DNA from: a virus
Direction: 5' to 3' (one strand)
IMG/VR virus record: IMGVR_UViG_3300043449_000843
Location: 1 to 64,000 of that record
Length of the DNA: 64,000 nucleotides
Each line of letters starts with the position of its first letter. The stretch's first letter is position 1. The notes below the pieces were generated by a model. It was not told the origin of the DNA. It made no database searches and worked only from the letters and a program-made list of their open reading frames with translations. Positions 1-64,000 of this stretch are shown here, in pieces. The translations under genes and the position numbers were made by a program.

Positions 1-810
1 ATAAACATCATTAATTTGATTATCTGTTGACATAGGTAACTGTGACACGTTATCAACTGACCCTATAAGGTTAATTGAAGCGCCTTGAGCACCAGTTGGC
101 CCTCTAGGACCTGTTGAACCTGTTGGGCCCGTTTGTATTTGTCCTATTGAGAACCATTCGGTTCCGTTCCATACCCAAGTTATACCAGTGTTAATAACAT
201 AATATGCATCATTTACGTCATTACCGTTAGGTGGTAAATCAGTTACAGTATCAACAGACCCTTTATAATTAAGTGCTGCTCCTGCTGCTCCAGTTGGTCC
301 AGCAGGACCAGTCGGCCCGCCAGTTCCGCCTATAAATCCTCCTTCAGTATAAAAGAATCTTCCTAATATACTGATTAAGTCATCCATAGAATAAAGATCT
401 ATATTTTCAGGTAATGGATATAAAATAGGCAATCCATTTTGTACAGTAAACAGTAATCCTGGACCAATTGGTATTGCACTTTCACCTGTTTGCCAAGAGT
501 CAACACTACTGTTTAATCTGTCTTTATCTTCAAAAGTACAAATTACCTGGTCTTCGTCTTGAGCTGATATTGAAGTAATTCTTAATATCTTAGGACCTTC
601 AGTAAGTATGTAATCACCTACTACAACATCAAGTCCGTTATAAATTCCTGGTCTAGGTGTTCTAGTATCACTGTGTAGCTGAGGCTCAACAAATAATTCT
701 CCAGTAAATCTCCAGGGTTGAGTAGAATAGGGATCTTGTCCATACTCTTCCAGAGGAGATAGACTTGTTAAATTAATCTTAAGAACCTTTGGTGGAGTTA
801 GTTGCGCCAT
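1..810 (-). CDS. Collagen-like tail fibre/structural protein (3' end outside the window)
   Basis: The reading frame starts at an ATG at 808-810, overlapping the TAA stop of the upstream gene (TAATG), and stays open for 270 codons to the window edge, so the C-terminus is missing. The first ~130 residues form a globular, probably beta-rich head. Then come short Gly-Pro-Thr triplet stretches (GGPTGPAGPTGAAGA and TGPTGSTGPRGPTGAQGA) that alternate with a ~45-residue module of the form GSV..(V/L)..LP....ND.Y.I....WVWNGTEW. The 620-aa fibre at 5321-7183 has the same module between its collagen runs. Collagen triplets in phage proteins usually form trimeric fibre shafts. A virion fibre role is inferred from this and from the structural neighbours. 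Confidence 0.8.
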   Translation of the reverse strand, partial: MAQLTPPKVLKINLTSLSPLEEYGQDPYSTQPWRFTGELFVEPQLHSDTRTPRPGIYNGLDVVVGDYILTEGPKILRITSISAQDEDQVICTFEDKDRLNSSVDSWQTGESAIPIGPGLLFTVQNGLPILYPLPENIDLYSMDDLISILGRFFYTEGGFIGGTGGPTGPAGPTGAAGAALNYKGSVDTVTDLPPNGNDVNDAYYVINTGITWVWNGTEWFSIGQIQTGPTGSTGPRGPTGAQGASINLIGSVDNVSQLPMSTDNQINDVY

Positions 811-1358
811 TAGAATATTACCGTTATCAATGCATAATGTCCATTATCTGCGCCTGTTACGGCAGAGTTTAAATTTAGTGTAAATGAATAAGGCATAGAT
901 CCATTTCTAGTAACTTGATAACCAGAAGTTGGAAATCTAAGTCTTAGACCTTGTGTTACAGAATAGCCCCAATAACTAATTATTGCAGGGGGTCTACCTG
1001 TTGAGTGATTGATAGTAACTAAATTGTTTACGTTAGTAGAACTCCATCCAAGTGGTAAATCTACTATAGTTGCTACGTTACCGTTTGGCCCAAATGTTAC
1101 CTTAAATTCATATCTTATTGTAACAATACTAGGAATAGCACTATCTGATAGTTTGCCTGTTGCAGCATCTAGCATTACTTGATCATTGAGATCATAAACA
1201 CTACCTTTAAAATTACTTGTAATAGTTCCACTACTATCCATTCCGACAGCACCGTATAATTCGTCAAAGTTATTGTTAACTTTAATAAAAGCATTACGAA
1301 CAGTATCGCCGTTCTTAGTATCCGGACCTGTACCTACGTTAATTAATTGTTTTGCCAT
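810..1358 (-). CDS. Virion structural protein of T4-like marine phages (182 aa)
   Basis: I place the start at the ATG at 1358 because GGTG sits six bases upstream; a TTG twelve bases further up is in frame but has no ribosome-binding site. The N-terminus contains VGTGPDTKNGDTVRNAF followed by VNNNFDELY, an opening I recall from structural proteins of marine T4-like phages. The rest is rich in Thr, Val, Asn and Ser, with no cysteine, no membrane segment and no enzymatic motif. It is translationally coupled to the collagen-like fibre downstream through a TAATG overlap, which suggests the two act together in the fibre or baseplate periphery. The exact function is unknown. Confidence 0.65.
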   Translation of the reverse strand: MAKQLINVGTGPDTKNGDTVRNAFIKVNNNFDELYGAVGMDSSGTITSNFKGSVYDLNDQVMLDAATGKLSDSAIPSIVTIRYEFKVTFGPNGNVATIVDLPLGWSSTNVNNLVTINHSTGRPPAIISYWGYSVTQGLRLRFPTSGYQVTRNGSMPYSFTLNLNSAVTGADNGHYALITVIF

Positions 1359-1387
1359 CTTTTTCACCAAATAGTAGTTGCTTTACA

Positions 1388-1395
1388 TATTTATC
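1388..1395 (-). promoter_or_regulatory. Candidate T4-type late promoter (GATAAATA)
   Basis: On the minus strand this octamer reads GATAAATA, seven of eight bases of the T4 late box TATAAATA. It lies 30 bases upstream of the ATG at 1358, leaving room for a short leader with the GGTG ribosome-binding site. The same variant octamer stands before the 126-aa gene (7640-7647) and before the fibre gene at 54361. Confidence 0.5.
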
Positions 1396-1450
1396 GCTAA
1401 GATTGAATAGCTGCTCTTGACGTAAGCCAAAATTTATAATATCATGAAGT

Positions 1451-1981
1451 ATGAAACCTGTAATTGGCTTAGATAGAGACGGCGTTATTAACGTAGACCT
1501 TTGGGATTATTGTTATAAAGTAGAAGATTTTAGACTTATTCCAGAAAGTTTAGAATCAATAGTAAGATTAAAGCAAGCAGGATACAGTGTTGTAATTATT
1601 ACTAATCAAGCAGGTATTAGTAAAGGGTTATATACCGAAGAAGATGTTAACATTGTACACAATCACTTATTAAATCTATTAAAAGAACAAGGATGTCCTA
1701 GCATTGACGGCATTTACTATTCTATTAACAAAGATGATCAAAATGCTAAACCGAATATTGGATTGTTTCAGCAATGTGAGCGTGAAAATCCTCATATTTG
1801 TTTTAATGACGGTTATTTCGTTGGTGATAAAATATCAGATATACAAGCAGCTCAAAATATCGGAGCAAAACCTATCTTAGTTAGAACAGGATATGGTTTA
1901 TATACTGAAGCTAACATGCCACTTGACGGTGTAATTGTATTTGACAGACTAAGCGATTTTGTGGATTATTTGTTGCAATAA
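1451..1981 (+). CDS. HAD-family phosphatase, GmhB/HisB-N-like (176 aa)
   Basis: HAD motif I appears as GLDRDGVIN at residues 6-14, with the two catalytic aspartates in the DxD spacing. Motif II is IITNQAGISKG (~50-60), and motif IV is VGDKISDIQAAQNIGAK (~124-140). This arrangement is typical of D-glycero-D-manno-heptose 1,7-bisphosphate 7-phosphatase (GmhB) and the HisB phosphatase domain. In GmhB a Cys-rich zinc loop and an RKP.PGM segment sit between motifs II and IV. Here that stretch is NAKPNIGL with only scattered cysteines, so the zinc site seems degenerate and the exact substrate is uncertain. No clear ribosome-binding site precedes the ATG. A role in sugar metabolism fits the sugar genes elsewhere in the window, but that link is inference. 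Confidence 0.8.
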   Translation: MKPVIGLDRDGVINVDLWDYCYKVEDFRLIPESLESIVRLKQAGYSVVIITNQAGISKGLYTEEDVNIVHNHLLNLLKEQGCPSIDGIYYSINKDDQNAKPNIGLFQQCERENPHICFNDGYFVGDKISDIQAAQNIGAKPILVRTGYGLYTEANMPLDGVIVFDRLSDFVDYLLQ

Positions 1982-1999
1982 GGTTGGGCTAAATATATC

Positions 2000-3520
2000 A
2001 TGCCCAGACTTAGCTTATATAAACCCGAAAGAGGAAATGACTTTAAGTTTATAGATAAAAATATCTATGAACAATTTCAAGTCGGTGGTACTGATGTATT
2101 TGTACACAAGTACATAGGTCCAGTTGATCCTAGCGATCCTAACAAAGCACTAGGTGAAACTAGTGTTCAAGATATTTTGTTCGGAGAAAATAGAGATCGT
2201 AAGTATGATACGTCTGTTTACGTTATTCGTGGCGTTTATAATGTGCAAGATATTGACTTTAACCTAAGTCAATTTGGTTTATTTTTACAAAACGATACTG
2301 TTTTTATGACTATTCATATCAACAATAGCGTTGATACCGTCGGTCGTAAGATAATGTCAGGTGATGTTTTTGAAATACCTCACTTAAAAGAGTATTACAA
2401 TTTAAGTACAGCATCGTATGCTCTAAGAAAGTTCTATGTTGTTGAGGATATTAATAGAGCAGCAGAAGGATTTTCTGTTACTTGGTATCCACACCTTTAT
2501 AGAATAAAGCTAAAACCAATGCCAGATAGTCAAGAGTACAAGGATATTATTAATAAACCTGTTGACGAGGACAAGTTTGCAGGAGATTGGAAGTGTGAGA
2601 CGATTTATTATCCAGGGCAAATTATTCGATTTAATGGTATCTTGTACGAAGTAATAAAAAGAGCCGAGTGTAAAACAGCACCAAACAGTGAATATTATCG
2701 TCCATTAAATCCAGACGAAATCGATTCAAGTACAGGAACTAGCGATTATGAGTTAGCATTGCAGGCTAATCAAGCTATACTTGCAGAAGCAGAAGCAGAT
2801 TCCCCACTTAGCGGTTACGATACTAGACAATTCTATACGTTACAAAAAGACGAGAACGGAAACGTTGCTCTAAGAACAGTTGATCAAAGCAACATTCACA
2901 TAGATGATCAAGATCATGCTGATGAGTTTTATGTTCCTCCTGTTAAAGACGGTTATGTTGGGTATTTAACAGGCGACGGAATACCACCAAACGGTCTTCC
3001 TTACGGATTTGGCATTCAGTTTCCTGAAAATGCAGCAACAGGTGATTACTTTTTACGTGTAGATTACTTACCTAATAGGCTTTTCCGTTACGACGGAGGA
3101 CGTTGGGTTCTATACGAACAGAAAGTTCGTACTAATATTACTAATACCGATACTAGAGATACACAAAAAACTACATTCATTAACAATAATAACCTTAGCG
3201 GTGTTGGTATGTTACAAACTGATACATTCTATGCAGAGAATCCAAAAGTATTTAGACCTGACGATCCAACATTTAGCTTTAATTTAACAGACAAGAAATT
3301 TGTTACTAAGTATCCATATGATGCAAAGTACGGTGTAGAAGTTTGGACTAACGAGGCTAGAAATCCTGTAACATCAACATTTAATGAGGGTGGAAAATTA
3401 GGGTTCTATGTACAGTCTGAAATGAAAGTTGGCGACATAATACGTTGGACTATATATCAACTAGCAATTAAACAGAAACAAAGTCTATCTAAGGCTCTTA
3501 GACCGAGAGCTGATTTTTAA
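2000..3520 (+). CDS. Neck/tail-completion-region structural protein (506 aa)
   Basis: The protein opens with LSLYKPERGNDFKFIDKNI and continues with FQVGGTDVFVHKYIGP and ENRDRKYDTSVYVIRGVY. I recall this arrangement from structural proteins encoded just before gp15 in marine T4-like phages, where it has been called a neck protein. In T4 the gene before 15 is 14, so a gp14-like role is possible but not proven from sequence. The ~200-residue N-terminal part looks like the conserved core. Around residues 198-236 lies a module YYPGQIIRFNGILYEV...YYRPL that resembles carbohydrate-binding (CBM5/12-like) modules found repeatedly in the giant protein at 35198-49873. Near residue 370 is LFRYDGGRWVLYE, a WxGxxW-type motif. 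An AAGGAG for the next gene overlaps its stop. Confidence 0.65.
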   Translation: MPRLSLYKPERGNDFKFIDKNIYEQFQVGGTDVFVHKYIGPVDPSDPNKALGETSVQDILFGENRDRKYDTSVYVIRGVYNVQDIDFNLSQFGLFLQNDTVFMTIHINNSVDTVGRKIMSGDVFEIPHLKEYYNLSTASYALRKFYVVEDINRAAEGFSVTWYPHLYRIKLKPMPDSQEYKDIINKPVDEDKFAGDWKCETIYYPGQIIRFNGILYEVIKRAECKTAPNSEYYRPLNPDEIDSSTGTSDYELALQANQAILAEAEADSPLSGYDTRQFYTLQKDENGNVALRTVDQSNIHIDDQDHADEFYVPPVKDGYVGYLTGDGIPPNGLPYGFGIQFPENAATGDYFLRVDYLPNRLFRYDGGRWVLYEQKVRTNITNTDTRDTQKTTFINNNNLSGVGMLQTDTFYAENPKVFRPDDPTFSFNLTDKKFVTKYPYDAKYGVEVWTNEARNPVTSTFNEGGKLGFYVQSEMKVGDIIRWTIYQLAIKQKQSLSKALRPRADF

Positions 3521-3531
3521 GGAGAACTACA

Positions 3532-4890
3532 ATTCAATGGTTTTATGATGGGCAAATACGTAGATATATTGCTCAAACAATTAGAATGTTAAGCGATTTT
3601 AAATATCGTGGAGCCGATGGTGTAGAAAAAGTTGTACCTGTTGTATATGGAGATCTTTCTCGACAGGTTGCTAGTATCCTTAAGAGCAATAGTGAGAACA
3701 CATTACCTTCTGCTCCTAGAATTGCTGTTTATATGACAGACTTGGAATTAGATCGTAATCGTCTAAGTGATTCATCTTTTACTAGTAAAATTAGAATGAA
3801 AGAACGTGATGTTGATGAGGGGACACATCACTATACTACCGAACAAGGTATTAATTATACAGTTGAGAGATTAATGCCGACTCCTTATAAATTAACTCTT
3901 AAAGCAGACATTTGGACTACTAATACTGATCAGAAGTTACAAATTTTAGAACAAATATTAGTACTATTCAATCCAAGTTTTGAAATACAAACTACAGATA
4001 ATTACGTTGATTGGACTAGTCTCAGTGTCGTTGAGCTAACAGACGTTATATTAAGTAGTAGATCTATTCCTGTAGGAACAGAATCTGAAATTGATATTGC
4101 TACATTAGAATTTGAAACTCCAATTTATATTACACCTCCTGCAAAAGTTACAAGAATGGGGGTAATTCATACTATTATTACTAACATTTTTACAGAACCA
4201 ACAGGTACAACAGATCCAGGATTTATTTTTGGTAAACCAGATTCGGTTCAATATATTACTCCTGGAAGATTTGGAGTACTTATAATTGATAATACAGCAA
4301 GATTGTTAGGTCCAGGGGAAAATGTTAGTGATGACGAGGTTCCTGTTAAGTATGGGCCTAACATTAGTTGGTATAAGTTACTTGATTTATACGGTAAATT
4401 TCGCTCAGGTATTAGTAGAATACATCTTAAAAAAGCAGATGGTACAGAGGTAGTTGGTACTATGTCAGTTAATCCTGCAGATGAAACACTTGTTATAGTT
4501 AATTGGGATGCAGATACCTTTCCAACTAATACAATTATTCAAGGACGTAGCACTATTGATGCTATTATCGATCCATTAACTTATAATCCCGAGCAACCTG
4601 TTGCTACTGGAATACGTTTCTTACTGTTAGAAGGTATAGGTGACCCTATAAATGATGATGGTCCAGATGGCTGGAAAAATTTAGATAATAGTGATTTTAT
4701 CACAGGTCCTAATAATATAATCGAATGGGACGGAACTAAATGGACGGTTGTTTTTGATGCAGCTAATACTAACGAAATTACATATGTTACAAACCTAAGA
4801 ACAGGTATTCAGTATAAATGGGATGGGGAATCCTGGACCAAGAGTTTTGAAGGCGAATACAGAGAAGGCCATTGGCGAATGGTATTGTAA
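3532..4890 (+). CDS. gp15: Tail sheath terminator/stabiliser gp15, probable ATT start
   Basis: The first in-frame ATG is at 3586, but the frame is open upstream and encodes IQWFYDGQIRRYIAQTIR directly before it. T4 gp15 begins in the same way (FY-N/D-xxx-RRY), so the conserved N-terminus is lost if translation starts at 3586. A strong AAGGAG at 3519-3524 sits seven bases before an ATT at 3532. I therefore take ATT as the start, giving 452 residues. Further marks are ERLMPTPYKLTLKADIWT, LQILEQILVLFNPS and PIYITPPAKV, corresponding to the T4 gp15 segments around YELSIFTR, QIVEQILPYFQP and WMYPP. The protein caps the tail tube and sheath next to the neck. It is ~180 residues longer than T4 gp15, with a C-terminal region holding two WDG..W motifs. 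Confidence 0.8.
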   Translation: MQWFYDGQIRRYIAQTIRMLSDFKYRGADGVEKVVPVVYGDLSRQVASILKSNSENTLPSAPRIAVYMTDLELDRNRLSDSSFTSKIRMKERDVDEGTHHYTTEQGINYTVERLMPTPYKLTLKADIWTTNTDQKLQILEQILVLFNPSFEIQTTDNYVDWTSLSVVELTDVILSSRSIPVGTESEIDIATLEFETPIYITPPAKVTRMGVIHTIITNIFTEPTGTTDPGFIFGKPDSVQYITPGRFGVLIIDNTARLLGPGENVSDDEVPVKYGPNISWYKLLDLYGKFRSGISRIHLKKADGTEVVGTMSVNPADETLVIVNWDADTFPTNTIIQGRSTIDAIIDPLTYNPEQPVATGIRFLLLEGIGDPINDDGPDGWKNLDNSDFITGPNNIIEWDGTKWTVVFDAANTNEITYVTNLRTGIQYKWDGESWTKSFEGEYREGHWRMVL

Positions 4891-5324
4891 GCAAACGTAT
4901 ACGTGGTAGTGGTGTTTTATTTCTAAGTAAAGAAACAAAACGATTTTTGCTATTACAGAAAGCGTCAGGTAAAAAAGAAGGTATGTGGGGGCTTGTTGGA
5001 GGCAAAATTGAGCACGGCGAGTCTGCTTGGCAATGCTTACAACGAGAAATAGTTGAAGAGATTGGGTTCTTACCAGAAATAATTAAATCTATACCTTTAG
5101 AAACATTTGTTAGCGATGACGAACAATTTGATTTTAGGACTTATATATGTCTTGTCGACAACGAGTTTATTCCTAAATTAAGTAAAGAACATAACGGCTG
5201 GGCTTGGTGTTTGCTTGATAAATGGCCAAAGCCTGTTCATCAAGGTATTAAAAATACCGTTAACAGTAAATCAATTCGTGCTAAAATAGAAACGATATTT
5301 GAGTTGATCGACTTAATAAATTAA
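4872..5324 (+). CDS. Nudix hydrolase (150 aa)
   Basis: A perfect Nudix box, G-x5-E-x7-R-E-I-V-E-E-I-G-F, runs from the second glycine of VGGKIEHGE to REIVEEIGF at about residues 44-67, with all acidic metal ligands present. It is preceded by the strand [15 protein letters not shown] typical of the fold. Nudix enzymes hydrolyse nucleoside diphosphates linked to another group, such as nucleotide sugars, ADP-ribose, dinucleotides or damaged dNTPs; the substrate cannot be told. The best start is a TTG at 4872 within the end of gp15 (19-base overlap), just behind AGAAGG. No ATG exists before the essential first strand. Its stop overlaps that of the opposing fibre gene on TTAA. Confidence 0.9.
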
Positions 5325-5334
5325 GCCGACCAAC
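5303..5334. terminator. Hairpin spanning convergent gene ends (TTAA stop overlap)
   Basis: GTTGATCGACTTAA (5303-5316), loop TAAA, and TTAAGCCGACCAAC (5321-5334) form a stem of 14 positions with two A-C mismatches. The overlapping stop codons of the Nudix gene (plus) and the collagen-like fibre (minus) lie inside it on TTAA at 5321-5324. It could stop or stabilise transcripts from both sides. There is no long T tract, so intrinsic termination is uncertain. Confidence 0.5.
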
Positions 5335-7183
5335 TTCTTAAACCTTTCCAAGTTGTGCCATTATCATCCGTGATAAAGACTAACATGTCGTCACCTGCTA
5401 CTGTTAATGTAGGAGCAATACCTCCCGACCATACAACAGACACCGGCCATGTAATAACCTGTGAACCTGCGTTAGTTAACTTTAGAACAAATCCAAATAA
5501 TCTTGATGCAGGAGGATTACTAAAAGTAAATGTTGTAGTCGTAGTTAAGGTTTTAGTAAAATAAATACCTAAACTACAATCAACATCATCAGCAGCCATT
5601 GCTACAATATTAACAGAGGTACTTCCTGCAAGGTCTAACGTTGTTAATGGATTAGAAGTACCTACACCAACATTACCGCCTGTATAATAGATATCAGACG
5701 CTCCTGTTGCTGACCAAGGTCCACCCGTTGGTCCTGTTGGTCCTGGTACACCCGTTGGTCCAGTAACACTAGGTCCTGTTGGTCCAGTCCACCCTGTTGG
5801 ACCTGTCACAGATCCACTAGGTCCTGTTGGTCCAGTAACTGCGATACCCATTGGTCCTGTCGGACCTGTTGGACCTGTCACAGATCCACTAGGTCCTGTT
5901 GGTCCAGTAACTGCTATACCCATTGGTCCTGTTGGTCCTGTTACTCCAGCAGTTCCTGTTGGTCCAGTAACACTAGGTCCTGTTGGTCCAACATCACCTG
6001 TGGGACCAGTAACACCTAATCCTTCTGGTCCAGTTGGACCTGTTGCACCGGTTGGTCCAACGTCGCCTATAGGACCAGTAGCACCCGAACCAGCTGGTCC
6101 TGTAGCACCAGTAGCACCGGTTGGTCCAATATTACCTGTAGGACCAGTAGCACCTGAACCAGCAGGTCCTGTTACACCAGTAGGTCCTGTTGCACCTGTT
6201 GGTCCTATGCTACCTGTATTACCTGGTCTACCTGTTGGTCCTGTAGTACCAACAGATCCTGTAGCACCAGTTGCACCTCTAGCACCAGTTGGTCCTGTTA
6301 CGCTAGGACCTGTTGGTCCTATAATACCTTGTGGTCCTTGAATATTACCAAGGTTTTCCCAACTGCCTCCAGTCCAAACCCATAGATCACCGTTGATAAG
6401 ATACCCATCACCAGCGTTACCAGGATAGCCCGACGGATATCCTGGAAGTTCAGGAAATGAATTTACCGAACCTTGTATATTAATTGCTGCGCCTGTGGGG
6501 CCAGTAACACCTTGAGGACCAGTAACACCTTGAGGACCAGTTGCTCCGGTTGGTCCAGTTACGCTTGGTCCTGTAACACTAGGACCTGTTGGACCAGTAG
6601 GTCCAAGACTGCCATCACCACCTCCAGGTCCTGTCGGACCTGTTGGACCTTGCGGACCAACACTAGCAACAAATTGCCAAGTATCTGGTCCGTAAATAAA
6701 TGAATACGTAGTTCCTGTAAGATTTAATAATACATTATCATTAAAGCCTTCAATAGTAGATCCATTCATATCAACAATGATTGGAATTGTTCGAAGACTT
6801 ACACCATTGGTATTTAGATCTGATCCATCAGTTATCTGAACCTCAGTTCCTAATGTTGGATTTGCTGGTAGATATACAGTAAATGTACCTCCACTTGAGT
6901 CAACAATGAGTCTATCACCGTGAGATGCTGTATAATCAGTTGTTATTAGCGTCCACGGTGATAAATTTCCTCCAGCTCCTGCTACTGTATCGAATCTAAG
7001 ATTTCCTTGGCCGTCAGTTAAAATTGCTTGACCGGATTGACCGCCGCCAACTTTAAGATTTGCTATATCATTGACATTAAGATTATTACTAATATTAACA
7101 TTACTAGTATCTAGTGTGATACTTTTACCAGTGCTTGTTTCAATCTTGTAATCGTTGTCAACCCTTACAATTTTTTTCGACAT
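5321..7183 (-). CDS. Collagen-like tail fibre protein (620 aa)
   Basis: Residues 1-175 are a beta-rich head. Residues ~176-231 and ~282-487 are collagen-like Gly-Pro-Thr triplets, and between them (~232-281) is a globular module containing GSV...LP...[12 protein letters not shown]. The C-terminal ~130 residues (488-620) form a tip domain starting near [20 protein letters not shown], a motif common at the ends of phage fibres. Such proteins form trimeric fibre shafts with a receptor-binding or trimerising tip. The inserted module is shared with the fibre at 1-810. Repetition extends to the DNA level, with a 72-bp tandem unit at 5793-5936. It lies ten bases after the 126-aa gene and probably shares its late transcript. 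Confidence 0.85.
5793..5936 (-). repeat. 72-bp tandem duplication inside the collagen-like region
   Basis: Two nearly identical 72-bp units (5793-5864 and 5865-5936) encode consecutive copies of a 24-residue segment containing [18 protein letters not shown]. Only a few third-position differences separate them, so the duplication is recent or kept similar by recombination. Confidence 0.8.
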
Positions 7184-7192
7184 TTATTTCCC

Positions 7193-7573
7193 TTAGGCGA
7201 TAGGTGTTAGTATGATAATATCTGCTGATGAGTCGTTTTGAACAACCCATGTATAACGATTACCACTCCAGTCAATAGCAGTTCTTTTCTGTAATTTGTT
7301 AATAACTACTGGCGATCCAGTCTGACCGTTTATATAACCAGTAATTTTCATTTCACCATTAGCAGATGGTGTACCACTTACAAGTTTACAAAATCCTGTA
7401 GTTGAATCAGAAATATCTTGAACCTTGTATTTGCGAGCTCCTGCCTGTTTCATAATGAATACATCTGCTCTTAAACTTCCACTAAAATAAGCATCGACTC
7501 TAATACCTAATGCGCTTACTGTAGTACCTCTAACATCTACTCCGTTAACATCTTTATATAGCGGGCGTCCCAT
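7193..7573 (-). CDS. Small virion structural protein, gp23-adjacent (126 aa)
   Basis: The protein starts MGRPLYKDVNG, an opening I recall from small abundant structural proteins of marine T4-like phages. It is beta-rich and Gly/Thr/Val-rich without membrane segments or enzyme motifs. ATG follows AAGGAG at seven bases, an excellent initiation site. It sits directly downstream of the gp23 terminator with its own late-type promoter (7640-7647) and a structured leader, pointing to strong, separately controlled late expression. Position and expression fit a capsid-associated or decoration protein, but no homology to Hoc or Soc is visible, so this is inference. Confidence 0.6.
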   Translation of the reverse strand: MGRPLYKDVNGVDVRGTTVSALGIRVDAYFSGSLRADVFIMKQAGARKYKVQDISDSTTGFCKLVSGTPSANGEMKITGYINGQTGSPVVINKLQKRTAIDWSGNRYTWVVQNDSSADIIILTPIA

Positions 7574-7586
7574 TTTTTTCTCCTTA

Positions 7587-7620
7587 ATAGCCGTTCTAGG
7601 GCTATGGGGTGGGGTTCCCC
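7587..7620 (-). promoter_or_regulatory. Structured leader in front of the 126-aa gene
   Basis: Between the promoter-like box and the ribosome-binding site two hairpins can form. One pairs ATAGCC (7587-7592) with GGCTAT (7600-7605); the other pairs GGGG (7606-7609) with CCCC (7617-7620). The first ends one base from the AAGGAG (complement of 7580-7585). It may stabilise the 5' end or modulate ribosome access. Confidence 0.4.
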
Positions 7621-7639
7621 ATAAACCATTCGGTAGTAG

Positions 7640-7647
7640 TATTTATC
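7640..7647 (-). promoter_or_regulatory. Candidate T4-type late promoter (GATAAATA)
   Basis: The minus strand reads GATAAATA, seven of eight bases of the T4 late consensus, between the gp23 terminator and the 126-aa gene. It would start a transcript about 60 bases upstream of the ATG at 7573. Confidence 0.55.
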
Positions 7648-7660
7648 TTTTACTAAGTCA

Positions 7661-7686
7661 AAAGAAAAGCGGGCATAAAGCCCGCT
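7661..7686 (-). terminator. Rho-independent terminator after gp23
   Basis: On the minus strand AGCGGGC, loop TTTAT and GCCCGCT (7686-7668) form a perfect 7-bp GC-rich stem followed at once by TTTCTTT. It lies 20 bases past the gp23 stop and would end the highly expressed capsid transcript. Confidence 0.9.
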
Positions 7687-7707
7687 AATCTTATTATTTC
7701 AAATCTA

Positions 7708-8883
7708 TTAAGAGAACTTAACAGATCCTGATGTTAGACCTACTAGTCCGAGATAGTCAGCAGCATTACCAAGTGATGATGCAGCATTGTTAAGCTCAAC
7801 ATAACCATAACGTGTCATGAAGCTAACGACTGGCTCGAAAGTAGTTGGATCAAGTACAACACCGCTTGACATTAGAGGAATGTATGGGCAGTAGAACGCA
7901 GGAGCGTCTGACTCACTTGTACCCTTATAACCAATAAGAACTGGTGTTGAGTCATCTGCATAAGCATTGACATAAACACGCATTGAGCTGTTTAGTGTTC
8001 CAACGAACTTAGTGTTTGTTGGAGCCTCAAAAGTTCCTTCAGTTGTACGAGCAAATGCAGAAGTTGTTGCACTCTGAAGAATAGTTAGAGCGAACGGAGA
8101 AACAACTGCATAGTTACCAGCACCGCGACGTGTACGCTGAGCAATTAGGTTAGCAACACGGTTGATCTGAACAGCAAGAGCTGCGTGCTCGTCACCAACG
8201 AAAGTTGCAACACCACTTACTGTTGCCTGGTCGTATGTCTCAATAGCAGTACCTGCTAGTGACTGTAGTGAGTTTAGGATTTCCTGATCAATTTCAGCAG
8301 TGATTTCCTGTGCAAGAGCTGCCATGATTTCTGCTTCAATATCAATACCCTGCTGAGCCTGGGCGTCCTGAGCAGCCTCGAATGTCCAACGAGCGGATAG
8401 CTTACGAGTCTTAGCCTCGACTACCTGCTTGAGGATCTGGATGCTCATTCTCTTACCAGCAGCACCTTCAAGAGTTGCAGTTGAAGTTGCCTTTGGATTA
8501 GCAGAAACTTCATTGCCTGAATAGGCAGCAGCAATCTTGAATGGGCTTAGTGCCTCTTCGCCTGCAGTAACGCCAGCACCTGAAGAAGTGTCAGCATAAC
8601 GAACGCGAAGTGTATGGATCTGTCCAACTGGACCTGTCATTGGCTGAACGCCAACGAGCTCGTTTGCAATAACTGTCGGCATAACACGACGAATTACTGG
8701 AAGAATAACTCTGTTAAGAGTTGCAACATTACCGGCAGATGTAGCACCAGCAGTAGCAGACTCTGCGAGATACTTACGTGTATTCTCGAGAGTAACGGCC
8801 ATTACTGACTTACGATTTCCCTGAAGGCCTTCTAGAAGTGCCTCTTTAGTGTCCTGCCAGCGGCTTTCTAATAGTTCTGACAT
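7708..8883 (-). CDS. gp23: Major capsid protein gp23 (391 aa)
   Basis: The protein carries typical gp23 segments: GVQPMTGPVGQIHTLRVRYA (~86-105), the EIDQEILNSL helix region (~198-207) and a C-terminal RYGYVELNNAASSLGNAADY (~360-379). It is shorter than T4 gp23 (521 aa), as is common in marine T4-like phages. gp23 builds the HK97-fold icosahedral shell after assembly on the gp22 core and maturation by gp21. It follows gp22 after 13 bases, with AAGGAG nine bases before the ATG. A strong terminator follows it. The gene is richer in G+C than most of the window and uses C-ending codons, consistent with selection for high expression. Confidence 0.96.
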   Translation of the reverse strand: MSELLESRWQDTKEALLEGLQGNRKSVMAVTLENTRKYLAESATAGATSAGNVATLNRVILPVIRRVMPTVIANELVGVQPMTGPVGQIHTLRVRYADTSSGAGVTAGEEALSPFKIAAAYSGNEVSANPKATSTATLEGAAGKRMSIQILKQVVEAKTRKLSARWTFEAAQDAQAQQGIDIEAEIMAALAQEITAEIDQEILNSLQSLAGTAIETYDQATVSGVATFVGDEHAALAVQINRVANLIAQRTRRGAGNYAVVSPFALTILQSATTSAFARTTEGTFEAPTNTKFVGTLNSSMRVYVNAYADDSTPVLIGYKGTSESDAPAFYCPYIPLMSSGVVLDPTTFEPVVSFMTRYGYVELNNAASSLGNAADYLGLVGLTSGSVKFS

Positions 8884-8896
8884 AGCTTAAAACTCC

Positions 8897-9985
8897 TTAT
8901 TTTAATCCCGCTAGTCTACGGATATCAACGATGTTGCTTTCAACTTGTGCAACATTGCTGTTATTATTTGGTTTGTTACCTGTGATTTCTTTTGCCTCTA
9001 CTAGTGCCTGCTTAGGTGCCGAATTATCCGACAATACTGCCGGTAAATATTTGTCATATGATGCACGAAGCTTTGATGTCTGTACGCTCTCTAAGAGGTT
9101 TGACATAATTTCGCGCTTGTCCTTGCTGAGAGGTGCAAGAAGCTCACTAATGACCTCCTTACGTGCATTAAGATCCTGCATACGTGCAAGCTCCTTCTGC
9201 TTACTTTCAACTAGTACATTCTTCTTCTCAATCGCAGCCTTTGCTTCAGCTAATGCAGAATTTTGTTTCTTAACAAGATTCATTAACTTAGCAACTTCTG
9301 TCTTTTCATTGAGATAGCTATGAGTGTATTCCGAAGCAAACGCTTCGAAGATTCTACGACCAAAGTCATTTGATCTAGCTGAAGAAATGTCTTCCTTTAG
9401 CTGATGAATTTCTGACTTTAATGTCTTAGCAACTGTTTCTTCAACTATCTTAGCTGAACGCTTAATGAAGTTAGCCTTAACTGCGTCAAGCTGGCTCTTA
9501 GCCTCCTTAACTAGTTTTACCTTAGTCTCAACTACTTCCTTCTTGTCAGCTGCAAATTCAGAAAGTTCTTTAGTGAGCTTCTTTACAACAAACTCTTCTA
9601 ACTTTCCAAAATTACTTGATATAATTTTCTGATCTTCATGTAGCTCTGAAAGCTCTGCCTTAAGCTGACGAATAACGAATTCCTTCATCATTGCAGCGTC
9701 TGACTTCATCTTCTTTGCATACTTTGCTTTAGCTTCTGCAAGTTGCTTTCTGTCTTCTACGAATTCAGCAATTTCACCTGCGAGACGATCAGTCATTAGC
9801 TTGTCCATAGCTTCAACTAATGAAGCCTTCTCATGTTCAAACTTTGATGCAAACTCTTCACGAAGTTGTGCAGTTACCTGGTCACGATTTTCTTGGATTC
9901 TCTTGTTCCAAGCATCTTCGATACTTGTTTTGATCTCCTCGGAAACCACATTGTTTTCAAATAGCTGTTTTAAAACTTCCAACAT
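8897..9985 (-). CDS. gp22: Prohead core scaffold protein gp22 (362 aa)
   Basis: The protein is a long, highly charged Lys/Glu/Ala-rich helix with coiled-coil character across most of its length, and its C-terminus ends in VDIRRLAGLK. This character and the place between gp21 and gp23 identify it as the internal scaffold around which the gp23 shell assembles and which gp21 then degrades. I prefer the ATG at 9985 because AAGGAG (complement of 9992-9997) lies six bases before it. An upstream in-frame ATG at 10003 overlaps the gp21 stop and would add MSKEIH. It is longer than T4 gp22 (269 aa). Confidence 0.92.
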   Translation of the reverse strand: MLEVLKQLFENNVVSEEIKTSIEDAWNKRIQENRDQVTAQLREEFASKFEHEKASLVEAMDKLMTDRLAGEIAEFVEDRKQLAEAKAKYAKKMKSDAAMMKEFVIRQLKAELSELHEDQKIISSNFGKLEEFVVKKLTKELSEFAADKKEVVETKVKLVKEAKSQLDAVKANFIKRSAKIVEETVAKTLKSEIHQLKEDISSARSNDFGRRIFEAFASEYTHSYLNEKTEVAKLMNLVKKQNSALAEAKAAIEKKNVLVESKQKELARMQDLNARKEVISELLAPLSKDKREIMSNLLESVQTSKLRASYDKYLPAVLSDNSAPKQALVEAKEITGNKPNNNSNVAQVESNIVDIRRLAGLK

Positions 9986-9999
9986 GTGTATCTCCTTAC

Positions 10000-10626
10000 T
10001 CATTGGAGTCCTCGTATAATATTTACGAGTTGTTCTTGTAAAAATTTCTGTGCCTTTGGATCGCCTTGAACTTCTTTTGCCATTTGTAATGCCTTGTATC
10101 CACCCCTTGCATTCATGAGGTGTTCATAAACCACGACTGGATAGGCACCAGGAGCAGAAGGTTGAGCAACAATGTCAACAGTAACAATTTCAAAGTCGCT
10201 TACACGACCCGACCCGTCCTCTTGAACATTGCCGCTTCCTCTACTACTAACGCCTAACTTTACGCCTGATTCTAACATTGTTCTAATCAACTGCCCCATT
10301 GGTGTTGGTAAAATTTTAAGTTTACCGTACCCGTTGGGCCCATCCATCCACATCTCGGTAATCATGTGTGACACACGATCTAAGTTGATTCTTAAATCCT
10401 GTGGATGGTCTACTTCTCCAAGTACACTGTATCCACCGCTGATCTGATCATTAAGTGTTTTGACAGCCTTAGCGATTTCAGGAACAGGATAAACCCTCTG
10501 ATTAGCATTTCTTACACCACCTTGGATGCAAATGCCTTTCATGTAAAGGTTTTTCCCGTCTTTATCATCGCTCTCAACGACCATTTTAGCTTGGTCGAAA
10601 GATAGGTGTTCCTGAAGATATAGCAT
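10000..10626 (-). CDS. gp21: Prohead maturation protease gp21 (208 aa)
   Basis: The length matches T4 gp21 (212 aa). Catalytic features of the S77 serine protease family are visible: His74 in LGEVDHPQ, Ser127/Ser128 in GVSSRGSG, and Asp151 in VTVDIVAQPSAPGA. The N-terminal QGGVRNANQRVYP is also typical. gp21 cleaves gp22, gp23 and core proteins once the prohead is complete. The gene lies between the gp67-like core gene and gp22, the order of the T4 head cassette. Its TGA overlaps an ATG belonging to the gp22 frame. Confidence 0.95.
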   Translation of the reverse strand: MLYLQEHLSFDQAKMVVESDDKDGKNLYMKGICIQGGVRNANQRVYPVPEIAKAVKTLNDQISGGYSVLGEVDHPQDLRINLDRVSHMITEMWMDGPNGYGKLKILPTPMGQLIRTMLESGVKLGVSSRGSGNVQEDGSGRVSDFEIVTVDIVAQPSAPGAYPVVVYEHLMNARGGYKALQMAKEVQGDPKAQKFLQEQLVNIIRGLQ

Positions 10627-10631
10627 CTATA

Positions 10632-11603
10632 TTAACCCTTTTGTGGCTTTAGGAATGGCTTTACAGAAACGCCGTCGCCCTTGCCCTTCTTCTCAGCTCC
10701 ATGACCTGCTGGAACATTCTTAAGGTGCTTAATGCCGGCCTTGCCACCTGGAACGTTTACGTTACCTGCATTATCTTCCTTTGTAGTTGGCTCTAGTAAG
10801 CCGCCCTTTGTTCCCTTAGTGTCACCTGTTCCACCGCGTACAATGTTTGCAGTAGTTCCGCCCATGTCGTTCTTACCTGCAACAACGCTCTTTGTATGTG
10901 TTCCTGCTTCTTCTGAAGAACCAAGTACACCCTTGCCGCCCTTGTATGCGTCGCCGATCTTCTCAACGTACTCTCTCATTTGCTCAACTGGTGAAAGGTC
11001 AATGTCTTCAATGTCCTCAAAGTTGAAAGACTCAGCTGGCTCTTCTTCCTTCTCGTCTTCCTCTTCACCTTCGTCCTCTGACTCGTCGTCCATGCCGCCG
11101 AAATCTGGATCATCCTCACCGTCGTTATGCTCTGGCTCATTCTCTTCGTCGGCCATTAGCTTCTCAAACTCTGCCTTAAGGTCGTCAAGTGCATCTTCAA
11201 GATCCATTACACGATCTTCGAGACCTTCTTCACCACCCATGTCATCTCCGCCAGCGTCATCCATGTCATCCATGTCATCCATGTCATCACCTGCGTCTGC
11301 TCCAACGTCGCCCATCATGTCGTCAGTTGGGTCACCGCCAAATCCACCTGGCTCTTCAGAGAAAGCAATGAAAGCTTCTTCAACTGTTTCATCGTCCTCG
11401 TCGTCCTTGGCTTCTTCCATTTCCTCATCGTCGTCGCACTTGGCTTCGTCAATGTCAACGTCCTTCATCTCTTCCTCGAAAAGACCTTCGTAAATCTCAC
11501 GTGACTTGTTTACTACTAATGAGTGGAATAGTTCTTCTGCTTTTTCCTGCTCGCCGTTGACGATGTACTCAAGCAACTGTTCAAAATTTTGTGTACTGGC
11601 CAT
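10632..11603 (-). CDS. gp67: Acidic prohead core protein, gp67-like (323 aa)
   Basis: The first ~45 residues (FEQLLEYIVNGEQEKAEELF...KSREIYEGL) resemble the start of T4 gp67, a small helical segment followed by an acidic tail. Here the acidic part is greatly expanded (~45-210, runs of Asp and Glu with several DDM units). A predicted coiled coil lies within it (LEDRVMDLEDALDDLKAEFE). The end is basic and Gly-rich (~230-323), containing GTHTKSVVAGKN and finishing KPFLKPQKG. T4 gp67 (80 aa) helps shape the prohead core and is cleaved by gp21. Position upstream of gp21 supports the call. The ATG has AGGAG seven bases ahead. G+C is high here, as in gp23. Confidence 0.75.
   Translation of the reverse strand: MASTQNFEQLLEYIVNGEQEKAEELFHSLVVNKSREIYEGLFEEEMKDVDIDEAKCDDDEEMEEAKDDEDDETVEEAFIAFSEEPGGFGGDPTDDMMGDVGADAGDDMDDMDDMDDAGGDDMGGEEGLEDRVMDLEDALDDLKAEFEKLMADEENEPEHNDGEDDPDFGGMDDESEDEGEEEDEKEEEPAESFNFEDIEDIDLSPVEQMREYVEKIGDAYKGGKGVLGSSEEAGTHTKSVVAGKNDMGGTTANIVRGGTGDTKGTKGGLLEPTTKEDNAGNVNVPGGKAGIKHLKNVPAGHGAEKKGKGDGVSVKPFLKPQKG
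11262..11288 (-). repeat. Three perfect copies of a 9-bp unit (catgtcatc)
   Basis: The unit encodes Asp-Asp-Met on the minus strand inside the acidic stretch of the gp67-like protein. It is prone to copy-number change by slippage without a frameshift. Confidence 0.85.
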
Positions 11604-11693
11604 GATAAATCTCCTATAGCTAAGGCTGTCGTATTATTTACGGTTTATTTAAATGATTGGCGTAAAATAGGCCAAAAATTGAAGATTTGGCTA

Positions 11694-12275
11694 TTATTTG
11701 GAGATTTTATCCCACATTTCTTCGTATGTGATTTGTTTCAAGTTATTTATGTGAGACCACTCAGGAACTATCTTAGCTTCAGAATTAATAACTCGATAGA
11801 AGTTCACATGCTTAAACTCATTAAACAATGTTTCTGTTTGTCGTATCCAGTTACCGTAATATGTTGCATTTTCATTAGACTTTTTATAATTTTGTGTATC
11901 TGAGTAAACATTATTAAACAAATTACCAACACCGTAGTAATCAAATCCTAAAATATAAGCTTCAGTGTGTCCATCTACACAAGATTTTTGTAATGCAGTA
12001 GGACCGCTAGACCATCCGCGAGGATTTCTAAAGTAATTTAAGTTTTTTAGATCCTTAAACCTTGTGTTATCATTAGTCCATACTTGATTTTTAAGCTGAT
12101 AACCACTTTCACAGATTTCCATGACCATTTTTTGATCAACTGCAATTAAGAAATCTGGTGTAAATTCTCTATAAAGTGCATTACATCCATAAATTGTTCC
12201 ATAGTTTTTTAATTTATTAAGGTCAACACCTATACGACTGCGACCGTTTCCTAGAACAAATGCTCTTTGTTTCAT
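11694..12275 (-). CDS. Rossmann-like protein resembling DUF115/MptE-like domains (193 aa)
   Basis: The N-terminus AFVLGNGRSRIGVDLNKL is a glycine-rich first loop of the kind seen in DUF115/MptE-like proteins and some sialyltransferase-like folds. It is followed by YGTIYGCNALYREFTPDFLIAVD, where a second strand ends in Asp. Further marks are NPRGWSSGPTAL and HTEAYILGFDYYG. I recall similar genes in the head clusters of marine T4-like phages, without known function. A nucleotide- or sugar-binding role is plausible from the fold but unproven. Its ATG overlaps the stop of the 80-aa gene (TAATG), so the two are translationally coupled, although neither resembles a head protein in sequence. Confidence 0.55.
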   Translation of the reverse strand: MKQRAFVLGNGRSRIGVDLNKLKNYGTIYGCNALYREFTPDFLIAVDQKMVMEICESGYQLKNQVWTNDNTRFKDLKNLNYFRNPRGWSSGPTALQKSCVDGHTEAYILGFDYYGVGNLFNNVYSDTQNYKKSNENATYYGNWIRQTETLFNEFKHVNFYRVINSEAKIVPEWSHINNLKQITYEEMWDKISK

Positions 12276-12517
12276 TATACTGCTGGTTCTGCTGGAGGTT
12301 GTGCATACATCTTGCTAATAGTTTCAATATCTCTTTCTTGATCTAAGTAATGTTGATCACTAGCACGACGTAATCTATTAATTTGCTTTAAAGTTAAACG
12401 TGTCTTACGAGTATCACCTTTTTTAAGAGTATTTGTATCACTAGAAGGATCATAATGATTATCTTGTGACATATCTTCGTTTTCTTTATTAAAATAAAAA
12501 AGTTCTCGTAATATCAT
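12275..12517 (-). CDS. Small head-cluster protein of unknown function (80 aa)
   Basis: The protein begins MILRELFYFNKE and contains TRKTRLTLKQINRLRRASDQ, a basic helical segment, then an acidic helix and a Pro-rich end. Small genes with this pattern occur between gp20 and gp21 in marine T4-like phages. T4 has gp67 and gp68 in that interval. A core-protein role (gp68-like) is therefore possible, but I cannot support it beyond position and charge. No membrane segment or cysteine is seen. It shares a TAATG junction with the next gene. Confidence 0.55.
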   Translation of the reverse strand: MILRELFYFNKENEDMSQDNHYDPSSDTNTLKKGDTRKTRLTLKQINRLRRASDQHYLDQERDIETISKMYAQPPAEPAV

Positions 12518-12532
12518 CTTATATTTACCTTA

Positions 12533-12844
12533 TTATCCGACAAAGACTGTACTTTGTCCGTCAACTATAGTTTTAGATCCACAATCTCTTTCGTCGTTAT
12601 TTCTATGTGCTGCTCTATTATTAGCAAAAACAGAACTACTTGCAGTTGAAGCAAACGGATTACAGTGATTTCCACCTGTATTTGGGCCTAATGGTGTGTC
12701 ACACAGGTTATCCTCGTATGCTTCATCGTTTCTAACAATTACAGGCTTTCCATTAATAAAAACTTTTCTATCATCACCGGGATCCTTAAATGCTCCGTTG
12801 CCATGATCGCAAAGGTCTCCCATAACTGCCCATAATTCTGCCAT
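12533..12844 (-). CDS. gp5.4: PAAR-repeat baseplate spike tip protein, gp5.4-like (103 aa)
   Basis: The protein is full of short Gly/Asn turns with conserved Cys and His: MGDLCDHGNGAF, VFINGKPVIVRNDEAYED, GGNHCNPFA, VFANNRAAHR, and DCGSKTIVDGQSTVFVG at the end. This is the PAAR arrangement, in which a small cone with a bound metal caps the gp5 needle and makes first contact with the outer membrane. The length (103 aa) matches T4 gp5.4 (97 aa). Unusually it lies in the head cluster beside the portal gene rather than next to gp5 (28203-31220). AAGGAAG precedes the ATG. Confidence 0.9.
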   Translation of the reverse strand: MAELWAVMGDLCDHGNGAFKDPGDDRKVFINGKPVIVRNDEAYEDNLCDTPLGPNTGGNHCNPFASTASSSVFANNRAAHRNNDERDCGSKTIVDGQSTVFVG

Positions 12845-12861
12845 TTTTACTTCCTTTTATC

Positions 12862-14577
12862 TCATATTGGAGGAGCCGCTGCTGGTGCTGCTGGTGCAGC
12901 AGGTTCTGCTGCTGTTGGAACGGCTGTTCCTGGAGCCATTTCTCCACCCATTTCACCTTCTGGTGGTGCTTCTAGTCCTGCTAAGTCACTGTCAATACCG
13001 CCTCCAGTGATGCCCATACCTCTTAATTCAGCTTGTGATCCAACATTATCACTAATTTCTCTATTTTCCTCACGCCATAGACGCTCATTTTCAATAATTT
13101 CTTCCTGGCTAAGTCCAAGATAACGCTTCATTGCAAAACGCTTACTCATATAAGGAACTTCTTGCATTGTTGTAAATGTCTGAACTCGTGCTGTATCAAG
13201 CTCACTAAGTCTGTAAGCAGCAAAATTTTGTGGAGGATTAAAACGAAGATCAAACAAAGAATCATCAATAACAATACCCTGCTTCATCATATAAAGTTTA
13301 AATTCTAAACTAAATTCTTCTTCAATAAGACTTTGTAGTCTTTCACAATATTTGTTGAAACGTAATTCCTGAATATATGCTGTTCCTACACGCCCATCAC
13401 TAAAAACTGCCGAGGAATCGTCTGGACCTGTAGGCAAATAAGAGCTAGGAATACGCAATGCACGGAATAACTTATTAGTAAAGTATCGTAAGTCGTCGAT
13501 TTCACCTAGGTTAGTACCACCTGGTAGCGTATCAACCTTAGATCCACGACCTTCAGCAGTTTGCGGAAAGAAGTAGTCTTCGTTTATGCTTAAAGGGTTG
13601 TAACTTGCGTCAACTACGCTTTGTCCACCACCTGTAGCACTAGGAATTCTGCGCTGATGTATTTCGTTTTTAACTCTTTCAACAAATTGCATAGCCATAT
13701 GCGAAGGCATGTTACCAACATCTATGTAAAAAACACGTCTTTCAGGTGCTCTTTGAACACGATAGATAATAATTGCGTCTTCTAGAAGCTCTTTTTGCTT
13801 ATAAACCTTAAAAACTGACTCAAGTAGTGAGTTTCCAAACGGAAAATTGTTGTCTAACCCCTCACTTAGGCTTAAATGTACAACATGCATAGCTTCGATT
13901 GCAACTTCATTCTGTGCTGTACTAAATCTTGTTCCACTTTGTTGAGGATAAGCCCCAGTCATACCACGTGCAGCGGCGCCGCCTGTAACATAAGCAGCTC
14001 CCCCTGGTTGTGTATTTTGATTACTTGGATTAATCTGTGTAACAACTAAGTTCATAAAATTAGGATTAAGATCACGTATAATATACTGTTCTGGCTTCTT
14101 TCCATCACTTTCGTTAACAATGATTTTAGTTATCTTACCTGGATCAATGTAAAACCACTTTAATGTTTCTGGATCACGTATGAAAAAGCAATCACCATAC
14201 TTAATAGTATTACGAAATATACGGAACATACGTGTTTCAAACTTCTGTAAACGACACCATTTCTGTAAACTATCACGAATTAGTTTAATTTCAACACTAG
14301 ACGCCTTATCTCTATAGCTAACAATAAAGGGAGTACCGTTATCTGCATTCTCTTGTGTACTAAATTCGCTGATAATATCTAATGCAGCATTTACTTCTGA
14401 GTCCATATCCATAGTATCATACTGTAAATAACGTTCAATACGGTTAGGACTACCTGTGTAAACATCAGGAAGATACGATGAATAGTTAGTTGTAGTTCCG
14501 GAACTACCGCCTGAATTACTTAAAGGACTTAAATTACCGTTTTGATTTACAGGTGTGAAATACTTACGCCAAGTCAT
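12862..14577 (-). CDS. gp20: Portal vertex protein gp20 (571 aa)
   Basis: The T4-type portal core is clear: NRIERYLQYDTMDMDSEVNAALDI (near 46-69), IKYGDCFFIRDPETLKWFYIDP (~123-144), PFGNSLLESVFKVYKQKELLEDA (~246-268), and later RALRIPSSYLPTGPDDSSAVFSDGR. gp20 forms the dodecameric ring through which DNA enters and leaves and to which the neck attaches, and it initiates the prohead. Relative to T4 (524 aa) it has a Ser/Gly/Thr-rich insert near the N-terminus and an Ala/Pro-rich tail ending AAPAAPAAAPPI, both low in complexity. It is followed closely by the PAAR gene. Confidence 0.95.
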   Translation of the reverse strand: MTWRKYFTPVNQNGNLSPLSNSGGSSGTTTNYSSYLPDVYTGSPNRIERYLQYDTMDMDSEVNAALDIISEFSTQENADNGTPFIVSYRDKASSVEIKLIRDSLQKWCRLQKFETRMFRIFRNTIKYGDCFFIRDPETLKWFYIDPGKITKIIVNESDGKKPEQYIIRDLNPNFMNLVVTQINPSNQNTQPGGAAYVTGGAAARGMTGAYPQQSGTRFSTAQNEVAIEAMHVVHLSLSEGLDNNFPFGNSLLESVFKVYKQKELLEDAIIIYRVQRAPERRVFYIDVGNMPSHMAMQFVERVKNEIHQRRIPSATGGGQSVVDASYNPLSINEDYFFPQTAEGRGSKVDTLPGGTNLGEIDDLRYFTNKLFRALRIPSSYLPTGPDDSSAVFSDGRVGTAYIQELRFNKYCERLQSLIEEEFSLEFKLYMMKQGIVIDDSLFDLRFNPPQNFAAYRLSELDTARVQTFTTMQEVPYMSKRFAMKRYLGLSQEEIIENERLWREENREISDNVGSQAELRGMGITGGGIDSDLAGLEAPPEGEMGGEMAPGTAVPTAAEPAAPAAPAAAPPI

Positions 14578-14591
14578 ATAGATTCTTTCGA

Positions 14592-21006: not shown

Positions 21007-22788
21007 CTACTCTACAACGTCTATGTCGTTAGCATAAGATGTAAATCCGTTTTCTTTAATGACTTTTAACACGTTATTAACTCTGCCCACAAGCTCATCC
21101 TTGTGAGATATAAGGTATATATTCTTTGCGCGGTCTCTAGCCATGCGTTTTAGGATGGATAGCGCATTTTCTACACCAGCTGAGTCAAGTCCGTTATCGA
21201 TTAATTCGTCAACAAACAACAAATTAATAGGATGGTATAGATTTTCCCAAATATCTCGAAATGCCCAACTCATGCTTAATATAAGTCTGTTACGCTCACC
21301 TCGTGAAAGATTATCAAAGTCTAAGTCCTGTCCTAATTGTGTAATTTCTACAGTAAGATCATTTTGAAATGTTACTTGATGTGGTAATCCAGTTTTATCA
21401 AGATAATACGTTAGACGCTGGTTAAGATAACTTAGATTTTGATCAATAATCTTTTTACGAATAAAAGAATCTTTGTTTGTAAGTAGTTTAAGCAGAAATT
21501 CTTGGTGATCTTTAAGACTAGTTAAGGTATTAATTGGTTCCCAATCAATCTCCTGTATAACAGTATTTTCAAGCTCAGTAATCTGCTCTTGATAAGGGTC
21601 AACAGTTTCATTCATTTCTAAAACTTTTGCCACAAGATTATCAAGGTTGTTTTTATGATCGTAAGCATCTTCTACGTGATCATAAAAGGTATCTGGCCTC
21701 TTATTAATCTCTCCAATATTATCTAACAACTTGTTAATTTCAACAATTTTCTTATCAATATCGTTGTAATATTTTTTGTTGTCTTTTAGCTCTTTATTGA
21801 GCTTTGTAAGCATTTCGTCTTTTTTATCATCATGCAGCTTTTGCCCACAGGCGTGACAGTTATGATCTTTTAGCTGTAAAAGATCCTTCTCAATCTTATC
21901 AATCAATTTCTGTGACTGTGCAGCAGAATTTTCAAGCGTAATCTTCTCCTTTGTTAAGGACTTAATATTGTCGTTTGTTTCTAGCCACAGTTTTAGAGCC
22001 TTGTGATTTTCAAGCTCATGCTCAATATTAATTTCACGTAGTTTTTTAATTCCTTCGTAGAGATTATCACATTCTTCTTTTTTCTTCTTGTACCAAGCAG
22101 ACTTCTTGAGATGCAAGCTCTCTATTGTACTTTTAATTCGCTCATTGCTTGCTTTGATAGCTTCAATATTAGCATTCTCTTGAGTAATAGTATCCTTAGT
22201 GAGTTTAATTTGCTCCTTAAGAGCTTCAGCCTTTTCACTCAAGAGTGTGATGCCTAGCAGTTGCTCAATAACTTCTCGCTGGTCATTGGCTTTCAAACTC
22301 AAGAAAGGTTCTGTATAGGTATTAAGAGCAACAATATGTTTGAACATAGTGTGCGTCATACCTATTAACTCATTAATTGCTTCTTGTGTTTTACGGCTGT
22401 CGCCCTGACTTTCGTCAATGTCATCGCTTTGCTGTTCACAATCATTAATATAAAACTTTAGAATGTTAGGCTTACGACCACGCTCAATGCGATAGTTAGT
22501 GCCGTTAACTTCAAAGTTAACAGTAACTAACATATTCTTTTTATTAATATTGTTGATTAGATTGTCTTTTTTAATATTAGTGAGAGCTTGTCCAAAAATA
22601 CTGTAACTAAGTGCATTTACTATAGTAGTTTTTCCTGTACCATTTCTAGAGCCACTGTCGTCACCTCCTTGATCTAGGTTCTCACCTAAAACAAGAGTCA
22701 TTTGCTCTTGCTCAAAGTCAACACCTTGCGAAACGTTACCTACGCTCATAAAGTTTTTTACTGTTAAGTTTTTAATTCTTATTTTCAT
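21007..22788 (-). CDS. gp46: Recombination endonuclease subunit gp46, SbcC/Rad50-like (593 aa)
   Basis: Walker A is GSRNGTGKTT at residues 46-55. Long coiled coils flank a zinc-hook CHAC (311-314). The ABC signature LSRGERNRLIL (~495) and Walker B INLLFVDELID (~525) are near the C-terminus. With gp47 it forms the ATP-dependent Mre11/Rad50-type complex that resects DNA ends for recombination-dependent replication. The length is close to T4 gp46 (560 aa). Its ATG overlaps the gp47 stop by four bases. The glycine-rich stretch DQGGDDSGSRNG before the P-loop is somewhat long but keeps the GxGKT core. Confidence 0.96.
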   Translation of the reverse strand: MKIRIKNLTVKNFMSVGNVSQGVDFEQEQMTLVLGENLDQGGDDSGSRNGTGKTTIVNALSYSIFGQALTNIKKDNLINNINKKNMLVTVNFEVNGTNYRIERGRKPNILKFYINDCEQQSDDIDESQGDSRKTQEAINELIGMTHTMFKHIVALNTYTEPFLSLKANDQREVIEQLLGITLLSEKAEALKEQIKLTKDTITQENANIEAIKASNERIKSTIESLHLKKSAWYKKKKEECDNLYEGIKKLREINIEHELENHKALKLWLETNDNIKSLTKEKITLENSAAQSQKLIDKIEKDLLQLKDHNCHACGQKLHDDKKDEMLTKLNKELKDNKKYYNDIDKKIVEINKLLDNIGEINKRPDTFYDHVEDAYDHKNNLDNLVAKVLEMNETVDPYQEQITELENTVIQEIDWEPINTLTSLKDHQEFLLKLLTNKDSFIRKKIIDQNLSYLNQRLTYYLDKTGLPHQVTFQNDLTVEITQLGQDLDFDNLSRGERNRLILSMSWAFRDIWENLYHPINLLFVDELIDNGLDSAGVENALSILKRMARDRAKNIYLISHKDELVGRVNNVLKVIKENGFTSYANDIDVVE

Positions 22789-23795
22789 AGGTTGTTATAA
22801 ATCTCTAGCAATACTTTACTATTATAGTTGTCGCTTTCAATGTTTACAATCTGATTTGTAACAATTTGGTCTACACTTTCAAAGTTACTAATTTCAATTG
22901 TAGAGCTTCCTTCTAGGTCACGCTTTTCTGGAACTAAGGTACATTCTCTAATATCGTAATTGTTCATTACAGTTTCTTTGATAAAGTTAGCTTCCTCAAA
23001 ACTAATGTCGATATCAAGTGCAACACGTAGGTGCATTTTAGGCTTCAACATGGTATCCATGTTATCTATTAATTGACTGAGCTTTACAGTCCTATAAGTT
23101 GGCATTTTTGGCCAATTGTAATATTGCGGTCTCCCGCCCCACTCTAAAATCATCATTCCACGTTCGTCATCACCTGCGTCGGCATAGTTATGAGGAAAAG
23201 CATTACCTATGTAATGAACGTTATCTCTATTTTGTCTGTGATGGAAATGTCCAGAAAATACGTATTCGTTATTTTTAAGACTGTCTGTTTGTAATTCTCC
23301 ATGATCGGGCATCTGAACCATAGCGTTCATATAAAACAGCGGTAGTTCAAAGTGCCCAAACATGTAGCGGCTTTTTACTTTAGATAAACGTTTCCATTCA
23401 TCTCCAATAAGCCAAGGAACTAGTGCTACTTCGTCTATTACAGTTGGTTCAGTAATCATCTGAACTCCTGGAATATGTCTACCAAACGCTACTGAAGTAA
23501 TATCTCTTCGGTCCTTGTAATAGAGATCATGATTACCAGGAAAGAAAATGAAGTTATCAAATGCTGATCCCAGTTTTTCTAACGCAGACAAACCAGCGTT
23601 CATGGTAGTAATGTTGATTGTGTTTCGATTGTGGTTCCAATCGCCGCAAAAAATAGCAGTATCACAATTTTCTTTTTTAGCTGTTTCTATAAACCAGTCT
23701 ACAAATTCCTCACAGTCATCATTATGGACCTTTGAGTTACTCTTCAGTCCAAAATGAATGTCTGTAAAAGCAGCAATTTTATTGAATAGTCCCAT
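22785..23795 (-). CDS. gp47: Recombination endonuclease subunit gp47, SbcD/Mre11-like (336 aa)
   Basis: Metallophosphoesterase motifs are complete: FTDIHFG (residues ~10-16), FCGDWNHNR (~45-53), FFPGNHDLYY (~84-93), then FGHFELP and FSGHFHHRQ with the metal-binding histidines. The size equals that of T4 gp47 (339 aa). It is the nuclease partner of gp46 and is co-transcribed with it from the gp55 side. No good Shine-Dalgarno is seen before the ATG at 23795. Confidence 0.96.
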   Translation of the reverse strand: MGLFNKIAAFTDIHFGLKSNSKVHNDDCEEFVDWFIETAKKENCDTAIFCGDWNHNRNTINITTMNAGLSALEKLGSAFDNFIFFPGNHDLYYKDRRDITSVAFGRHIPGVQMITEPTVIDEVALVPWLIGDEWKRLSKVKSRYMFGHFELPLFYMNAMVQMPDHGELQTDSLKNNEYVFSGHFHHRQNRDNVHYIGNAFPHNYADAGDDERGMMILEWGGRPQYYNWPKMPTYRTVKLSQLIDNMDTMLKPKMHLRVALDIDISFEEANFIKETVMNNYDIRECTLVPEKRDLEGSSTIEISNFESVDQIVTNQIVNIESDNYNSKVLLEIYNNL

Positions 23796-23825
23796 AGCTT
23801 ATTCTAACAAAAACGATAGGCTAAA

Positions 23826-24653
23826 TCAATCTTTCTTTTCTTTATAACGTTCTGTTGCTTGCTGCCACTCGTGATTGCTTTGTCTAGTGTAGCTGGGATT
23901 AAAGTTGTTCATTTCGAGAATATCATCTCTAATGTTCTGATTCTTCTTTTCTATGTTAATAACTCGAACAAAACTATTAGTAACAGCAGCAGTATAATAG
24001 GCAAAAGGGTTATTAGACTTTGACTCATCGAATTGCAATCCTATCTGTGTTAGTTGTAAAATTGCTTGACCACGCATTTCATCGTTGTAAGTGTATCCTC
24101 GAACATTACTTCTAGTAGCATAACGTTCACAAAGTTTCATAAACATACGTGCTAGTTTGTCTGTAAACTTGCCATGTTCTTTATTAAAGTATCCATTCTC
24201 CATGCCTCCTATCCAATGACTCTTGCCTACACAAATTAACTCACCGTTGTCGTCAAACTTCCAATGTTGAAAGGGAGGAAAGTTTACTTTCTCATGTGCA
24301 TCTGCTCTAGTTTTTGTTTTCTTTTTACGGCCAGGGGCTAAGGGAATGTGATCAAAAGTCATAATACGAAATACTACATCAGTTTTATCTATTTTACGAT
24401 AGTCGATCTCACACTCACTTAATTTTACTTTTTTATCGCCTGCTATTTTTTTCTGTTCAAATGATTCGACGGTTAATTTTTTGGCTTTATTTTTCTTTGC
24501 TTCTGCTATAGTTCTTATGTTAATCTTTTCTAAGCTAGGAAGTATTAGATCATATTCACTGTATGAAGGATCTATAAAACTACAATAGGATAATTTACTT
24601 TTATGTATTTCTAATAATAAATCTTTGTTATTTAGATAATTTACTTTTGCCAT
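23826..24653 (-). CDS. gp55: Late-transcription sigma factor gp55 (275 aa)
   Basis: The start KVNYLNNKDLLLEI and the C-terminal half (NVRGYTYNDEMRGQAIL, FDESKSNNPFAYYTAAVTNSFVR, NQNIRDDILEMNN) match the gp55 family, a minimal sigma factor with a region-2-like core. gp55 directs host RNA polymerase to TATAAATA late promoters and works with the clamp gp45 and co-activator gp33, neither of which is in the window. It is longer than T4 gp55 (185 aa) because of ~130 residues between the N-terminal motif and the core, including HIPLAPGRKKKTKTRADAHE. A sigma70-like promoter stands directly upstream, as expected for a gene needed before late transcription. Confidence 0.92.
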   Translation of the reverse strand: MAKVNYLNNKDLLLEIHKSKLSYCSFIDPSYSEYDLILPSLEKINIRTIAEAKKNKAKKLTVESFEQKKIAGDKKVKLSECEIDYRKIDKTDVVFRIMTFDHIPLAPGRKKKTKTRADAHEKVNFPPFQHWKFDDNGELICVGKSHWIGGMENGYFNKEHGKFTDKLARMFMKLCERYATRSNVRGYTYNDEMRGQAILQLTQIGLQFDESKSNNPFAYYTAAVTNSFVRVINIEKKNQNIRDDILEMNNFNPSYTRQSNHEWQQATERYKEKKD

Positions 24654-24670
24654 ATGAGATCTCCAAAAGT

Positions 24671-24699
24671 ATTATAATAAGACTACTTAATTATTGCAA
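24671..24699 (-). promoter_or_regulatory. Sigma70-type promoter in front of gp55
   Basis: On the minus strand TTGCAA (24699-24694) and a perfect TATAAT (24676-24671) are separated by exactly 17 bases. The expected start lies near the GGAG that precedes the gp55 ATG by seven bases. It probably drives gp55, gp47, gp46 and the small genes behind them before late transcription. Confidence 0.65.
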
Positions 24700-24720
24700 T
24701 AAATATTTAAGGAGAATCTT

Positions 24721-25614
24721 ATGCCTATTATTGGAAATACAGGAATAGCAACATTTGTTGCAAATGATGGAGTAACACAAACATTAGATGTTACAGGTCA
24801 AATTGTTAATGCTGTAGGAGATGCATTAGTTAATGGCTACGCTGGACCTTTTGTTTTTAGTACGGATCCAAATGTTCTAGCCAGTAATTGGAGATCTAAC
24901 GGAATTCCTGCAGGTGCGACACCTACTTTTGAAACAGTTTCTGTTGCAGCACAATATTCAGTTCCACCAAATGAAAAAGATTGGCGTGTTCGAATTTCTT
25001 GTGAGTTATTTACATCCGGATCCGGCGGCGCCGGCGCAGGTGGAACAAATAATGTATTAGCTCCTTTATCAGCAACTAATGGATTAATATTTCCATATTT
25101 GCCTCAGATAACAATGAGTCATTCTGCAAATTATGCACAGATGGATATAGCTCATATTAATCATCCATTCTTTGCTTATAAAAATAGCCAAGTAGACGAA
25201 ATAGCAATTACTGGAAAATTTACAGTTCAGACACAAACAGAAGCACAATATTGGTTAGCTGCGGTACATTTCTTAAAAACAATTACTAAATCGTTCTTTG
25301 GTACAGGTGAAAACTTAGGTAATCCACCACCGATCTGTAAACTAAACGGATATGGCGATTTTGTCTATAACGAAGTACCTGTTATTGTAAAAAATTTTAC
25401 AGTAACAATGCCTAATGACGTAGATTATATTGCATCTAGTGTTGGTGGTGGCCAAGGAACAGCAGGAGCAAATGTAACTTATGTACCTGTATCATCAGAT
25501 ATATCAGTATCGGTACAACCTGTTTATAGTAGAACTGAATCAAAAACATTTGACTTAAACAAGTTTGCTTCGGGTGAAATGTTAAAAACACAAAGCGGAT
25601 CAGGATGGATTTAA
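24721..25614 (+). CDS. gp48: Baseplate tail-tube cap/initiator protein, gp48/gp54 family (297 aa)
   Basis: Characteristic segments are FPYLPQITMSHSANYAQMDI, NHPFFAYKNSQVDEIAITGKF, EAQYWLAAVHFLKTITKSFFG and LNGYGDFVYNEVPVIVKNFTV, which occur in the gp48/gp54 group of T4-like baseplates. These proteins sit on the hub and start the tail tube. In this family gp48 and gp54 are related, and I cannot separate them with certainty; no second member is visible in the window. AAGGAG is seven bases before the ATG. The gene runs into gp53 with a TAATG junction. Confidence 0.8.
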   Translation: MPIIGNTGIATFVANDGVTQTLDVTGQIVNAVGDALVNGYAGPFVFSTDPNVLASNWRSNGIPAGATPTFETVSVAAQYSVPPNEKDWRVRISCELFTSGSGGAGAGGTNNVLAPLSATNGLIFPYLPQITMSHSANYAQMDIAHINHPFFAYKNSQVDEIAITGKFTVQTQTEAQYWLAAVHFLKTITKSFFGTGENLGNPPPICKLNGYGDFVYNEVPVIVKNFTVTMPNDVDYIASSVGGGQGTAGANVTYVPVSSDISVSVQPVYSRTESKTFDLNKFASGEMLKTQSGSGWI

Positions 25615-25919
25615 TGGCAAAAGCAAAATATGCATCATACAGTCTCTACAATCAAACACCACAAAAAGCAGATTACTTAGATATTTGGGTACCTAGGATA
25701 ATACCTGCAGATCCAGACGATTATGATTATCAAATACAACCCCAATATACATATAGACCAGACTTATTAGCTTATGATTTATATGGAACATCTAGACTAT
25801 GGTGGGTTTTTATGCAAAGAAATGTTGATGTTATCTTTGATCCTGTATATGATTTCCGTGCAGGAGTTATTATCAAGTTACCCAAAAAAGGTAATCTTTT
25901 AAGATTATTAGGATTATAA
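25614..25919 (+). CDS. gp53: Baseplate wedge protein gp53 (101 aa)
   Basis: The core YRPDLLAYDLYGTSRLWWVFMQRNVD...DPVYDFRAGVIIKLP shows the gp53 pattern, in which a LysM-like fold carries a conserved LA...YG...LWW segment. T4 gp53 has 196 residues; short forms are common in marine phages. It joins wedges to the hub. I use ATG 25614, overlapping the previous stop, with GGATGG just before it; an in-frame ATG at 25605 would add three residues. One base separates it from the next gene. Confidence 0.88.
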   Translation: MAKAKYASYSLYNQTPQKADYLDIWVPRIIPADPDDYDYQIQPQYTYRPDLLAYDLYGTSRLWWVFMQRNVDVIFDPVYDFRAGVIIKLPKKGNLLRLLGL

Positions 25920-25920
25920 T

Positions 25921-28188
25921 ATGGCTAACCCGTTAACACAAAGTACTCAAGATATTTCTAAAATGCAAGCTCAAGGATTTAATCCTTTAGACGATTTTCA
26001 AACGTTTAATAATTTGTTTACACTTGCAGGATGCACAAAAGCTCAAATTCAAGGAAATATTTCAAAGCCGAGTATTGAAAATATAGTCTGTCGTTCTCAA
26101 AGTATTGGACCCGACGGAGGATTTGATTCTGGATTTGGAAAATTTGATTATTTTATAGATGACGTAATTATTGCCACTACACCTAGGCCTAGTAAACAAA
26201 CTGCAAATACATTTGCAACTAAAATAAGTTTTAAAGTTTTTGAACCATATAGTATGGGCTTGTTTATGATGTCAATGCGAGAAGCAGCAACTCGTGCAGG
26301 CTATGAATTAAACTTTAAAGAAGCTCCTTTTATTTTTATGATAGAATGGATAGGGTATAAAGACAGTAAGCCAGGAAAGCCTGACGAAAAGTTAACTAGA
26401 ATACTACCTATTAAGATCACACAAATGAAATTTAAAGTTGGCACAACAGGTTCAACATATGATATAGAAGCTATTCCATATAATGAATTTGCTTTTAGAG
26501 ATCAAGTTGTTAAGAACGTAAGTGATATACAAATTTCTGGAAAAAGTGTAGAGGAAATGTTAATTAAGGGTCCTCAGAGTTTATTCAGTCAATTAGAAAT
26601 ACGTTATAAAGAAGCAAAAGAAAAATACAATCATGAGTTTGATCAAATTCTAATATCATTTCCTAAAGACTTTACTGCAACAGGAGGAGTAGAAAATGAT
26701 ATTAGTAAGGCTTTTATCTATGAGGATTTTAATAATTCAGGATCACAACCTTTTCCAAATTTAAATGATCCTAATGTCTTTGACCAAGAAAAGCAAATAT
26801 ATAAGTCTGCACCATTTAAGTTAGAAGCAGATCGTGCATGGCATTTTACACAAGAAATATCAATCCCCGATATTATAAATGAAGTAATTATTCGTAGTAG
26901 ATATATTACAGATCAGTTTACTAAAGACAATCAATTAAAAACAGATGAATACGGAATGGTAAAATGGTTTAGAATTGAAACAAGAATTACTGACGGAGAG
27001 GATGTACCGGAGCTAGGACGACATAAACGACTTATTACTTACAGGGTACTTCCATATAAAGTACATTGTCATAGATTTCTCCCGCCTGGTAAAAAGCCAA
27101 ATGTTGGATTTGAAAAATTAAAAAATTCTGTTGCTAGAGTTTATGATTACATTTATACAGGTAAAAATACAGAAATATTAAACTTAGAACTTAATTTTGA
27201 TATGGCATTTTTTACGGTTGTTCCGGCTGACGTAGCAACAAACCCAGGACAATCAAATGCTGGGCAAAAAGGTATCACGGCTGGTAGTCAAGAACCTGAT
27301 CAGGTAATTAACCCAGGTATAAGACCGCTACCAACAATGGCTACTGGACAACTATTGCCAGCTAATGCAATGGATGTTATGAATTCTTTAACAACACGTT
27401 CAACAGGACAACAAGCACAAAACCAGCAGGATAAAAAATTAGAAGAAAAAGCTGAAATGTTAGCAGTTCAAACACCTGTAGGACAGAGAGCTGCACAATA
27501 TGTTCCTCCAGGCGGCGGCGGCACAGATACTAGGGACACATCAAAAGTTCGAACTATGCAAATTCTGTTAACTAATCCTGGAGACATGGTTAATTTAAAT
27601 ATGGATATCATGGGAGATCCTTATTATATTCCAACGAGCGGAATGGGAAGTCAAGCAGTACAACCCAAAGGAGAACAAGAATTAGAAGATGGATCTATGA
27701 ATTATCAAACAAGTGAAACTATAATTCTTGTTAATTTTAGAACTCCAACAGATTTTGATCCAAAAACAGGACTTTATAAATTTAGTCAAGGTATTGATAT
27801 GTGGAGTGGATTGTATCAACTTACAGATATAGAATCTAGATTTAATCAAAATAAGTTTACACAAACAATAAAAGGTTATCGTATAAGACAGCAGCTCGGA
27901 GGCGAAAATGCTGATACTATCTTTATTAAAGAACAGCAAAAACAGCAAAATGGACAAGGACAACCAAACGGAGGAGCAGGTGATCAACAACAGCAGGGTG
28001 ATCAACAAGGTGCTCCAGATGCTCAAGACGGTAGCACTCCTGTAAGTCCAGCACAGGATGCCGCCGCAGCACCGGATGTATCTCCAACTTCTTATCCTGT
28101 TCCAGGTGCACCATTAACAGGAGCAGGAGCAGTAGGACTAACTACAGTATTTGACGGACAGATGTTTCGTCAATATCCGAATCAATAA
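25921..28188 (+). CDS. gp27: Baseplate central hub protein, gp27-like (755 aa)
   Basis: The N-terminal ~480 residues form the conserved core: FEPYSMGLFMMSMREAATRAGY, PFIFMIEWIGYKD, ITQMKFKVGTTGSTYDIEAIPYNE and VYDYIYTGKNTEILNLELNFD are segments I know from hub proteins lying between gp53 and gp5 in marine T4-like phages. T4 gp27 (391 aa) makes the trimeric hub torus that holds the gp5 spike. This version is nearly twice as long. Its ends include a Gln-rich linker (residues ~495-515) and a Gln/Gly/Pro/Ala-rich tail (~675-740), probably flexible. Direct position before gp5 supports the call. Confidence 0.75.
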   Translation: MANPLTQSTQDISKMQAQGFNPLDDFQTFNNLFTLAGCTKAQIQGNISKPSIENIVCRSQSIGPDGGFDSGFGKFDYFIDDVIIATTPRPSKQTANTFATKISFKVFEPYSMGLFMMSMREAATRAGYELNFKEAPFIFMIEWIGYKDSKPGKPDEKLTRILPIKITQMKFKVGTTGSTYDIEAIPYNEFAFRDQVVKNVSDIQISGKSVEEMLIKGPQSLFSQLEIRYKEAKEKYNHEFDQILISFPKDFTATGGVENDISKAFIYEDFNNSGSQPFPNLNDPNVFDQEKQIYKSAPFKLEADRAWHFTQEISIPDIINEVIIRSRYITDQFTKDNQLKTDEYGMVKWFRIETRITDGEDVPELGRHKRLITYRVLPYKVHCHRFLPPGKKPNVGFEKLKNSVARVYDYIYTGKNTEILNLELNFDMAFFTVVPADVATNPGQSNAGQKGITAGSQEPDQVINPGIRPLPTMATGQLLPANAMDVMNSLTTRSTGQQAQNQQDKKLEEKAEMLAVQTPVGQRAAQYVPPGGGGTDTRDTSKVRTMQILLTNPGDMVNLNMDIMGDPYYIPTSGMGSQAVQPKGEQELEDGSMNYQTSETIILVNFRTPTDFDPKTGLYKFSQGIDMWSGLYQLTDIESRFNQNKFTQTIKGYRIRQQLGGENADTIFIKEQQKQQNGQGQPNGGAGDQQQQGDQQGAPDAQDGSTPVSPAQDAAAAPDVSPTSYPVPGAPLTGAGAVGLTTVFDGQMFRQYPNQ

Positions 28189-28202
28189 AGGTGATTTAGA
28201 AT

Positions 28203-31200
28203 ATGTCGATTGATAAAAGAGCAGATAATGTAATTAACAAATCGTTACTTCCTAACCCAGGTCCATATCTTGCAAAAATTGTTACTAATGTTGATCCTTT
28301 AAAGCAAGGTGCATTAGAAGTTGAATTATTAAGACCAATTGGTAATCAACCAGAAATGAATCAACAATTATTTGTAGTAAGATATCTGAGTCCTTTTTAT
28401 GGCGTTACTAGTATAGATCATACAGCATCAGATGCAGCAGATTTTAATAATACACAAAAAAGTTATGGATTTTGGGCCGTGCCTCCTGATGTTGGTGTTA
28501 CTGTTATGGTTATATTTGTAGATAGTGATCCAGGACAAGGATTCTGGATAGGCTGCGTACAAGATGCACTAATGAACCATATGATTCCAGGTATTGCAGG
28601 AAGTGAGTATACTCAAGAACAAGTTAGATTTAATGATGACACCCAATGGGGTGACATGGAACAAACACAGTCGAGATATAATACAACTTTTTTACCAGTC
28701 GGCGAAGTTAATAGAAGACCATTTAAAGAAGGTAAAGCAACACCAGATCCTAATGTTGAATCTAACAAGAAACCAATTCATCCTATTGCAGAACATATAC
28801 TAGAGCAAGGACTTACTAACGATAGACATAGAGGTGTTTATACAAGTTCTGCAAGACGCGAAAGTCCTAGTAATGTTTATGGGTGGAGCACCCCAGGTCC
28901 TGTAGACAAGAGACAAAATGCTATTAAGGGAAAAGTAGGAAGAGCAAAAAATAAAATTGACAAATTTGTTAGTCGCATGGGCGGACATTGTATTATTATG
29001 GATGACGGTGATGAGCGTTTTTTACGTAAAACTAGACCCTGGGAAGGACCAGACGAATATGCTGATGTTGAGAATGGTGAAGAAGGGTTAGTTGATTGGC
29101 CTAGAGACGAGTCTTTTAGAATTAGGACTCGTAAAGGTGCTCAGATTCTTATGCATACATCGGAAGACTTCATTTATATTTGTAATTCTAGAGGTACCGC
29201 ATGGATGGAGTTTACCTCTAACGGTAAAATTCAGTTTTATGCTAAAGAAGGTGTACATATGGGATCTGGATCAGATATTCAGATGACATCAACACGACAT
29301 ATTACTCAACATGCCAATGGGCATCACATTGTATATTCTGTAGGTAATACTGTAGTTACTACAGAAGGTGATCACAGTTTAACAGCACGTGGTAGTACAT
29401 TTCATCGTAGTGATAATGATCATAGTCTTGTTGCTGCTAACCATTGTTATGTAGAAGGGCAGGCAGGACACCACATTAGAGGTGAAAATTTAAATTTCAG
29501 TGGAAATTCACATGAATGGACAGTTGGTGGTGATTTCATGATGAACGTCCAAGGAAATTTTGAAATACGATCACAAAATACAATTATAGGTGCAGACCTT
29601 AATCTTCATTTAAAAGCAGGACAAGAAGCTAGAATAAAAGGTTTAGACGTTTTCATAAATGCTGGACAAGATGTATCGATAGCACCTTCACAAGATTTTA
29701 ATGTACAAGCAGAAAACAAGATATGTATGACATCAGCTGAGGACGCAAGTTTAAAGAGTGAAAAAGCGGGGATTAAACTTGATGCTAAAACTGGGCTTGA
29801 TGTTAAAGTTGGAAAAGATATTAAGATCGGTGCTGAAGGGAAAATTGGTGTAGGAGCCGCCGGCGACATAATATTAAAATCAAAAGCAAATGTACATCTT
29901 AATGGACCAAATGCTGACCCGCCAGCTCCGGGACTTACAATGAATTATGATCCAAGTGATGCAGTTGAAGCAGATGAAGCTGCCGGCGCAGCAGCTCCGG
30001 CAGTTGCCGGTGGAGGAGTCTGTAGAGCAACAGAGGCACCATTAAGTGTTGCACCTAGAGTAGGGATATGTCTTAATAAATTAGTTCCAGTTAGTGAGCC
30101 TTTCCAACACGAATGCTCAGGACCTGTACAAACTAGCGCAAGAGCATTAGATTGTAGTGATCCTAGAACAGTAGCTCCGCCTCCATCACAAGGCGGCGGA
30201 GGTGGCGGCGGAGGCGGCGGCGGAGGTGGCGGCTACACTATTAGGTCGTTACCAGACGATGCAGCAAAAATTCCTTGGAGTCGCGGCGGCGGAGCTGATG
30301 GACAATTACATACAACATATAAGCACACAGATCACGATTTGGTTAACACTCCTTATGTATCACCGCCATTAGAGGCAGATTATGCAAGAAAGCATCCAGC
30401 TGAATGGACTAAGGATAAAGAGTTCCTTTCAAAGTGTGGCCAAATTGCTCAGAAATGCCAAGCTGAAATGCTTGATCTATTAACAATAATAGGACTAGAA
30501 ACTGGTTTATCATTTGAGCCATCGTGTGGCAAAGAACATGGACGTATGGGTTTCTTCCAGTGGAACGACGATACAGCTGGTGAGATTGGAACATCTACTG
30601 GTGCTCTAAAACATATGTCTAGAGTTCAACAGTTAGATTATTGTGACAAATGGTTGAAGAAATGGGGCTATCCTAAGGGGTTAGAGAAAATGTATCTGTC
30701 AGTTATGGCTCCAGCAGCAATGAACATAGCTGAAGGGCAAGAAATATATAAAATGGGAACAGATGAATGGCATGCAAACAAAACCTGGAGAGAAAAACCA
30801 AGTGGTAGAATTACTCTAAAAGGAGTTAGAGATTCATTAGCAAAGATCCGTGCAAGAGTTAAAGCTATGTTAGACTCATCTGGTATCGAAACAGGACCTC
30901 AACAAGAAAAAGCTGATCAACAGAAAAAGCAAGCACAGCAACAAAATCCAACTGGAGATGTTTCAACAAATAATGCTACACCGAACCCAGGAACATCAAC
31001 TTCTACACAAGCTACAGGTAATATGCCTAAAGTAGTAACTTATGCTGGACAGCAATATTTTGATGCAAAAGCAGGTTTACCTACTCCACCAGCAGGATTC
31101 CAATGGGTAGGAACAGAGTATGCATCACTTGTAAATACTGCATCAAACTCAGCAATGACAGTTCCGCAAGCACTTAGTATTTTAGGATCTATGAGAAGTG

Positions 31201-31220
31201 GTGGATCTAACCCAAGATAA
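28203..31220 (+). CDS. gp5: Baseplate spike gp5 with C-terminal lytic transglycosylase-like domain (1005 aa)
   Basis: Residues ~15-130 are the OB-fold domain (LPNPGPYLAKIVTNVDPLKQGALEVEL, then GFWAVPPDVGVTVMVIF). Residues ~370-590 are beta-helix needle repeats (GGDFMMNVQGNFEIRS, VKVGKDIKIGAEGKI). A run of 14 glycines (~664-677) then leads to a helical enzyme domain (~730-905) with IIGLETGLSFEPSCG, where the Glu fits a transglycosylase catalytic acid, followed by GRMGFFQWND. In T4 gp5 the lysozyme lies between the OB fold and the needle; here a wall-degrading domain seems to be attached after the needle. The Gln/Asn/Thr-rich segment (~905-950) is probably a linker to a short C-terminal piece. 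Confidence 0.85.
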   Translation: MSIDKRADNVINKSLLPNPGPYLAKIVTNVDPLKQGALEVELLRPIGNQPEMNQQLFVVRYLSPFYGVTSIDHTASDAADFNNTQKSYGFWAVPPDVGVTVMVIFVDSDPGQGFWIGCVQDALMNHMIPGIAGSEYTQEQVRFNDDTQWGDMEQTQSRYNTTFLPVGEVNRRPFKEGKATPDPNVESNKKPIHPIAEHILEQGLTNDRHRGVYTSSARRESPSNVYGWSTPGPVDKRQNAIKGKVGRAKNKIDKFVSRMGGHCIIMDDGDERFLRKTRPWEGPDEYADVENGEEGLVDWPRDESFRIRTRKGAQILMHTSEDFIYICNSRGTAWMEFTSNGKIQFYAKEGVHMGSGSDIQMTSTRHITQHANGHHIVYSVGNTVVTTEGDHSLTARGSTFHRSDNDHSLVAANHCYVEGQAGHHIRGENLNFSGNSHEWTVGGDFMMNVQGNFEIRSQNTIIGADLNLHLKAGQEARIKGLDVFINAGQDVSIAPSQDFNVQAENKICMTSAEDASLKSEKAGIKLDAKTGLDVKVGKDIKIGAEGKIGVGAAGDIILKSKANVHLNGPNADPPAPGLTMNYDPSDAVEADEAAGAAAPAVAGGGVCRATEAPLSVAPRVGICLNKLVPVSEPFQHECSGPVQTSARALDCSDPRTVAPPPSQGGGGGGGGGGGGGGYTIRSLPDDAAKIPWSRGGGADGQLHTTYKHTDHDLVNTPYVSPPLEADYARKHPAEWTKDKEFLSKCGQIAQKCQAEMLDLLTIIGLETGLSFEPSCGKEHGRMGFFQWNDDTAGEIGTSTGALKHMSRVQQLDYCDKWLKKWGYPKGLEKMYLSVMAPAAMNIAEGQEIYKMGTDEWHANKTWREKPSGRITLKGVRDSLAKIRARVKAMLDSSGIETGPQQEKADQQKKQAQQQNPTGDVSTNNATPNPGTSTSTQATGNMPKVVTYAGQQYFDAKAGLPTPPAGFQWVGTEYASLVNTASNSAMTVPQALSILGSMRSGGSNPR
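30192..30233 (+). repeat. 14 consecutive glycine codons
   Basis: A GGN-rich tract (GGC/GGA/GGT) encodes an uninterrupted Gly14 linker between the needle and the enzymatic domain of gp5. Such tracts vary in length by slippage. Confidence 0.9.
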
Positions 31221-31235
31221 GGGATAACTATTATT

Positions 31236-31676
31236 ATGGCAACGGTAGGTTTTGATAACTTAAGATTAGGTCCGACTACTACAGAAGGACAACAAAAAAT
31301 ACTTACATCTAGAACCTATAGAGGTTTTAGCTCAGTAAATTCTTCTGTACGTAATACAATTTTATATGATCTTGAATTAATAAAACAAGATCTTATAAAT
31401 CACTTTCATATACGTAAAGGTGAAAAACTTGAAAATCCCGAATTTGGAACAATTATTTGGGATGCATTGTATGAACCGTTAACTGAACAATTGAAACAAG
31501 TTATAGTTAACGATGTAACAGATATAGTTAATTCAGATCCTAGAACACAAACAGTAAAAATTATTGTAACGCAAAAAGACAATGCTATACAGATAGAAGT
31601 AACACTGATATATTTGCCATATAATATACAGGATACTATGCAGTTTAGCTTTGATAAAAAGAACGGTCTAGCGTAA
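31236..31676 (+). CDS. gp25: Baseplate wedge protein gp25 (146 aa)
   Basis: The conserved core IKQDLINHFHIRKGEKLENPEFGTIIWDALYEP is the gp25 signature and includes the NPEFG turn and the hydrophobic helix that plugs into the sheath. The length is close to T4 (132 aa). gp25 belongs to a lysozyme-like-fold family without lytic activity and anchors the first sheath ring to the wedge. It lies between gp5 and gp6 with short gaps. Confidence 0.94.
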   Translation: MATVGFDNLRLGPTTTEGQQKILTSRTYRGFSSVNSSVRNTILYDLELIKQDLINHFHIRKGEKLENPEFGTIIWDALYEPLTEQLKQVIVNDVTDIVNSDPRTQTVKIIVTQKDNAIQIEVTLIYLPYNIQDTMQFSFDKKNGLA

Positions 31677-31682
31677 CTGTTA

Positions 31683-31732
31683 TTAACTACATACATTATT
31701 ATAATAATAAATAAAGAAAACAAGGTAGTTAA
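31683..31732 (+). promoter_or_regulatory. Inverted repeat in the gp6 leader
   Basis: TTAACTAC (31683-31690) and GTAGTTAA (31725-31732) form an 8-bp perfect stem around an AT-rich loop that holds a 14-bp palindrome (31695-31708) and AATAAATA (31706-31713). The right arm begins at the last G of the AAGG (31722-31725) before the gp6 ATG, so pairing could limit ribosome access. Confidence 0.4.
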
Positions 31733-31735
31733 TTT

Positions 31736-34700
31736 ATGTCAACAACCGGAAGGCAACAGAATCTATTTCTAGCTGAAGACTGGAAAAAAATATATCAAAC
31801 ATTTAGTAATGCAGATTTTTCAAGTTATGACTTTGAAAATCTACGTCGTGTTATGATACAATATCTAAGAGAAAAATATCCAGAAGATTTTAATGACTAT
31901 ATCGAATCAAGTGAATATCTTGCTCTTATAGATTTGTTTGCATTCTTAGGACAAAGTTTATCTTTCCGTATTGATTTGAATGCTCGTGAAAACTTTTTAG
32001 AGCTTGCTGAACGTCGTGAGAGTGTTTTACGTTTAGCTCAACTTATAAGTTATAATCCATCTAGAAATATTGCAGCTAATGGACTTTTAAAGGTTGATAA
32101 TATTTCTACAACAGAAGAAATATACGATGCTAACGGTAGAAATTTATCAAACTTGTCAGTTACCTGGAATGATAGTACTAACAGTAATTGGGCCGATCAG
32201 TTCACAAGAATAATGAATTCTGCAATGGTGGCAGAAAATTCTTTTGGAATTCCTGTTTCAAATGATGTTATTGGAAACATTTATTCAGAACAGTATAAGT
32301 TTAACACTACTAATGCAGGAATACCTTTATATAGTTTTAGTACAGTTGTTAATGGCACAAGTATGGATTTCGAAGCAGTTAGCACAATTATTAAAGATGG
32401 AATGATAACAGAAGAAACTCCTGCAAGAGGCAATAAGTTATCTATGATCTTTAGAAATGATTATAAAGGACTAGGAAGTATTAATACTGGTTGGTTTATG
32501 CATTTTAAACAAGGTAATCTTGTTTATAGAGAATTTACAAATAACAGTCCAACAACTAATGAAATTGTAAACATTAACGATGTAAATATTAACGACGATG
32601 ATGTTTGGCTATATGGGTTAGATTCACAAGGAAATGAATCATCTCTTTGGACGAAAGTAACTGCAATTACAGGTAATAACATCATTTATAATAGTCTTAA
32701 TAAGACCATAAGAAATATCTATCAAGTGCAGACTAGAGCAGGTGATACTATTTCTTTATTATTTGCTGATGGAATTTTTGGAAATTTACCAAAAGGAACA
32801 TTCCGTGTATATTATAGAACATCAAACGGGTTAACATTTTTTCTTAACCCTAAGGATATGAAAAGCGTTAATGTTAAAATTTCTTATATTTCTAAAAAAG
32901 GATCTAGTGAGTCACTTACTATTGGTATGTCTCTTAAAAGTGTAGTTACAAACGCTAGTGCAGCTGAATCAATAACTGATATCAAGAGACATGCTCCTTT
33001 AACTTATTACATTCAGAATAGAATGGTAACAGGAGAAGATTATAATCTAGCACCGTTGAGTGTGAGTCAGTCTATTGCAAAAATTAAGACTATAAACAGA
33101 ACATCTAGCGGTATTAGTAGAAATTTTGATCTAATTGATGCAAGTGGAAAGTATAGTTCTATTAATGTATTTTGTACAGATGGCATCATTTATAAAGAAA
33201 TGATTTATAACTCATTTACATTTACATATAGATCACGTACAGAAATTAGTGCAATTATTCAAAATCAGATACAGCCTCTAGTAACATCAAAGTTTATGAG
33301 AGATTTTTATTACGAAAAGTATAATAAAATTATTTTACAAGATGTAAACCCTCAGTTTATTCAAGCAACTAGTGCAGTTAACGAGTCAAGTGGATATATT
33401 GCTGATTTAGTAGACACATTACCACTTAAAGTTGGAAGTTATACAGCTAGTAGCTTAAAATATATAGAGCCAGGGGCACTTGTTAAATTTGTAGCTCCAA
33501 ACGGATTCTATTTTGATGCTAATAATAATTTAACAACCACTGAATCATCTATTACATCAACTAGTTTGTGGGCTAAAGTTGTCGCGGTTGCAGGAGACGG
33601 AACAGCAAGCGGGTATGGATTCTTAAGCTCGGGCTTTGGACCGATTGTTTTTGATCAAGTAATTCCGACATCGGCATTGGTTTATCAAATAATTCCAAAG
33701 TTTACAAGTACAATACCAGCAGATACCTTATCGTTAATTACTGAACTTATTTTTAATAATAAGAACTTTGGTTTACGATATGACCTTAACTATAGAATTT
33801 GGCAAGTTGTATATGATAGAAATCTAAACCTTTTAGACGCTTGGAGTTTAATTAAAGCAGCAGATAATACTGGTGAAAAGTTAGACAGTAGCTGGTTAGT
33901 AGCGTTTAATACAGATGGTATAACTTACACGGTAACCTATAGAGGTCTTGAGTATTATTTTGAATCAGTTTTAGAAAATAGATTTTACTTCGATGGAAGC
34001 AGAAAGATTTATGACATAACTACCGGTAAAGTAAAGAAAGACATGGTTTCTATATTGAAGTTTAACACTTTTCCTAATAGTTCTACAACATTAGGTAAAG
34101 ATTATCCTTTTGAGATAATTGATGTAGCGACCGAAATGGAAGGATATGCAAGTAGTAGAACAGTAAAAATAACCTTTGCTGATCGCGATGATGACGGCAC
34201 CGTTGATGATCCTGAATCGTTTAATGTAATTGTAGATGATTCTGTTGACAATCAAAATAGATTTGTATTTTTTGAAAAATATACCACAGAATCATATGTT
34301 GAAGATTATAGATATGTTGCAAACACAGAAAATAAATTTCTTATTTTTGAGTTAGAGACAGAAGTAACTAATCTTGCAGATTTTAATGATGGACAGTTAT
34401 TTTATTTTTACGGAGTTGATTTAGTTAAGAGATATGTTGCATCAGAACAGAAGTTAGTTATCGATACTAATCACTATGCAGCAATTGGAAGAAATAACAT
34501 TAACTTTTATTATCTTCACAATGCTGATCAAAGTTATAGAATCGATCCTAGTGCAAGTAATATAATGGATACATATATATTAACAAAGGATTATGATACT
34601 CAGTATCGTGCATGGATAGTAGGCAATATTACAGAAGAGCCTCTCCCTCCTAGCTCAACCGAATTGTTTTTAACATACGGCTCTGAGTTAAATCAAATTA

Positions 34701-35179
34701 AGAGTATAAGTGATGAAATCATTTATCATCCAGTAAAGTACAGGGTGTTATTTGGAAGAAATGCTTATAGTAGATTACAAGCATCTTTTAAGGTTGTAAA
34801 GAATAAAGAACAAGTTATTACTGACAATGAAGTTAAGGCACGCATTATTACAGCAATTAATCAATACTTTAGTGTTGATAATTGGGATTTTGGTGATACA
34901 TTCTATTTTACAGAATTATCAACATATGTAATGAACCAGTTGGTTCCATACATTACAACATTCTTAATTGTTCCTACTAATAGTGATCAAGTTTATGGTA
35001 GTTTACAGCAGATTACATCACAACCGAATGAGATTTTTATTAGCGGAGCAACAGTTAATGATATAGAAGTTATTGATGCAATAACAGCATCTAAAATCAA
35101 AGCTCCCGGGTATATTGTCACTTCTGATACAGTCGATATTAATACTACTTTATTACAAAGCGCAATTAGTAAACTTTAA
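31736..35179 (+). CDS. gp6: Baseplate wedge protein gp6 (1147 aa)
   Basis: The N-terminal ~130 residues contain FSSYDFENLRRVMIQYLREKYPEDF, LIDLFAFLGQSLSFRIDLNARENFL and RLAQLISYNPSRN, the typical gp6 start (a baseplate J-like core). gp6 forms the iris ring that controls baseplate opening. It is much longer than T4 gp6 (660 aa), with the extra length in beta-rich segments between ~560 and ~1000. A later conserved piece is YRVLFGRNAYSRLQASFKVVKN. It directly precedes the giant gene, as gp6 precedes gp7 in T4. Confidence 0.9.
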   Translation: MSTTGRQQNLFLAEDWKKIYQTFSNADFSSYDFENLRRVMIQYLREKYPEDFNDYIESSEYLALIDLFAFLGQSLSFRIDLNARENFLELAERRESVLRLAQLISYNPSRNIAANGLLKVDNISTTEEIYDANGRNLSNLSVTWNDSTNSNWADQFTRIMNSAMVAENSFGIPVSNDVIGNIYSEQYKFNTTNAGIPLYSFSTVVNGTSMDFEAVSTIIKDGMITEETPARGNKLSMIFRNDYKGLGSINTGWFMHFKQGNLVYREFTNNSPTTNEIVNINDVNINDDDVWLYGLDSQGNESSLWTKVTAITGNNIIYNSLNKTIRNIYQVQTRAGDTISLLFADGIFGNLPKGTFRVYYRTSNGLTFFLNPKDMKSVNVKISYISKKGSSESLTIGMSLKSVVTNASAAESITDIKRHAPLTYYIQNRMVTGEDYNLAPLSVSQSIAKIKTINRTSSGISRNFDLIDASGKYSSINVFCTDGIIYKEMIYNSFTFTYRSRTEISAIIQNQIQPLVTSKFMRDFYYEKYNKIILQDVNPQFIQATSAVNESSGYIADLVDTLPLKVGSYTASSLKYIEPGALVKFVAPNGFYFDANNNLTTTESSITSTSLWAKVVAVAGDGTASGYGFLSSGFGPIVFDQVIPTSALVYQIIPKFTSTIPADTLSLITELIFNNKNFGLRYDLNYRIWQVVYDRNLNLLDAWSLIKAADNTGEKLDSSWLVAFNTDGITYTVTYRGLEYYFESVLENRFYFDGSRKIYDITTGKVKKDMVSILKFNTFPNSSTTLGKDYPFEIIDVATEMEGYASSRTVKITFADRDDDGTVDDPESFNVIVDDSVDNQNRFVFFEKYTTESYVEDYRYVANTENKFLIFELETEVTNLADFNDGQLFYFYGVDLVKRYVASEQKLVIDTNHYAAIGRNNINFYYLHNADQSYRIDPSASNIMDTYILTKDYDTQYRAWIVGNITEEPLPPSSTELFLTYGSELNQIKSISDEIIYHPVKYRVLFGRNAYSRLQASFKVVKNKEQVITDNEVKARIITAINQYFSVDNWDFGDTFYFTELSTYVMNQLVPYITTFLIVPTNSDQVYGSLQQITSQPNEIFISGATVNDIEVIDAITASKIKAPGYIVTSDTVDINTTLLQSAISKL

Positions 35180-35197
35180 TCAAGGAATATAAAATAA

Positions 35198-38100
35198 ATG
35201 GAACAAGACGATTTTAATGAGCTTCCCCTACCGCAAGGTCCTGAGAACCAAATTAAAAGACAAACTTTTAGACACCTACCAAATTTCTTTAGAACTGATT
35301 CAAATAAGAAATTTTTAGGTGGAACAGTAGACGTTATTACACAACCAGGCACCTTAACACGTCTTAGCTCATATATTGGTCGTAGAGACATTCCGAATTA
35401 TTCATTTGATGATGTTTACATTCAAGAAACATCTACACCTAGACAGTATTATCAGCTAGAGCCAGCATTTGTTAATGAGGATCCAGTAACAGGTAAAAAT
35501 AGATGGTATGGTGATTATATTGATTATATTAATAGTCTTAAATATTTTGGCGCAGACGTTGTAAATCATAGTAAACTTAATAAACAAGAATCATACACTT
35601 GGAATCCTCATATAGATTGGGACAAGTTCACAAACTATCCAGAGTATTATTGGATAGCTAGTGGACCAGATCCGGTAACAATCTACGGCCAAATGGAAAA
35701 TATTGTATCAGAATTTACTGTTACTTCTATTGATCAGATTGATAATAGGGGATATATTTTTACTCCAGATGGGTTAACAGTTAACCCGAGATTAACATTG
35801 TATCGTGGAGTAACATATAAGTTTAATATTAATACTCCTCATATGAAGTTTGCTATTAAAACAGAAAATGATCCAAGCGACGGTTATTTTTATAATATCG
35901 GCGTTAGTGCAAGAAATGTTGAAAAGGGTATAGTTACTTTTACAGTTCCTTATGAAGCACCAGATCTTTTGTATTATATGGATAATACTATTAGAGAAAA
36001 TCTTGGTATTTCAGATTCAGTTGTAGGAATGATCGATATTAAAGATATCAAGGAAGCTTCTGCATTAAATGTAGAGACTGAAATATTAGGTAAGAAAAAT
36101 TTTAAAAGTAGTAACGGTATAGAGTTTATTAATGGCTTAAAGGTAAAATTTGCAGGTAATGTTACACCTTCCAAGTATGCTAAAGGTTTTTGGTATGTTG
36201 AAGGGGTAGGTAACAGGATCGTTTTAATCAATACATTAGATTTAGAAGCCCCTGCGACATTTATTAAAGGTATTGATGTTCCCTGGGATGATCAAGGCTT
36301 TGACACATTACCTTTTGAAAATGCTGATAACTATCCTTTAACTAAAGATTATCTAGTAATTAATAGAGCTTCGCGAGATCGTAATAACTGGGCTAGAACC
36401 AATCGCTGGTTTCATAGAACAGTATTGGAAGTTACAGCTAATGCCAATGGACAAATTGCTAACCTAGATCAATCAACTAGAGCAAATCGTCCTATTATTG
36501 AGTTTGAACCTGATCTCAAATTATTCAATCATGGATATTTTGCTAAGCCAGATGTTGATTTAGTAGATACAGTTACAACTGATGTGTTCTCTACTATTGA
36601 AGGAAGTGCAGGATATATTGTTGATGGTGAGCAACTACTACCAGGTTATAGAGTATTGTTTACTGCTGATCCTGATATAACAGTACAAGGAAGAATTTTT
36701 GAAGTAAAAAGAATTACAAATGTTTACGAAAATGTAAACATCGAGACCCCTGTTGTTTCAATATCTTCTTTTAAAAATATAATAAAAGTTGCTAATACTT
36801 TTGGATTTAGACCCGGTACTAAGGTTCAATTTATTGGTAATGTAGCTGGAGGGTTGTCATCTACTTTAGAATATTATGTTATTAAGGAAAATTTTAATTC
36901 TACTAGTTTAAGTGTAAGTTTAGTCAAGGGTGGTGACGCTGTAGTGCTTACAGATGCAATTAATTTAAGTATGAAGATGATTGCTATAGGGGTTGCACGT
37001 AGAAAGTCACAGCTAACTTTACAGGAAGTAAAAGATACTGATCCTGTTGAAGGACAAATAGCATATGTAACTAAGGGAAAGAATTATAGAGGAACATCAT
37101 TTTATTATCAAGATGGTAAGTGGCATCAAGCTCAGAAGAAAACTGATATAAATCAAGCACCAATGTTTGATCTGTTTGATGAGTCATTAGTAAGTTACTC
37201 TGATAAAACAGTTTATCCTTTTAGTACATTTAAAGGAACACCGCTTTTTAATTACAAAGTAAGTGAAGATAGAAATCAAAAGCCAGATAGTGAGCTTGGT
37301 TTTCCATTAGTATATCGTGCAATTGATAACGTCGGTGATATTGAATTTGAGTTTAGCTTACAAAAGGGATCGTGGTCATATGAATTAAACAACGAGTTAA
37401 CTACAGTTAATTCATATGAGGGATATCTACGTAAGTGGAATTTAGATAATAACTTTTCTTATACTAATGGTTGGGTAAAAACTGATAGACCCTCAGAGCA
37501 GAATGTAGTAAGAGTCTTAAAAGTAGAGTCACAAACAAACTTAATTCCAGTTGATGTATTTGATGATACACCTATATTGTATGCTTTAGAACAGGCTAAT
37601 CATATTCTAAATGGTAATCAGTTTTATATGGCAATTCAGGATAATTCCGGTAGAGAGTTATCTGATACTGATTATTGGTTGCCGTATCAGTTTAAAGATC
37701 AGTATAAAGAGGATTTTGATTTTGATACAAAGTATGCACAAAGAGACATAGTTAAGTATCGTAATCTATATTACATTGCACTTGAAGATGTTAAAGGACA
37801 GCTTCCTACTAACACTGATTTTTGGAAGTTAATATTCCAAGGATATAAGTTTAAGGGTGAATTTAATAGACTTGGAACATATCAAGTTGACGATATTGTT
37901 ACGTATAACAGTTATACATATATTGCAATAAGAGATAACAATGGACAGAATGAACCTACTGACGTAATTTACTGGAAATTGTTAGTAAAAGGTCCTAGTA
38001 ATTTTCAAGGTGAGTTTAATCTTGCTCCTAGTTCTTATGCAGGTGAATTTAGCCTAGGTAAAAATTATTTTGTTAACAACGTTGTTAATTACAACAACAC

Positions 38101-41100
38101 TTTTTATATTGCAGTAAGAAATAGTGCAAACATTGATGTAACAAATACAAATTATTGGGAAGCATTACTTCCTGGAAGTTATAATCCAGAAACAGGGTTA
38201 AAGAAAACTGTAACTTATAAAGCTAAAGACATTGTAAGTTATGGATTATATCTTTATCTTTCAATTGGAACAGAAAACACAGGTAATTTGCCAACTGATA
38301 CAAATTATTGGATGCAATTATCTTCTGGATCAACTTTTCCAGTTTATTATAATACAGGAGCAATGTATCATACAGGACAAATTGTAGCTCTTGATGCAAG
38401 ACCAAAGATTGATTATAGAATACGTGTATATGTTAATGATGTTAAAAGAACAGATCTATCACTTAATATAGTTGATGGAGTTGCTTATATTACTTTTGAC
38501 ACACCTTTATCTCCAGGAGACAAGGTAGTTTATAAGATACGTTCTATATCAAATAAAAATGTAAAAGGTTATTATGAAATACCATTAAATTGGCAAAACA
38601 ATCCGTTTAACGAAACACTAGATACATTTTCGTTTGGTGAAGTTCTTGATCATACAAAAACTATAGTAGAAAATTCTCCAGGATTTACAGGAAAATTTCC
38701 TGGAATTAATAATCTATCAAACTTAGGGCCAATATCACAGTACGGCCGTAAGTTTATGCAGCACACTGGACCGATGAGTTTATCTGCATTTTTAATGATT
38801 GATAAAAAAGTTAATATCATTAAGGCATTACAATGGTGTAGCCGTGAATATACACAATTCAAAAAAGATATTGTATTTAGAATGCAAACATCAGGTTATG
38901 ATGGAACACCTAGAGACATTGCTGATCAACTTTTACAAGATTATTCAAAATCAAAGAACTTAGGAAAGTCGGCATTTTATTTCTCAGACATGGTGCCTTA
39001 CTCAGCATCCTCAGTAAGAGAGTATTCTGTTGATGATCCTAGATTCCCAATTTTTTCTATTGATAGTTTATTCAATCCATTAGAACATACTAGAAGAGCA
39101 ATACTTGTATATCTTAATGAAGTACAATTACTTTATGGAAAAGATTACGAATTTGATACAGAAGATGCATTTATTAAAATAATTGCACCTATTTACGAAA
39201 ATGACATTATTTTAATTAAAGATTATAATACAACTAACGGGTGCTATGTTCCTTTAACTCCGTCTAAATTAGGTTTATATCCATTGTACGAACCTATGAT
39301 TTATCTTGATACTACATATAGAAAGATAGTCCTTAACGACGATGGAACCGAGTCAACAGTTGTTGAAAGTCGTAAAGTAATACAAGGTCACGACGGTAGT
39401 CTCTTTACTGCTTATAACGATTATAGAGATGAAGTATTATTAGAAATTGAAAAAAGAATTTTTAATAACACTAAAGTTCATTATGATCCAGAAATTTTTG
39501 ATGTCAATGATGTAATGACTGGATATTACCGTCGAACAGATTTTACTAAAGCAGAAATTAATGATATTCTTATAACTGAATTCTTAAGATGGAATCAAAT
39601 TCCAAGTCTTGATTTTAATTCACCTGAGTTAAGAATACCTGTTCCGGGTATCGATCTTGAAAAAACTCCTCCTAGATATAAATGGGTAGATGGAGATTCG
39701 TTTACTTACAATTATAATAAATCATATGCTCCGAATGGTGTAGAAGAATTGCACGGTTATTGGAGAGGTGTGTACAAGTACTTCTATGATACAGATCGCC
39801 CTCATACACATCCTTGGGAAATGCAAGGATTTAGTATTAAGCCAATGTGGTGGGACGAAGTTTATGGCCTCGCTCCATACACTTGTGATAATGTTATTAT
39901 GTGGGATGCAATTGAAAAGGGACAGATTGGTGATCCAAATAATCCAAGAATAAACACAAAGTATGCTCGTCCAGGATTAAGTTTATACATTCCGGTCGAT
40001 AGTGAAGGTAATTTATTAAGTCCTATAGAAAGCGGATTAGCATATAACTTCTCAAAAGTTAATTCTATAGGAAGGTACACATTTGGTGATCAAGCTCCAG
40101 TAGAAACAGCATGGCGCCAGTCTAGCGAGTATCCTTTTGCAGTTATGATTGTAATGTGTACATTAAGAGGTGCCGAATTTATCGGTAAAATGTGGGATAG
40201 ATTTACAATTAAACGTGATATTACAGGACAAATCTATTCAACAGTTACAAAGAAAAAATTAAACACAGCTGAGCTACCTTTTGCTAATGAATTGCAAGAA
40301 GATGGAACTAGGACTTTTACTAGCGGTTTAGCTAACATCATTGATGAATACGTTTTGATTTATCAAAACATTGATTATGATTATTACAAAAAATTAATTA
40401 GAGGTTTAGATGTTAAGCTAAGGTATCGTGTTAGCGGATTTACTAGTAAAGAAAAAATAAAGGTTTTACTAGATAGTCGTACACCTAATTCTTCCGGTAC
40501 AGTATTTTTACCTTCAGAAAATTATAAAATATTTTATAACAAGAGTGCTCCTGTAGAAACTGTAACATATAGTGGAGTTATTATAGAAAAATCAGATTAC
40601 GGATATGCTGTTACAGGATACGATTCTTTAAAAAGTGTATTTGAAATATTTCCAGCAAGACTATCAGCATCTGATGTTTTAATTAATGTTGGCGGAATAT
40701 CAGATAGTTATGTTGATTGGGCACCAGGACAGTATTATGTATCTGGGCAGCTTGTTAAGATACAATCAAATTATTATAGAGCATTGCTAAATCACACATC
40801 TAGTATTTCGGTTGGTGAGGATATTGATGCTAAAAAGTGGCAAAAATTACAGTCATTACCTATTACAGGAGGGCGTGATGCATATGTAAGAACTAAGTTT
40901 ATTAATGTTCCTGTAAAAGTACCATATGGAACGGTGTTTACTGATATTCAATCTGTAGTTGATTTCTTATTAGGGTACCAAGCAAGGCTTAGAGATTGGG
41001 GGTTTCAATTTGATGACTTTAGTAATGATTTAAATTTACCTCTTAATTGGTTAACGAGTGCTAAAGAGTTTATGTTTTGGACTTTACAAAATTGGGTCAA

Positions 41101-44100
41101 AGGATCTGTTATTACACTAAGTCCTGCTGCTAATAATTTAAAGTTTAAACCTACGATCAATGCATCTGTTGACACATTAGACAGTGATTTTTATGAGTAT
41201 TCAATTTTTAAAGCCGACGGCTCCCCGTTAAAAACAGATCTTACAAATGTCTACAGAGAAGAAAATGGCTTTACAATTAAACCGTCAAGTGATACACAAG
41301 AAGGCATTTTTCATTTAAGAACCAGTCTTGTATACCAAGAGCATGTAATTCTTTTTGATAATGTGTCTATTTTTAATGATGTTGTATATGATGTAGTGCC
41401 AGGATATAGACAAGGTCGCTTAAAGTTAATTGGGTTTAAGACTAATAATTGGGACGGAAGTTATTATACTCCAGGATTTATGTATGATAATGCTGAAATA
41501 TTCGAATGGCAGCCTAATACTGATTATAATATTGGTGATGTAGTTGAGTATCAAAGTTTTTATTATACTGCTATAGCTAAAGCAAATGGAACAACAGATT
41601 TTGATTATACTAAATGGAGTAGGTTATCAGAAAAACCAGAACCAAAGTTAGAACCAAATCTCGATTATAGAATTGATCAATTCCGTGATTTTTATAGTCT
41701 TGAATCTAGCAATTTTGATTCAAATCAACAAGCATTAGCAAGACACTTAACTGGCTACCAACCTAGACAGTATCTTGAAGATATCATTATTGATGATGTT
41801 TCTCAATACAAATTCTATCAAGGGTTCATTAAGGAAAAAGGCACACTCAATAGCATAACAAAACTTTTTGATGCTCTTCGTACTAGTGGTTATAGTAATA
41901 TAGATGTTAAAGAAGAGTGGGCATTTAAGGTTAGTGATTTTGGAGCATCAGATGCTTATGTAGAATTAGAATTTGTTTTAGATGAAACTAAATTCCGTCA
42001 TAATCCTCAAAATGTTGTTTTAACATTAGCTTCTACTGAGTTTGATGATTCGGCTGTTTATAATATAACTGTTAATGACACAGCCAAAAAAACAATTAGT
42101 TATGATGCTAATCCCTTTGTTACTAAGGCTTTAGATTTTACAGCAAAGAATTATGGGGTCTTTAAGTACCGTACTGCTGGATACGTTAACCCAGCAAATG
42201 TTGATCATATAGTATATGATGAAAATGCATTACTTAACTATGACTTAACTTTGTTAAAACATAAAGATAAAATATGGATAGGAAATACACCTAATGGTGA
42301 ATGGAATGTTTTAGAATATTATAATACTAGGGCATTAATCACTAGTTGGGAAAGAATTAATAATGTTATAAACCTAAGTGTTAGTATAATGCCAAATTTA
42401 CTAATTGGAGATCTCATATCAATAACTAACTTAGAATTGTTAAATGGTATTTACAAAGTAGCAGGGATTTATTCTAATCTTATACAGGTTTATACTAATA
42501 ATCCATCGATTGGTACAGTAAATTTAGATAGTACACACGGTGTACTCTTTAAGTTTGAACAGGTAAGATATAGATCAGCTTCTGCTATTACAGCTAATCA
42601 TTATAGTGACTTAAACATCACAGGTGAGTGTTTATGGATAGACCAAGACTTTAACAATAGATGGAAAGTGTTAGAAAATACTAACCCATTTAACGCTGGG
42701 AAATTATCACCACCAAATTTTTTATTATATACAAATTCGTCGAAAGGTAGTGAAGTTAAAATCAGTGGTAATGGAAAATATTTGTATGTTAGTGCTATAG
42801 GTATAGGAACCGGTAATGTCTTGGTTTATACTAGACCTAATAATTTATCAGAATGGGTATTTTTACAGACACTATCTATGCCTGCAGGGTTTACTTCTGG
42901 AATCAGTAGCACAGAAAAATTTGGGTATAGTATTGATGTATCATATGATGCTCGTTTATTAGTTATAAGTGCACCGGATGTTAGTGCTATTAAAAGTTTG
43001 TATGCAGGGGAGTTTGATCCTAATTCAAATTATGCACCAACAATGGTTGTTAGATATTTGAATCAGCTCTGGCAAGCTAAAAATTACATATATGGTGATG
43101 GATCTACAATTGATATATTCTCACAAGATTGGGAGTTACTTAGAAGTATCTGTCCTGTTTACGAAGGAGCAGCTGATAGCGGATTAACTAAACAAGGAGC
43201 AGTATTTGTTTACGTACTTGATCCAGGTAGAAGAATTTATGAAAGAGATACTTTAGAATTACGTAACGAGTACAATGATCTTGTTACAAGAGAGCAAATT
43301 ATTTGTTCTTATCATCCTTTAGAAAATGAGAGATTCGGAACTAAAGTAAGATTAGCTCAGTATGGAAATGAATATTGGTTGTATGTAAGTAGTGAATATG
43401 TTGAGAAAATAGGAGCTGTACAAGTCTTTATAAGAAGAGTAACCGGTACTTGGGAATACAACTTAGATCAGCAATACCTTAATTTTGATTATTCATCTAT
43501 AATTTATAACTCGCCTGCACTTATAAACTCAAATAGTTTGTATGGGTATGATGTAACAGTAGGTGGAATAGATAATAATAGGGTTGCAATCTCAGCGCCA
43601 TTTCTCAATGGCGGAGCAGTTTATGTGTTTAACAAAAATGGAGGTGTATTTAATTTAATAAAAATAATTGATCAATATACTATTGCTGACCTTAATATAA
43701 ATTCTTTAAACAATTATCAAATAAACAATTTAGATTATTTTGGTTATAGTATTTCTATGAAAGGTGAGATGTTGTTTGTATCATCACCAAACAATGATAC
43801 AAAAAATACAAATGTTGGAGTTGTTTATAGGTTTAATAGTATATTTGTTCTGGAACAAATTATTGTACCACCGTTAGCAGTTCAGAATGAAAGATTTGGT
43901 ACTAAGATTGATACTGATATTAGCCAGAATATATTAGTCGTTACATCTGCAGGTGGTAATACTATTATGACCACAGCATTTGATACATATATTGACAGAG
44001 CAGTCTTTACAAACGATTCAACTAGAAATTATGTTCTTGATACAAATAGTTTAAAAGCAGTTAATGCTACAACATTTGACGCAGAAGCAACAGCTTTTTA

Positions 44101-47100
44101 TGATCGTGTTGCATATACAGGAGCAGCATACACGTATGATAATCTAGACAGAAATTACATTTATGGTAATAAATTAACACCTGTGGATCAGTTAGTAACT
44201 AACGATAACTTTGGTTCAGCAATTTCTGTAGTTAAAGATAGCATTGTAGTTGGTGCTCCACAACGCCAGAACGGAGCCTTTATACCAGGTATTGTATATA
44301 CATTTGATTTTAATAGTCAAAGTTGGTTAGAAATAGCATCACAAGGCGAAGTTGTAGATGTTTCTAAATTTAAGAAAGCATTTGTTTATAATACATCTAC
44401 AAATAAATTAGTTGATAATTTAGATATTATAGATCCTCTAAAAGGATATATTGCTGGTCCAGCTGATCAAGAAATAATGTATCAGACTATGCGCGACCCG
44501 GCAGTATATACGTACACAGCCGCTAGTATAGTTAAAACAGACCAGTCTGATCCATGGCTAGACGAACATGTTGGCGAGCTTTGGTGGGATCTATCAAGAG
44601 TTAAGTGGATTTGGTATGAGCAGGGTAATAGTAGCTATAGAAATTCCTATTGGAATGTTTTATTTCCAGGATCTAGTATTGATATTTACGAATGGACAGA
44701 AACTACACTATTACCTAGTGAGTGGCTAGCAGCAGCAACATCTAATGATGCATTATTGAAAGGTATCAGCGGAACACCGATATACATAAACGATCTTACA
44801 TATAGCACTAAGCAAAAGTATGATACAGCGACTGGATATCTAACTACTTACTATTATTATTGGGTTAAAAATAAAACTACAGTTCCTAGAGTAAAGTTTA
44901 GAAGTATATCAGCAGCCGATGTTGCACAATTAATATTTGACCCATCAGCAGTAGGTTACAAATATATTGCTGTTACAGGATCTAACAGTTTATCATTAGT
45001 TAATATTAAACCAGATATATATCAAAGAGATATAAACCTTAATATACAATATTATCAAGTAGATAATGATAATTTAATAGTTCACAGAGAATATGCATTA
45101 ATAGCTGCAAATGATGCAACGTCTATTATTCCGGCTATTATTGAAAATAAATGGATAGACAGCCTTTGCGGTGATAATATATATGGACAGATAGTTCCGG
45201 ATCCGAGGTTGAGTCTACAACAAAGATATGGTACAAGAAATGAGCCAAGGCAAGGGTGGTTCGCTAATAGAAGAGAAGCATTAAAACAATATATTGAGTA
45301 TTTAAACTCAATATTACTTGATAATCAGATTGTAGATACAACTAACTTCGAAAAGTTAAATGAAGAGGAGTTACCTCCTACAATAGACTCAGGTAAAATT
45401 GATCAGATTGTAGATATTGTTGACGATTTAAGATTCATTGGTACGCTGAAAATTAAGACAGCAAAAGCAATACCTGTAATCAAAGACGGTCAAATTTTAG
45501 TTGTAATTGTTACAGATCCAGGATACGGATACAAAGTTGCACCTACAATTAAGTTAATGGGAACTGGTACAGGTGCAACTTTAAAATCTGTAATTAATGA
45601 AAATGGATCAATCATAAGAATTGACGTAATACAAAGAGGTAGTGGATACGATTCATACTCAGCTACTATTTCTATTAGGAACTATTCAGTATTAGTTAAG
45701 GTCGACGATGATTCATTTGGCAGTTGGAGTGTATATGATTGGAGTGGTGATGTAACTAAAAATTGGTATCGTATTAAGACACAAGGGTGGAATGTTAAAC
45801 GATACTGGAATTATGCAGATTGGTATGCAATAGGATATAATGCAGAATCAAAAGTAGGATTTACTGTTGATCAAACAGTTAATCTGGAAGGGTTAAACTC
45901 ACAAGTAGGTGATCTAGTTAAGGTTAATAATGTAGGGGGACATTGGTTACTACTTCGTAGGATTTCTGAATTAGAAGATCCAAATTATACAGTTACATAC
46001 GAAGTTGTTGGTAAGCAAAACGCTACAATTCAATTTTCAAAAGACTTATATAATATGTATTATGGGTATGATTCGTTGTATAGTTATGATAAAAATTTAT
46101 ATGACCAAGGGCCAGGAATCGAGTTAAGAATTATATTAAATGCTGTTCGTGATAATATTTTAACTGACGAGCTTAGAATTGAATATATTAATATATTCTT
46201 TAATAGTGTTAAGTATGCATTAACAGAACATATGTTTGTTGATTGGGTATTTAAATCTAGTTTTATAAAAATTAATCATAATGTTGGAACTTTGAAACAA
46301 AGAATTACATATCAAAGTGATATGCTTTCAAGTTATCAAAAGTATATTGAAGAAGTTAAACCTTATAAGACTAAGATTAGAGAATTTACTGATACTTATA
46401 ATTATGTTGATCCTTCAAACCAACAAACAACAGACTTTGATTTATTCTCGTATTATAATCCTAGCTCAGGGTACATTGAACGTACATCTCTTCGTTCAGC
46501 TTACATTGATTCATATCCGTGGAAGAATTGGCTCGATAATTACCTATATGAAGTTGATGAAATAATAATTCATGATCAAGGTAATGGATATGTCTCTATT
46601 CCTAAAGTTATAATTAGTGGCGACGGCCGTGATGCTTCTGCTACAGCTTATATTGCTAAAGGTAAAGTAATTAAGATTGTTGTAGATAACCCAGGATATG
46701 GATATTCCTATTCACCATCTATTTTTATTAGTGGCGGCAATGGTGACGATGATAATAATAGAGCTAAAGCAGTAGCAATAATAGGAAATCATAAAGTACG
46801 CACTAACTTAATCGGCATGAAGTATGATAGAATATCACTTTCGTATACAGTTACTGATTTTACATATACAGATACGTTCTCAGGAACAGGAGTTGATCGT
46901 AAATTTAAATTAACGTATGCACCGGATATTAAAAAAGTTAATTTTAATATTCTAGTTAATGATGTGGAAATTTACGGATCACTGTTTGATGTTTCGATTG
47001 TTCAAACAATGCATGACACATATTCTGCATTGGAAGGATATGTAATATTCAAAGATGCACCAACAACTGGTGTTAATAATGTTGTAATTTCATATAAAAA

Positions 47101-49873
47101 GAATATCGCATTATTCAACGCAGCAGACAGAATTAATGATGCATATGAGCCAACTGTTGGACAATATGGTAAAGAATTAGGCCAACTAATGGCAGGAGTT
47201 GATTACGGTGGAGTTCAAGTAACTAGTATCGATTTTGATGTTGGTGGCGGCTGGGATGTATTACCTTGGGATGCAGCATCCTGGGACAATGTTCTTAGCA
47301 CAAATGACGATTTTGTAGTTGTAGTTGACGGAAGCACGAGAACTTTTGCACTTCCATATATTCCAGCAGCTGGTGTTATTATTAACGTCTATGTTAATAA
47401 TAAGAGAATTGATGATCCTTATTATAATGTATATGATGGAACTACAGTTCAACCTAATGGATTAATCGAAGCACCACTTGGACGTTTTATGAACTCGTTT
47501 GTTGGTGATAGTATTCATAATGAAATTACTATTCCTCTAAATTATAATTTAAATGATAATGATTATATCACTTTCCGTAAGAGTACAAGTGATGGAACTA
47601 TATTGCCTACTGATCAAAGTCTAATAGATTCTTTTGTTCAAGGTGGTGATTTAGCATATACTACAGCCCAAGGAGTTAAGGCCGAAGAAATTATCATAGA
47701 TGGCGACAGTCTAATTACCTCAGATACTAGTCATGGCCCAGAAGAATTAGTTCAAGGATCGGTAGTTGATACATTAGATTTTAAAGTATATCACACACCA
47801 TCCGACGGTGGACCAAGCATTTATGTTTATAATCTACTAGGTAACGGGGTTGATAGTACTTTCTCACTTACACAATTACCAGAAACTATAACAGGAACAT
47901 TGTTAATTGTGAACAATGTTGCTTTAGAGCTTACTGTTGATTATCAAAACAAGACATTTACAATTTATCGATTTAACTATGATATAAATGAGCTTGAACT
48001 ATATGTACCACCGGTTGATTCTCAAATTGCTATAATAAGCATTGATACTGCCGGGTATGATATAACTGAAAAAACTACATTTATAGGCGACGGAAGTAGT
48101 ATTGAATACTTAACATCTTCAAACTGGAATAATGGAGATGTTAGTGGTTTCATTACTATTAACGGTGAGCCTGTTGAATTTGATATTAAAGAAAGTAATG
48201 ATGCATATGACGCAATAGGTAATGTTGTTATTGAATTTAGACAACCCCCCGCTGATGGCGATCTAGTTGTAGTAATGCTCTTTAGAGGTAAAATACAGAA
48301 GTGGAGCGAAGTAAAAGCACAGTATATTCCCGTTGTTGCCGATACATATGTATATTCTTTAAATAGACTTCCTGCTAACTTAGGACCTTTAAGTGCAAAT
48401 ACACTTGTTATAGCTGATACAATAACAGCTACAGAGTTCTTACAGTCACCTGATTTAAAATATTACACATATGACGGTACAAATACATTGTTTATTAATG
48501 ATCTTCGTTATATATCTAATTCAATAAAACCAGGTGATTTAAATGTTTATGTTAATGGTATTAAAATAGTACCGATTAGAGATTATCTCTTTGATACAGT
48601 TCAAATGACTGTAACAATGAATCCTGATATTGTTTCTTTAGGTGATGAAATTACAATAGAAATTCTTTATCTAGCAGATTATTGGATAGATAGCGGATCA
48701 ATAGTTATCAGTAGAAAGAATTATAGTATAGTTAATCAAAAGACTTTAATAGTTAATACTTTCACTAATCACGATGTTTTAAAAACTAAGAGAAAGACAT
48801 TTGGATTTAGCTTTGCTATTGGATATGATGTACAGCCTTATGATGTAACACAGTATGATCTAACTAATGGAACATATAATACTAGTGGCATATTTGATTT
48901 ACCGAGAAAAATTGCATCAAAGAGTGGTGTTTTAGTAATTCTAAACAGAAAGATTTTAACTCCAAATGTTGATTATGTTGTTTTAGACAATCTTACACAG
49001 ATTAGAGTTATTCTTCCAGATCAATTAAGCAGCAGCAGCTATTTAGAAGTTGTTACAACTAATGACAAAGTTGTCAAACCTAGTTATGGCTTTAGAGTCT
49101 TTAAAGACATGCTTAATAGAACTAGTTATAAGAGACTAGATCGTATTAAAACAACTAAATTAAGACAAGATTTAACATACCTCGATACACACATAGTTGT
49201 TTATGATGGGTCAGTGTTGCCAGTTCCAGTTAAGGAAACAAATCTTCCAGGCATAATCTTTATTAACGGAGAAAGAATTGAATATTTCGTTAAGGAAGGA
49301 AATACTCTAAGTCAACTTCGTAGAGGAACGTTAGGAACAGGCACTAAAAATTATTATCCTCAAGGAACTATGGTAGAAAACATGGGTGCTGAAGAGACTG
49401 TACCATATAGTGATGAAGAAAATAAGTCAACATTCTATGGTGATGGTACTACACAAATATTCTACATTGATATGATTCCACAGGTTGCTTATAACACTGT
49501 AGCTGATGATAGTACTGTTGATACTAATTGGTATAGAGAAACTATTCCTTGGACTTATGGACAGTGTGATCAAATTGAAGTGTTTGTTGCTGGTAAGAGA
49601 TTAAGTAAAGCCCCTTATAAACTTTATGATCAAGCATTAGGACAAGATAGTTACAACGGTAATGGTGACAAATTTGTAGAAGCAGATTTTTCAGTTACTG
49701 GTCTTGATTACGGTGTAAGACTTACTAAGGCGCCCGAGCCTGGTGAATTAGTAGTAATAGTATATAAGACTGGTAGATTGTGGCAAAACGTTAATGAAAA
49801 TGCATCATTAGTTCATAGTGATTCTGATATAGCAAAATTCTTAACAGCAGCGCAGGTGAATTTGCCTAAATAA
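35198..49873 (+). CDS. Giant baseplate/tail-fibre structural protein in the gp7 position (4891 aa)
   Basis: One uninterrupted frame of 14.7 kb. The start (FNELPLPQGPENQIKRQTFRHLPNFFRT) and YTWNPHIDWDKFTNYPEYYW are segments I recall from very large structural proteins of marine T4-like phages encoded after gp6. The visible architecture includes CBM5/12-like modules near residues 845-1041 (four in a row), 1847, 2109 and 2611. A helical EKGTLNSITKLFDALR segment recalls the T4 gp7 region. Seven FG-GAP-like blades span ~2515-3045 (FGYSI...LVISAP and similar). Two GYGY...P.I modules lie at ~3426-3495 and ~3783-3850. A series of GDG...F.L repeats fills ~3891-4868. No separate gp7, gp8 or gp10 is present, so it may replace several wedge proteins. 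Confidence 0.8.
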   Translation: MEQDDFNELPLPQGPENQIKRQTFRHLPNFFRTDSNKKFLGGTVDVITQPGTLTRLSSYIGRRDIPNYSFDDVYIQETSTPRQYYQLEPAFVNEDPVTGKNRWYGDYIDYINSLKYFGADVVNHSKLNKQESYTWNPHIDWDKFTNYPEYYWIASGPDPVTIYGQMENIVSEFTVTSIDQIDNRGYIFTPDGLTVNPRLTLYRGVTYKFNINTPHMKFAIKTENDPSDGYFYNIGVSARNVEKGIVTFTVPYEAPDLLYYMDNTIRENLGISDSVVGMIDIKDIKEASALNVETEILGKKNFKSSNGIEFINGLKVKFAGNVTPSKYAKGFWYVEGVGNRIVLINTLDLEAPATFIKGIDVPWDDQGFDTLPFENADNYPLTKDYLVINRASRDRNNWARTNRWFHRTVLEVTANANGQIANLDQSTRANRPIIEFEPDLKLFNHGYFAKPDVDLVDTVTTDVFSTIEGSAGYIVDGEQLLPGYRVLFTADPDITVQGRIFEVKRITNVYENVNIETPVVSISSFKNIIKVANTFGFRPGTKVQFIGNVAGGLSSTLEYYVIKENFNSTSLSVSLVKGGDAVVLTDAINLSMKMIAIGVARRKSQLTLQEVKDTDPVEGQIAYVTKGKNYRGTSFYYQDGKWHQAQKKTDINQAPMFDLFDESLVSYSDKTVYPFSTFKGTPLFNYKVSEDRNQKPDSELGFPLVYRAIDNVGDIEFEFSLQKGSWSYELNNELTTVNSYEGYLRKWNLDNNFSYTNGWVKTDRPSEQNVVRVLKVESQTNLIPVDVFDDTPILYALEQANHILNGNQFYMAIQDNSGRELSDTDYWLPYQFKDQYKEDFDFDTKYAQRDIVKYRNLYYIALEDVKGQLPTNTDFWKLIFQGYKFKGEFNRLGTYQVDDIVTYNSYTYIAIRDNNGQNEPTDVIYWKLLVKGPSNFQGEFNLAPSSYAGEFSLGKNYFVNNVVNYNNTFYIAVRNSANIDVTNTNYWEALLPGSYNPETGLKKTVTYKAKDIVSYGLYLYLSIGTENTGNLPTDTNYWMQLSSGSTFPVYYNTGAMYHTGQIVALDARPKIDYRIRVYVNDVKRTDLSLNIVDGVAYITFDTPLSPGDKVVYKIRSISNKNVKGYYEIPLNWQNNPFNETLDTFSFGEVLDHTKTIVENSPGFTGKFPGINNLSNLGPISQYGRKFMQHTGPMSLSAFLMIDKKVNIIKALQWCSREYTQFKKDIVFRMQTSGYDGTPRDIADQLLQDYSKSKNLGKSAFYFSDMVPYSASSVREYSVDDPRFPIFSIDSLFNPLEHTRRAILVYLNEVQLLYGKDYEFDTEDAFIKIIAPIYENDIILIKDYNTTNGCYVPLTPSKLGLYPLYEPMIYLDTTYRKIVLNDDGTESTVVESRKVIQGHDGSLFTAYNDYRDEVLLEIEKRIFNNTKVHYDPEIFDVNDVMTGYYRRTDFTKAEINDILITEFLRWNQIPSLDFNSPELRIPVPGIDLEKTPPRYKWVDGDSFTYNYNKSYAPNGVEELHGYWRGVYKYFYDTDRPHTHPWEMQGFSIKPMWWDEVYGLAPYTCDNVIMWDAIEKGQIGDPNNPRINTKYARPGLSLYIPVDSEGNLLSPIESGLAYNFSKVNSIGRYTFGDQAPVETAWRQSSEYPFAVMIVMCTLRGAEFIGKMWDRFTIKRDITGQIYSTVTKKKLNTAELPFANELQEDGTRTFTSGLANIIDEYVLIYQNIDYDYYKKLIRGLDVKLRYRVSGFTSKEKIKVLLDSRTPNSSGTVFLPSENYKIFYNKSAPVETVTYSGVIIEKSDYGYAVTGYDSLKSVFEIFPARLSASDVLINVGGISDSYVDWAPGQYYVSGQLVKIQSNYYRALLNHTSSISVGEDIDAKKWQKLQSLPITGGRDAYVRTKFINVPVKVPYGTVFTDIQSVVDFLLGYQARLRDWGFQFDDFSNDLNLPLNWLTSAKEFMFWTLQNWVKGSVITLSPAANNLKFKPTINASVDTLDSDFYEYSIFKADGSPLKTDLTNVYREENGFTIKPSSDTQEGIFHLRTSLVYQEHVILFDNVSIFNDVVYDVVPGYRQGRLKLIGFKTNNWDGSYYTPGFMYDNAEIFEWQPNTDYNIGDVVEYQSFYYTAIAKANGTTDFDYTKWSRLSEKPEPKLEPNLDYRIDQFRDFYSLESSNFDSNQQALARHLTGYQPRQYLEDIIIDDVSQYKFYQGFIKEKGTLNSITKLFDALRTSGYSNIDVKEEWAFKVSDFGASDAYVELEFVLDETKFRHNPQNVVLTLASTEFDDSAVYNITVNDTAKKTISYDANPFVTKALDFTAKNYGVFKYRTAGYVNPANVDHIVYDENALLNYDLTLLKHKDKIWIGNTPNGEWNVLEYYNTRALITSWERINNVINLSVSIMPNLLIGDLISITNLELLNGIYKVAGIYSNLIQVYTNNPSIGTVNLDSTHGVLFKFEQVRYRSASAITANHYSDLNITGECLWIDQDFNNRWKVLENTNPFNAGKLSPPNFLLYTNSSKGSEVKISGNGKYLYVSAIGIGTGNVLVYTRPNNLSEWVFLQTLSMPAGFTSGISSTEKFGYSIDVSYDARLLVISAPDVSAIKSLYAGEFDPNSNYAPTMVVRYLNQLWQAKNYIYGDGSTIDIFSQDWELLRSICPVYEGAADSGLTKQGAVFVYVLDPGRRIYERDTLELRNEYNDLVTREQIICSYHPLENERFGTKVRLAQYGNEYWLYVSSEYVEKIGAVQVFIRRVTGTWEYNLDQQYLNFDYSSIIYNSPALINSNSLYGYDVTVGGIDNNRVAISAPFLNGGAVYVFNKNGGVFNLIKIIDQYTIADLNINSLNNYQINNLDYFGYSISMKGEMLFVSSPNNDTKNTNVGVVYRFNSIFVLEQIIVPPLAVQNERFGTKIDTDISQNILVVTSAGGNTIMTTAFDTYIDRAVFTNDSTRNYVLDTNSLKAVNATTFDAEATAFYDRVAYTGAAYTYDNLDRNYIYGNKLTPVDQLVTNDNFGSAISVVKDSIVVGAPQRQNGAFIPGIVYTFDFNSQSWLEIASQGEVVDVSKFKKAFVYNTSTNKLVDNLDIIDPLKGYIAGPADQEIMYQTMRDPAVYTYTAASIVKTDQSDPWLDEHVGELWWDLSRVKWIWYEQGNSSYRNSYWNVLFPGSSIDIYEWTETTLLPSEWLAAATSNDALLKGISGTPIYINDLTYSTKQKYDTATGYLTTYYYYWVKNKTTVPRVKFRSISAADVAQLIFDPSAVGYKYIAVTGSNSLSLVNIKPDIYQRDINLNIQYYQVDNDNLIVHREYALIAANDATSIIPAIIENKWIDSLCGDNIYGQIVPDPRLSLQQRYGTRNEPRQGWFANRREALKQYIEYLNSILLDNQIVDTTNFEKLNEEELPPTIDSGKIDQIVDIVDDLRFIGTLKIKTAKAIPVIKDGQILVVIVTDPGYGYKVAPTIKLMGTGTGATLKSVINENGSIIRIDVIQRGSGYDSYSATISIRNYSVLVKVDDDSFGSWSVYDWSGDVTKNWYRIKTQGWNVKRYWNYADWYAIGYNAESKVGFTVDQTVNLEGLNSQVGDLVKVNNVGGHWLLLRRISELEDPNYTVTYEVVGKQNATIQFSKDLYNMYYGYDSLYSYDKNLYDQGPGIELRIILNAVRDNILTDELRIEYINIFFNSVKYALTEHMFVDWVFKSSFIKINHNVGTLKQRITYQSDMLSSYQKYIEEVKPYKTKIREFTDTYNYVDPSNQQTTDFDLFSYYNPSSGYIERTSLRSAYIDSYPWKNWLDNYLYEVDEIIIHDQGNGYVSIPKVIISGDGRDASATAYIAKGKVIKIVVDNPGYGYSYSPSIFISGGNGDDDNNRAKAVAIIGNHKVRTNLIGMKYDRISLSYTVTDFTYTDTFSGTGVDRKFKLTYAPDIKKVNFNILVNDVEIYGSLFDVSIVQTMHDTYSALEGYVIFKDAPTTGVNNVVISYKKNIALFNAADRINDAYEPTVGQYGKELGQLMAGVDYGGVQVTSIDFDVGGGWDVLPWDAASWDNVLSTNDDFVVVVDGSTRTFALPYIPAAGVIINVYVNNKRIDDPYYNVYDGTTVQPNGLIEAPLGRFMNSFVGDSIHNEITIPLNYNLNDNDYITFRKSTSDGTILPTDQSLIDSFVQGGDLAYTTAQGVKAEEIIIDGDSLITSDTSHGPEELVQGSVVDTLDFKVYHTPSDGGPSIYVYNLLGNGVDSTFSLTQLPETITGTLLIVNNVALELTVDYQNKTFTIYRFNYDINELELYVPPVDSQIAIISIDTAGYDITEKTTFIGDGSSIEYLTSSNWNNGDVSGFITINGEPVEFDIKESNDAYDAIGNVVIEFRQPPADGDLVVVMLFRGKIQKWSEVKAQYIPVVADTYVYSLNRLPANLGPLSANTLVIADTITATEFLQSPDLKYYTYDGTNTLFINDLRYISNSIKPGDLNVYVNGIKIVPIRDYLFDTVQMTVTMNPDIVSLGDEITIEILYLADYWIDSGSIVISRKNYSIVNQKTLIVNTFTNHDVLKTKRKTFGFSFAIGYDVQPYDVTQYDLTNGTYNTSGIFDLPRKIASKSGVLVILNRKILTPNVDYVVLDNLTQIRVILPDQLSSSSYLEVVTTNDKVVKPSYGFRVFKDMLNRTSYKRLDRIKTTKLRQDLTYLDTHIVVYDGSVLPVPVKETNLPGIIFINGERIEYFVKEGNTLSQLRRGTLGTGTKNYYPQGTMVENMGAEETVPYSDEENKSTFYGDGTTQIFYIDMIPQVAYNTVADDSTVDTNWYRETIPWTYGQCDQIEVFVAGKRLSKAPYKLYDQALGQDSYNGNGDKFVEADFSVTGLDYGVRLTKAPEPGELVVIVYKTGRLWQNVNENASLVHSDSDIAKFLTAAQVNLPK

Positions 49874-49890
49874 ATAAAGTGAGTTATAAA

Positions 49891-50562
49891 ATGACAAAAG
49901 ACACCAAACCCGTTAGGAAAACTAAAATACAGGATGACAAAATGACCACAAAGCCGGACGAAAAAGGTCCCTTTCATATCGAAGGACATATAAAAATATT
50001 TGATCCTGAATCAGGACACGTTTATATCAATAAGAGAAATGCTATTCACTATGAAAATATGAGTGTAGCATTAGCAGAAAGCCTTGCTAATTCAGGCCAA
50101 GGAACTATTTTCGAAATGGCGTTTGGTAATGGTGGGACTATTGTTGATCCTACAGGTATTATTACATATCTAACACCTAACACAGTTGGTACTAACAGTA
50201 CTTTATATAACGAAACTTATTCGAAAGTGGTTGATGACCGTAATGTTGCTAATGTTGATCCTACTCGTAATAAGTTAGAAACTAGGCACATTACCGGTAC
50301 AAGTTATACAGATATTGTAGTTTCTTGTTTATTAGATTATGGTGAGCCATCAGGACAGGAAGCATTTGATAACGTAGCAAGTATTAATAGTGAATTTGTT
50401 TTTGATGAGTTAGGATTAAGAGGATACGATCCAAATGCAACAAATTACTCAGGAAAACTATTAACGCACGTTATTTTTCATCCAGTTCAGAAGAGCTTGA
50501 ACAGATTAATACAAATAGATTACACAGTAAGAATACAAAGTTTATCAGGATTTAACGGATAA
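49891..50562 (+). CDS. Virion structural protein of T4-like marine phages (223 aa)
   Basis: After a Lys-rich leader come GHIKIFDPESGHVYINKRNA, TIFEMAFGNGGTIVDPTGIITY and VSCLLDYGEPSGQEAFDN, ending with LLTHVIFHPVQKSLNRLIQIDYTVRIQ. I recall the same pattern from a structural protein between the giant gene and the fibre genes in marine T4-like phages. The exact place in the particle is unknown. ATG 49891 is used; a GTG at 49879 is in frame but without a ribosome-binding site. Its stop overlaps the next ATG (TAATG). Confidence 0.7.
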   Translation: MTKDTKPVRKTKIQDDKMTTKPDEKGPFHIEGHIKIFDPESGHVYINKRNAIHYENMSVALAESLANSGQGTIFEMAFGNGGTIVDPTGIITYLTPNTVGTNSTLYNETYSKVVDDRNVANVDPTRNKLETRHITGTSYTDIVVSCLLDYGEPSGQEAFDNVASINSEFVFDELGLRGYDPNATNYSGKLLTHVIFHPVQKSLNRLIQIDYTVRIQSLSGFNG

Positions 50563-52655
50563 TGAGCTATACAATCAAATATACCGATTTTAATAACAAA
50601 GGAGTTATCATAGTTAATGATAGCACCTTAAATACTCAAACAAGTCTTGCATTACCGGGACGAAATCAACGTGGATATAGTGTAGCTATAGCAGAAAATT
50701 TCTTGCATTTGTTAGAAAATTTTGCTAATTCCGATGCTCCGTCCAATCCTGTAGAAGGACAAATATGGTATGATACTTCAAATGGAGTAGAAGACCTAAA
50801 AGTATTTGATGGAACAAGTTGGAAATTAGCAGGATCTGTTAGAAAAGGTAATAATAATCCTGAAAATGCAATATTAGGAGATCTTTGGGTTGACACAGAT
50901 AATCAACAATTATTTCTGTTTAATGGTGCAACTTGGGTTTTAGTAGGTCCTACATTTAGTGGAGGACTAACCACAGGTGCAGTTGCTGAAACTATTTTAG
51001 ATTCTACAGATACTCCTAGAGTCATACTTAAGATTTATGTAAATGACGAAGTTGTTTCGATTTATAGTACTGATACTTTTATACCAAAGATTGCTATTGA
51101 AGGGTTTGCAACAATTAAATCAGGTATGAATATTAGTATTAAAGATTTTAATAATGACGGTATAATAGATACAAAGTACTGGGGAACATCTGAAAGATCT
51201 GAAAATTTATTAATCGGCTCAGAAATTGTACCAGCATCGCAGTTTTTTAGAAAAGATGCACCTAATCTTACAAATTATACAATTACTGTTAGAAATAACC
51301 AAGGGTTAACTTTAGGAACAGAGTCACAATTAAGACTATCGATTGATAATAGTAGCATAGGAAGTATATATCACTCAACACCTAGTTCAGCATTTGACGT
51401 TAAAATTAATAGAAATGGTTCTTCAACAACATTGATTAGAGCAAGTTCAAATGGTAATGTAGGCATTGGTGTTAATAATCTGTCTCCTGCATATAATTTA
51501 GATGTTCTAGGAAACTCTAGATTTACAGACATTGTGAAAATTCAAAGCACATCAGACGTTGATGCTCCTTTAGGTGCTGCTTTACAAGTTTCTGGAGGGT
51601 TAACGGTAAACAAATCATTTACAGTTTCTGGAAATGCAATGATTACTGGTATTACTTTAGTTGGAAACAGTATCACTCCACTAGGTGACAGAACATTTGA
51701 TATAGGAACTCCTGATAATGCATTTAACAATGTTCACGCAACAACTTTTACTGGTAATGTTATCGGTGATGTAACTGGAAATATTTCAGGATCAGCTGGA
51801 AAAGCTAATATGTTAGTAGCAAGCACTACATTTACTATTACAGGAGATGTAACAAGTAATACTTTTAGCTTTGATGGAGTTTCGGGAGGACAAGCTAAAA
51901 CTTTTGAAACTACAATTAGTCCAGATTTTGTTCACTCAAAGCCTGAAGTTACTGACGTTTCGAATATTGATGAATTATTAGTTTATCGTGCAGGAACAGG
52001 TTTAAGGAAAATGTATAGAACTACATTTTTTAACCAAGTTCCTTTAGTTCCAGTTGGTGCTATATTTCCTTTTGCAGGCACAGTTTTACCTCCAGGATAT
52101 TTATTTTGTGACGGTAGCGAAAAAAGTAGATCAACTTATGCAGAATTGTTTGAAGTAATTGGGTATACATATGGTGTTCCAGCAAATTTACAAGGTACAG
52201 GAACATTTAGGTTACCTGATTTTAGAGGTAAATTTGCAATGGGCCGTAACAACATGGATAACGGCGATTCTGTCAACTCTAACTCAGGATTAATTGATAG
52301 TAATACACAACTAGCTAACGGTACAACACAGTCAACAGCAGGAATTTTAGGTAATTCAAATGGTAGAGATGAAGTTTCGTTAGATGTATCTAATGTTCCA
52401 ACTCACAAGCACAATTTTGTTGGCAGCGAAGGCACAAATTTTTATGCAACTAACAACAATTCAGGAGTACCTACAGACACTAATGCATTTGTAGGTAACT
52501 GGCCTACAGGAACTAATCAAGGACAATATATTTCAACTACAGGTAATATGATAAATGCATCTACGGATATAAACGGAAATTATGTTGTTACACCAGTAGA
52601 TGTTATGAATCCATACTTAACTATTAATTATATCATATTTTCAGGAAAATACTAA
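50562..52655 (+). CDS. Tail fibre protein with tail-collar domain (697 aa)
   Basis: The N-terminal ~175 residues contain LPGRNQRGYSVAIAENFLHLLENF, NPVEGQIWYDTSNG and LKVFDGTSWKLAG, the domain shared with the next two genes. The middle is beta-rich with fibre motifs (GNVGIGVNNLSPAYNLDVLG). At ~510-560 lies a phage tail-collar domain: PVGAIFPFAGTVLPPGYLFCDGS...RLPDFRGKFAMGR. The C-terminus has the THKHNF and PYLTINYIIF motifs that usually follow such domains. It probably forms a long or short tail fibre. First of three tandem paralogues, coupled to both neighbours by overlapping stop and start. Confidence 0.85.
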   Translation: MSYTIKYTDFNNKGVIIVNDSTLNTQTSLALPGRNQRGYSVAIAENFLHLLENFANSDAPSNPVEGQIWYDTSNGVEDLKVFDGTSWKLAGSVRKGNNNPENAILGDLWVDTDNQQLFLFNGATWVLVGPTFSGGLTTGAVAETILDSTDTPRVILKIYVNDEVVSIYSTDTFIPKIAIEGFATIKSGMNISIKDFNNDGIIDTKYWGTSERSENLLIGSEIVPASQFFRKDAPNLTNYTITVRNNQGLTLGTESQLRLSIDNSSIGSIYHSTPSSAFDVKINRNGSSTTLIRASSNGNVGIGVNNLSPAYNLDVLGNSRFTDIVKIQSTSDVDAPLGAALQVSGGLTVNKSFTVSGNAMITGITLVGNSITPLGDRTFDIGTPDNAFNNVHATTFTGNVIGDVTGNISGSAGKANMLVASTTFTITGDVTSNTFSFDGVSGGQAKTFETTISPDFVHSKPEVTDVSNIDELLVYRAGTGLRKMYRTTFFNQVPLVPVGAIFPFAGTVLPPGYLFCDGSEKSRSTYAELFEVIGYTYGVPANLQGTGTFRLPDFRGKFAMGRNNMDNGDSVNSNSGLIDSNTQLANGTTQSTAGILGNSNGRDEVSLDVSNVPTHKHNFVGSEGTNFYATNNNSGVPTDTNAFVGNWPTGTNQGQYISTTGNMINASTDINGNYVVTPVDVMNPYLTINYIIFSGKY

Positions 52656-54319
52656 TGACATATATTATTAACAAAACTAATGGTGATCTACTTACAACAT
52701 TAATTGATGGGTCATTAGATGACACAACAGATCTTACACTTATTGGTAAAAACTTTACTGGATATGGTGAACAGTTAAATGAAAATTTTGTAAAATTATT
52801 AGAGAATTTTTCAAGTGTTAAAGAACCGGCAAAACCTATAACTGGGCAGGTATGGTTTGATTTAAGTGCTAATATATTAAAGGTATATACTCCTACTGGT
52901 TGGAAAACAACCGGTGGACCGTTAGTCACCGACGAGCACCCTCTGGATTTTAATACAGGTGATTTATGGATTGATAGTGTAGAAAACCAGCTATGGTATT
53001 TTACTGGTAGTGACTTAGTATTAGCAGGTCCTATATGGAAGAGATCACAAGGAAAAACAGGCTTTGTTGCAGAAACACTGTATGATAGAAGTGGAAATCC
53101 TAAAGCAGTCCTTTATCTTTACGTTGCTAACTCGCTATTAGGCGCATATTCAGCAGAAGCATTTGTACCAGTTCCAGCAGTTCCAGGATTTGCTGACGGT
53201 TTCCTTAAAGGTTATACAAGTAACAGTCAAGTTTCTTCTATTATTAGCGGTACTGCATCAAATTCTGAAAAATTAAACAACATAAGATCAAGTCAGTTTA
53301 TGAGAAGCGATGTAGCTACTGTAAATTCCTATAAGATATTGATCCAGAACGATCTTGGATTAACAGTAGGAACTAGACAGGTAGGTGATTTTAAAGCTGA
53401 AGGCATTAACCTTGTAATTGAAAATACAATATCTGAAGGTGATATTGTTGTAAAGACTAATAACGATACTGGTGTTTATTATCCTATATATGTTGACTCA
53501 GGAAATAATAGAGTCGGTCTTTACACTATGAATCCAGAACATGCTTTAGATGTTGCAGGAAATGTAAGAGTTAGAGGCGATTTAATAGTTGAAGGATCCA
53601 ATACTACTATCAATTCTACTGTATTAAAGGTAGAGGATAAAAGTATAGAATTAGCAGTTTCTGATACTCCTAGCGATTTGCTTGCAGATGGAGGTGGGAT
53701 TGTTGTACGAGGAACAACAGATAAAACTATTCTTTATACTAATTCTAATTCATCTTTTACTTTTTCTGAGAATATTAATTTACAGTCAGGAAAACATTTA
53801 TCAATTAATGGCTCACCGATATTAACGAGTACAACTATATCAGTAGCTAATGCGCCAAATCTAATTTCGGTTGGAAATTTAACAGATCTAGTAGTTGCTA
53901 ATATAGCAGTTACTAATAATAGAATTTCAAGTGTACTTACAAATCAAGATATTGAATTAAATCCTCAAGGTACAGGAAATATAGCATTAATTGGTACACC
54001 GAGAGTAACAGGGCTTGGTGTGCCAGTAGATGCAAGTGATGCTGTTCCAAAAGTTTATTCAGACTTTGTTTCAAAGATACAGTCATTATCAATATCTATG
54101 ATTGACAATGGTTTAACAGGACCTATGAATAATAACATAATATTATTTTTACAAGATGTTGCTCCTGCAGAGATTTTTGTACCAGGAAAGTTAGCATATG
54201 TACATGTGCAACATTTAGGAACAGGAACACCACCTCTTGTAACAAGATACCTTAAAAGATTCGTGATAAATCCAAGTGGGCAGTGGCAGTTCGATACTGA
54301 TTTACCTAGCAGTATTTGA
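52655..54319 (+). CDS. Tail fibre protein, second paralogue (554 aa)
   Basis: Shares the N-terminal domain of its neighbours (LIGKNFTGYGEQLNENFVKLLENF, PITGQVWFDLSANILKVY, GDLWIDSVENQLWYF). It then has fibre repeats (NRVGLYTMNPEHALDVAGNVRVRGDLIVEG, followed by TTINSTVLKVEDKSIELA). The C-terminus lacks the collar domain and ends with a compact beta-rich segment (VTRYLKRFVINPSGQWQFD). The common N-terminus suggests the three proteins attach to the same baseplate site or form a mixed fibre, while the different C-termini suggest different tips. Confidence 0.8.
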   Translation: MTYIINKTNGDLLTTLIDGSLDDTTDLTLIGKNFTGYGEQLNENFVKLLENFSSVKEPAKPITGQVWFDLSANILKVYTPTGWKTTGGPLVTDEHPLDFNTGDLWIDSVENQLWYFTGSDLVLAGPIWKRSQGKTGFVAETLYDRSGNPKAVLYLYVANSLLGAYSAEAFVPVPAVPGFADGFLKGYTSNSQVSSIISGTASNSEKLNNIRSSQFMRSDVATVNSYKILIQNDLGLTVGTRQVGDFKAEGINLVIENTISEGDIVVKTNNDTGVYYPIYVDSGNNRVGLYTMNPEHALDVAGNVRVRGDLIVEGSNTTINSTVLKVEDKSIELAVSDTPSDLLADGGGIVVRGTTDKTILYTNSNSSFTFSENINLQSGKHLSINGSPILTSTTISVANAPNLISVGNLTDLVVANIAVTNNRISSVLTNQDIELNPQGTGNIALIGTPRVTGLGVPVDASDAVPKVYSDFVSKIQSLSISMIDNGLTGPMNNNIILFLQDVAPAEIFVPGKLAYVHVQHLGTGTPPLVTRYLKRFVINPSGQWQFDTDLPSSI

Positions 54320-54325
54320 TAAATA
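54318..54325 (+). promoter_or_regulatory. Candidate T4-type late promoter (GATAAATA)
   Basis: GATAAATA overlaps the stop codon of the second fibre gene (TGATAAATA) and lies 36 bases before the ATG of the third, with AGGAG in between. It could give the third fibre and downstream genes their own late transcript. Confidence 0.5.
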
Positions 54326-54360
54326 CTTGCAACGCACCATGAGGACCAGGAGCTTCTAGA

Positions 54361-55899
54361 ATGCCATATCAAATTAATAGATACAACGGACAGCCATTAG
54401 TAACTGTCGATGAAGGTACTTTAAACAATCAAAGTACTACCCTTAGATTAATAGGTAAGAATTACGCCGGATACGGTGATATTCAAAATGAGAACTTTGT
54501 TTACCTAACAGAGAACTTTAGTAATTCGGCACCACCCCCTAATGCATTGAGCGGACAGATATGGTATGATTCTGCTAATAGAAAGTTAAAATTTTGGGAT
54601 GCAGCACGTTGGAGAACTACAGGTGGTGCAGAAATCGGAACAACTCCTCCTACAGGATTAACAACTGGTGATTTTTGGTGGAATACAGACTCACAACAAT
54701 TATATGCTTATGACGGTGTGTCAAACTTTGTGCTTATAGGTCCGCAGTCAGTTCCAGGATCAGGACGTACAAATTGGGAAAGTATAAGTTTATTAGACGA
54801 TCAAAATAACAGACATGCTGTTATGATTGCATATATTGATGGTAAAGCAGTTTATATTGTAAGTAAAGATACCTTTAATCTGAATCAAATAGTAAATCCT
54901 ATTGTTGGATTTGGGCTAATACATCAAGGTATGACACAGGTTGACACAAATACTAGTGGTGTTACTACAACGTCATATCGTTTCTGGGGTACAGCATCTG
55001 ATACAGACAAGTTAGGCGGTAAAAATGCTAATGAATATGTAACGTCATTAAATGCAGTATTCAGCGGTGTAGCAAGTTTTGATGATGAGGGTTTTACTGT
55101 TGGTAATGATGACGATTTAAGAGTTTGGATAAACACAGATATTCCAACAATACAAAATCAAGTTTCTAATAACATTAAGTTTAAAGTTAAAAATGGAGCA
55201 AATCTAGATAATGTTGCTCAAGTTTTAGGAATAGCATTTGATCCAGGTATAACAGATACTTACGATTTAGGTGAGCCAACTCTTAGATGGCGTAAGATTT
55301 ATGGTAAAGAAATTTATGGCGAAACTTTTTATGGTGGTACATTTGTAGGAACATTTACTGGTGCATCATCCAAAGCAGATACACTTCTCTTTGCTCGTGC
55401 TTCAACAGTTGACAAATATCGTTCTGCAACTGATTTAACTGTAGGTGATAGTATTGTAGCTAGAGACAGTAATGGTGATTTTTCTGCTAACATTGTTAAT
55501 GCTATAGCAACAAGGGCACAATATGCTGACTTGGCAGAAAGATATGAAGCAGACGGAAGTTATGAGCCGGGAACTGTTGTAATTTTTGGCGGTGAAAAAG
55601 AAATTACACTAACTAATACAGTAGGTGATTATAGAGTTGCGGGTGTTGTATCTACTGCTCCAGCATACTTAATGAATGACCATGATAAAGACAGTCCGCC
55701 GATTGCTCTAAGAGGAAAAGTTCCTGTTAAGGTTACTGGTAAAGTTAATAAAGGGGATATTTTGATAACAAGTGAAATTCCTGGATATGCAATCGTTGCA
55801 GCTAATCCGTTAGAAATACCAGCAGCTTCGATAGTAGCTAAAGCAATCGACAATAAGGTAGATGATGGCCTTGGTGTAGTAATGGCAGTCATAGTTTAA
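54361..55899 (+). CDS. Tail fibre protein, third paralogue (512 aa)
   Basis: The N-terminal domain again has LIGKNYAGYGDIQNENFVYLTENF, ALSGQIWYDSANRKLKFWD and GDFWWNTDSQQLYAY. The C-terminal ~180 residues differ: GEPTLRWRKIYGKEIYGETF, a short TFVGTFTGASSKADT, then YADLAERYEADGSYEPGTVVIFGG and a region rich in VPVKVTGKVNKGDILIT. The ADLAERYEAD...PGTVV segment is one I know from C-terminal domains of fibres and surface proteins in T4-like phages; its function is not established. AGGAG precedes the ATG. Confidence 0.8.
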   Translation: MPYQINRYNGQPLVTVDEGTLNNQSTTLRLIGKNYAGYGDIQNENFVYLTENFSNSAPPPNALSGQIWYDSANRKLKFWDAARWRTTGGAEIGTTPPTGLTTGDFWWNTDSQQLYAYDGVSNFVLIGPQSVPGSGRTNWESISLLDDQNNRHAVMIAYIDGKAVYIVSKDTFNLNQIVNPIVGFGLIHQGMTQVDTNTSGVTTTSYRFWGTASDTDKLGGKNANEYVTSLNAVFSGVASFDDEGFTVGNDDDLRVWINTDIPTIQNQVSNNIKFKVKNGANLDNVAQVLGIAFDPGITDTYDLGEPTLRWRKIYGKEIYGETFYGGTFVGTFTGASSKADTLLFARASTVDKYRSATDLTVGDSIVARDSNGDFSANIVNAIATRAQYADLAERYEADGSYEPGTVVIFGGEKEITLTNTVGDYRVAGVVSTAPAYLMNDHDKDSPPIALRGKVPVKVTGKVNKGDILITSEIPGYAIVAANPLEIPAASIVAKAIDNKVDDGLGVVMAVIV

Positions 55900-55913
55900 C
55901 GGAGAATTGAAAT

Positions 55914-56924
55914 ATGGCTACCCAAGGCTCAATAATTAGGGCAAGTGACTTTAATGAACTACAAAATATGTTATCTAGGATTTTGGGGGATAAGAAAAAT
56001 GATTATCCCAGTGATCCAATAGCAGGTACTTATGGTTACGGTCAAAATGTTTTAGGTACTACAGTTACAACAGGTATAGATGTAGTTGAAGCAATACAAA
56101 TTGCTAAATTAAAATCTGATGTTTTAAAAGTAGCGACCCACTGTGGATTGCAAAACGATCCTCTTGTAACGGCATTGCCTACAGTAACTTCTGGTAGTAT
56201 TATTTTAGCAAGCCATTTTACTGCTTATAAAAACTGTTTAGATCTATTAACAGTACAACGATTTGCATTAGGTGCAGATCAGTACTCGGACGAGTTAATA
56301 ACTCCAAATCTTTCAAGTACTAGAGTAACACCTTGGGGTAATAATTTAAATTATAATAATTCACCTGAAATTATTAGACATTCCTTTACACTTGATTTTA
56401 CTACACCAGAAAGAGCTAGATACTTCTTTAACGCAGGAAGTAGTATAAGATTTACAGCATCTAGAACGGGCGGAACAGTTTCGTCTCAAAATTCCTGGTG
56501 GTCAAGTACACTTGGATCATTAGGGACAATTATTTTTAATCATAACTCAACAGATTCTACAGGAGCCGGTACAGGCAGTGGTATTGGGTTTTATCAATTA
56601 ACTAATAACGCACAAACAGTTTTTACTAGTGCAGGCGCTGGATCATATTCGTCGTATTACTATTATTATTCACCTTATCGTATTAATAGATATTATATAA
56701 CTGCTTCTTGTGACATTGCAAGTAATAGTAATGGAGGAGCAAGATACATATACTTTAATGTATACTTTGATGATAATCATGTACAAAGTGCTCCAAGGTT
56801 ATATAGTACAGATATGGTTGACGGTACATTATCTAGCAATGTTTCTATTCGTAGAGCATCTGGAGTTAATGTTAATGTTGCAGCACCGACAGGTGTTAAC
56901 ACAAAACTTCTATCAACTAATTAA
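55914..56924 (+). CDS. Virion structural protein, fibre-associated (336 aa)
   Basis: The start QGSIIRASDFNELQNMLSRILG recurs in structural proteins behind the fibre genes of marine T4-like phages, and TSGSIILASHFTAYKNCLDLL repeats the same theme near residue 95, so the N-terminal half seems internally duplicated. The C-terminal half is Ser/Gly/Tyr/Asn-rich, with YSSYYYYYSPYRINRYYITA near residue 243, and beta-rich. It contains no known enzymatic motif. CGGAGA precedes the ATG. Confidence 0.65.
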   Translation: MATQGSIIRASDFNELQNMLSRILGDKKNDYPSDPIAGTYGYGQNVLGTTVTTGIDVVEAIQIAKLKSDVLKVATHCGLQNDPLVTALPTVTSGSIILASHFTAYKNCLDLLTVQRFALGADQYSDELITPNLSSTRVTPWGNNLNYNNSPEIIRHSFTLDFTTPERARYFFNAGSSIRFTASRTGGTVSSQNSWWSSTLGSLGTIIFNHNSTDSTGAGTGSGIGFYQLTNNAQTVFTSAGAGSYSSYYYYYSPYRINRYYITASCDIASNSNGGARYIYFNVYFDDNHVQSAPRLYSTDMVDGTLSSNVSIRRASGVNVNVAAPTGVNTKLLSTN

Positions 56925-56987
56925 CGATGAATCATAATTTTTAATCATTAACATATGCTTTAATAAGTAATGTAATGGAGAAAATGC

Positions 56988-57344
56988 ATGGATGATCGTC
57001 TGAAAAAAGCCCTAGATATAGCAAACTTAATGGTAACTTTTAGCACTCAGCGCGACCTATTGAAGCAAGAGTTTAAGGAAAATTGCTTGTACCATGAAAA
57101 TGGACATAGGTTTACAGTTAATAGAGAATTAATTAACTTTTTATCAACATTAGTTACATTAGGGCATTTAGAAGACATTATTATACTAGATGATTTTGAA
57201 AATCCATTTATGATCTCAGATGTTAAGGCATTTTTAGATAAGATTTTCAATCTTTATGTAGAATCAACAAATGAGTATTACTACAAATATGTAGACTTAA
57301 AGAAAAAAAGATCAATAGCTAAGGTAATGAATATTAATGAGTAA
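56988..57344 (+). CDS. Small helical protein of unknown function (118 aa)
   Basis: A mostly helical protein with RLKKALDIANLMVTFSTQRDLLKQEFKENC and a middle strand region FTVNRELINFLSTLVTLG, then ILDDFENPFMISDVKAFLDKI. I recall similar short genes after the fibre block in marine T4-like phages, without a known function. GGAG lies seven bases before the ATG. It overlaps the first glycosyltransferase-like gene by eight bases, so it is probably in the same transcript and may be the linker between the structural block and the sugar block. Confidence 0.6.
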   Translation: MDDRLKKALDIANLMVTFSTQRDLLKQEFKENCLYHENGHRFTVNRELINFLSTLVTLGHLEDIIILDDFENPFMISDVKAFLDKIFNLYVESTNEYYYKYVDLKKKRSIAKVMNINE

Positions 57345-58218
57345 AGGTATTTTACTTTTTGCGCATAACAATGAACAAATTGATTATGGTAAAATGGCTT
57401 ATATAACAGCAAAGTTTGCCAAAAAAAACTTAGATGTACCAGTTAGTCTAGTTACTGATACAGGAACTATCGCATGGATGAAAGAAAATGATAATCTAAT
57501 AATTGAAGATGTCTTTGATAAAGTAATTATAACTGATGATTATGTAAAGGATTTAAAACAAATACGTAGGTATTATGATGGATCGTTAGAGTACAAAAAA
57601 GCAGACTTTAAGAATTGTTTTAGAGCTTGGGCGTTTGAATATACACCATATGAACAGACGTTAGTAATTGATGTAGATTTTTTAATTGTAAATGACCGGT
57701 TGAATAATGTATGGGACTCGGAAAGTGATTTTATGATTAATAAAACATCGTATGATTTAGCCAATACTAGAGATCCTTTTGAATTTAAAAGAGTTAGCGA
57801 TCATGGTATTGATTTTTTCTGGGCAACTGCATTTTATTTTAGAAAAAACCTTTGGACGAAAACTTTTTTTGGGTTATGCCAGCATATTGTAGAGAATTAT
57901 GATTATTATCGTTTTGTTTATAGAATAGATGCTCCCCTACTAAGGAATGATTACATTTTCAGTATAGCAATACATATTATGGGAGGATTTAGTAATAAGA
58001 TTAACCCTCCTCCTTTACCTTGCGAGATTTATTACACTTTAGATAGAGATGAGTTAATAAGGGTTGATAGTAGTAAATCGTTTTTATTTTTAGTGCAAAA
58101 GAAAGGGCATAGTGGAGAATATACCTTAGCTAAAACAAATAATCAAAATGTTCATATCATGAATAAGTTTAGTATTAATAGACACGAAAAAGAGCTTTTA
58201 GAGGTTATTAATGGATAA
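57337..58218 (+). CDS. GT-A-type glycosyltransferase-like protein (293 aa)
   Basis: The N-terminus LLFAHNNEQIDYGKMAYITAKFAKK followed by VPVSLVTDTGT resembles the nucleotide-binding half of GT8-like glycosyltransferases. The metal-binding DxD appears as VIDVDFLI (Asp-Val-Asp near residue 113), and SDFMINK follows. The paralogue directly downstream has the same plan (LILAQNNSKDDYVKMAY, VVLDADMLF). Such enzymes move a sugar from a nucleotide donor; acceptor and donor cannot be told. It begins inside the previous gene and ends overlapping the next by eight bases, a compact operon. Confidence 0.75.
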   Translation: MSKGILLFAHNNEQIDYGKMAYITAKFAKKNLDVPVSLVTDTGTIAWMKENDNLIIEDVFDKVIITDDYVKDLKQIRRYYDGSLEYKKADFKNCFRAWAFEYTPYEQTLVIDVDFLIVNDRLNNVWDSESDFMINKTSYDLANTRDPFEFKRVSDHGIDFFWATAFYFRKNLWTKTFFGLCQHIVENYDYYRFVYRIDAPLLRNDYIFSIAIHIMGGFSNKINPPPLPCEIYYTLDRDELIRVDSSKSFLFLVQKKGHSGEYTLAKTNNQNVHIMNKFSINRHEKELLEVING

Positions 58219-59071
58219 AGGTTATTTAATTCTTGCACAAAATAATTCAAAAGACGATTATGTTAAAATGGCATATGTTTTAGCAATGTCTATCAAGTTA
58301 ACACAATCAGAAATAAAGAATGTTACATTAATTACTGATGTACCTGATGCAGTACCTAATCATTATAGAAAAGTATTTGATCAAATTTTGCCTATACAAT
58401 GGTATGATGATGCTTTTAATTCAGAGTGGAAAATTGAAAATCGTTGGAAGTTATATCATCTTTCACCATATACTGAAACGGTAGTTCTTGATGCTGATAT
58501 GCTATTTTTATCAGATATAAGTCATTGGTGGCCTTATATGAGTGAAAATTTTGATTTGTTAATCACCGATCGAGTTTTCACATATAGAAATGAATTAATA
58601 AAAGATTCTTTTTATAGAAAAACATTTATTAATAATAATTTACCAAATTGTTATAGTGCTTTTACATATTTTAAAAAGACAGAATTAGCGGAGAAATTTT
58701 GGGATTTAGTAGAAATTATTGTTAAGGATTGGAAAAATTGTTACAATAGATTTATTTTAGAGTCAAAACCAAAAAGTCTCAGTATCGATGTGGTGTTTGC
58801 ATTAGCAGTAAAAATTTTAGGAATAGAAGATGAGGTATTCTCTAGCCTCGATCTTCCTACATTTACACATATGAAAAGTAGAGATCAAGGTTGGAAAAAT
58901 TATACAGACAACTGGATGGATCATGCCGGGGTATATTTGACTACAGATTGTTATTTAAAAATTGGTAATTATCAACAAACTGGAATTTTTCATTATACCG
59001 AGAAGTCCTTTCTAAATAACGATAAAGTTGAAAAGTATGAAAATTTAATTGGAATTTATAATGACAAATGA
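58211..59071 (+). CDS. GT-A-type glycosyltransferase-like protein, paralogue (286 aa)
   Basis: DxD is clear in TVVLDADMLFLSD (near residues 93-105). The N-terminal start LILAQNNSKDDYVKMAYVLAMSIK parallels the previous gene, and VTLITDVPDAV is the equivalent strand. Later GWKNYTDNWMDHAGVYLT and IFHYTEKS may belong to the acceptor side and the conserved His seen in GT8-like enzymes. Sequence similarity to the neighbour is low outside these points, so the duplication is old or the two have different acceptors. Eight-base overlap upstream and ten-base overlap downstream. Confidence 0.78.
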   Translation: MDKGYLILAQNNSKDDYVKMAYVLAMSIKLTQSEIKNVTLITDVPDAVPNHYRKVFDQILPIQWYDDAFNSEWKIENRWKLYHLSPYTETVVLDADMLFLSDISHWWPYMSENFDLLITDRVFTYRNELIKDSFYRKTFINNNLPNCYSAFTYFKKTELAEKFWDLVEIIVKDWKNCYNRFILESKPKSLSIDVVFALAVKILGIEDEVFSSLDLPTFTHMKSRDQGWKNYTDNWMDHAGVYLTTDCYLKIGNYQQTGIFHYTEKSFLNNDKVEKYENLIGIYNDK

Positions 59072-59693
59072 TGAAATATTTGAATTTTTGAAACAGCAAG
59101 AAGCAGCTCTTCTTGAAAAGCCAAAGTTTTATGTTCATTATGATCCTAAAACTAATAATATTATTAGTTTTAGGAATTATTTAGACACTACCGATTCGTC
59201 TCCTTACTTTGAATTAAGTAAGGAAGATCTCGATGTTGATCCTTCTAAGTTTGAAATGTCAAGCTATAAGGTAAAGACTGAAAATGGAAAATTCAAATTA
59301 GAAAAGATTGTAGTTCCAACAATACAAATAACAAAAATTGATGAATTTATATATGAAATACCAAAGCTGGTTTTAGATACAAAAATTACAGGGGACGAGT
59401 ACTCGTATGATTTATTAATAGAACAAAATAATTTTTCAAAAAAGTTTAAAATTAGATTATCAAAATTGTTACGAGAAAAGTTTTCTTTACAAAATAGAGA
59501 TACTCACGTATTATGTCTATATGTCACCGCAGTTAATGATCCGAATATTTTATATAAGACATTAAAATGTACAATGGGCGATCTAATTACTAATGAGTTT
59601 TACACGTTAGCATTTGATGATTTTCAAGGTGATCAAGTTAATATATATGGATTAAAATATTTTGAAGAATATTTGCATGTGGATATAAGATGA
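59061..59693 (+). CDS. Protein of unknown function in the sugar gene block (210 aa)
   Basis: I do not recognise a family. The protein is charged, with short strands: KFYVHYDPKTNNIISFRNYL near the N-terminus, a middle segment DEFIYEIPKLVLDTKI, and an alternating C-terminal region. It has two cysteines and no membrane segment. ATG 59061 follows GGA eight bases upstream and lies inside the end of the previous gene; an in-frame TTG at 59049 is less likely. Position between glycosyltransferase-like genes and the four-base overlap with the next gene suggest a shared process. Confidence 0.6.
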   Translation: MTNDEIFEFLKQQEAALLEKPKFYVHYDPKTNNIISFRNYLDTTDSSPYFELSKEDLDVDPSKFEMSSYKVKTENGKFKLEKIVVPTIQITKIDEFIYEIPKLVLDTKITGDEYSYDLLIEQNNFSKKFKIRLSKLLREKFSLQNRDTHVLCLYVTAVNDPNILYKTLKCTMGDLITNEFYTLAFDDFQGDQVNIYGLKYFEEYLHVDIR

Positions 59694-60598
59694 ACGAAAA
59701 ACTAATACTTCACGAAATTGATACTATTTTTATAAGTTTTGACGAGCCTAATGCGGATAAGCATTATGCAGAGTTACTTAATATTTTGCCTTGGGCAAAG
59801 AGAGTCCATGGTGTACATGGAAGTGATGCAGCACACAAAGCAGCAGCAGAGCTAAGTGAAACAGATCGCTTTATTACAGTAGATGGCGACAACATTGTTG
59901 ATCCGGAATTTTTTGCACAAGAAATTGAAATTACAGATAAGAATAAAGATTTTGTATTTTCTTGGGCTGGTAAGAATGCAGTAAATGGATTGATATACGG
60001 GAATGGCGGGTTAAAGTGTTGGACAAAAGACTTTGTCCTTAACATGAAAACGCATGAAAATTCTGATCCAGATGATAGCGAAAGTGTTCTTGAGTTCTGC
60101 TTTGATCCGAGATATTATCAATTTAATGAGCATTATTCAACGAGCTATATTAATGGATCACCTTTTCAAGCCTGGCGTGCAGGGTTTAGAGAAGGTGTAA
60201 AGATGAGTCTTAATAGAGGTAACAAAACGGATGATGTTAGAAGTGTTTGGTGGCAGAACTATCAACGATTGTTAATATGGATGTCTGTTGGTGCAGATAT
60301 TAAAAATGGTAAGTGGGCAATGTACGGATCAAGATTAGGATGTTATCTTACATGCTGTACAGATTGGGATCATGTCAATGTTCGTGACTTTAATTATCTT
60401 ACGTCCTATTGGAATGAAAATGTAAAGTCAAGGATAGATGAAACACAGTTAGAAGAAAAAATCTTAGAAGTTGGAGATATTTTAAGAGAAAACTTACATC
60501 TTGAAATATCTGAATTAGATTCAAACGGCTCTAAGTTTTTTAAAAGGGTTTATCAAAATACTCCTAGAATTATAGGAAGAAAACGAAAAGATGTATGA
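59690..60598 (+). CDS. Glycosyltransferase-like protein with DGDN motif (302 aa)
   Basis: The core reads IFISFDEPNADKHYAELL, AKRVHGVHGSDAAHKAAAEL, then FITVDGDNIVDPEFF, where DGD is the metal-binding DxD of a GT-A fold. Later come GLIYGNGGLKCWTKDFVLNM, SPFQAWRAGFREGVKMS and LLIWMSVGADIKNGKWA. Every one of these has a counterpart in the C-terminal domain of the 632-aa protein directly downstream (409-632), so the two are paralogues. I recall such genes in marine T4-like phages. Donor and acceptor are unknown. Confidence 0.78.
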   Translation: MNEKLILHEIDTIFISFDEPNADKHYAELLNILPWAKRVHGVHGSDAAHKAAAELSETDRFITVDGDNIVDPEFFAQEIEITDKNKDFVFSWAGKNAVNGLIYGNGGLKCWTKDFVLNMKTHENSDPDDSESVLEFCFDPRYYQFNEHYSTSYINGSPFQAWRAGFREGVKMSLNRGNKTDDVRSVWWQNYQRLLIWMSVGADIKNGKWAMYGSRLGCYLTCCTDWDHVNVRDFNYLTSYWNENVKSRIDETQLEEKILEVGDILRENLHLEISELDSNGSKFFKRVYQNTPRIIGRKRKDV

Positions 60599-62489
60599 TA
60601 TTTTTTATATTGCAAAAGAGAAAGACTATAAATTTCTTAATCTGCAAAAAAAGATACCACTTTTAAAGTTAGCAAAGTATGAGAATAATATAGGAGAGGG
60701 ATTTCTTTCTGCACAAAAGAAAGCAATGACTAGTTTCTTTTGGGTAATTAATGAAAATTTAGTCATTAACGATGATTTTGATTTTGATTATGAAGTTCCA
60801 GACTGGGATAAGCAGTATGTACATGTCTTTAAACAAAACTGCGGAGAATACGGTGGATTATATCTAATACCGAGAAATTATCGTATTACTAAAAAAGAAT
60901 CAGATTTTATTTTTTTTGTTAATAAAAAAGATATCGATATATTGTTCGGTGAGTATCCACCTTTTGACAGATTTTATATTAGAACAGCTGAAGATTATTT
61001 TGAAGCACAAAAAGCATGTACTACGTCTATGTTTTATGCAATACCTGCAGATTATAAGATAATAGACGACTTTAAATTCTCAATTCCAGAATGGGATAAA
61101 AAGTATGTACATATGTTTAAAGCAGAAGATCAAACAAGTGGAGTTATTAATTTAATACCAAAAGATTACTCTATAACACAGAAAGAAGCAAAATTTAATT
61201 TCTTTGTTAACAAAAAAGTTGTAGAAAAAAAGATTAGTAAACCAAATTATGACAGGTTCGTAATTAAGACACCTGACGATTATTTTGAAGCACAAGAAAA
61301 ATCAAAAACTTCTTTGTTTTATGCTATTATAGATGATTACAAAATTCTAGATAGTTTTGAGTTTGCAGTTCCCGAATATGACAAAAAGTTTGTGCATGTT
61401 TTTAAAGACAATGACGGTAATTATAAAGGTGTTTATTTAATACCGAAAGATTATCCCATAACAAAAAAAGAAGCAAAATTTAATTTCTTTGTTAACAAAA
61501 AAGAAATTGATATTGTTGCAAGTAGAATAAGTTATGACCAATTTATTGTTTATAATCCTGATGAGTTTTATATAGCACAAGAAAATAGTAATACATCAAT
61601 GTTTTATGCTATTGATAAAGATTATGAACCTATAATTGATTTTGATTACATTGTTCCTGATTATGATAAGGAATATGTAAATGTTTTTAAAAATGATTCT
61701 GATGAGTACGGTGGAGTTTTTATAGTACCAAAAAATTATCATATTATAAAGAATGAAGCAAAACACGGCTTTTTTGTTAACAAAAAAGAAATTGATATTG
61801 TTGCAAGTAAGTTAAAATTTGACATAGTCTTTGTAAGTTATAATGAACCTAATGCCGATGAAAATTGGAAAAAGATAAAAGAACGTTTTCCTAAAGCAAA
61901 TCGCGTACATGGTGTTAAAGGAATACATCAGGCACACATAGAGGCAGCTAAACTTTGTCAAACAACTATGTTTTGGGTTGTTGACGGCGACGCCATAATT
62001 GAACCAGATTTTGATTTTTATATAAAAGTTCCTAAATGGGACAGAGATGCAGTTCATGTATTTCGTAGTAAGAATCCCATAAACGATCTAATTTACGGAT
62101 ATGGCGGTGTTAAACTTTTACCTAGAGAACTTGTATTAAACATGGATGTTAACAGTGTAGATATGACTACGTCTATTAGTAAAAAGTTTATAATGGTAGA
62201 TGAAGTTAGTAATATTACAAACTTTAATACAGATCCATTTAGTACTTGGAAGAGTGCGTTCCGTGAATGTGTTAAGTTATCTAGTAAAGTTATTGATGGA
62301 CAAATTGATGACCAAACACAAGAGCGTTTAGATATATGGTGTACAGTCGGTGCAGATAGGCCGTTTGGTGAGTATGCTATTAAAGGTGCAATCGCTGGAA
62401 AAGAATTTGGTACTAGTAATTTAGACAATAAAGAAATGCTTAAAAAGATTAATGATTGGGAATGGTTAGAAAATGAATTTAGACGTTAA
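60591..62489 (+). CDS. Glycosyltransferase-like protein with four degenerate repeats (632 aa)
   Basis: The C-terminal domain (~409-632) is a full copy of the preceding gene's core: IVFVSYNEPNADENW, RVHGVKGIHQAHIEAAKLC, MFWVVDGDAIIEPDF and LIYGYGGVKLLPRELVLNMD. In front are four repeats of ~95-98 residues, beginning near 40, 138, 233 and 328, each with AQ....TS(M/L/F)F(Y/W)(A/V)I, (P)(D/E)(W/Y)DK.(Y/F)V.(V/M)FK, (L/V/I)IP(K/R).Y.I and FFVNKK. They align to the middle of the catalytic domain (EAAKLCQTTMFWVVDGDA...), but the DxD site has become NEN, PADY, IDDY or DKDY. The repeats are thus probably non-catalytic, with a binding or scaffold role. Confidence 0.8.
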   Translation: MYDIFYIAKEKDYKFLNLQKKIPLLKLAKYENNIGEGFLSAQKKAMTSFFWVINENLVINDDFDFDYEVPDWDKQYVHVFKQNCGEYGGLYLIPRNYRITKKESDFIFFVNKKDIDILFGEYPPFDRFYIRTAEDYFEAQKACTTSMFYAIPADYKIIDDFKFSIPEWDKKYVHMFKAEDQTSGVINLIPKDYSITQKEAKFNFFVNKKVVEKKISKPNYDRFVIKTPDDYFEAQEKSKTSLFYAIIDDYKILDSFEFAVPEYDKKFVHVFKDNDGNYKGVYLIPKDYPITKKEAKFNFFVNKKEIDIVASRISYDQFIVYNPDEFYIAQENSNTSMFYAIDKDYEPIIDFDYIVPDYDKEYVNVFKNDSDEYGGVFIVPKNYHIIKNEAKHGFFVNKKEIDIVASKLKFDIVFVSYNEPNADENWKKIKERFPKANRVHGVKGIHQAHIEAAKLCQTTMFWVVDGDAIIEPDFDFYIKVPKWDRDAVHVFRSKNPINDLIYGYGGVKLLPRELVLNMDVNSVDMTTSISKKFIMVDEVSNITNFNTDPFSTWKSAFRECVKLSSKVIDGQIDDQTQERLDIWCTVGADRPFGEYAIKGAIAGKEFGTSNLDNKEMLKKINDWEWLENEFRR

Positions 62490-63066
62490 CCATGTTTTAT
62501 TTTGGATGGATGCTATCCGTAATAGTTCTAACAAAGAACGAACATTAGAAGCATTTTGGAAAGGCCAAGTAAATTCAAAAATATGGCTAATTGATAGCTT
62601 GCGTCCTTTTATACAAAAATCAGTTAGAGTAGAGATTCACGGAGGCTGGGTAGGTGTATTGGCCAGTTTGTTATTTCAATCTGGTATATCTATTAGTAGA
62701 ATTACTTCGGTTGATTTAGATTCTAGCTGTGAGGAAACTGCCTATACAATAAACAAGTTAGAAGAAATAGAGGGAAGATTTGTAGCCTTAACTTCTAACA
62801 TGTTAGACGTAAATACTAATGCAGACGTAGTAATTAATACGAGCTGTGAACACATTACACAGGCAGACTATGAACAATGGTTAGATAATATGCCTAAAGA
62901 TGCATTATTAGTATTACAGAGTAACAATTACATCATTCCCGAACACGTTAGGAATGCTGTATCATTAGAAAATTTTAAAGAACAGAGTCACATTAACATT
63001 CTTTGGGCAGGAGAAAAAGAGTTACCAAAATATACAAGGTACATGTTAATAGGGAAGAAAAGATGA
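62473..63066 (+). CDS. SAM-dependent methyltransferase-like protein (197 aa)
   Basis: A class I methyltransferase pattern is visible. Motif I is VEIHGGWVGVLASLLF (residues ~53-68, replacing the usual D/ExGxGxG). An acidic residue ends the second strand in ITSVDLDSSCEE. Further on are ADVVINTSCEHIT and KDALLVLQSNNY, the fourth and fifth strands. I recall similar genes in the sugar or modification blocks of marine T4-like phages. The glycine-rich loop is unusual (HGGWVG), so SAM binding is likely but not certain. It overlaps the preceding gene by 17 bases and the next by four. Confidence 0.65.
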   Translation: MNLDVNHVLFWMDAIRNSSNKERTLEAFWKGQVNSKIWLIDSLRPFIQKSVRVEIHGGWVGVLASLLFQSGISISRITSVDLDSSCEETAYTINKLEEIEGRFVALTSNMLDVNTNADVVINTSCEHITQADYEQWLDNMPKDALLVLQSNNYIIPEHVRNAVSLENFKEQSHINILWAGEKELPKYTRYMLIGKKR

Positions 63067-63581
63067 TTTCAGAATATCCTAGTGGCTCACTTCTAGCTTG
63101 GCGCCCTAGTAGTCTTATCGGACATACTATATGCTGGCTTACGAAAAGCGAATACAGTCATGTTGGTATCTTATGGAAATTTCATAGAAGGTACTATGTG
63201 TTAGAAGCAATCTGGAACAGTGGGGTACGAGTAAGATTACTACAAGAAGACTTGCCTGTAATTGTTATTCCTACAGGTATTAAATGGACTGACGAAGTTG
63301 AAGGATGTGCGGTACGTAAATTAGGTCGTATGTATCATTTTCTTGATGCATTAAGAGTTGGGTTCAACATAAATCCACATATCTATGATAGTGAAATTTG
63401 CTCACATTATGTTGCGCACGTTTTTCATAAAGCAGGAATGCCTATACCTGATAATAAGCCATTGAAACCTGACGATGTTGTAAAGTTTGTATTAGAGAGA
63501 AACGGTGGTAAACAAGAGTTTATTACATCTATTGAGGAAAGAAAAGGCATTAAAGGCTGGTGGGATTGGTGGAAGGTATAA
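63063..63581 (+). CDS. Permuted NlpC/P60-like (YiiX/YebB-type) cysteine hydrolase-like protein (172 aa)
   Basis: The order SLIGHTICWLTKSEYSHVGIL near the N-terminus and EICSHYVAHVFHKAGMPIP near residue 120 matches permuted NlpC/P60-like proteins, where a His in the YSHV segment and a later Cys form the active site. Members act as amidases, peptidases or acyltransferases. The ATG at 63063 overlaps the previous TGA (ATGA) and has GGGAAG just upstream; an in-frame ATG at 63003 would add 20 residues inside the previous gene. A lysis or wall-remodelling role is possible, but the place next to modification genes leaves the target open. Confidence 0.65.
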   Translation: MISEYPSGSLLAWRPSSLIGHTICWLTKSEYSHVGILWKFHRRYYVLEAIWNSGVRVRLLQEDLPVIVIPTGIKWTDEVEGCAVRKLGRMYHFLDALRVGFNINPHIYDSEICSHYVAHVFHKAGMPIPDNKPLKPDDVVKFVLERNGGKQEFITSIEERKGIKGWWDWWKV

Positions 63582-64000
63582 ATGTTTAAGTTTGAAAATC
63601 TTAATGCGTTACAATTTGAAATAACAACACGATGCCAAGCGTCGTGTCCTATGTGCATGAGAAATGTGTATGGTGGATTAGACAATTCCTATCTAATACT
63701 TGACGAATGGACATTGGTTGAATTTAAGCAGATAATTACGCCGGAGGTATTAGAAAAAATAACTCATATTATGTTTTGCGGTCAGTACGGCGATCCACTT
63801 CTTAGTCAGCATTTAGTAGGAATTTGTAATTACATTAAAGAGACTAATCCAGAAACTACATTAGTAATACACACTAATGGCAGTCTTCGCAGCGAAGATT
63901 GGTGGAGAGATTTTGTTAATGCTTTACCAAGAAAACATAATTTAGTGGTTGGTATAGATGGAATTGATCAAGAAACGCATGTTAAGTATAGAATTGGTAC
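63582..64000 (+). CDS. Radical SAM protein (5' part, cut by the window edge)
   Basis: The ATG directly follows the stop of the preceding gene, with GGAAGG five bases upstream. The frame is open for 139 codons to the edge. Residues 10-25 read LQFEITTRCQASCPMC, giving CxxxCxxC for the [4Fe-4S] cluster at Cys18, Cys22 and Cys25. A later FCGQYGDPLLSQHL takes the place of the GGEPLL motif, and VIHTNGSLR is the usual next strand. The pattern is that of MoaA/SPASM-type enzymes. The target is unknown; the C-terminal half that could show a SPASM domain lies outside. Confidence 0.9.
   Translation, partial: MFKFENLNALQFEITTRCQASCPMCMRNVYGGLDNSYLILDEWTLVEFKQIITPEVLEKITHIMFCGQYGDPLLSQHLVGICNYIKETNPETTLVIHTNGSLRSEDWWRDFVNALPRKHNLVVGIDGIDQETHVKYRIG

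Follow-up and report, generated by a model that had tools for sequence, protein, structure and literature searches.

A 4,891-residue protein in the gp7 place of a T4-superfamily jumbo phage is a probable baseplate wedge subunit with adhesin modules

Wedges of contractile tails are built on a (gp6)2–gp7 unit, and the stretch of DNA analysed here raises the question of what fills the place of gp7 in a jumbo-phage relative of T4. This window covers 64,000 of the 66,015 bases of an IMG/VR record; the genome is represented by a 66-kb fragment. Directly after a gp6-type gene lies one plus-strand open reading frame (ORF; 35198–49873) encoding 4,891 residues from an ATG start. Sequence comparisons lead us to a reading that we hold at a probability of roughly 0.6: the giant protein would be a greatly enlarged gp7/TfrII-type baseplate wedge protein of a T4-superfamily jumbo phage, carrying its own adhesins.

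The frame runs unbroken over 4,891 codons with no internal stop, and its third-codon GC content (0.18–0.20) is uniform from end to end and similar to that of adjacent genes. Because this uniformity is accompanied by frames of the same length in relatives, an assembly fusion and a chance frame can both be set aside. Across its core the protein belongs with PHROG 10938 ('virion structural protein', E = 2.1e-295), which all 11 family members scanned match as well. More than 100 environmental relatives were sampled, at sizes of 3,013–5,612 aa; one search of viral contigs gave 43 loci, another at least 597 confirmed relatives. With frames reaching 5,612 aa, the giant is a medium-sized member of its group; size as such was dropped as a novelty, phrog_701 alone having 6,136 positions.

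Gene order in the window is gp53–(755 aa)–gp5–gp25–gp6–giant, comprising, on the plus strand, a gp53-type wedge protein (25605–25919; PF11246, phrog_7145), a gp5-type hub/spike protein (28203–31220; phrog_13211, E = 3.5e-40), a gp25-type sheath initiator (31236–31676) and a 1,147-residue gp6/TfrI-type wedge protein directly upstream of the giant (31736–35179; phrog_219, E = 5.7e-22; phrog_10646, E = 1e-287). The slot after gp6 holds gp7 in T4 and Vibrio K491, and in cyanophage S-PM2 a 3,048-residue protein that is followed by gp8. In P2, with gene order V–W–J–I, gpI comes after J, the counterpart of the giant's slot. Downstream, also on the plus strand, are a 227-residue partner (49879–50562; phrog_11259) and three fibre genes of 697, 554 and 512 aa (50562–52655, 52655–54319 and 54361–55899, together 50562–55899). 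The partner is kept in about 60 jumbo-phage records, including some where it does not adjoin the giant; in CBB it lies away from the locus, and its counterpart there was found in virions (2 peptides). The fibre genes have a common N-terminal domain of ~90 aa (phrog_14394/15511/8309), and the first also has a Collar domain. Elsewhere in the window, a minus-strand gene (5321–7183) encodes a 620-residue collagen-like protein with GPT/GPV repeats (tandem repeats of 18–72 bases) that matches tail-fibre families.

Isolates were compared through the GenBank phage collection and environmental relatives through IMG/VR. A homologue directly follows gp6 in PA5oct (3,857 aa), Atu_ph07 (4,449), Phosso (4,555), 121Q (3,323), Vibrio 2.275.O (3,771) and CBB (3,340); SCTP-2 gp140 (3,807 aa) is preceded by a large hypothetical protein. 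The place was examined in full, annotation included, in PA5oct, Atu_ph07, Phosso, 121Q and CBB. The isolate proteins of PHROG 10938 (PA5oct gp355, Atu_ph07 gp180, 121Q gp582, CBB gp236, phAPEC6 gp245 and AP-J-162 ORF58) share the core family with the giant, at 22–36% identity in blocks, and like it form one huge chain placed after gp6. They differ in lacking the propeller described below, in having at most one significant PF02839-like unit by the family model, and in length (3,323–4,555 aa in those examined). CBB_236 was found by mass spectrometry in CBB virions with 21 peptides, which gives presence and not position (PMC5259590). phAPEC6 gp245 was likewise found in virions (381.9 kDa, 17 peptides), next to gp244, a 'baseplate wedge', its own position not being given by the proteomics (PMC7247149); from size and place it is probably the counterpart of 121Q gp582. 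The record of PA5oct gp355 carries an 'ESI-MS/MS' note of virion detection, and in AP-J-162 a 4,455-residue 'structural protein' adjoins a 1,198-residue wedge protein (PMC11242549). In the phage records examined, proteins at this place are labelled only 'virion structural protein' or hypothetical protein. Three claims of the original prediction thus hold: an intact 4,891-residue ORF, by its lack of internal stops, even third-codon GC and equally long frames in relatives; a structural protein, by the homologues detected in CBB, phAPEC6 and PA5oct virions; and a position in place of gp7, by the gene order conserved with T4, Vibrio K491, P2 and S-PM2.

An alignment of 29 relatives resolves conserved blocks at aa 1–525, 600–775, 1085–2414 and 3055–3765, with variable stretches besides. 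All features of the giant given here lie on the plus strand. Its N-terminal core (aa 1–775; 35198–37522) is found in isolates and environmental relatives alike, and conservation is highest in the central core (aa 1085–2414; 38450–42439). The alignment also delimits a core stretch after the propeller (aa 3055–3420; 44360–45457), and a further one (aa 3530–3765; 45785–46492) carries the pattern 'DWVFK.SF ... KPY.TKIR'. Profile searches of the PDB with the N-core, C-core and C-terminal profiles returned no useful relative.

Set among these core pieces are CBM5/12-like units. Pfam CBM_5_12 (PF02839) matches the giant at E = 1.3e-5, its 25.5 bits falling just under the cut-off of 26.2, and matches 10 of 11 family members at E < 0.01 (best 9.8e-13). 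A family-trained model, run with reversed sequences as control, finds eight units. Five form a tandem cassette (aa 800–1045; 37595–38332) with units at aa 806–827, 844–878, 894–929, 955–990 and 1006–1041; two stand alone, at aa 1846–1884 (40733–40849) and at aa 2107–2143 (41516–41626), the latter the best of the eight; and one lies within propeller repeat 2 (aa 2609–2648; 43022–43141; iE 1.8e-5 in a single-protein search). Profile self-comparison identifies the cassette (aa 802–1069) as a strong internal repeat (E = 9e-21). The stretch aa 776–1080 measures 305 aa in the giant, ~250 in two environmental relatives (L013 and L014), 0–32 in the other environmental relatives and 25–95 in isolates; judged by these lengths, the cassette is a recent insert. 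The CBM profile matches the chitin-binding module of chitinase A1 (1ed7, E = 0.004), with which it shares an aromatic core pattern; the giant's units differ from that module in their length of about 35–40 aa. Another weak CBM5/12 match (E = 0.001) lies at window 2588–2656 (+), in a structural-protein ORF (2000–3520).

The second adhesin-type element is an FG-GAP/integrin-alpha-type β-propeller of seven repeats (aa 2500–3050; 42695–44347). Pfam FG-GAP_2 matches the giant above its cut-off (E = 1.6e-11); PF13517 (FG-GAP_3) gave no match. In a single-protein search, the family-trained blade model detects six units within aa 2517–3043 (iE 3e-11 to 1e-8); the seventh is weak in the giant (aa 2898–2922, iE 1e-3), and close relatives have seven clear blades. 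With reversed sequences, no blade match fell below 0.5. The region is a strong internal repeat by profile self-comparison (E about 1e-21). In a PDB profile search the aligned propeller region matches the solved integrin alpha-4 propeller (E = 8e-7), with other integrin alphas next; the single sequence gave no PDB match, and the alignment was needed to reach the integrins. On the strength of the alpha-4 match we regard the assignment of a predicted propeller fold as firm at the profile level. Alongside its seven repeats and profile match, this phage propeller differs from those of integrin alphas in having a CBM unit in blade 2 and in lacking DxDxDG calcium-binding loops, none of which was found by a motif check of aa 2500–3050. 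FG-GAP_2-type repeats can do without such loops.

Across relatives, the propeller stretch (aa 2390–3060) varies from 671 aa in the giant to 108–260 aa in CBB, 121Q, Vibrio and PA5oct, and to more than 1,300 aa in some others. A tree built from the central core is divided by a long branch with full support: every row with at least three clear blades falls on one side of it, and the isolates, the Rak2-like set and three environmental contigs, none with blades, fall on the other. Twelve environmental rows on the tree lack a clear propeller; all but one of these contigs stop short of it or break off inside it, and the exception, L119, shows two clear blades. The tree split and the cut contigs together make the propeller the mark of one large uncultured clade, which is abundant in viral metagenomes. 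The propeller is absent from all isolates of this family that were compared, and the GenBank phage collection yielded no cultured member of the clade. Either a gain of the propeller in this clade or its loss across the branch would fit the tree, according to where the root is placed. Cultured phages gave a single, weak match to the propeller (E = 0.003), which falls in another protein, a hypothetical one, of Phosso (L003, PV764938.1, 48743–49339).

C-terminal to the propeller are two GYGY pairs (aa 3442/3481 and 3795/3833), in modules at aa 3415–3510 (45440–45727) and aa 3775–3870 (46520–46807). A GYGY module is also present in cyanophage gp8-family profiles. Matches of relatives to phrog_438 (the gp8 family) and phrog_708 fall on GYGY-type modules, and so does the GYGY profile match to S-PM2 gp8; by its occurrence in other proteins, GYGY is a mobile module. 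The variable C-terminal stretch (aa 3900–4640; 46895–49117) is followed by a domain with the pattern 'NGERIEYF...RRGTLGT' (aa 4636–4731; 49103–49390) that is common to the cyanophage protein in the gp7 place. On these modules the original prediction fared well overall. Its count of at least seven CBM5/12 units plus one in blade 2 agrees with the eight found, including the insertion in the second blade; its seven-blade region at 42741–44330 corresponds to 42695–44347, with six clear repeats and one weak; and its GYGY modules are the two pairs. Of its two Pfam-type assignments, FG-GAP clears the cut-off (as FG-GAP_2) and CBM5/12 falls narrowly below it. The long C-terminal repeat series that it described shrinks to a weak self-match of aa 4201–4326 with 4283–4411 (E about 1e-5), confined to aa 4201–4411.

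A link to known wedge proteins comes from the central core, in a KGT motif region (aa 2185–2235; 41750–41902) that is present in six of six isolates checked. By hhalign, aa 2205–2231 (FYQGFIKEKGTLNSITKLFDAL plus flanks) aligns with residues 74–97 of P2 gpI (HCHKGTIGAIRRVVEPLG) and with residues 193–217 of S-PM2 p084 (DFYRAKGTDQSIKFIFNTLI). The gpI profile was built from a diverse sequence set, the near-identical P2 gpI set being unfit for a profile. The same stretch aligns with T4 gp7 734–755 (DFYSTKGIEASYKFLFKVLY), a match that is not significant alone. Column-shuffled profiles of the giant reached the real score in 0 of 250 cases against gpI, 1 of 250 against p084 and 105 of 250 against T4 gp7; in 5 of 250, the best match lay within five residues of gp7 734. 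When gpI was compared with 53 windows along the giant, the top two both contained the aa 2205–2231 stretch. Independently, p084 174–214 aligns with T4 gp7 701–755 (E = 7e-4), the same place as the giant's alignment, and a second, collinear match joins p084 7–42 to the gp7 helical domain. P2 gpI aligns with gp7 in the same register, again without significance. No core-bundle helices were located beside the KGT motif. Pfam Tail_P2_I (PF09684) matches P2 only, and neither the window record nor T4 nor any of the jumbo genomes gives a hit; it is a weak test, since it also missed T4 gp7. This short motif of about 25 residues is moderate evidence that the giant may be a TfrII (gp7/gpI) subunit.

P2 gpI, XM1 gp17 and T4 gp7 share with the giant the slot after gp6/J and the KGT region. 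They differ in size (176, 242 and 1,032 aa, against 4,891) and have otherwise no detectable similarity, and the giant lacks the Pfam domains of T4 gp7. S-PM2 p084 (3,048 aa) has the place after gp6, the KGT region, GYGY modules and the RGTLGT domain (p084 44–122 with giant aa 4636–4713; hhalign E = 3e-7) in common with the giant, but its parts come in a different order, it has no CBM or propeller match in the comparisons made, and it is otherwise unrelated. S-PM2 contains two further giant virion genes (L185, 759–9002 and 13492–23508) of 2,747 and 3,338 aa, one annotated 'Virulence Associated protein'. The giant ORF of another relative (L044, aa 3857–3991) matches p084 aa 740–875 at 48% identity over 140 columns; this module, common to a freshwater-type and a marine cyanophage giant, suggests module exchange.

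Apart from the short KGT-region alignment, T4 gp7, gp8, gp9 and gp10 have no sequence match to any part of the giant. For gp7, Pfam, PHROGs and hhalign gave no phrog_964, Gp7_helical, Gp7_5th or Gp7_6th match in the giant; for gp8, PF09215 and hhalign gave none, nor did Pfam and PHROG scans of 11 members; for gp10, PF07880, PF23618, PF22670, PF21939 and hhalign gave none. Window gp6 still detects T4 gp6 (E = 2e-4), so the reach of the method is limited at such a distance. One single-sequence BLAST candidate (CBB 787–852 with gp7 285–352, best E 0.005) was not upheld by profiles. Given that the window derives from a 66-kb fragment, absence of gp7, gp8 and gp10 within it says little. A search that was positive for T4 found neither gp7 nor gp8 in recognisable form in seven jumbo-phage genome records, and the gp9/gp10 N-terminal domain gave only sub-cut-off matches, in two of them; the original statement that there is no separate gp7, gp8 or gp10 therefore extends, at the sequence level, to those seven. 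Cyanophages, unlike these jumbo genomes, keep a recognisable gp8. A core list of T4-like phages gives gp7 and gp10 as core of the non-cyanophage members only, a precedent for gp7 replaced by something unrecognisable (Sullivan et al. 2010, PMC3037559).

Could these missing proteins be fused in one chain, as originally proposed? No separate gp7 or gp8 can be detected in the seven genome records, the gp9/gp10 domain there stays below cut-off, and the gene can indeed come in pieces. In one 578-kb virus record (G010) the family is represented by two ORFs, one of 3,275 aa corresponding to window aa 20–3325 and one of 991 aa that matches window aa 3498–3782 and 4543–4757, so that the break falls in the stretch of the first GYGY module and the 'DWVFK.SF' core lies on a separate protein. 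Between them is a 1,156-residue ORF (L177, 14082–17552) with a tail-fibre-like score and no relation to the giant; gaps of 14 and 32 bases separate the three ORFs, and a gp6 homologue precedes them. The pieces are, however, halves of one family and not gp7 and gp8: the C-terminal core can work on a separate chain, and the split supports modularity rather than a gp7/gp8 fusion. Neither hhalign nor the Pfam and PHROG scans of 11 members produced a gp8- or gp10-like stretch, and the phrog_438 and S-PM2 gp8 matches sit on GYGY-type modules. Since nothing of gp8 or gp10, and nothing of T4 gp7 beyond the KGT region, is detectable in the giant, a gp7–gp8–gp10 fusion is unsupported and scarcely credible. 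What survives of the proposed wedge and fibre in one chain is a wedge-type core, itself conserved, into which adhesins have been inserted.

The G010 arrangement also bears on whether the giant is a polyprotein that the prohead protease of the phage, or some other protease, divides into several proteins of the virion. Structural proteins are processed in other giant phages, and G010 demonstrates that the halves can exist as separate chains. Its break is nevertheless a single case, and relatives keep one ORF of up to 5,612 aa; we consider such processing very unlikely. A different objection is that the giant belongs to a tail-fibre or peripheral network on the baseplate and that the true gp7 is short and unrecognised. 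The gpI/gp7 link spans only about 25 residues, the CBM, FG-GAP and GYGY modules resemble adhesins, a gp7-type protein can be very small (XM1 gp17 has 242 aa; PMC10457771), and about 60 jumbo-phage records keep the adjoining 227-residue gene. Yet the giant's core is more conserved than its adhesin parts and stays after gp6 in very distant phages, the part common to all is the KGT region and not the adhesins, and the 227-residue protein has no gp7/gpI match in Pfam or PHROGs and sits off-locus in CBB. We judge this peripheral placement unlikely.

Under the preferred reading, a gp7/TfrII-type wedge protein, the conserved core (aa 1–775, 1085–2414 and 3055–3765) would be expected beside gp6 in the wedge, in six copies per tail, with aa ~2185–2235 as the counterpart of the P2 gpI/T4 gp7 region just past the core bundle. 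The inserts between the core pieces (the CBM5/12 cassette, the single CBM units and the seven-repeat integrin-type propeller) would be host-recognition modules, projecting from the baseplate towards the cell-surface glycans or proteins that they would bind, and each wedge would thereby have adhesins of its own; the three downstream fibre genes would add further receptor-binding proteins. gp7 orthologues do carry host-binding parts, since two segments of the 242-residue orthologue XM1 gp17 bind the tail spike, a receptor-binding protein (PMC10457771), and opening of the T4 baseplate is accompanied by a swivelling of gp7 (PMC3004832). It is conceivable, if somewhat doubtful, that in a large clade of uncultured jumbo T4-relatives the integrin-type propeller and the CBM units are the main device for receptor binding, made part of the gp7/TfrII subunit itself; receptor contact might then pull the contraction trigger directly, with no separate fibre-adaptor chain in between.

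If the giant is gp7/TfrII, this would explain why no recognisable gp7 is seen in jumbo and marine T4-relatives. The placement would give cryo-EM of 121Q, CBB or PA5oct a specific prediction, and the split gene of G010 marks where the chain can be cut. In the propeller clade, the insertion of host-binding modules into the scaffold of a contraction machine could then be put to the test.
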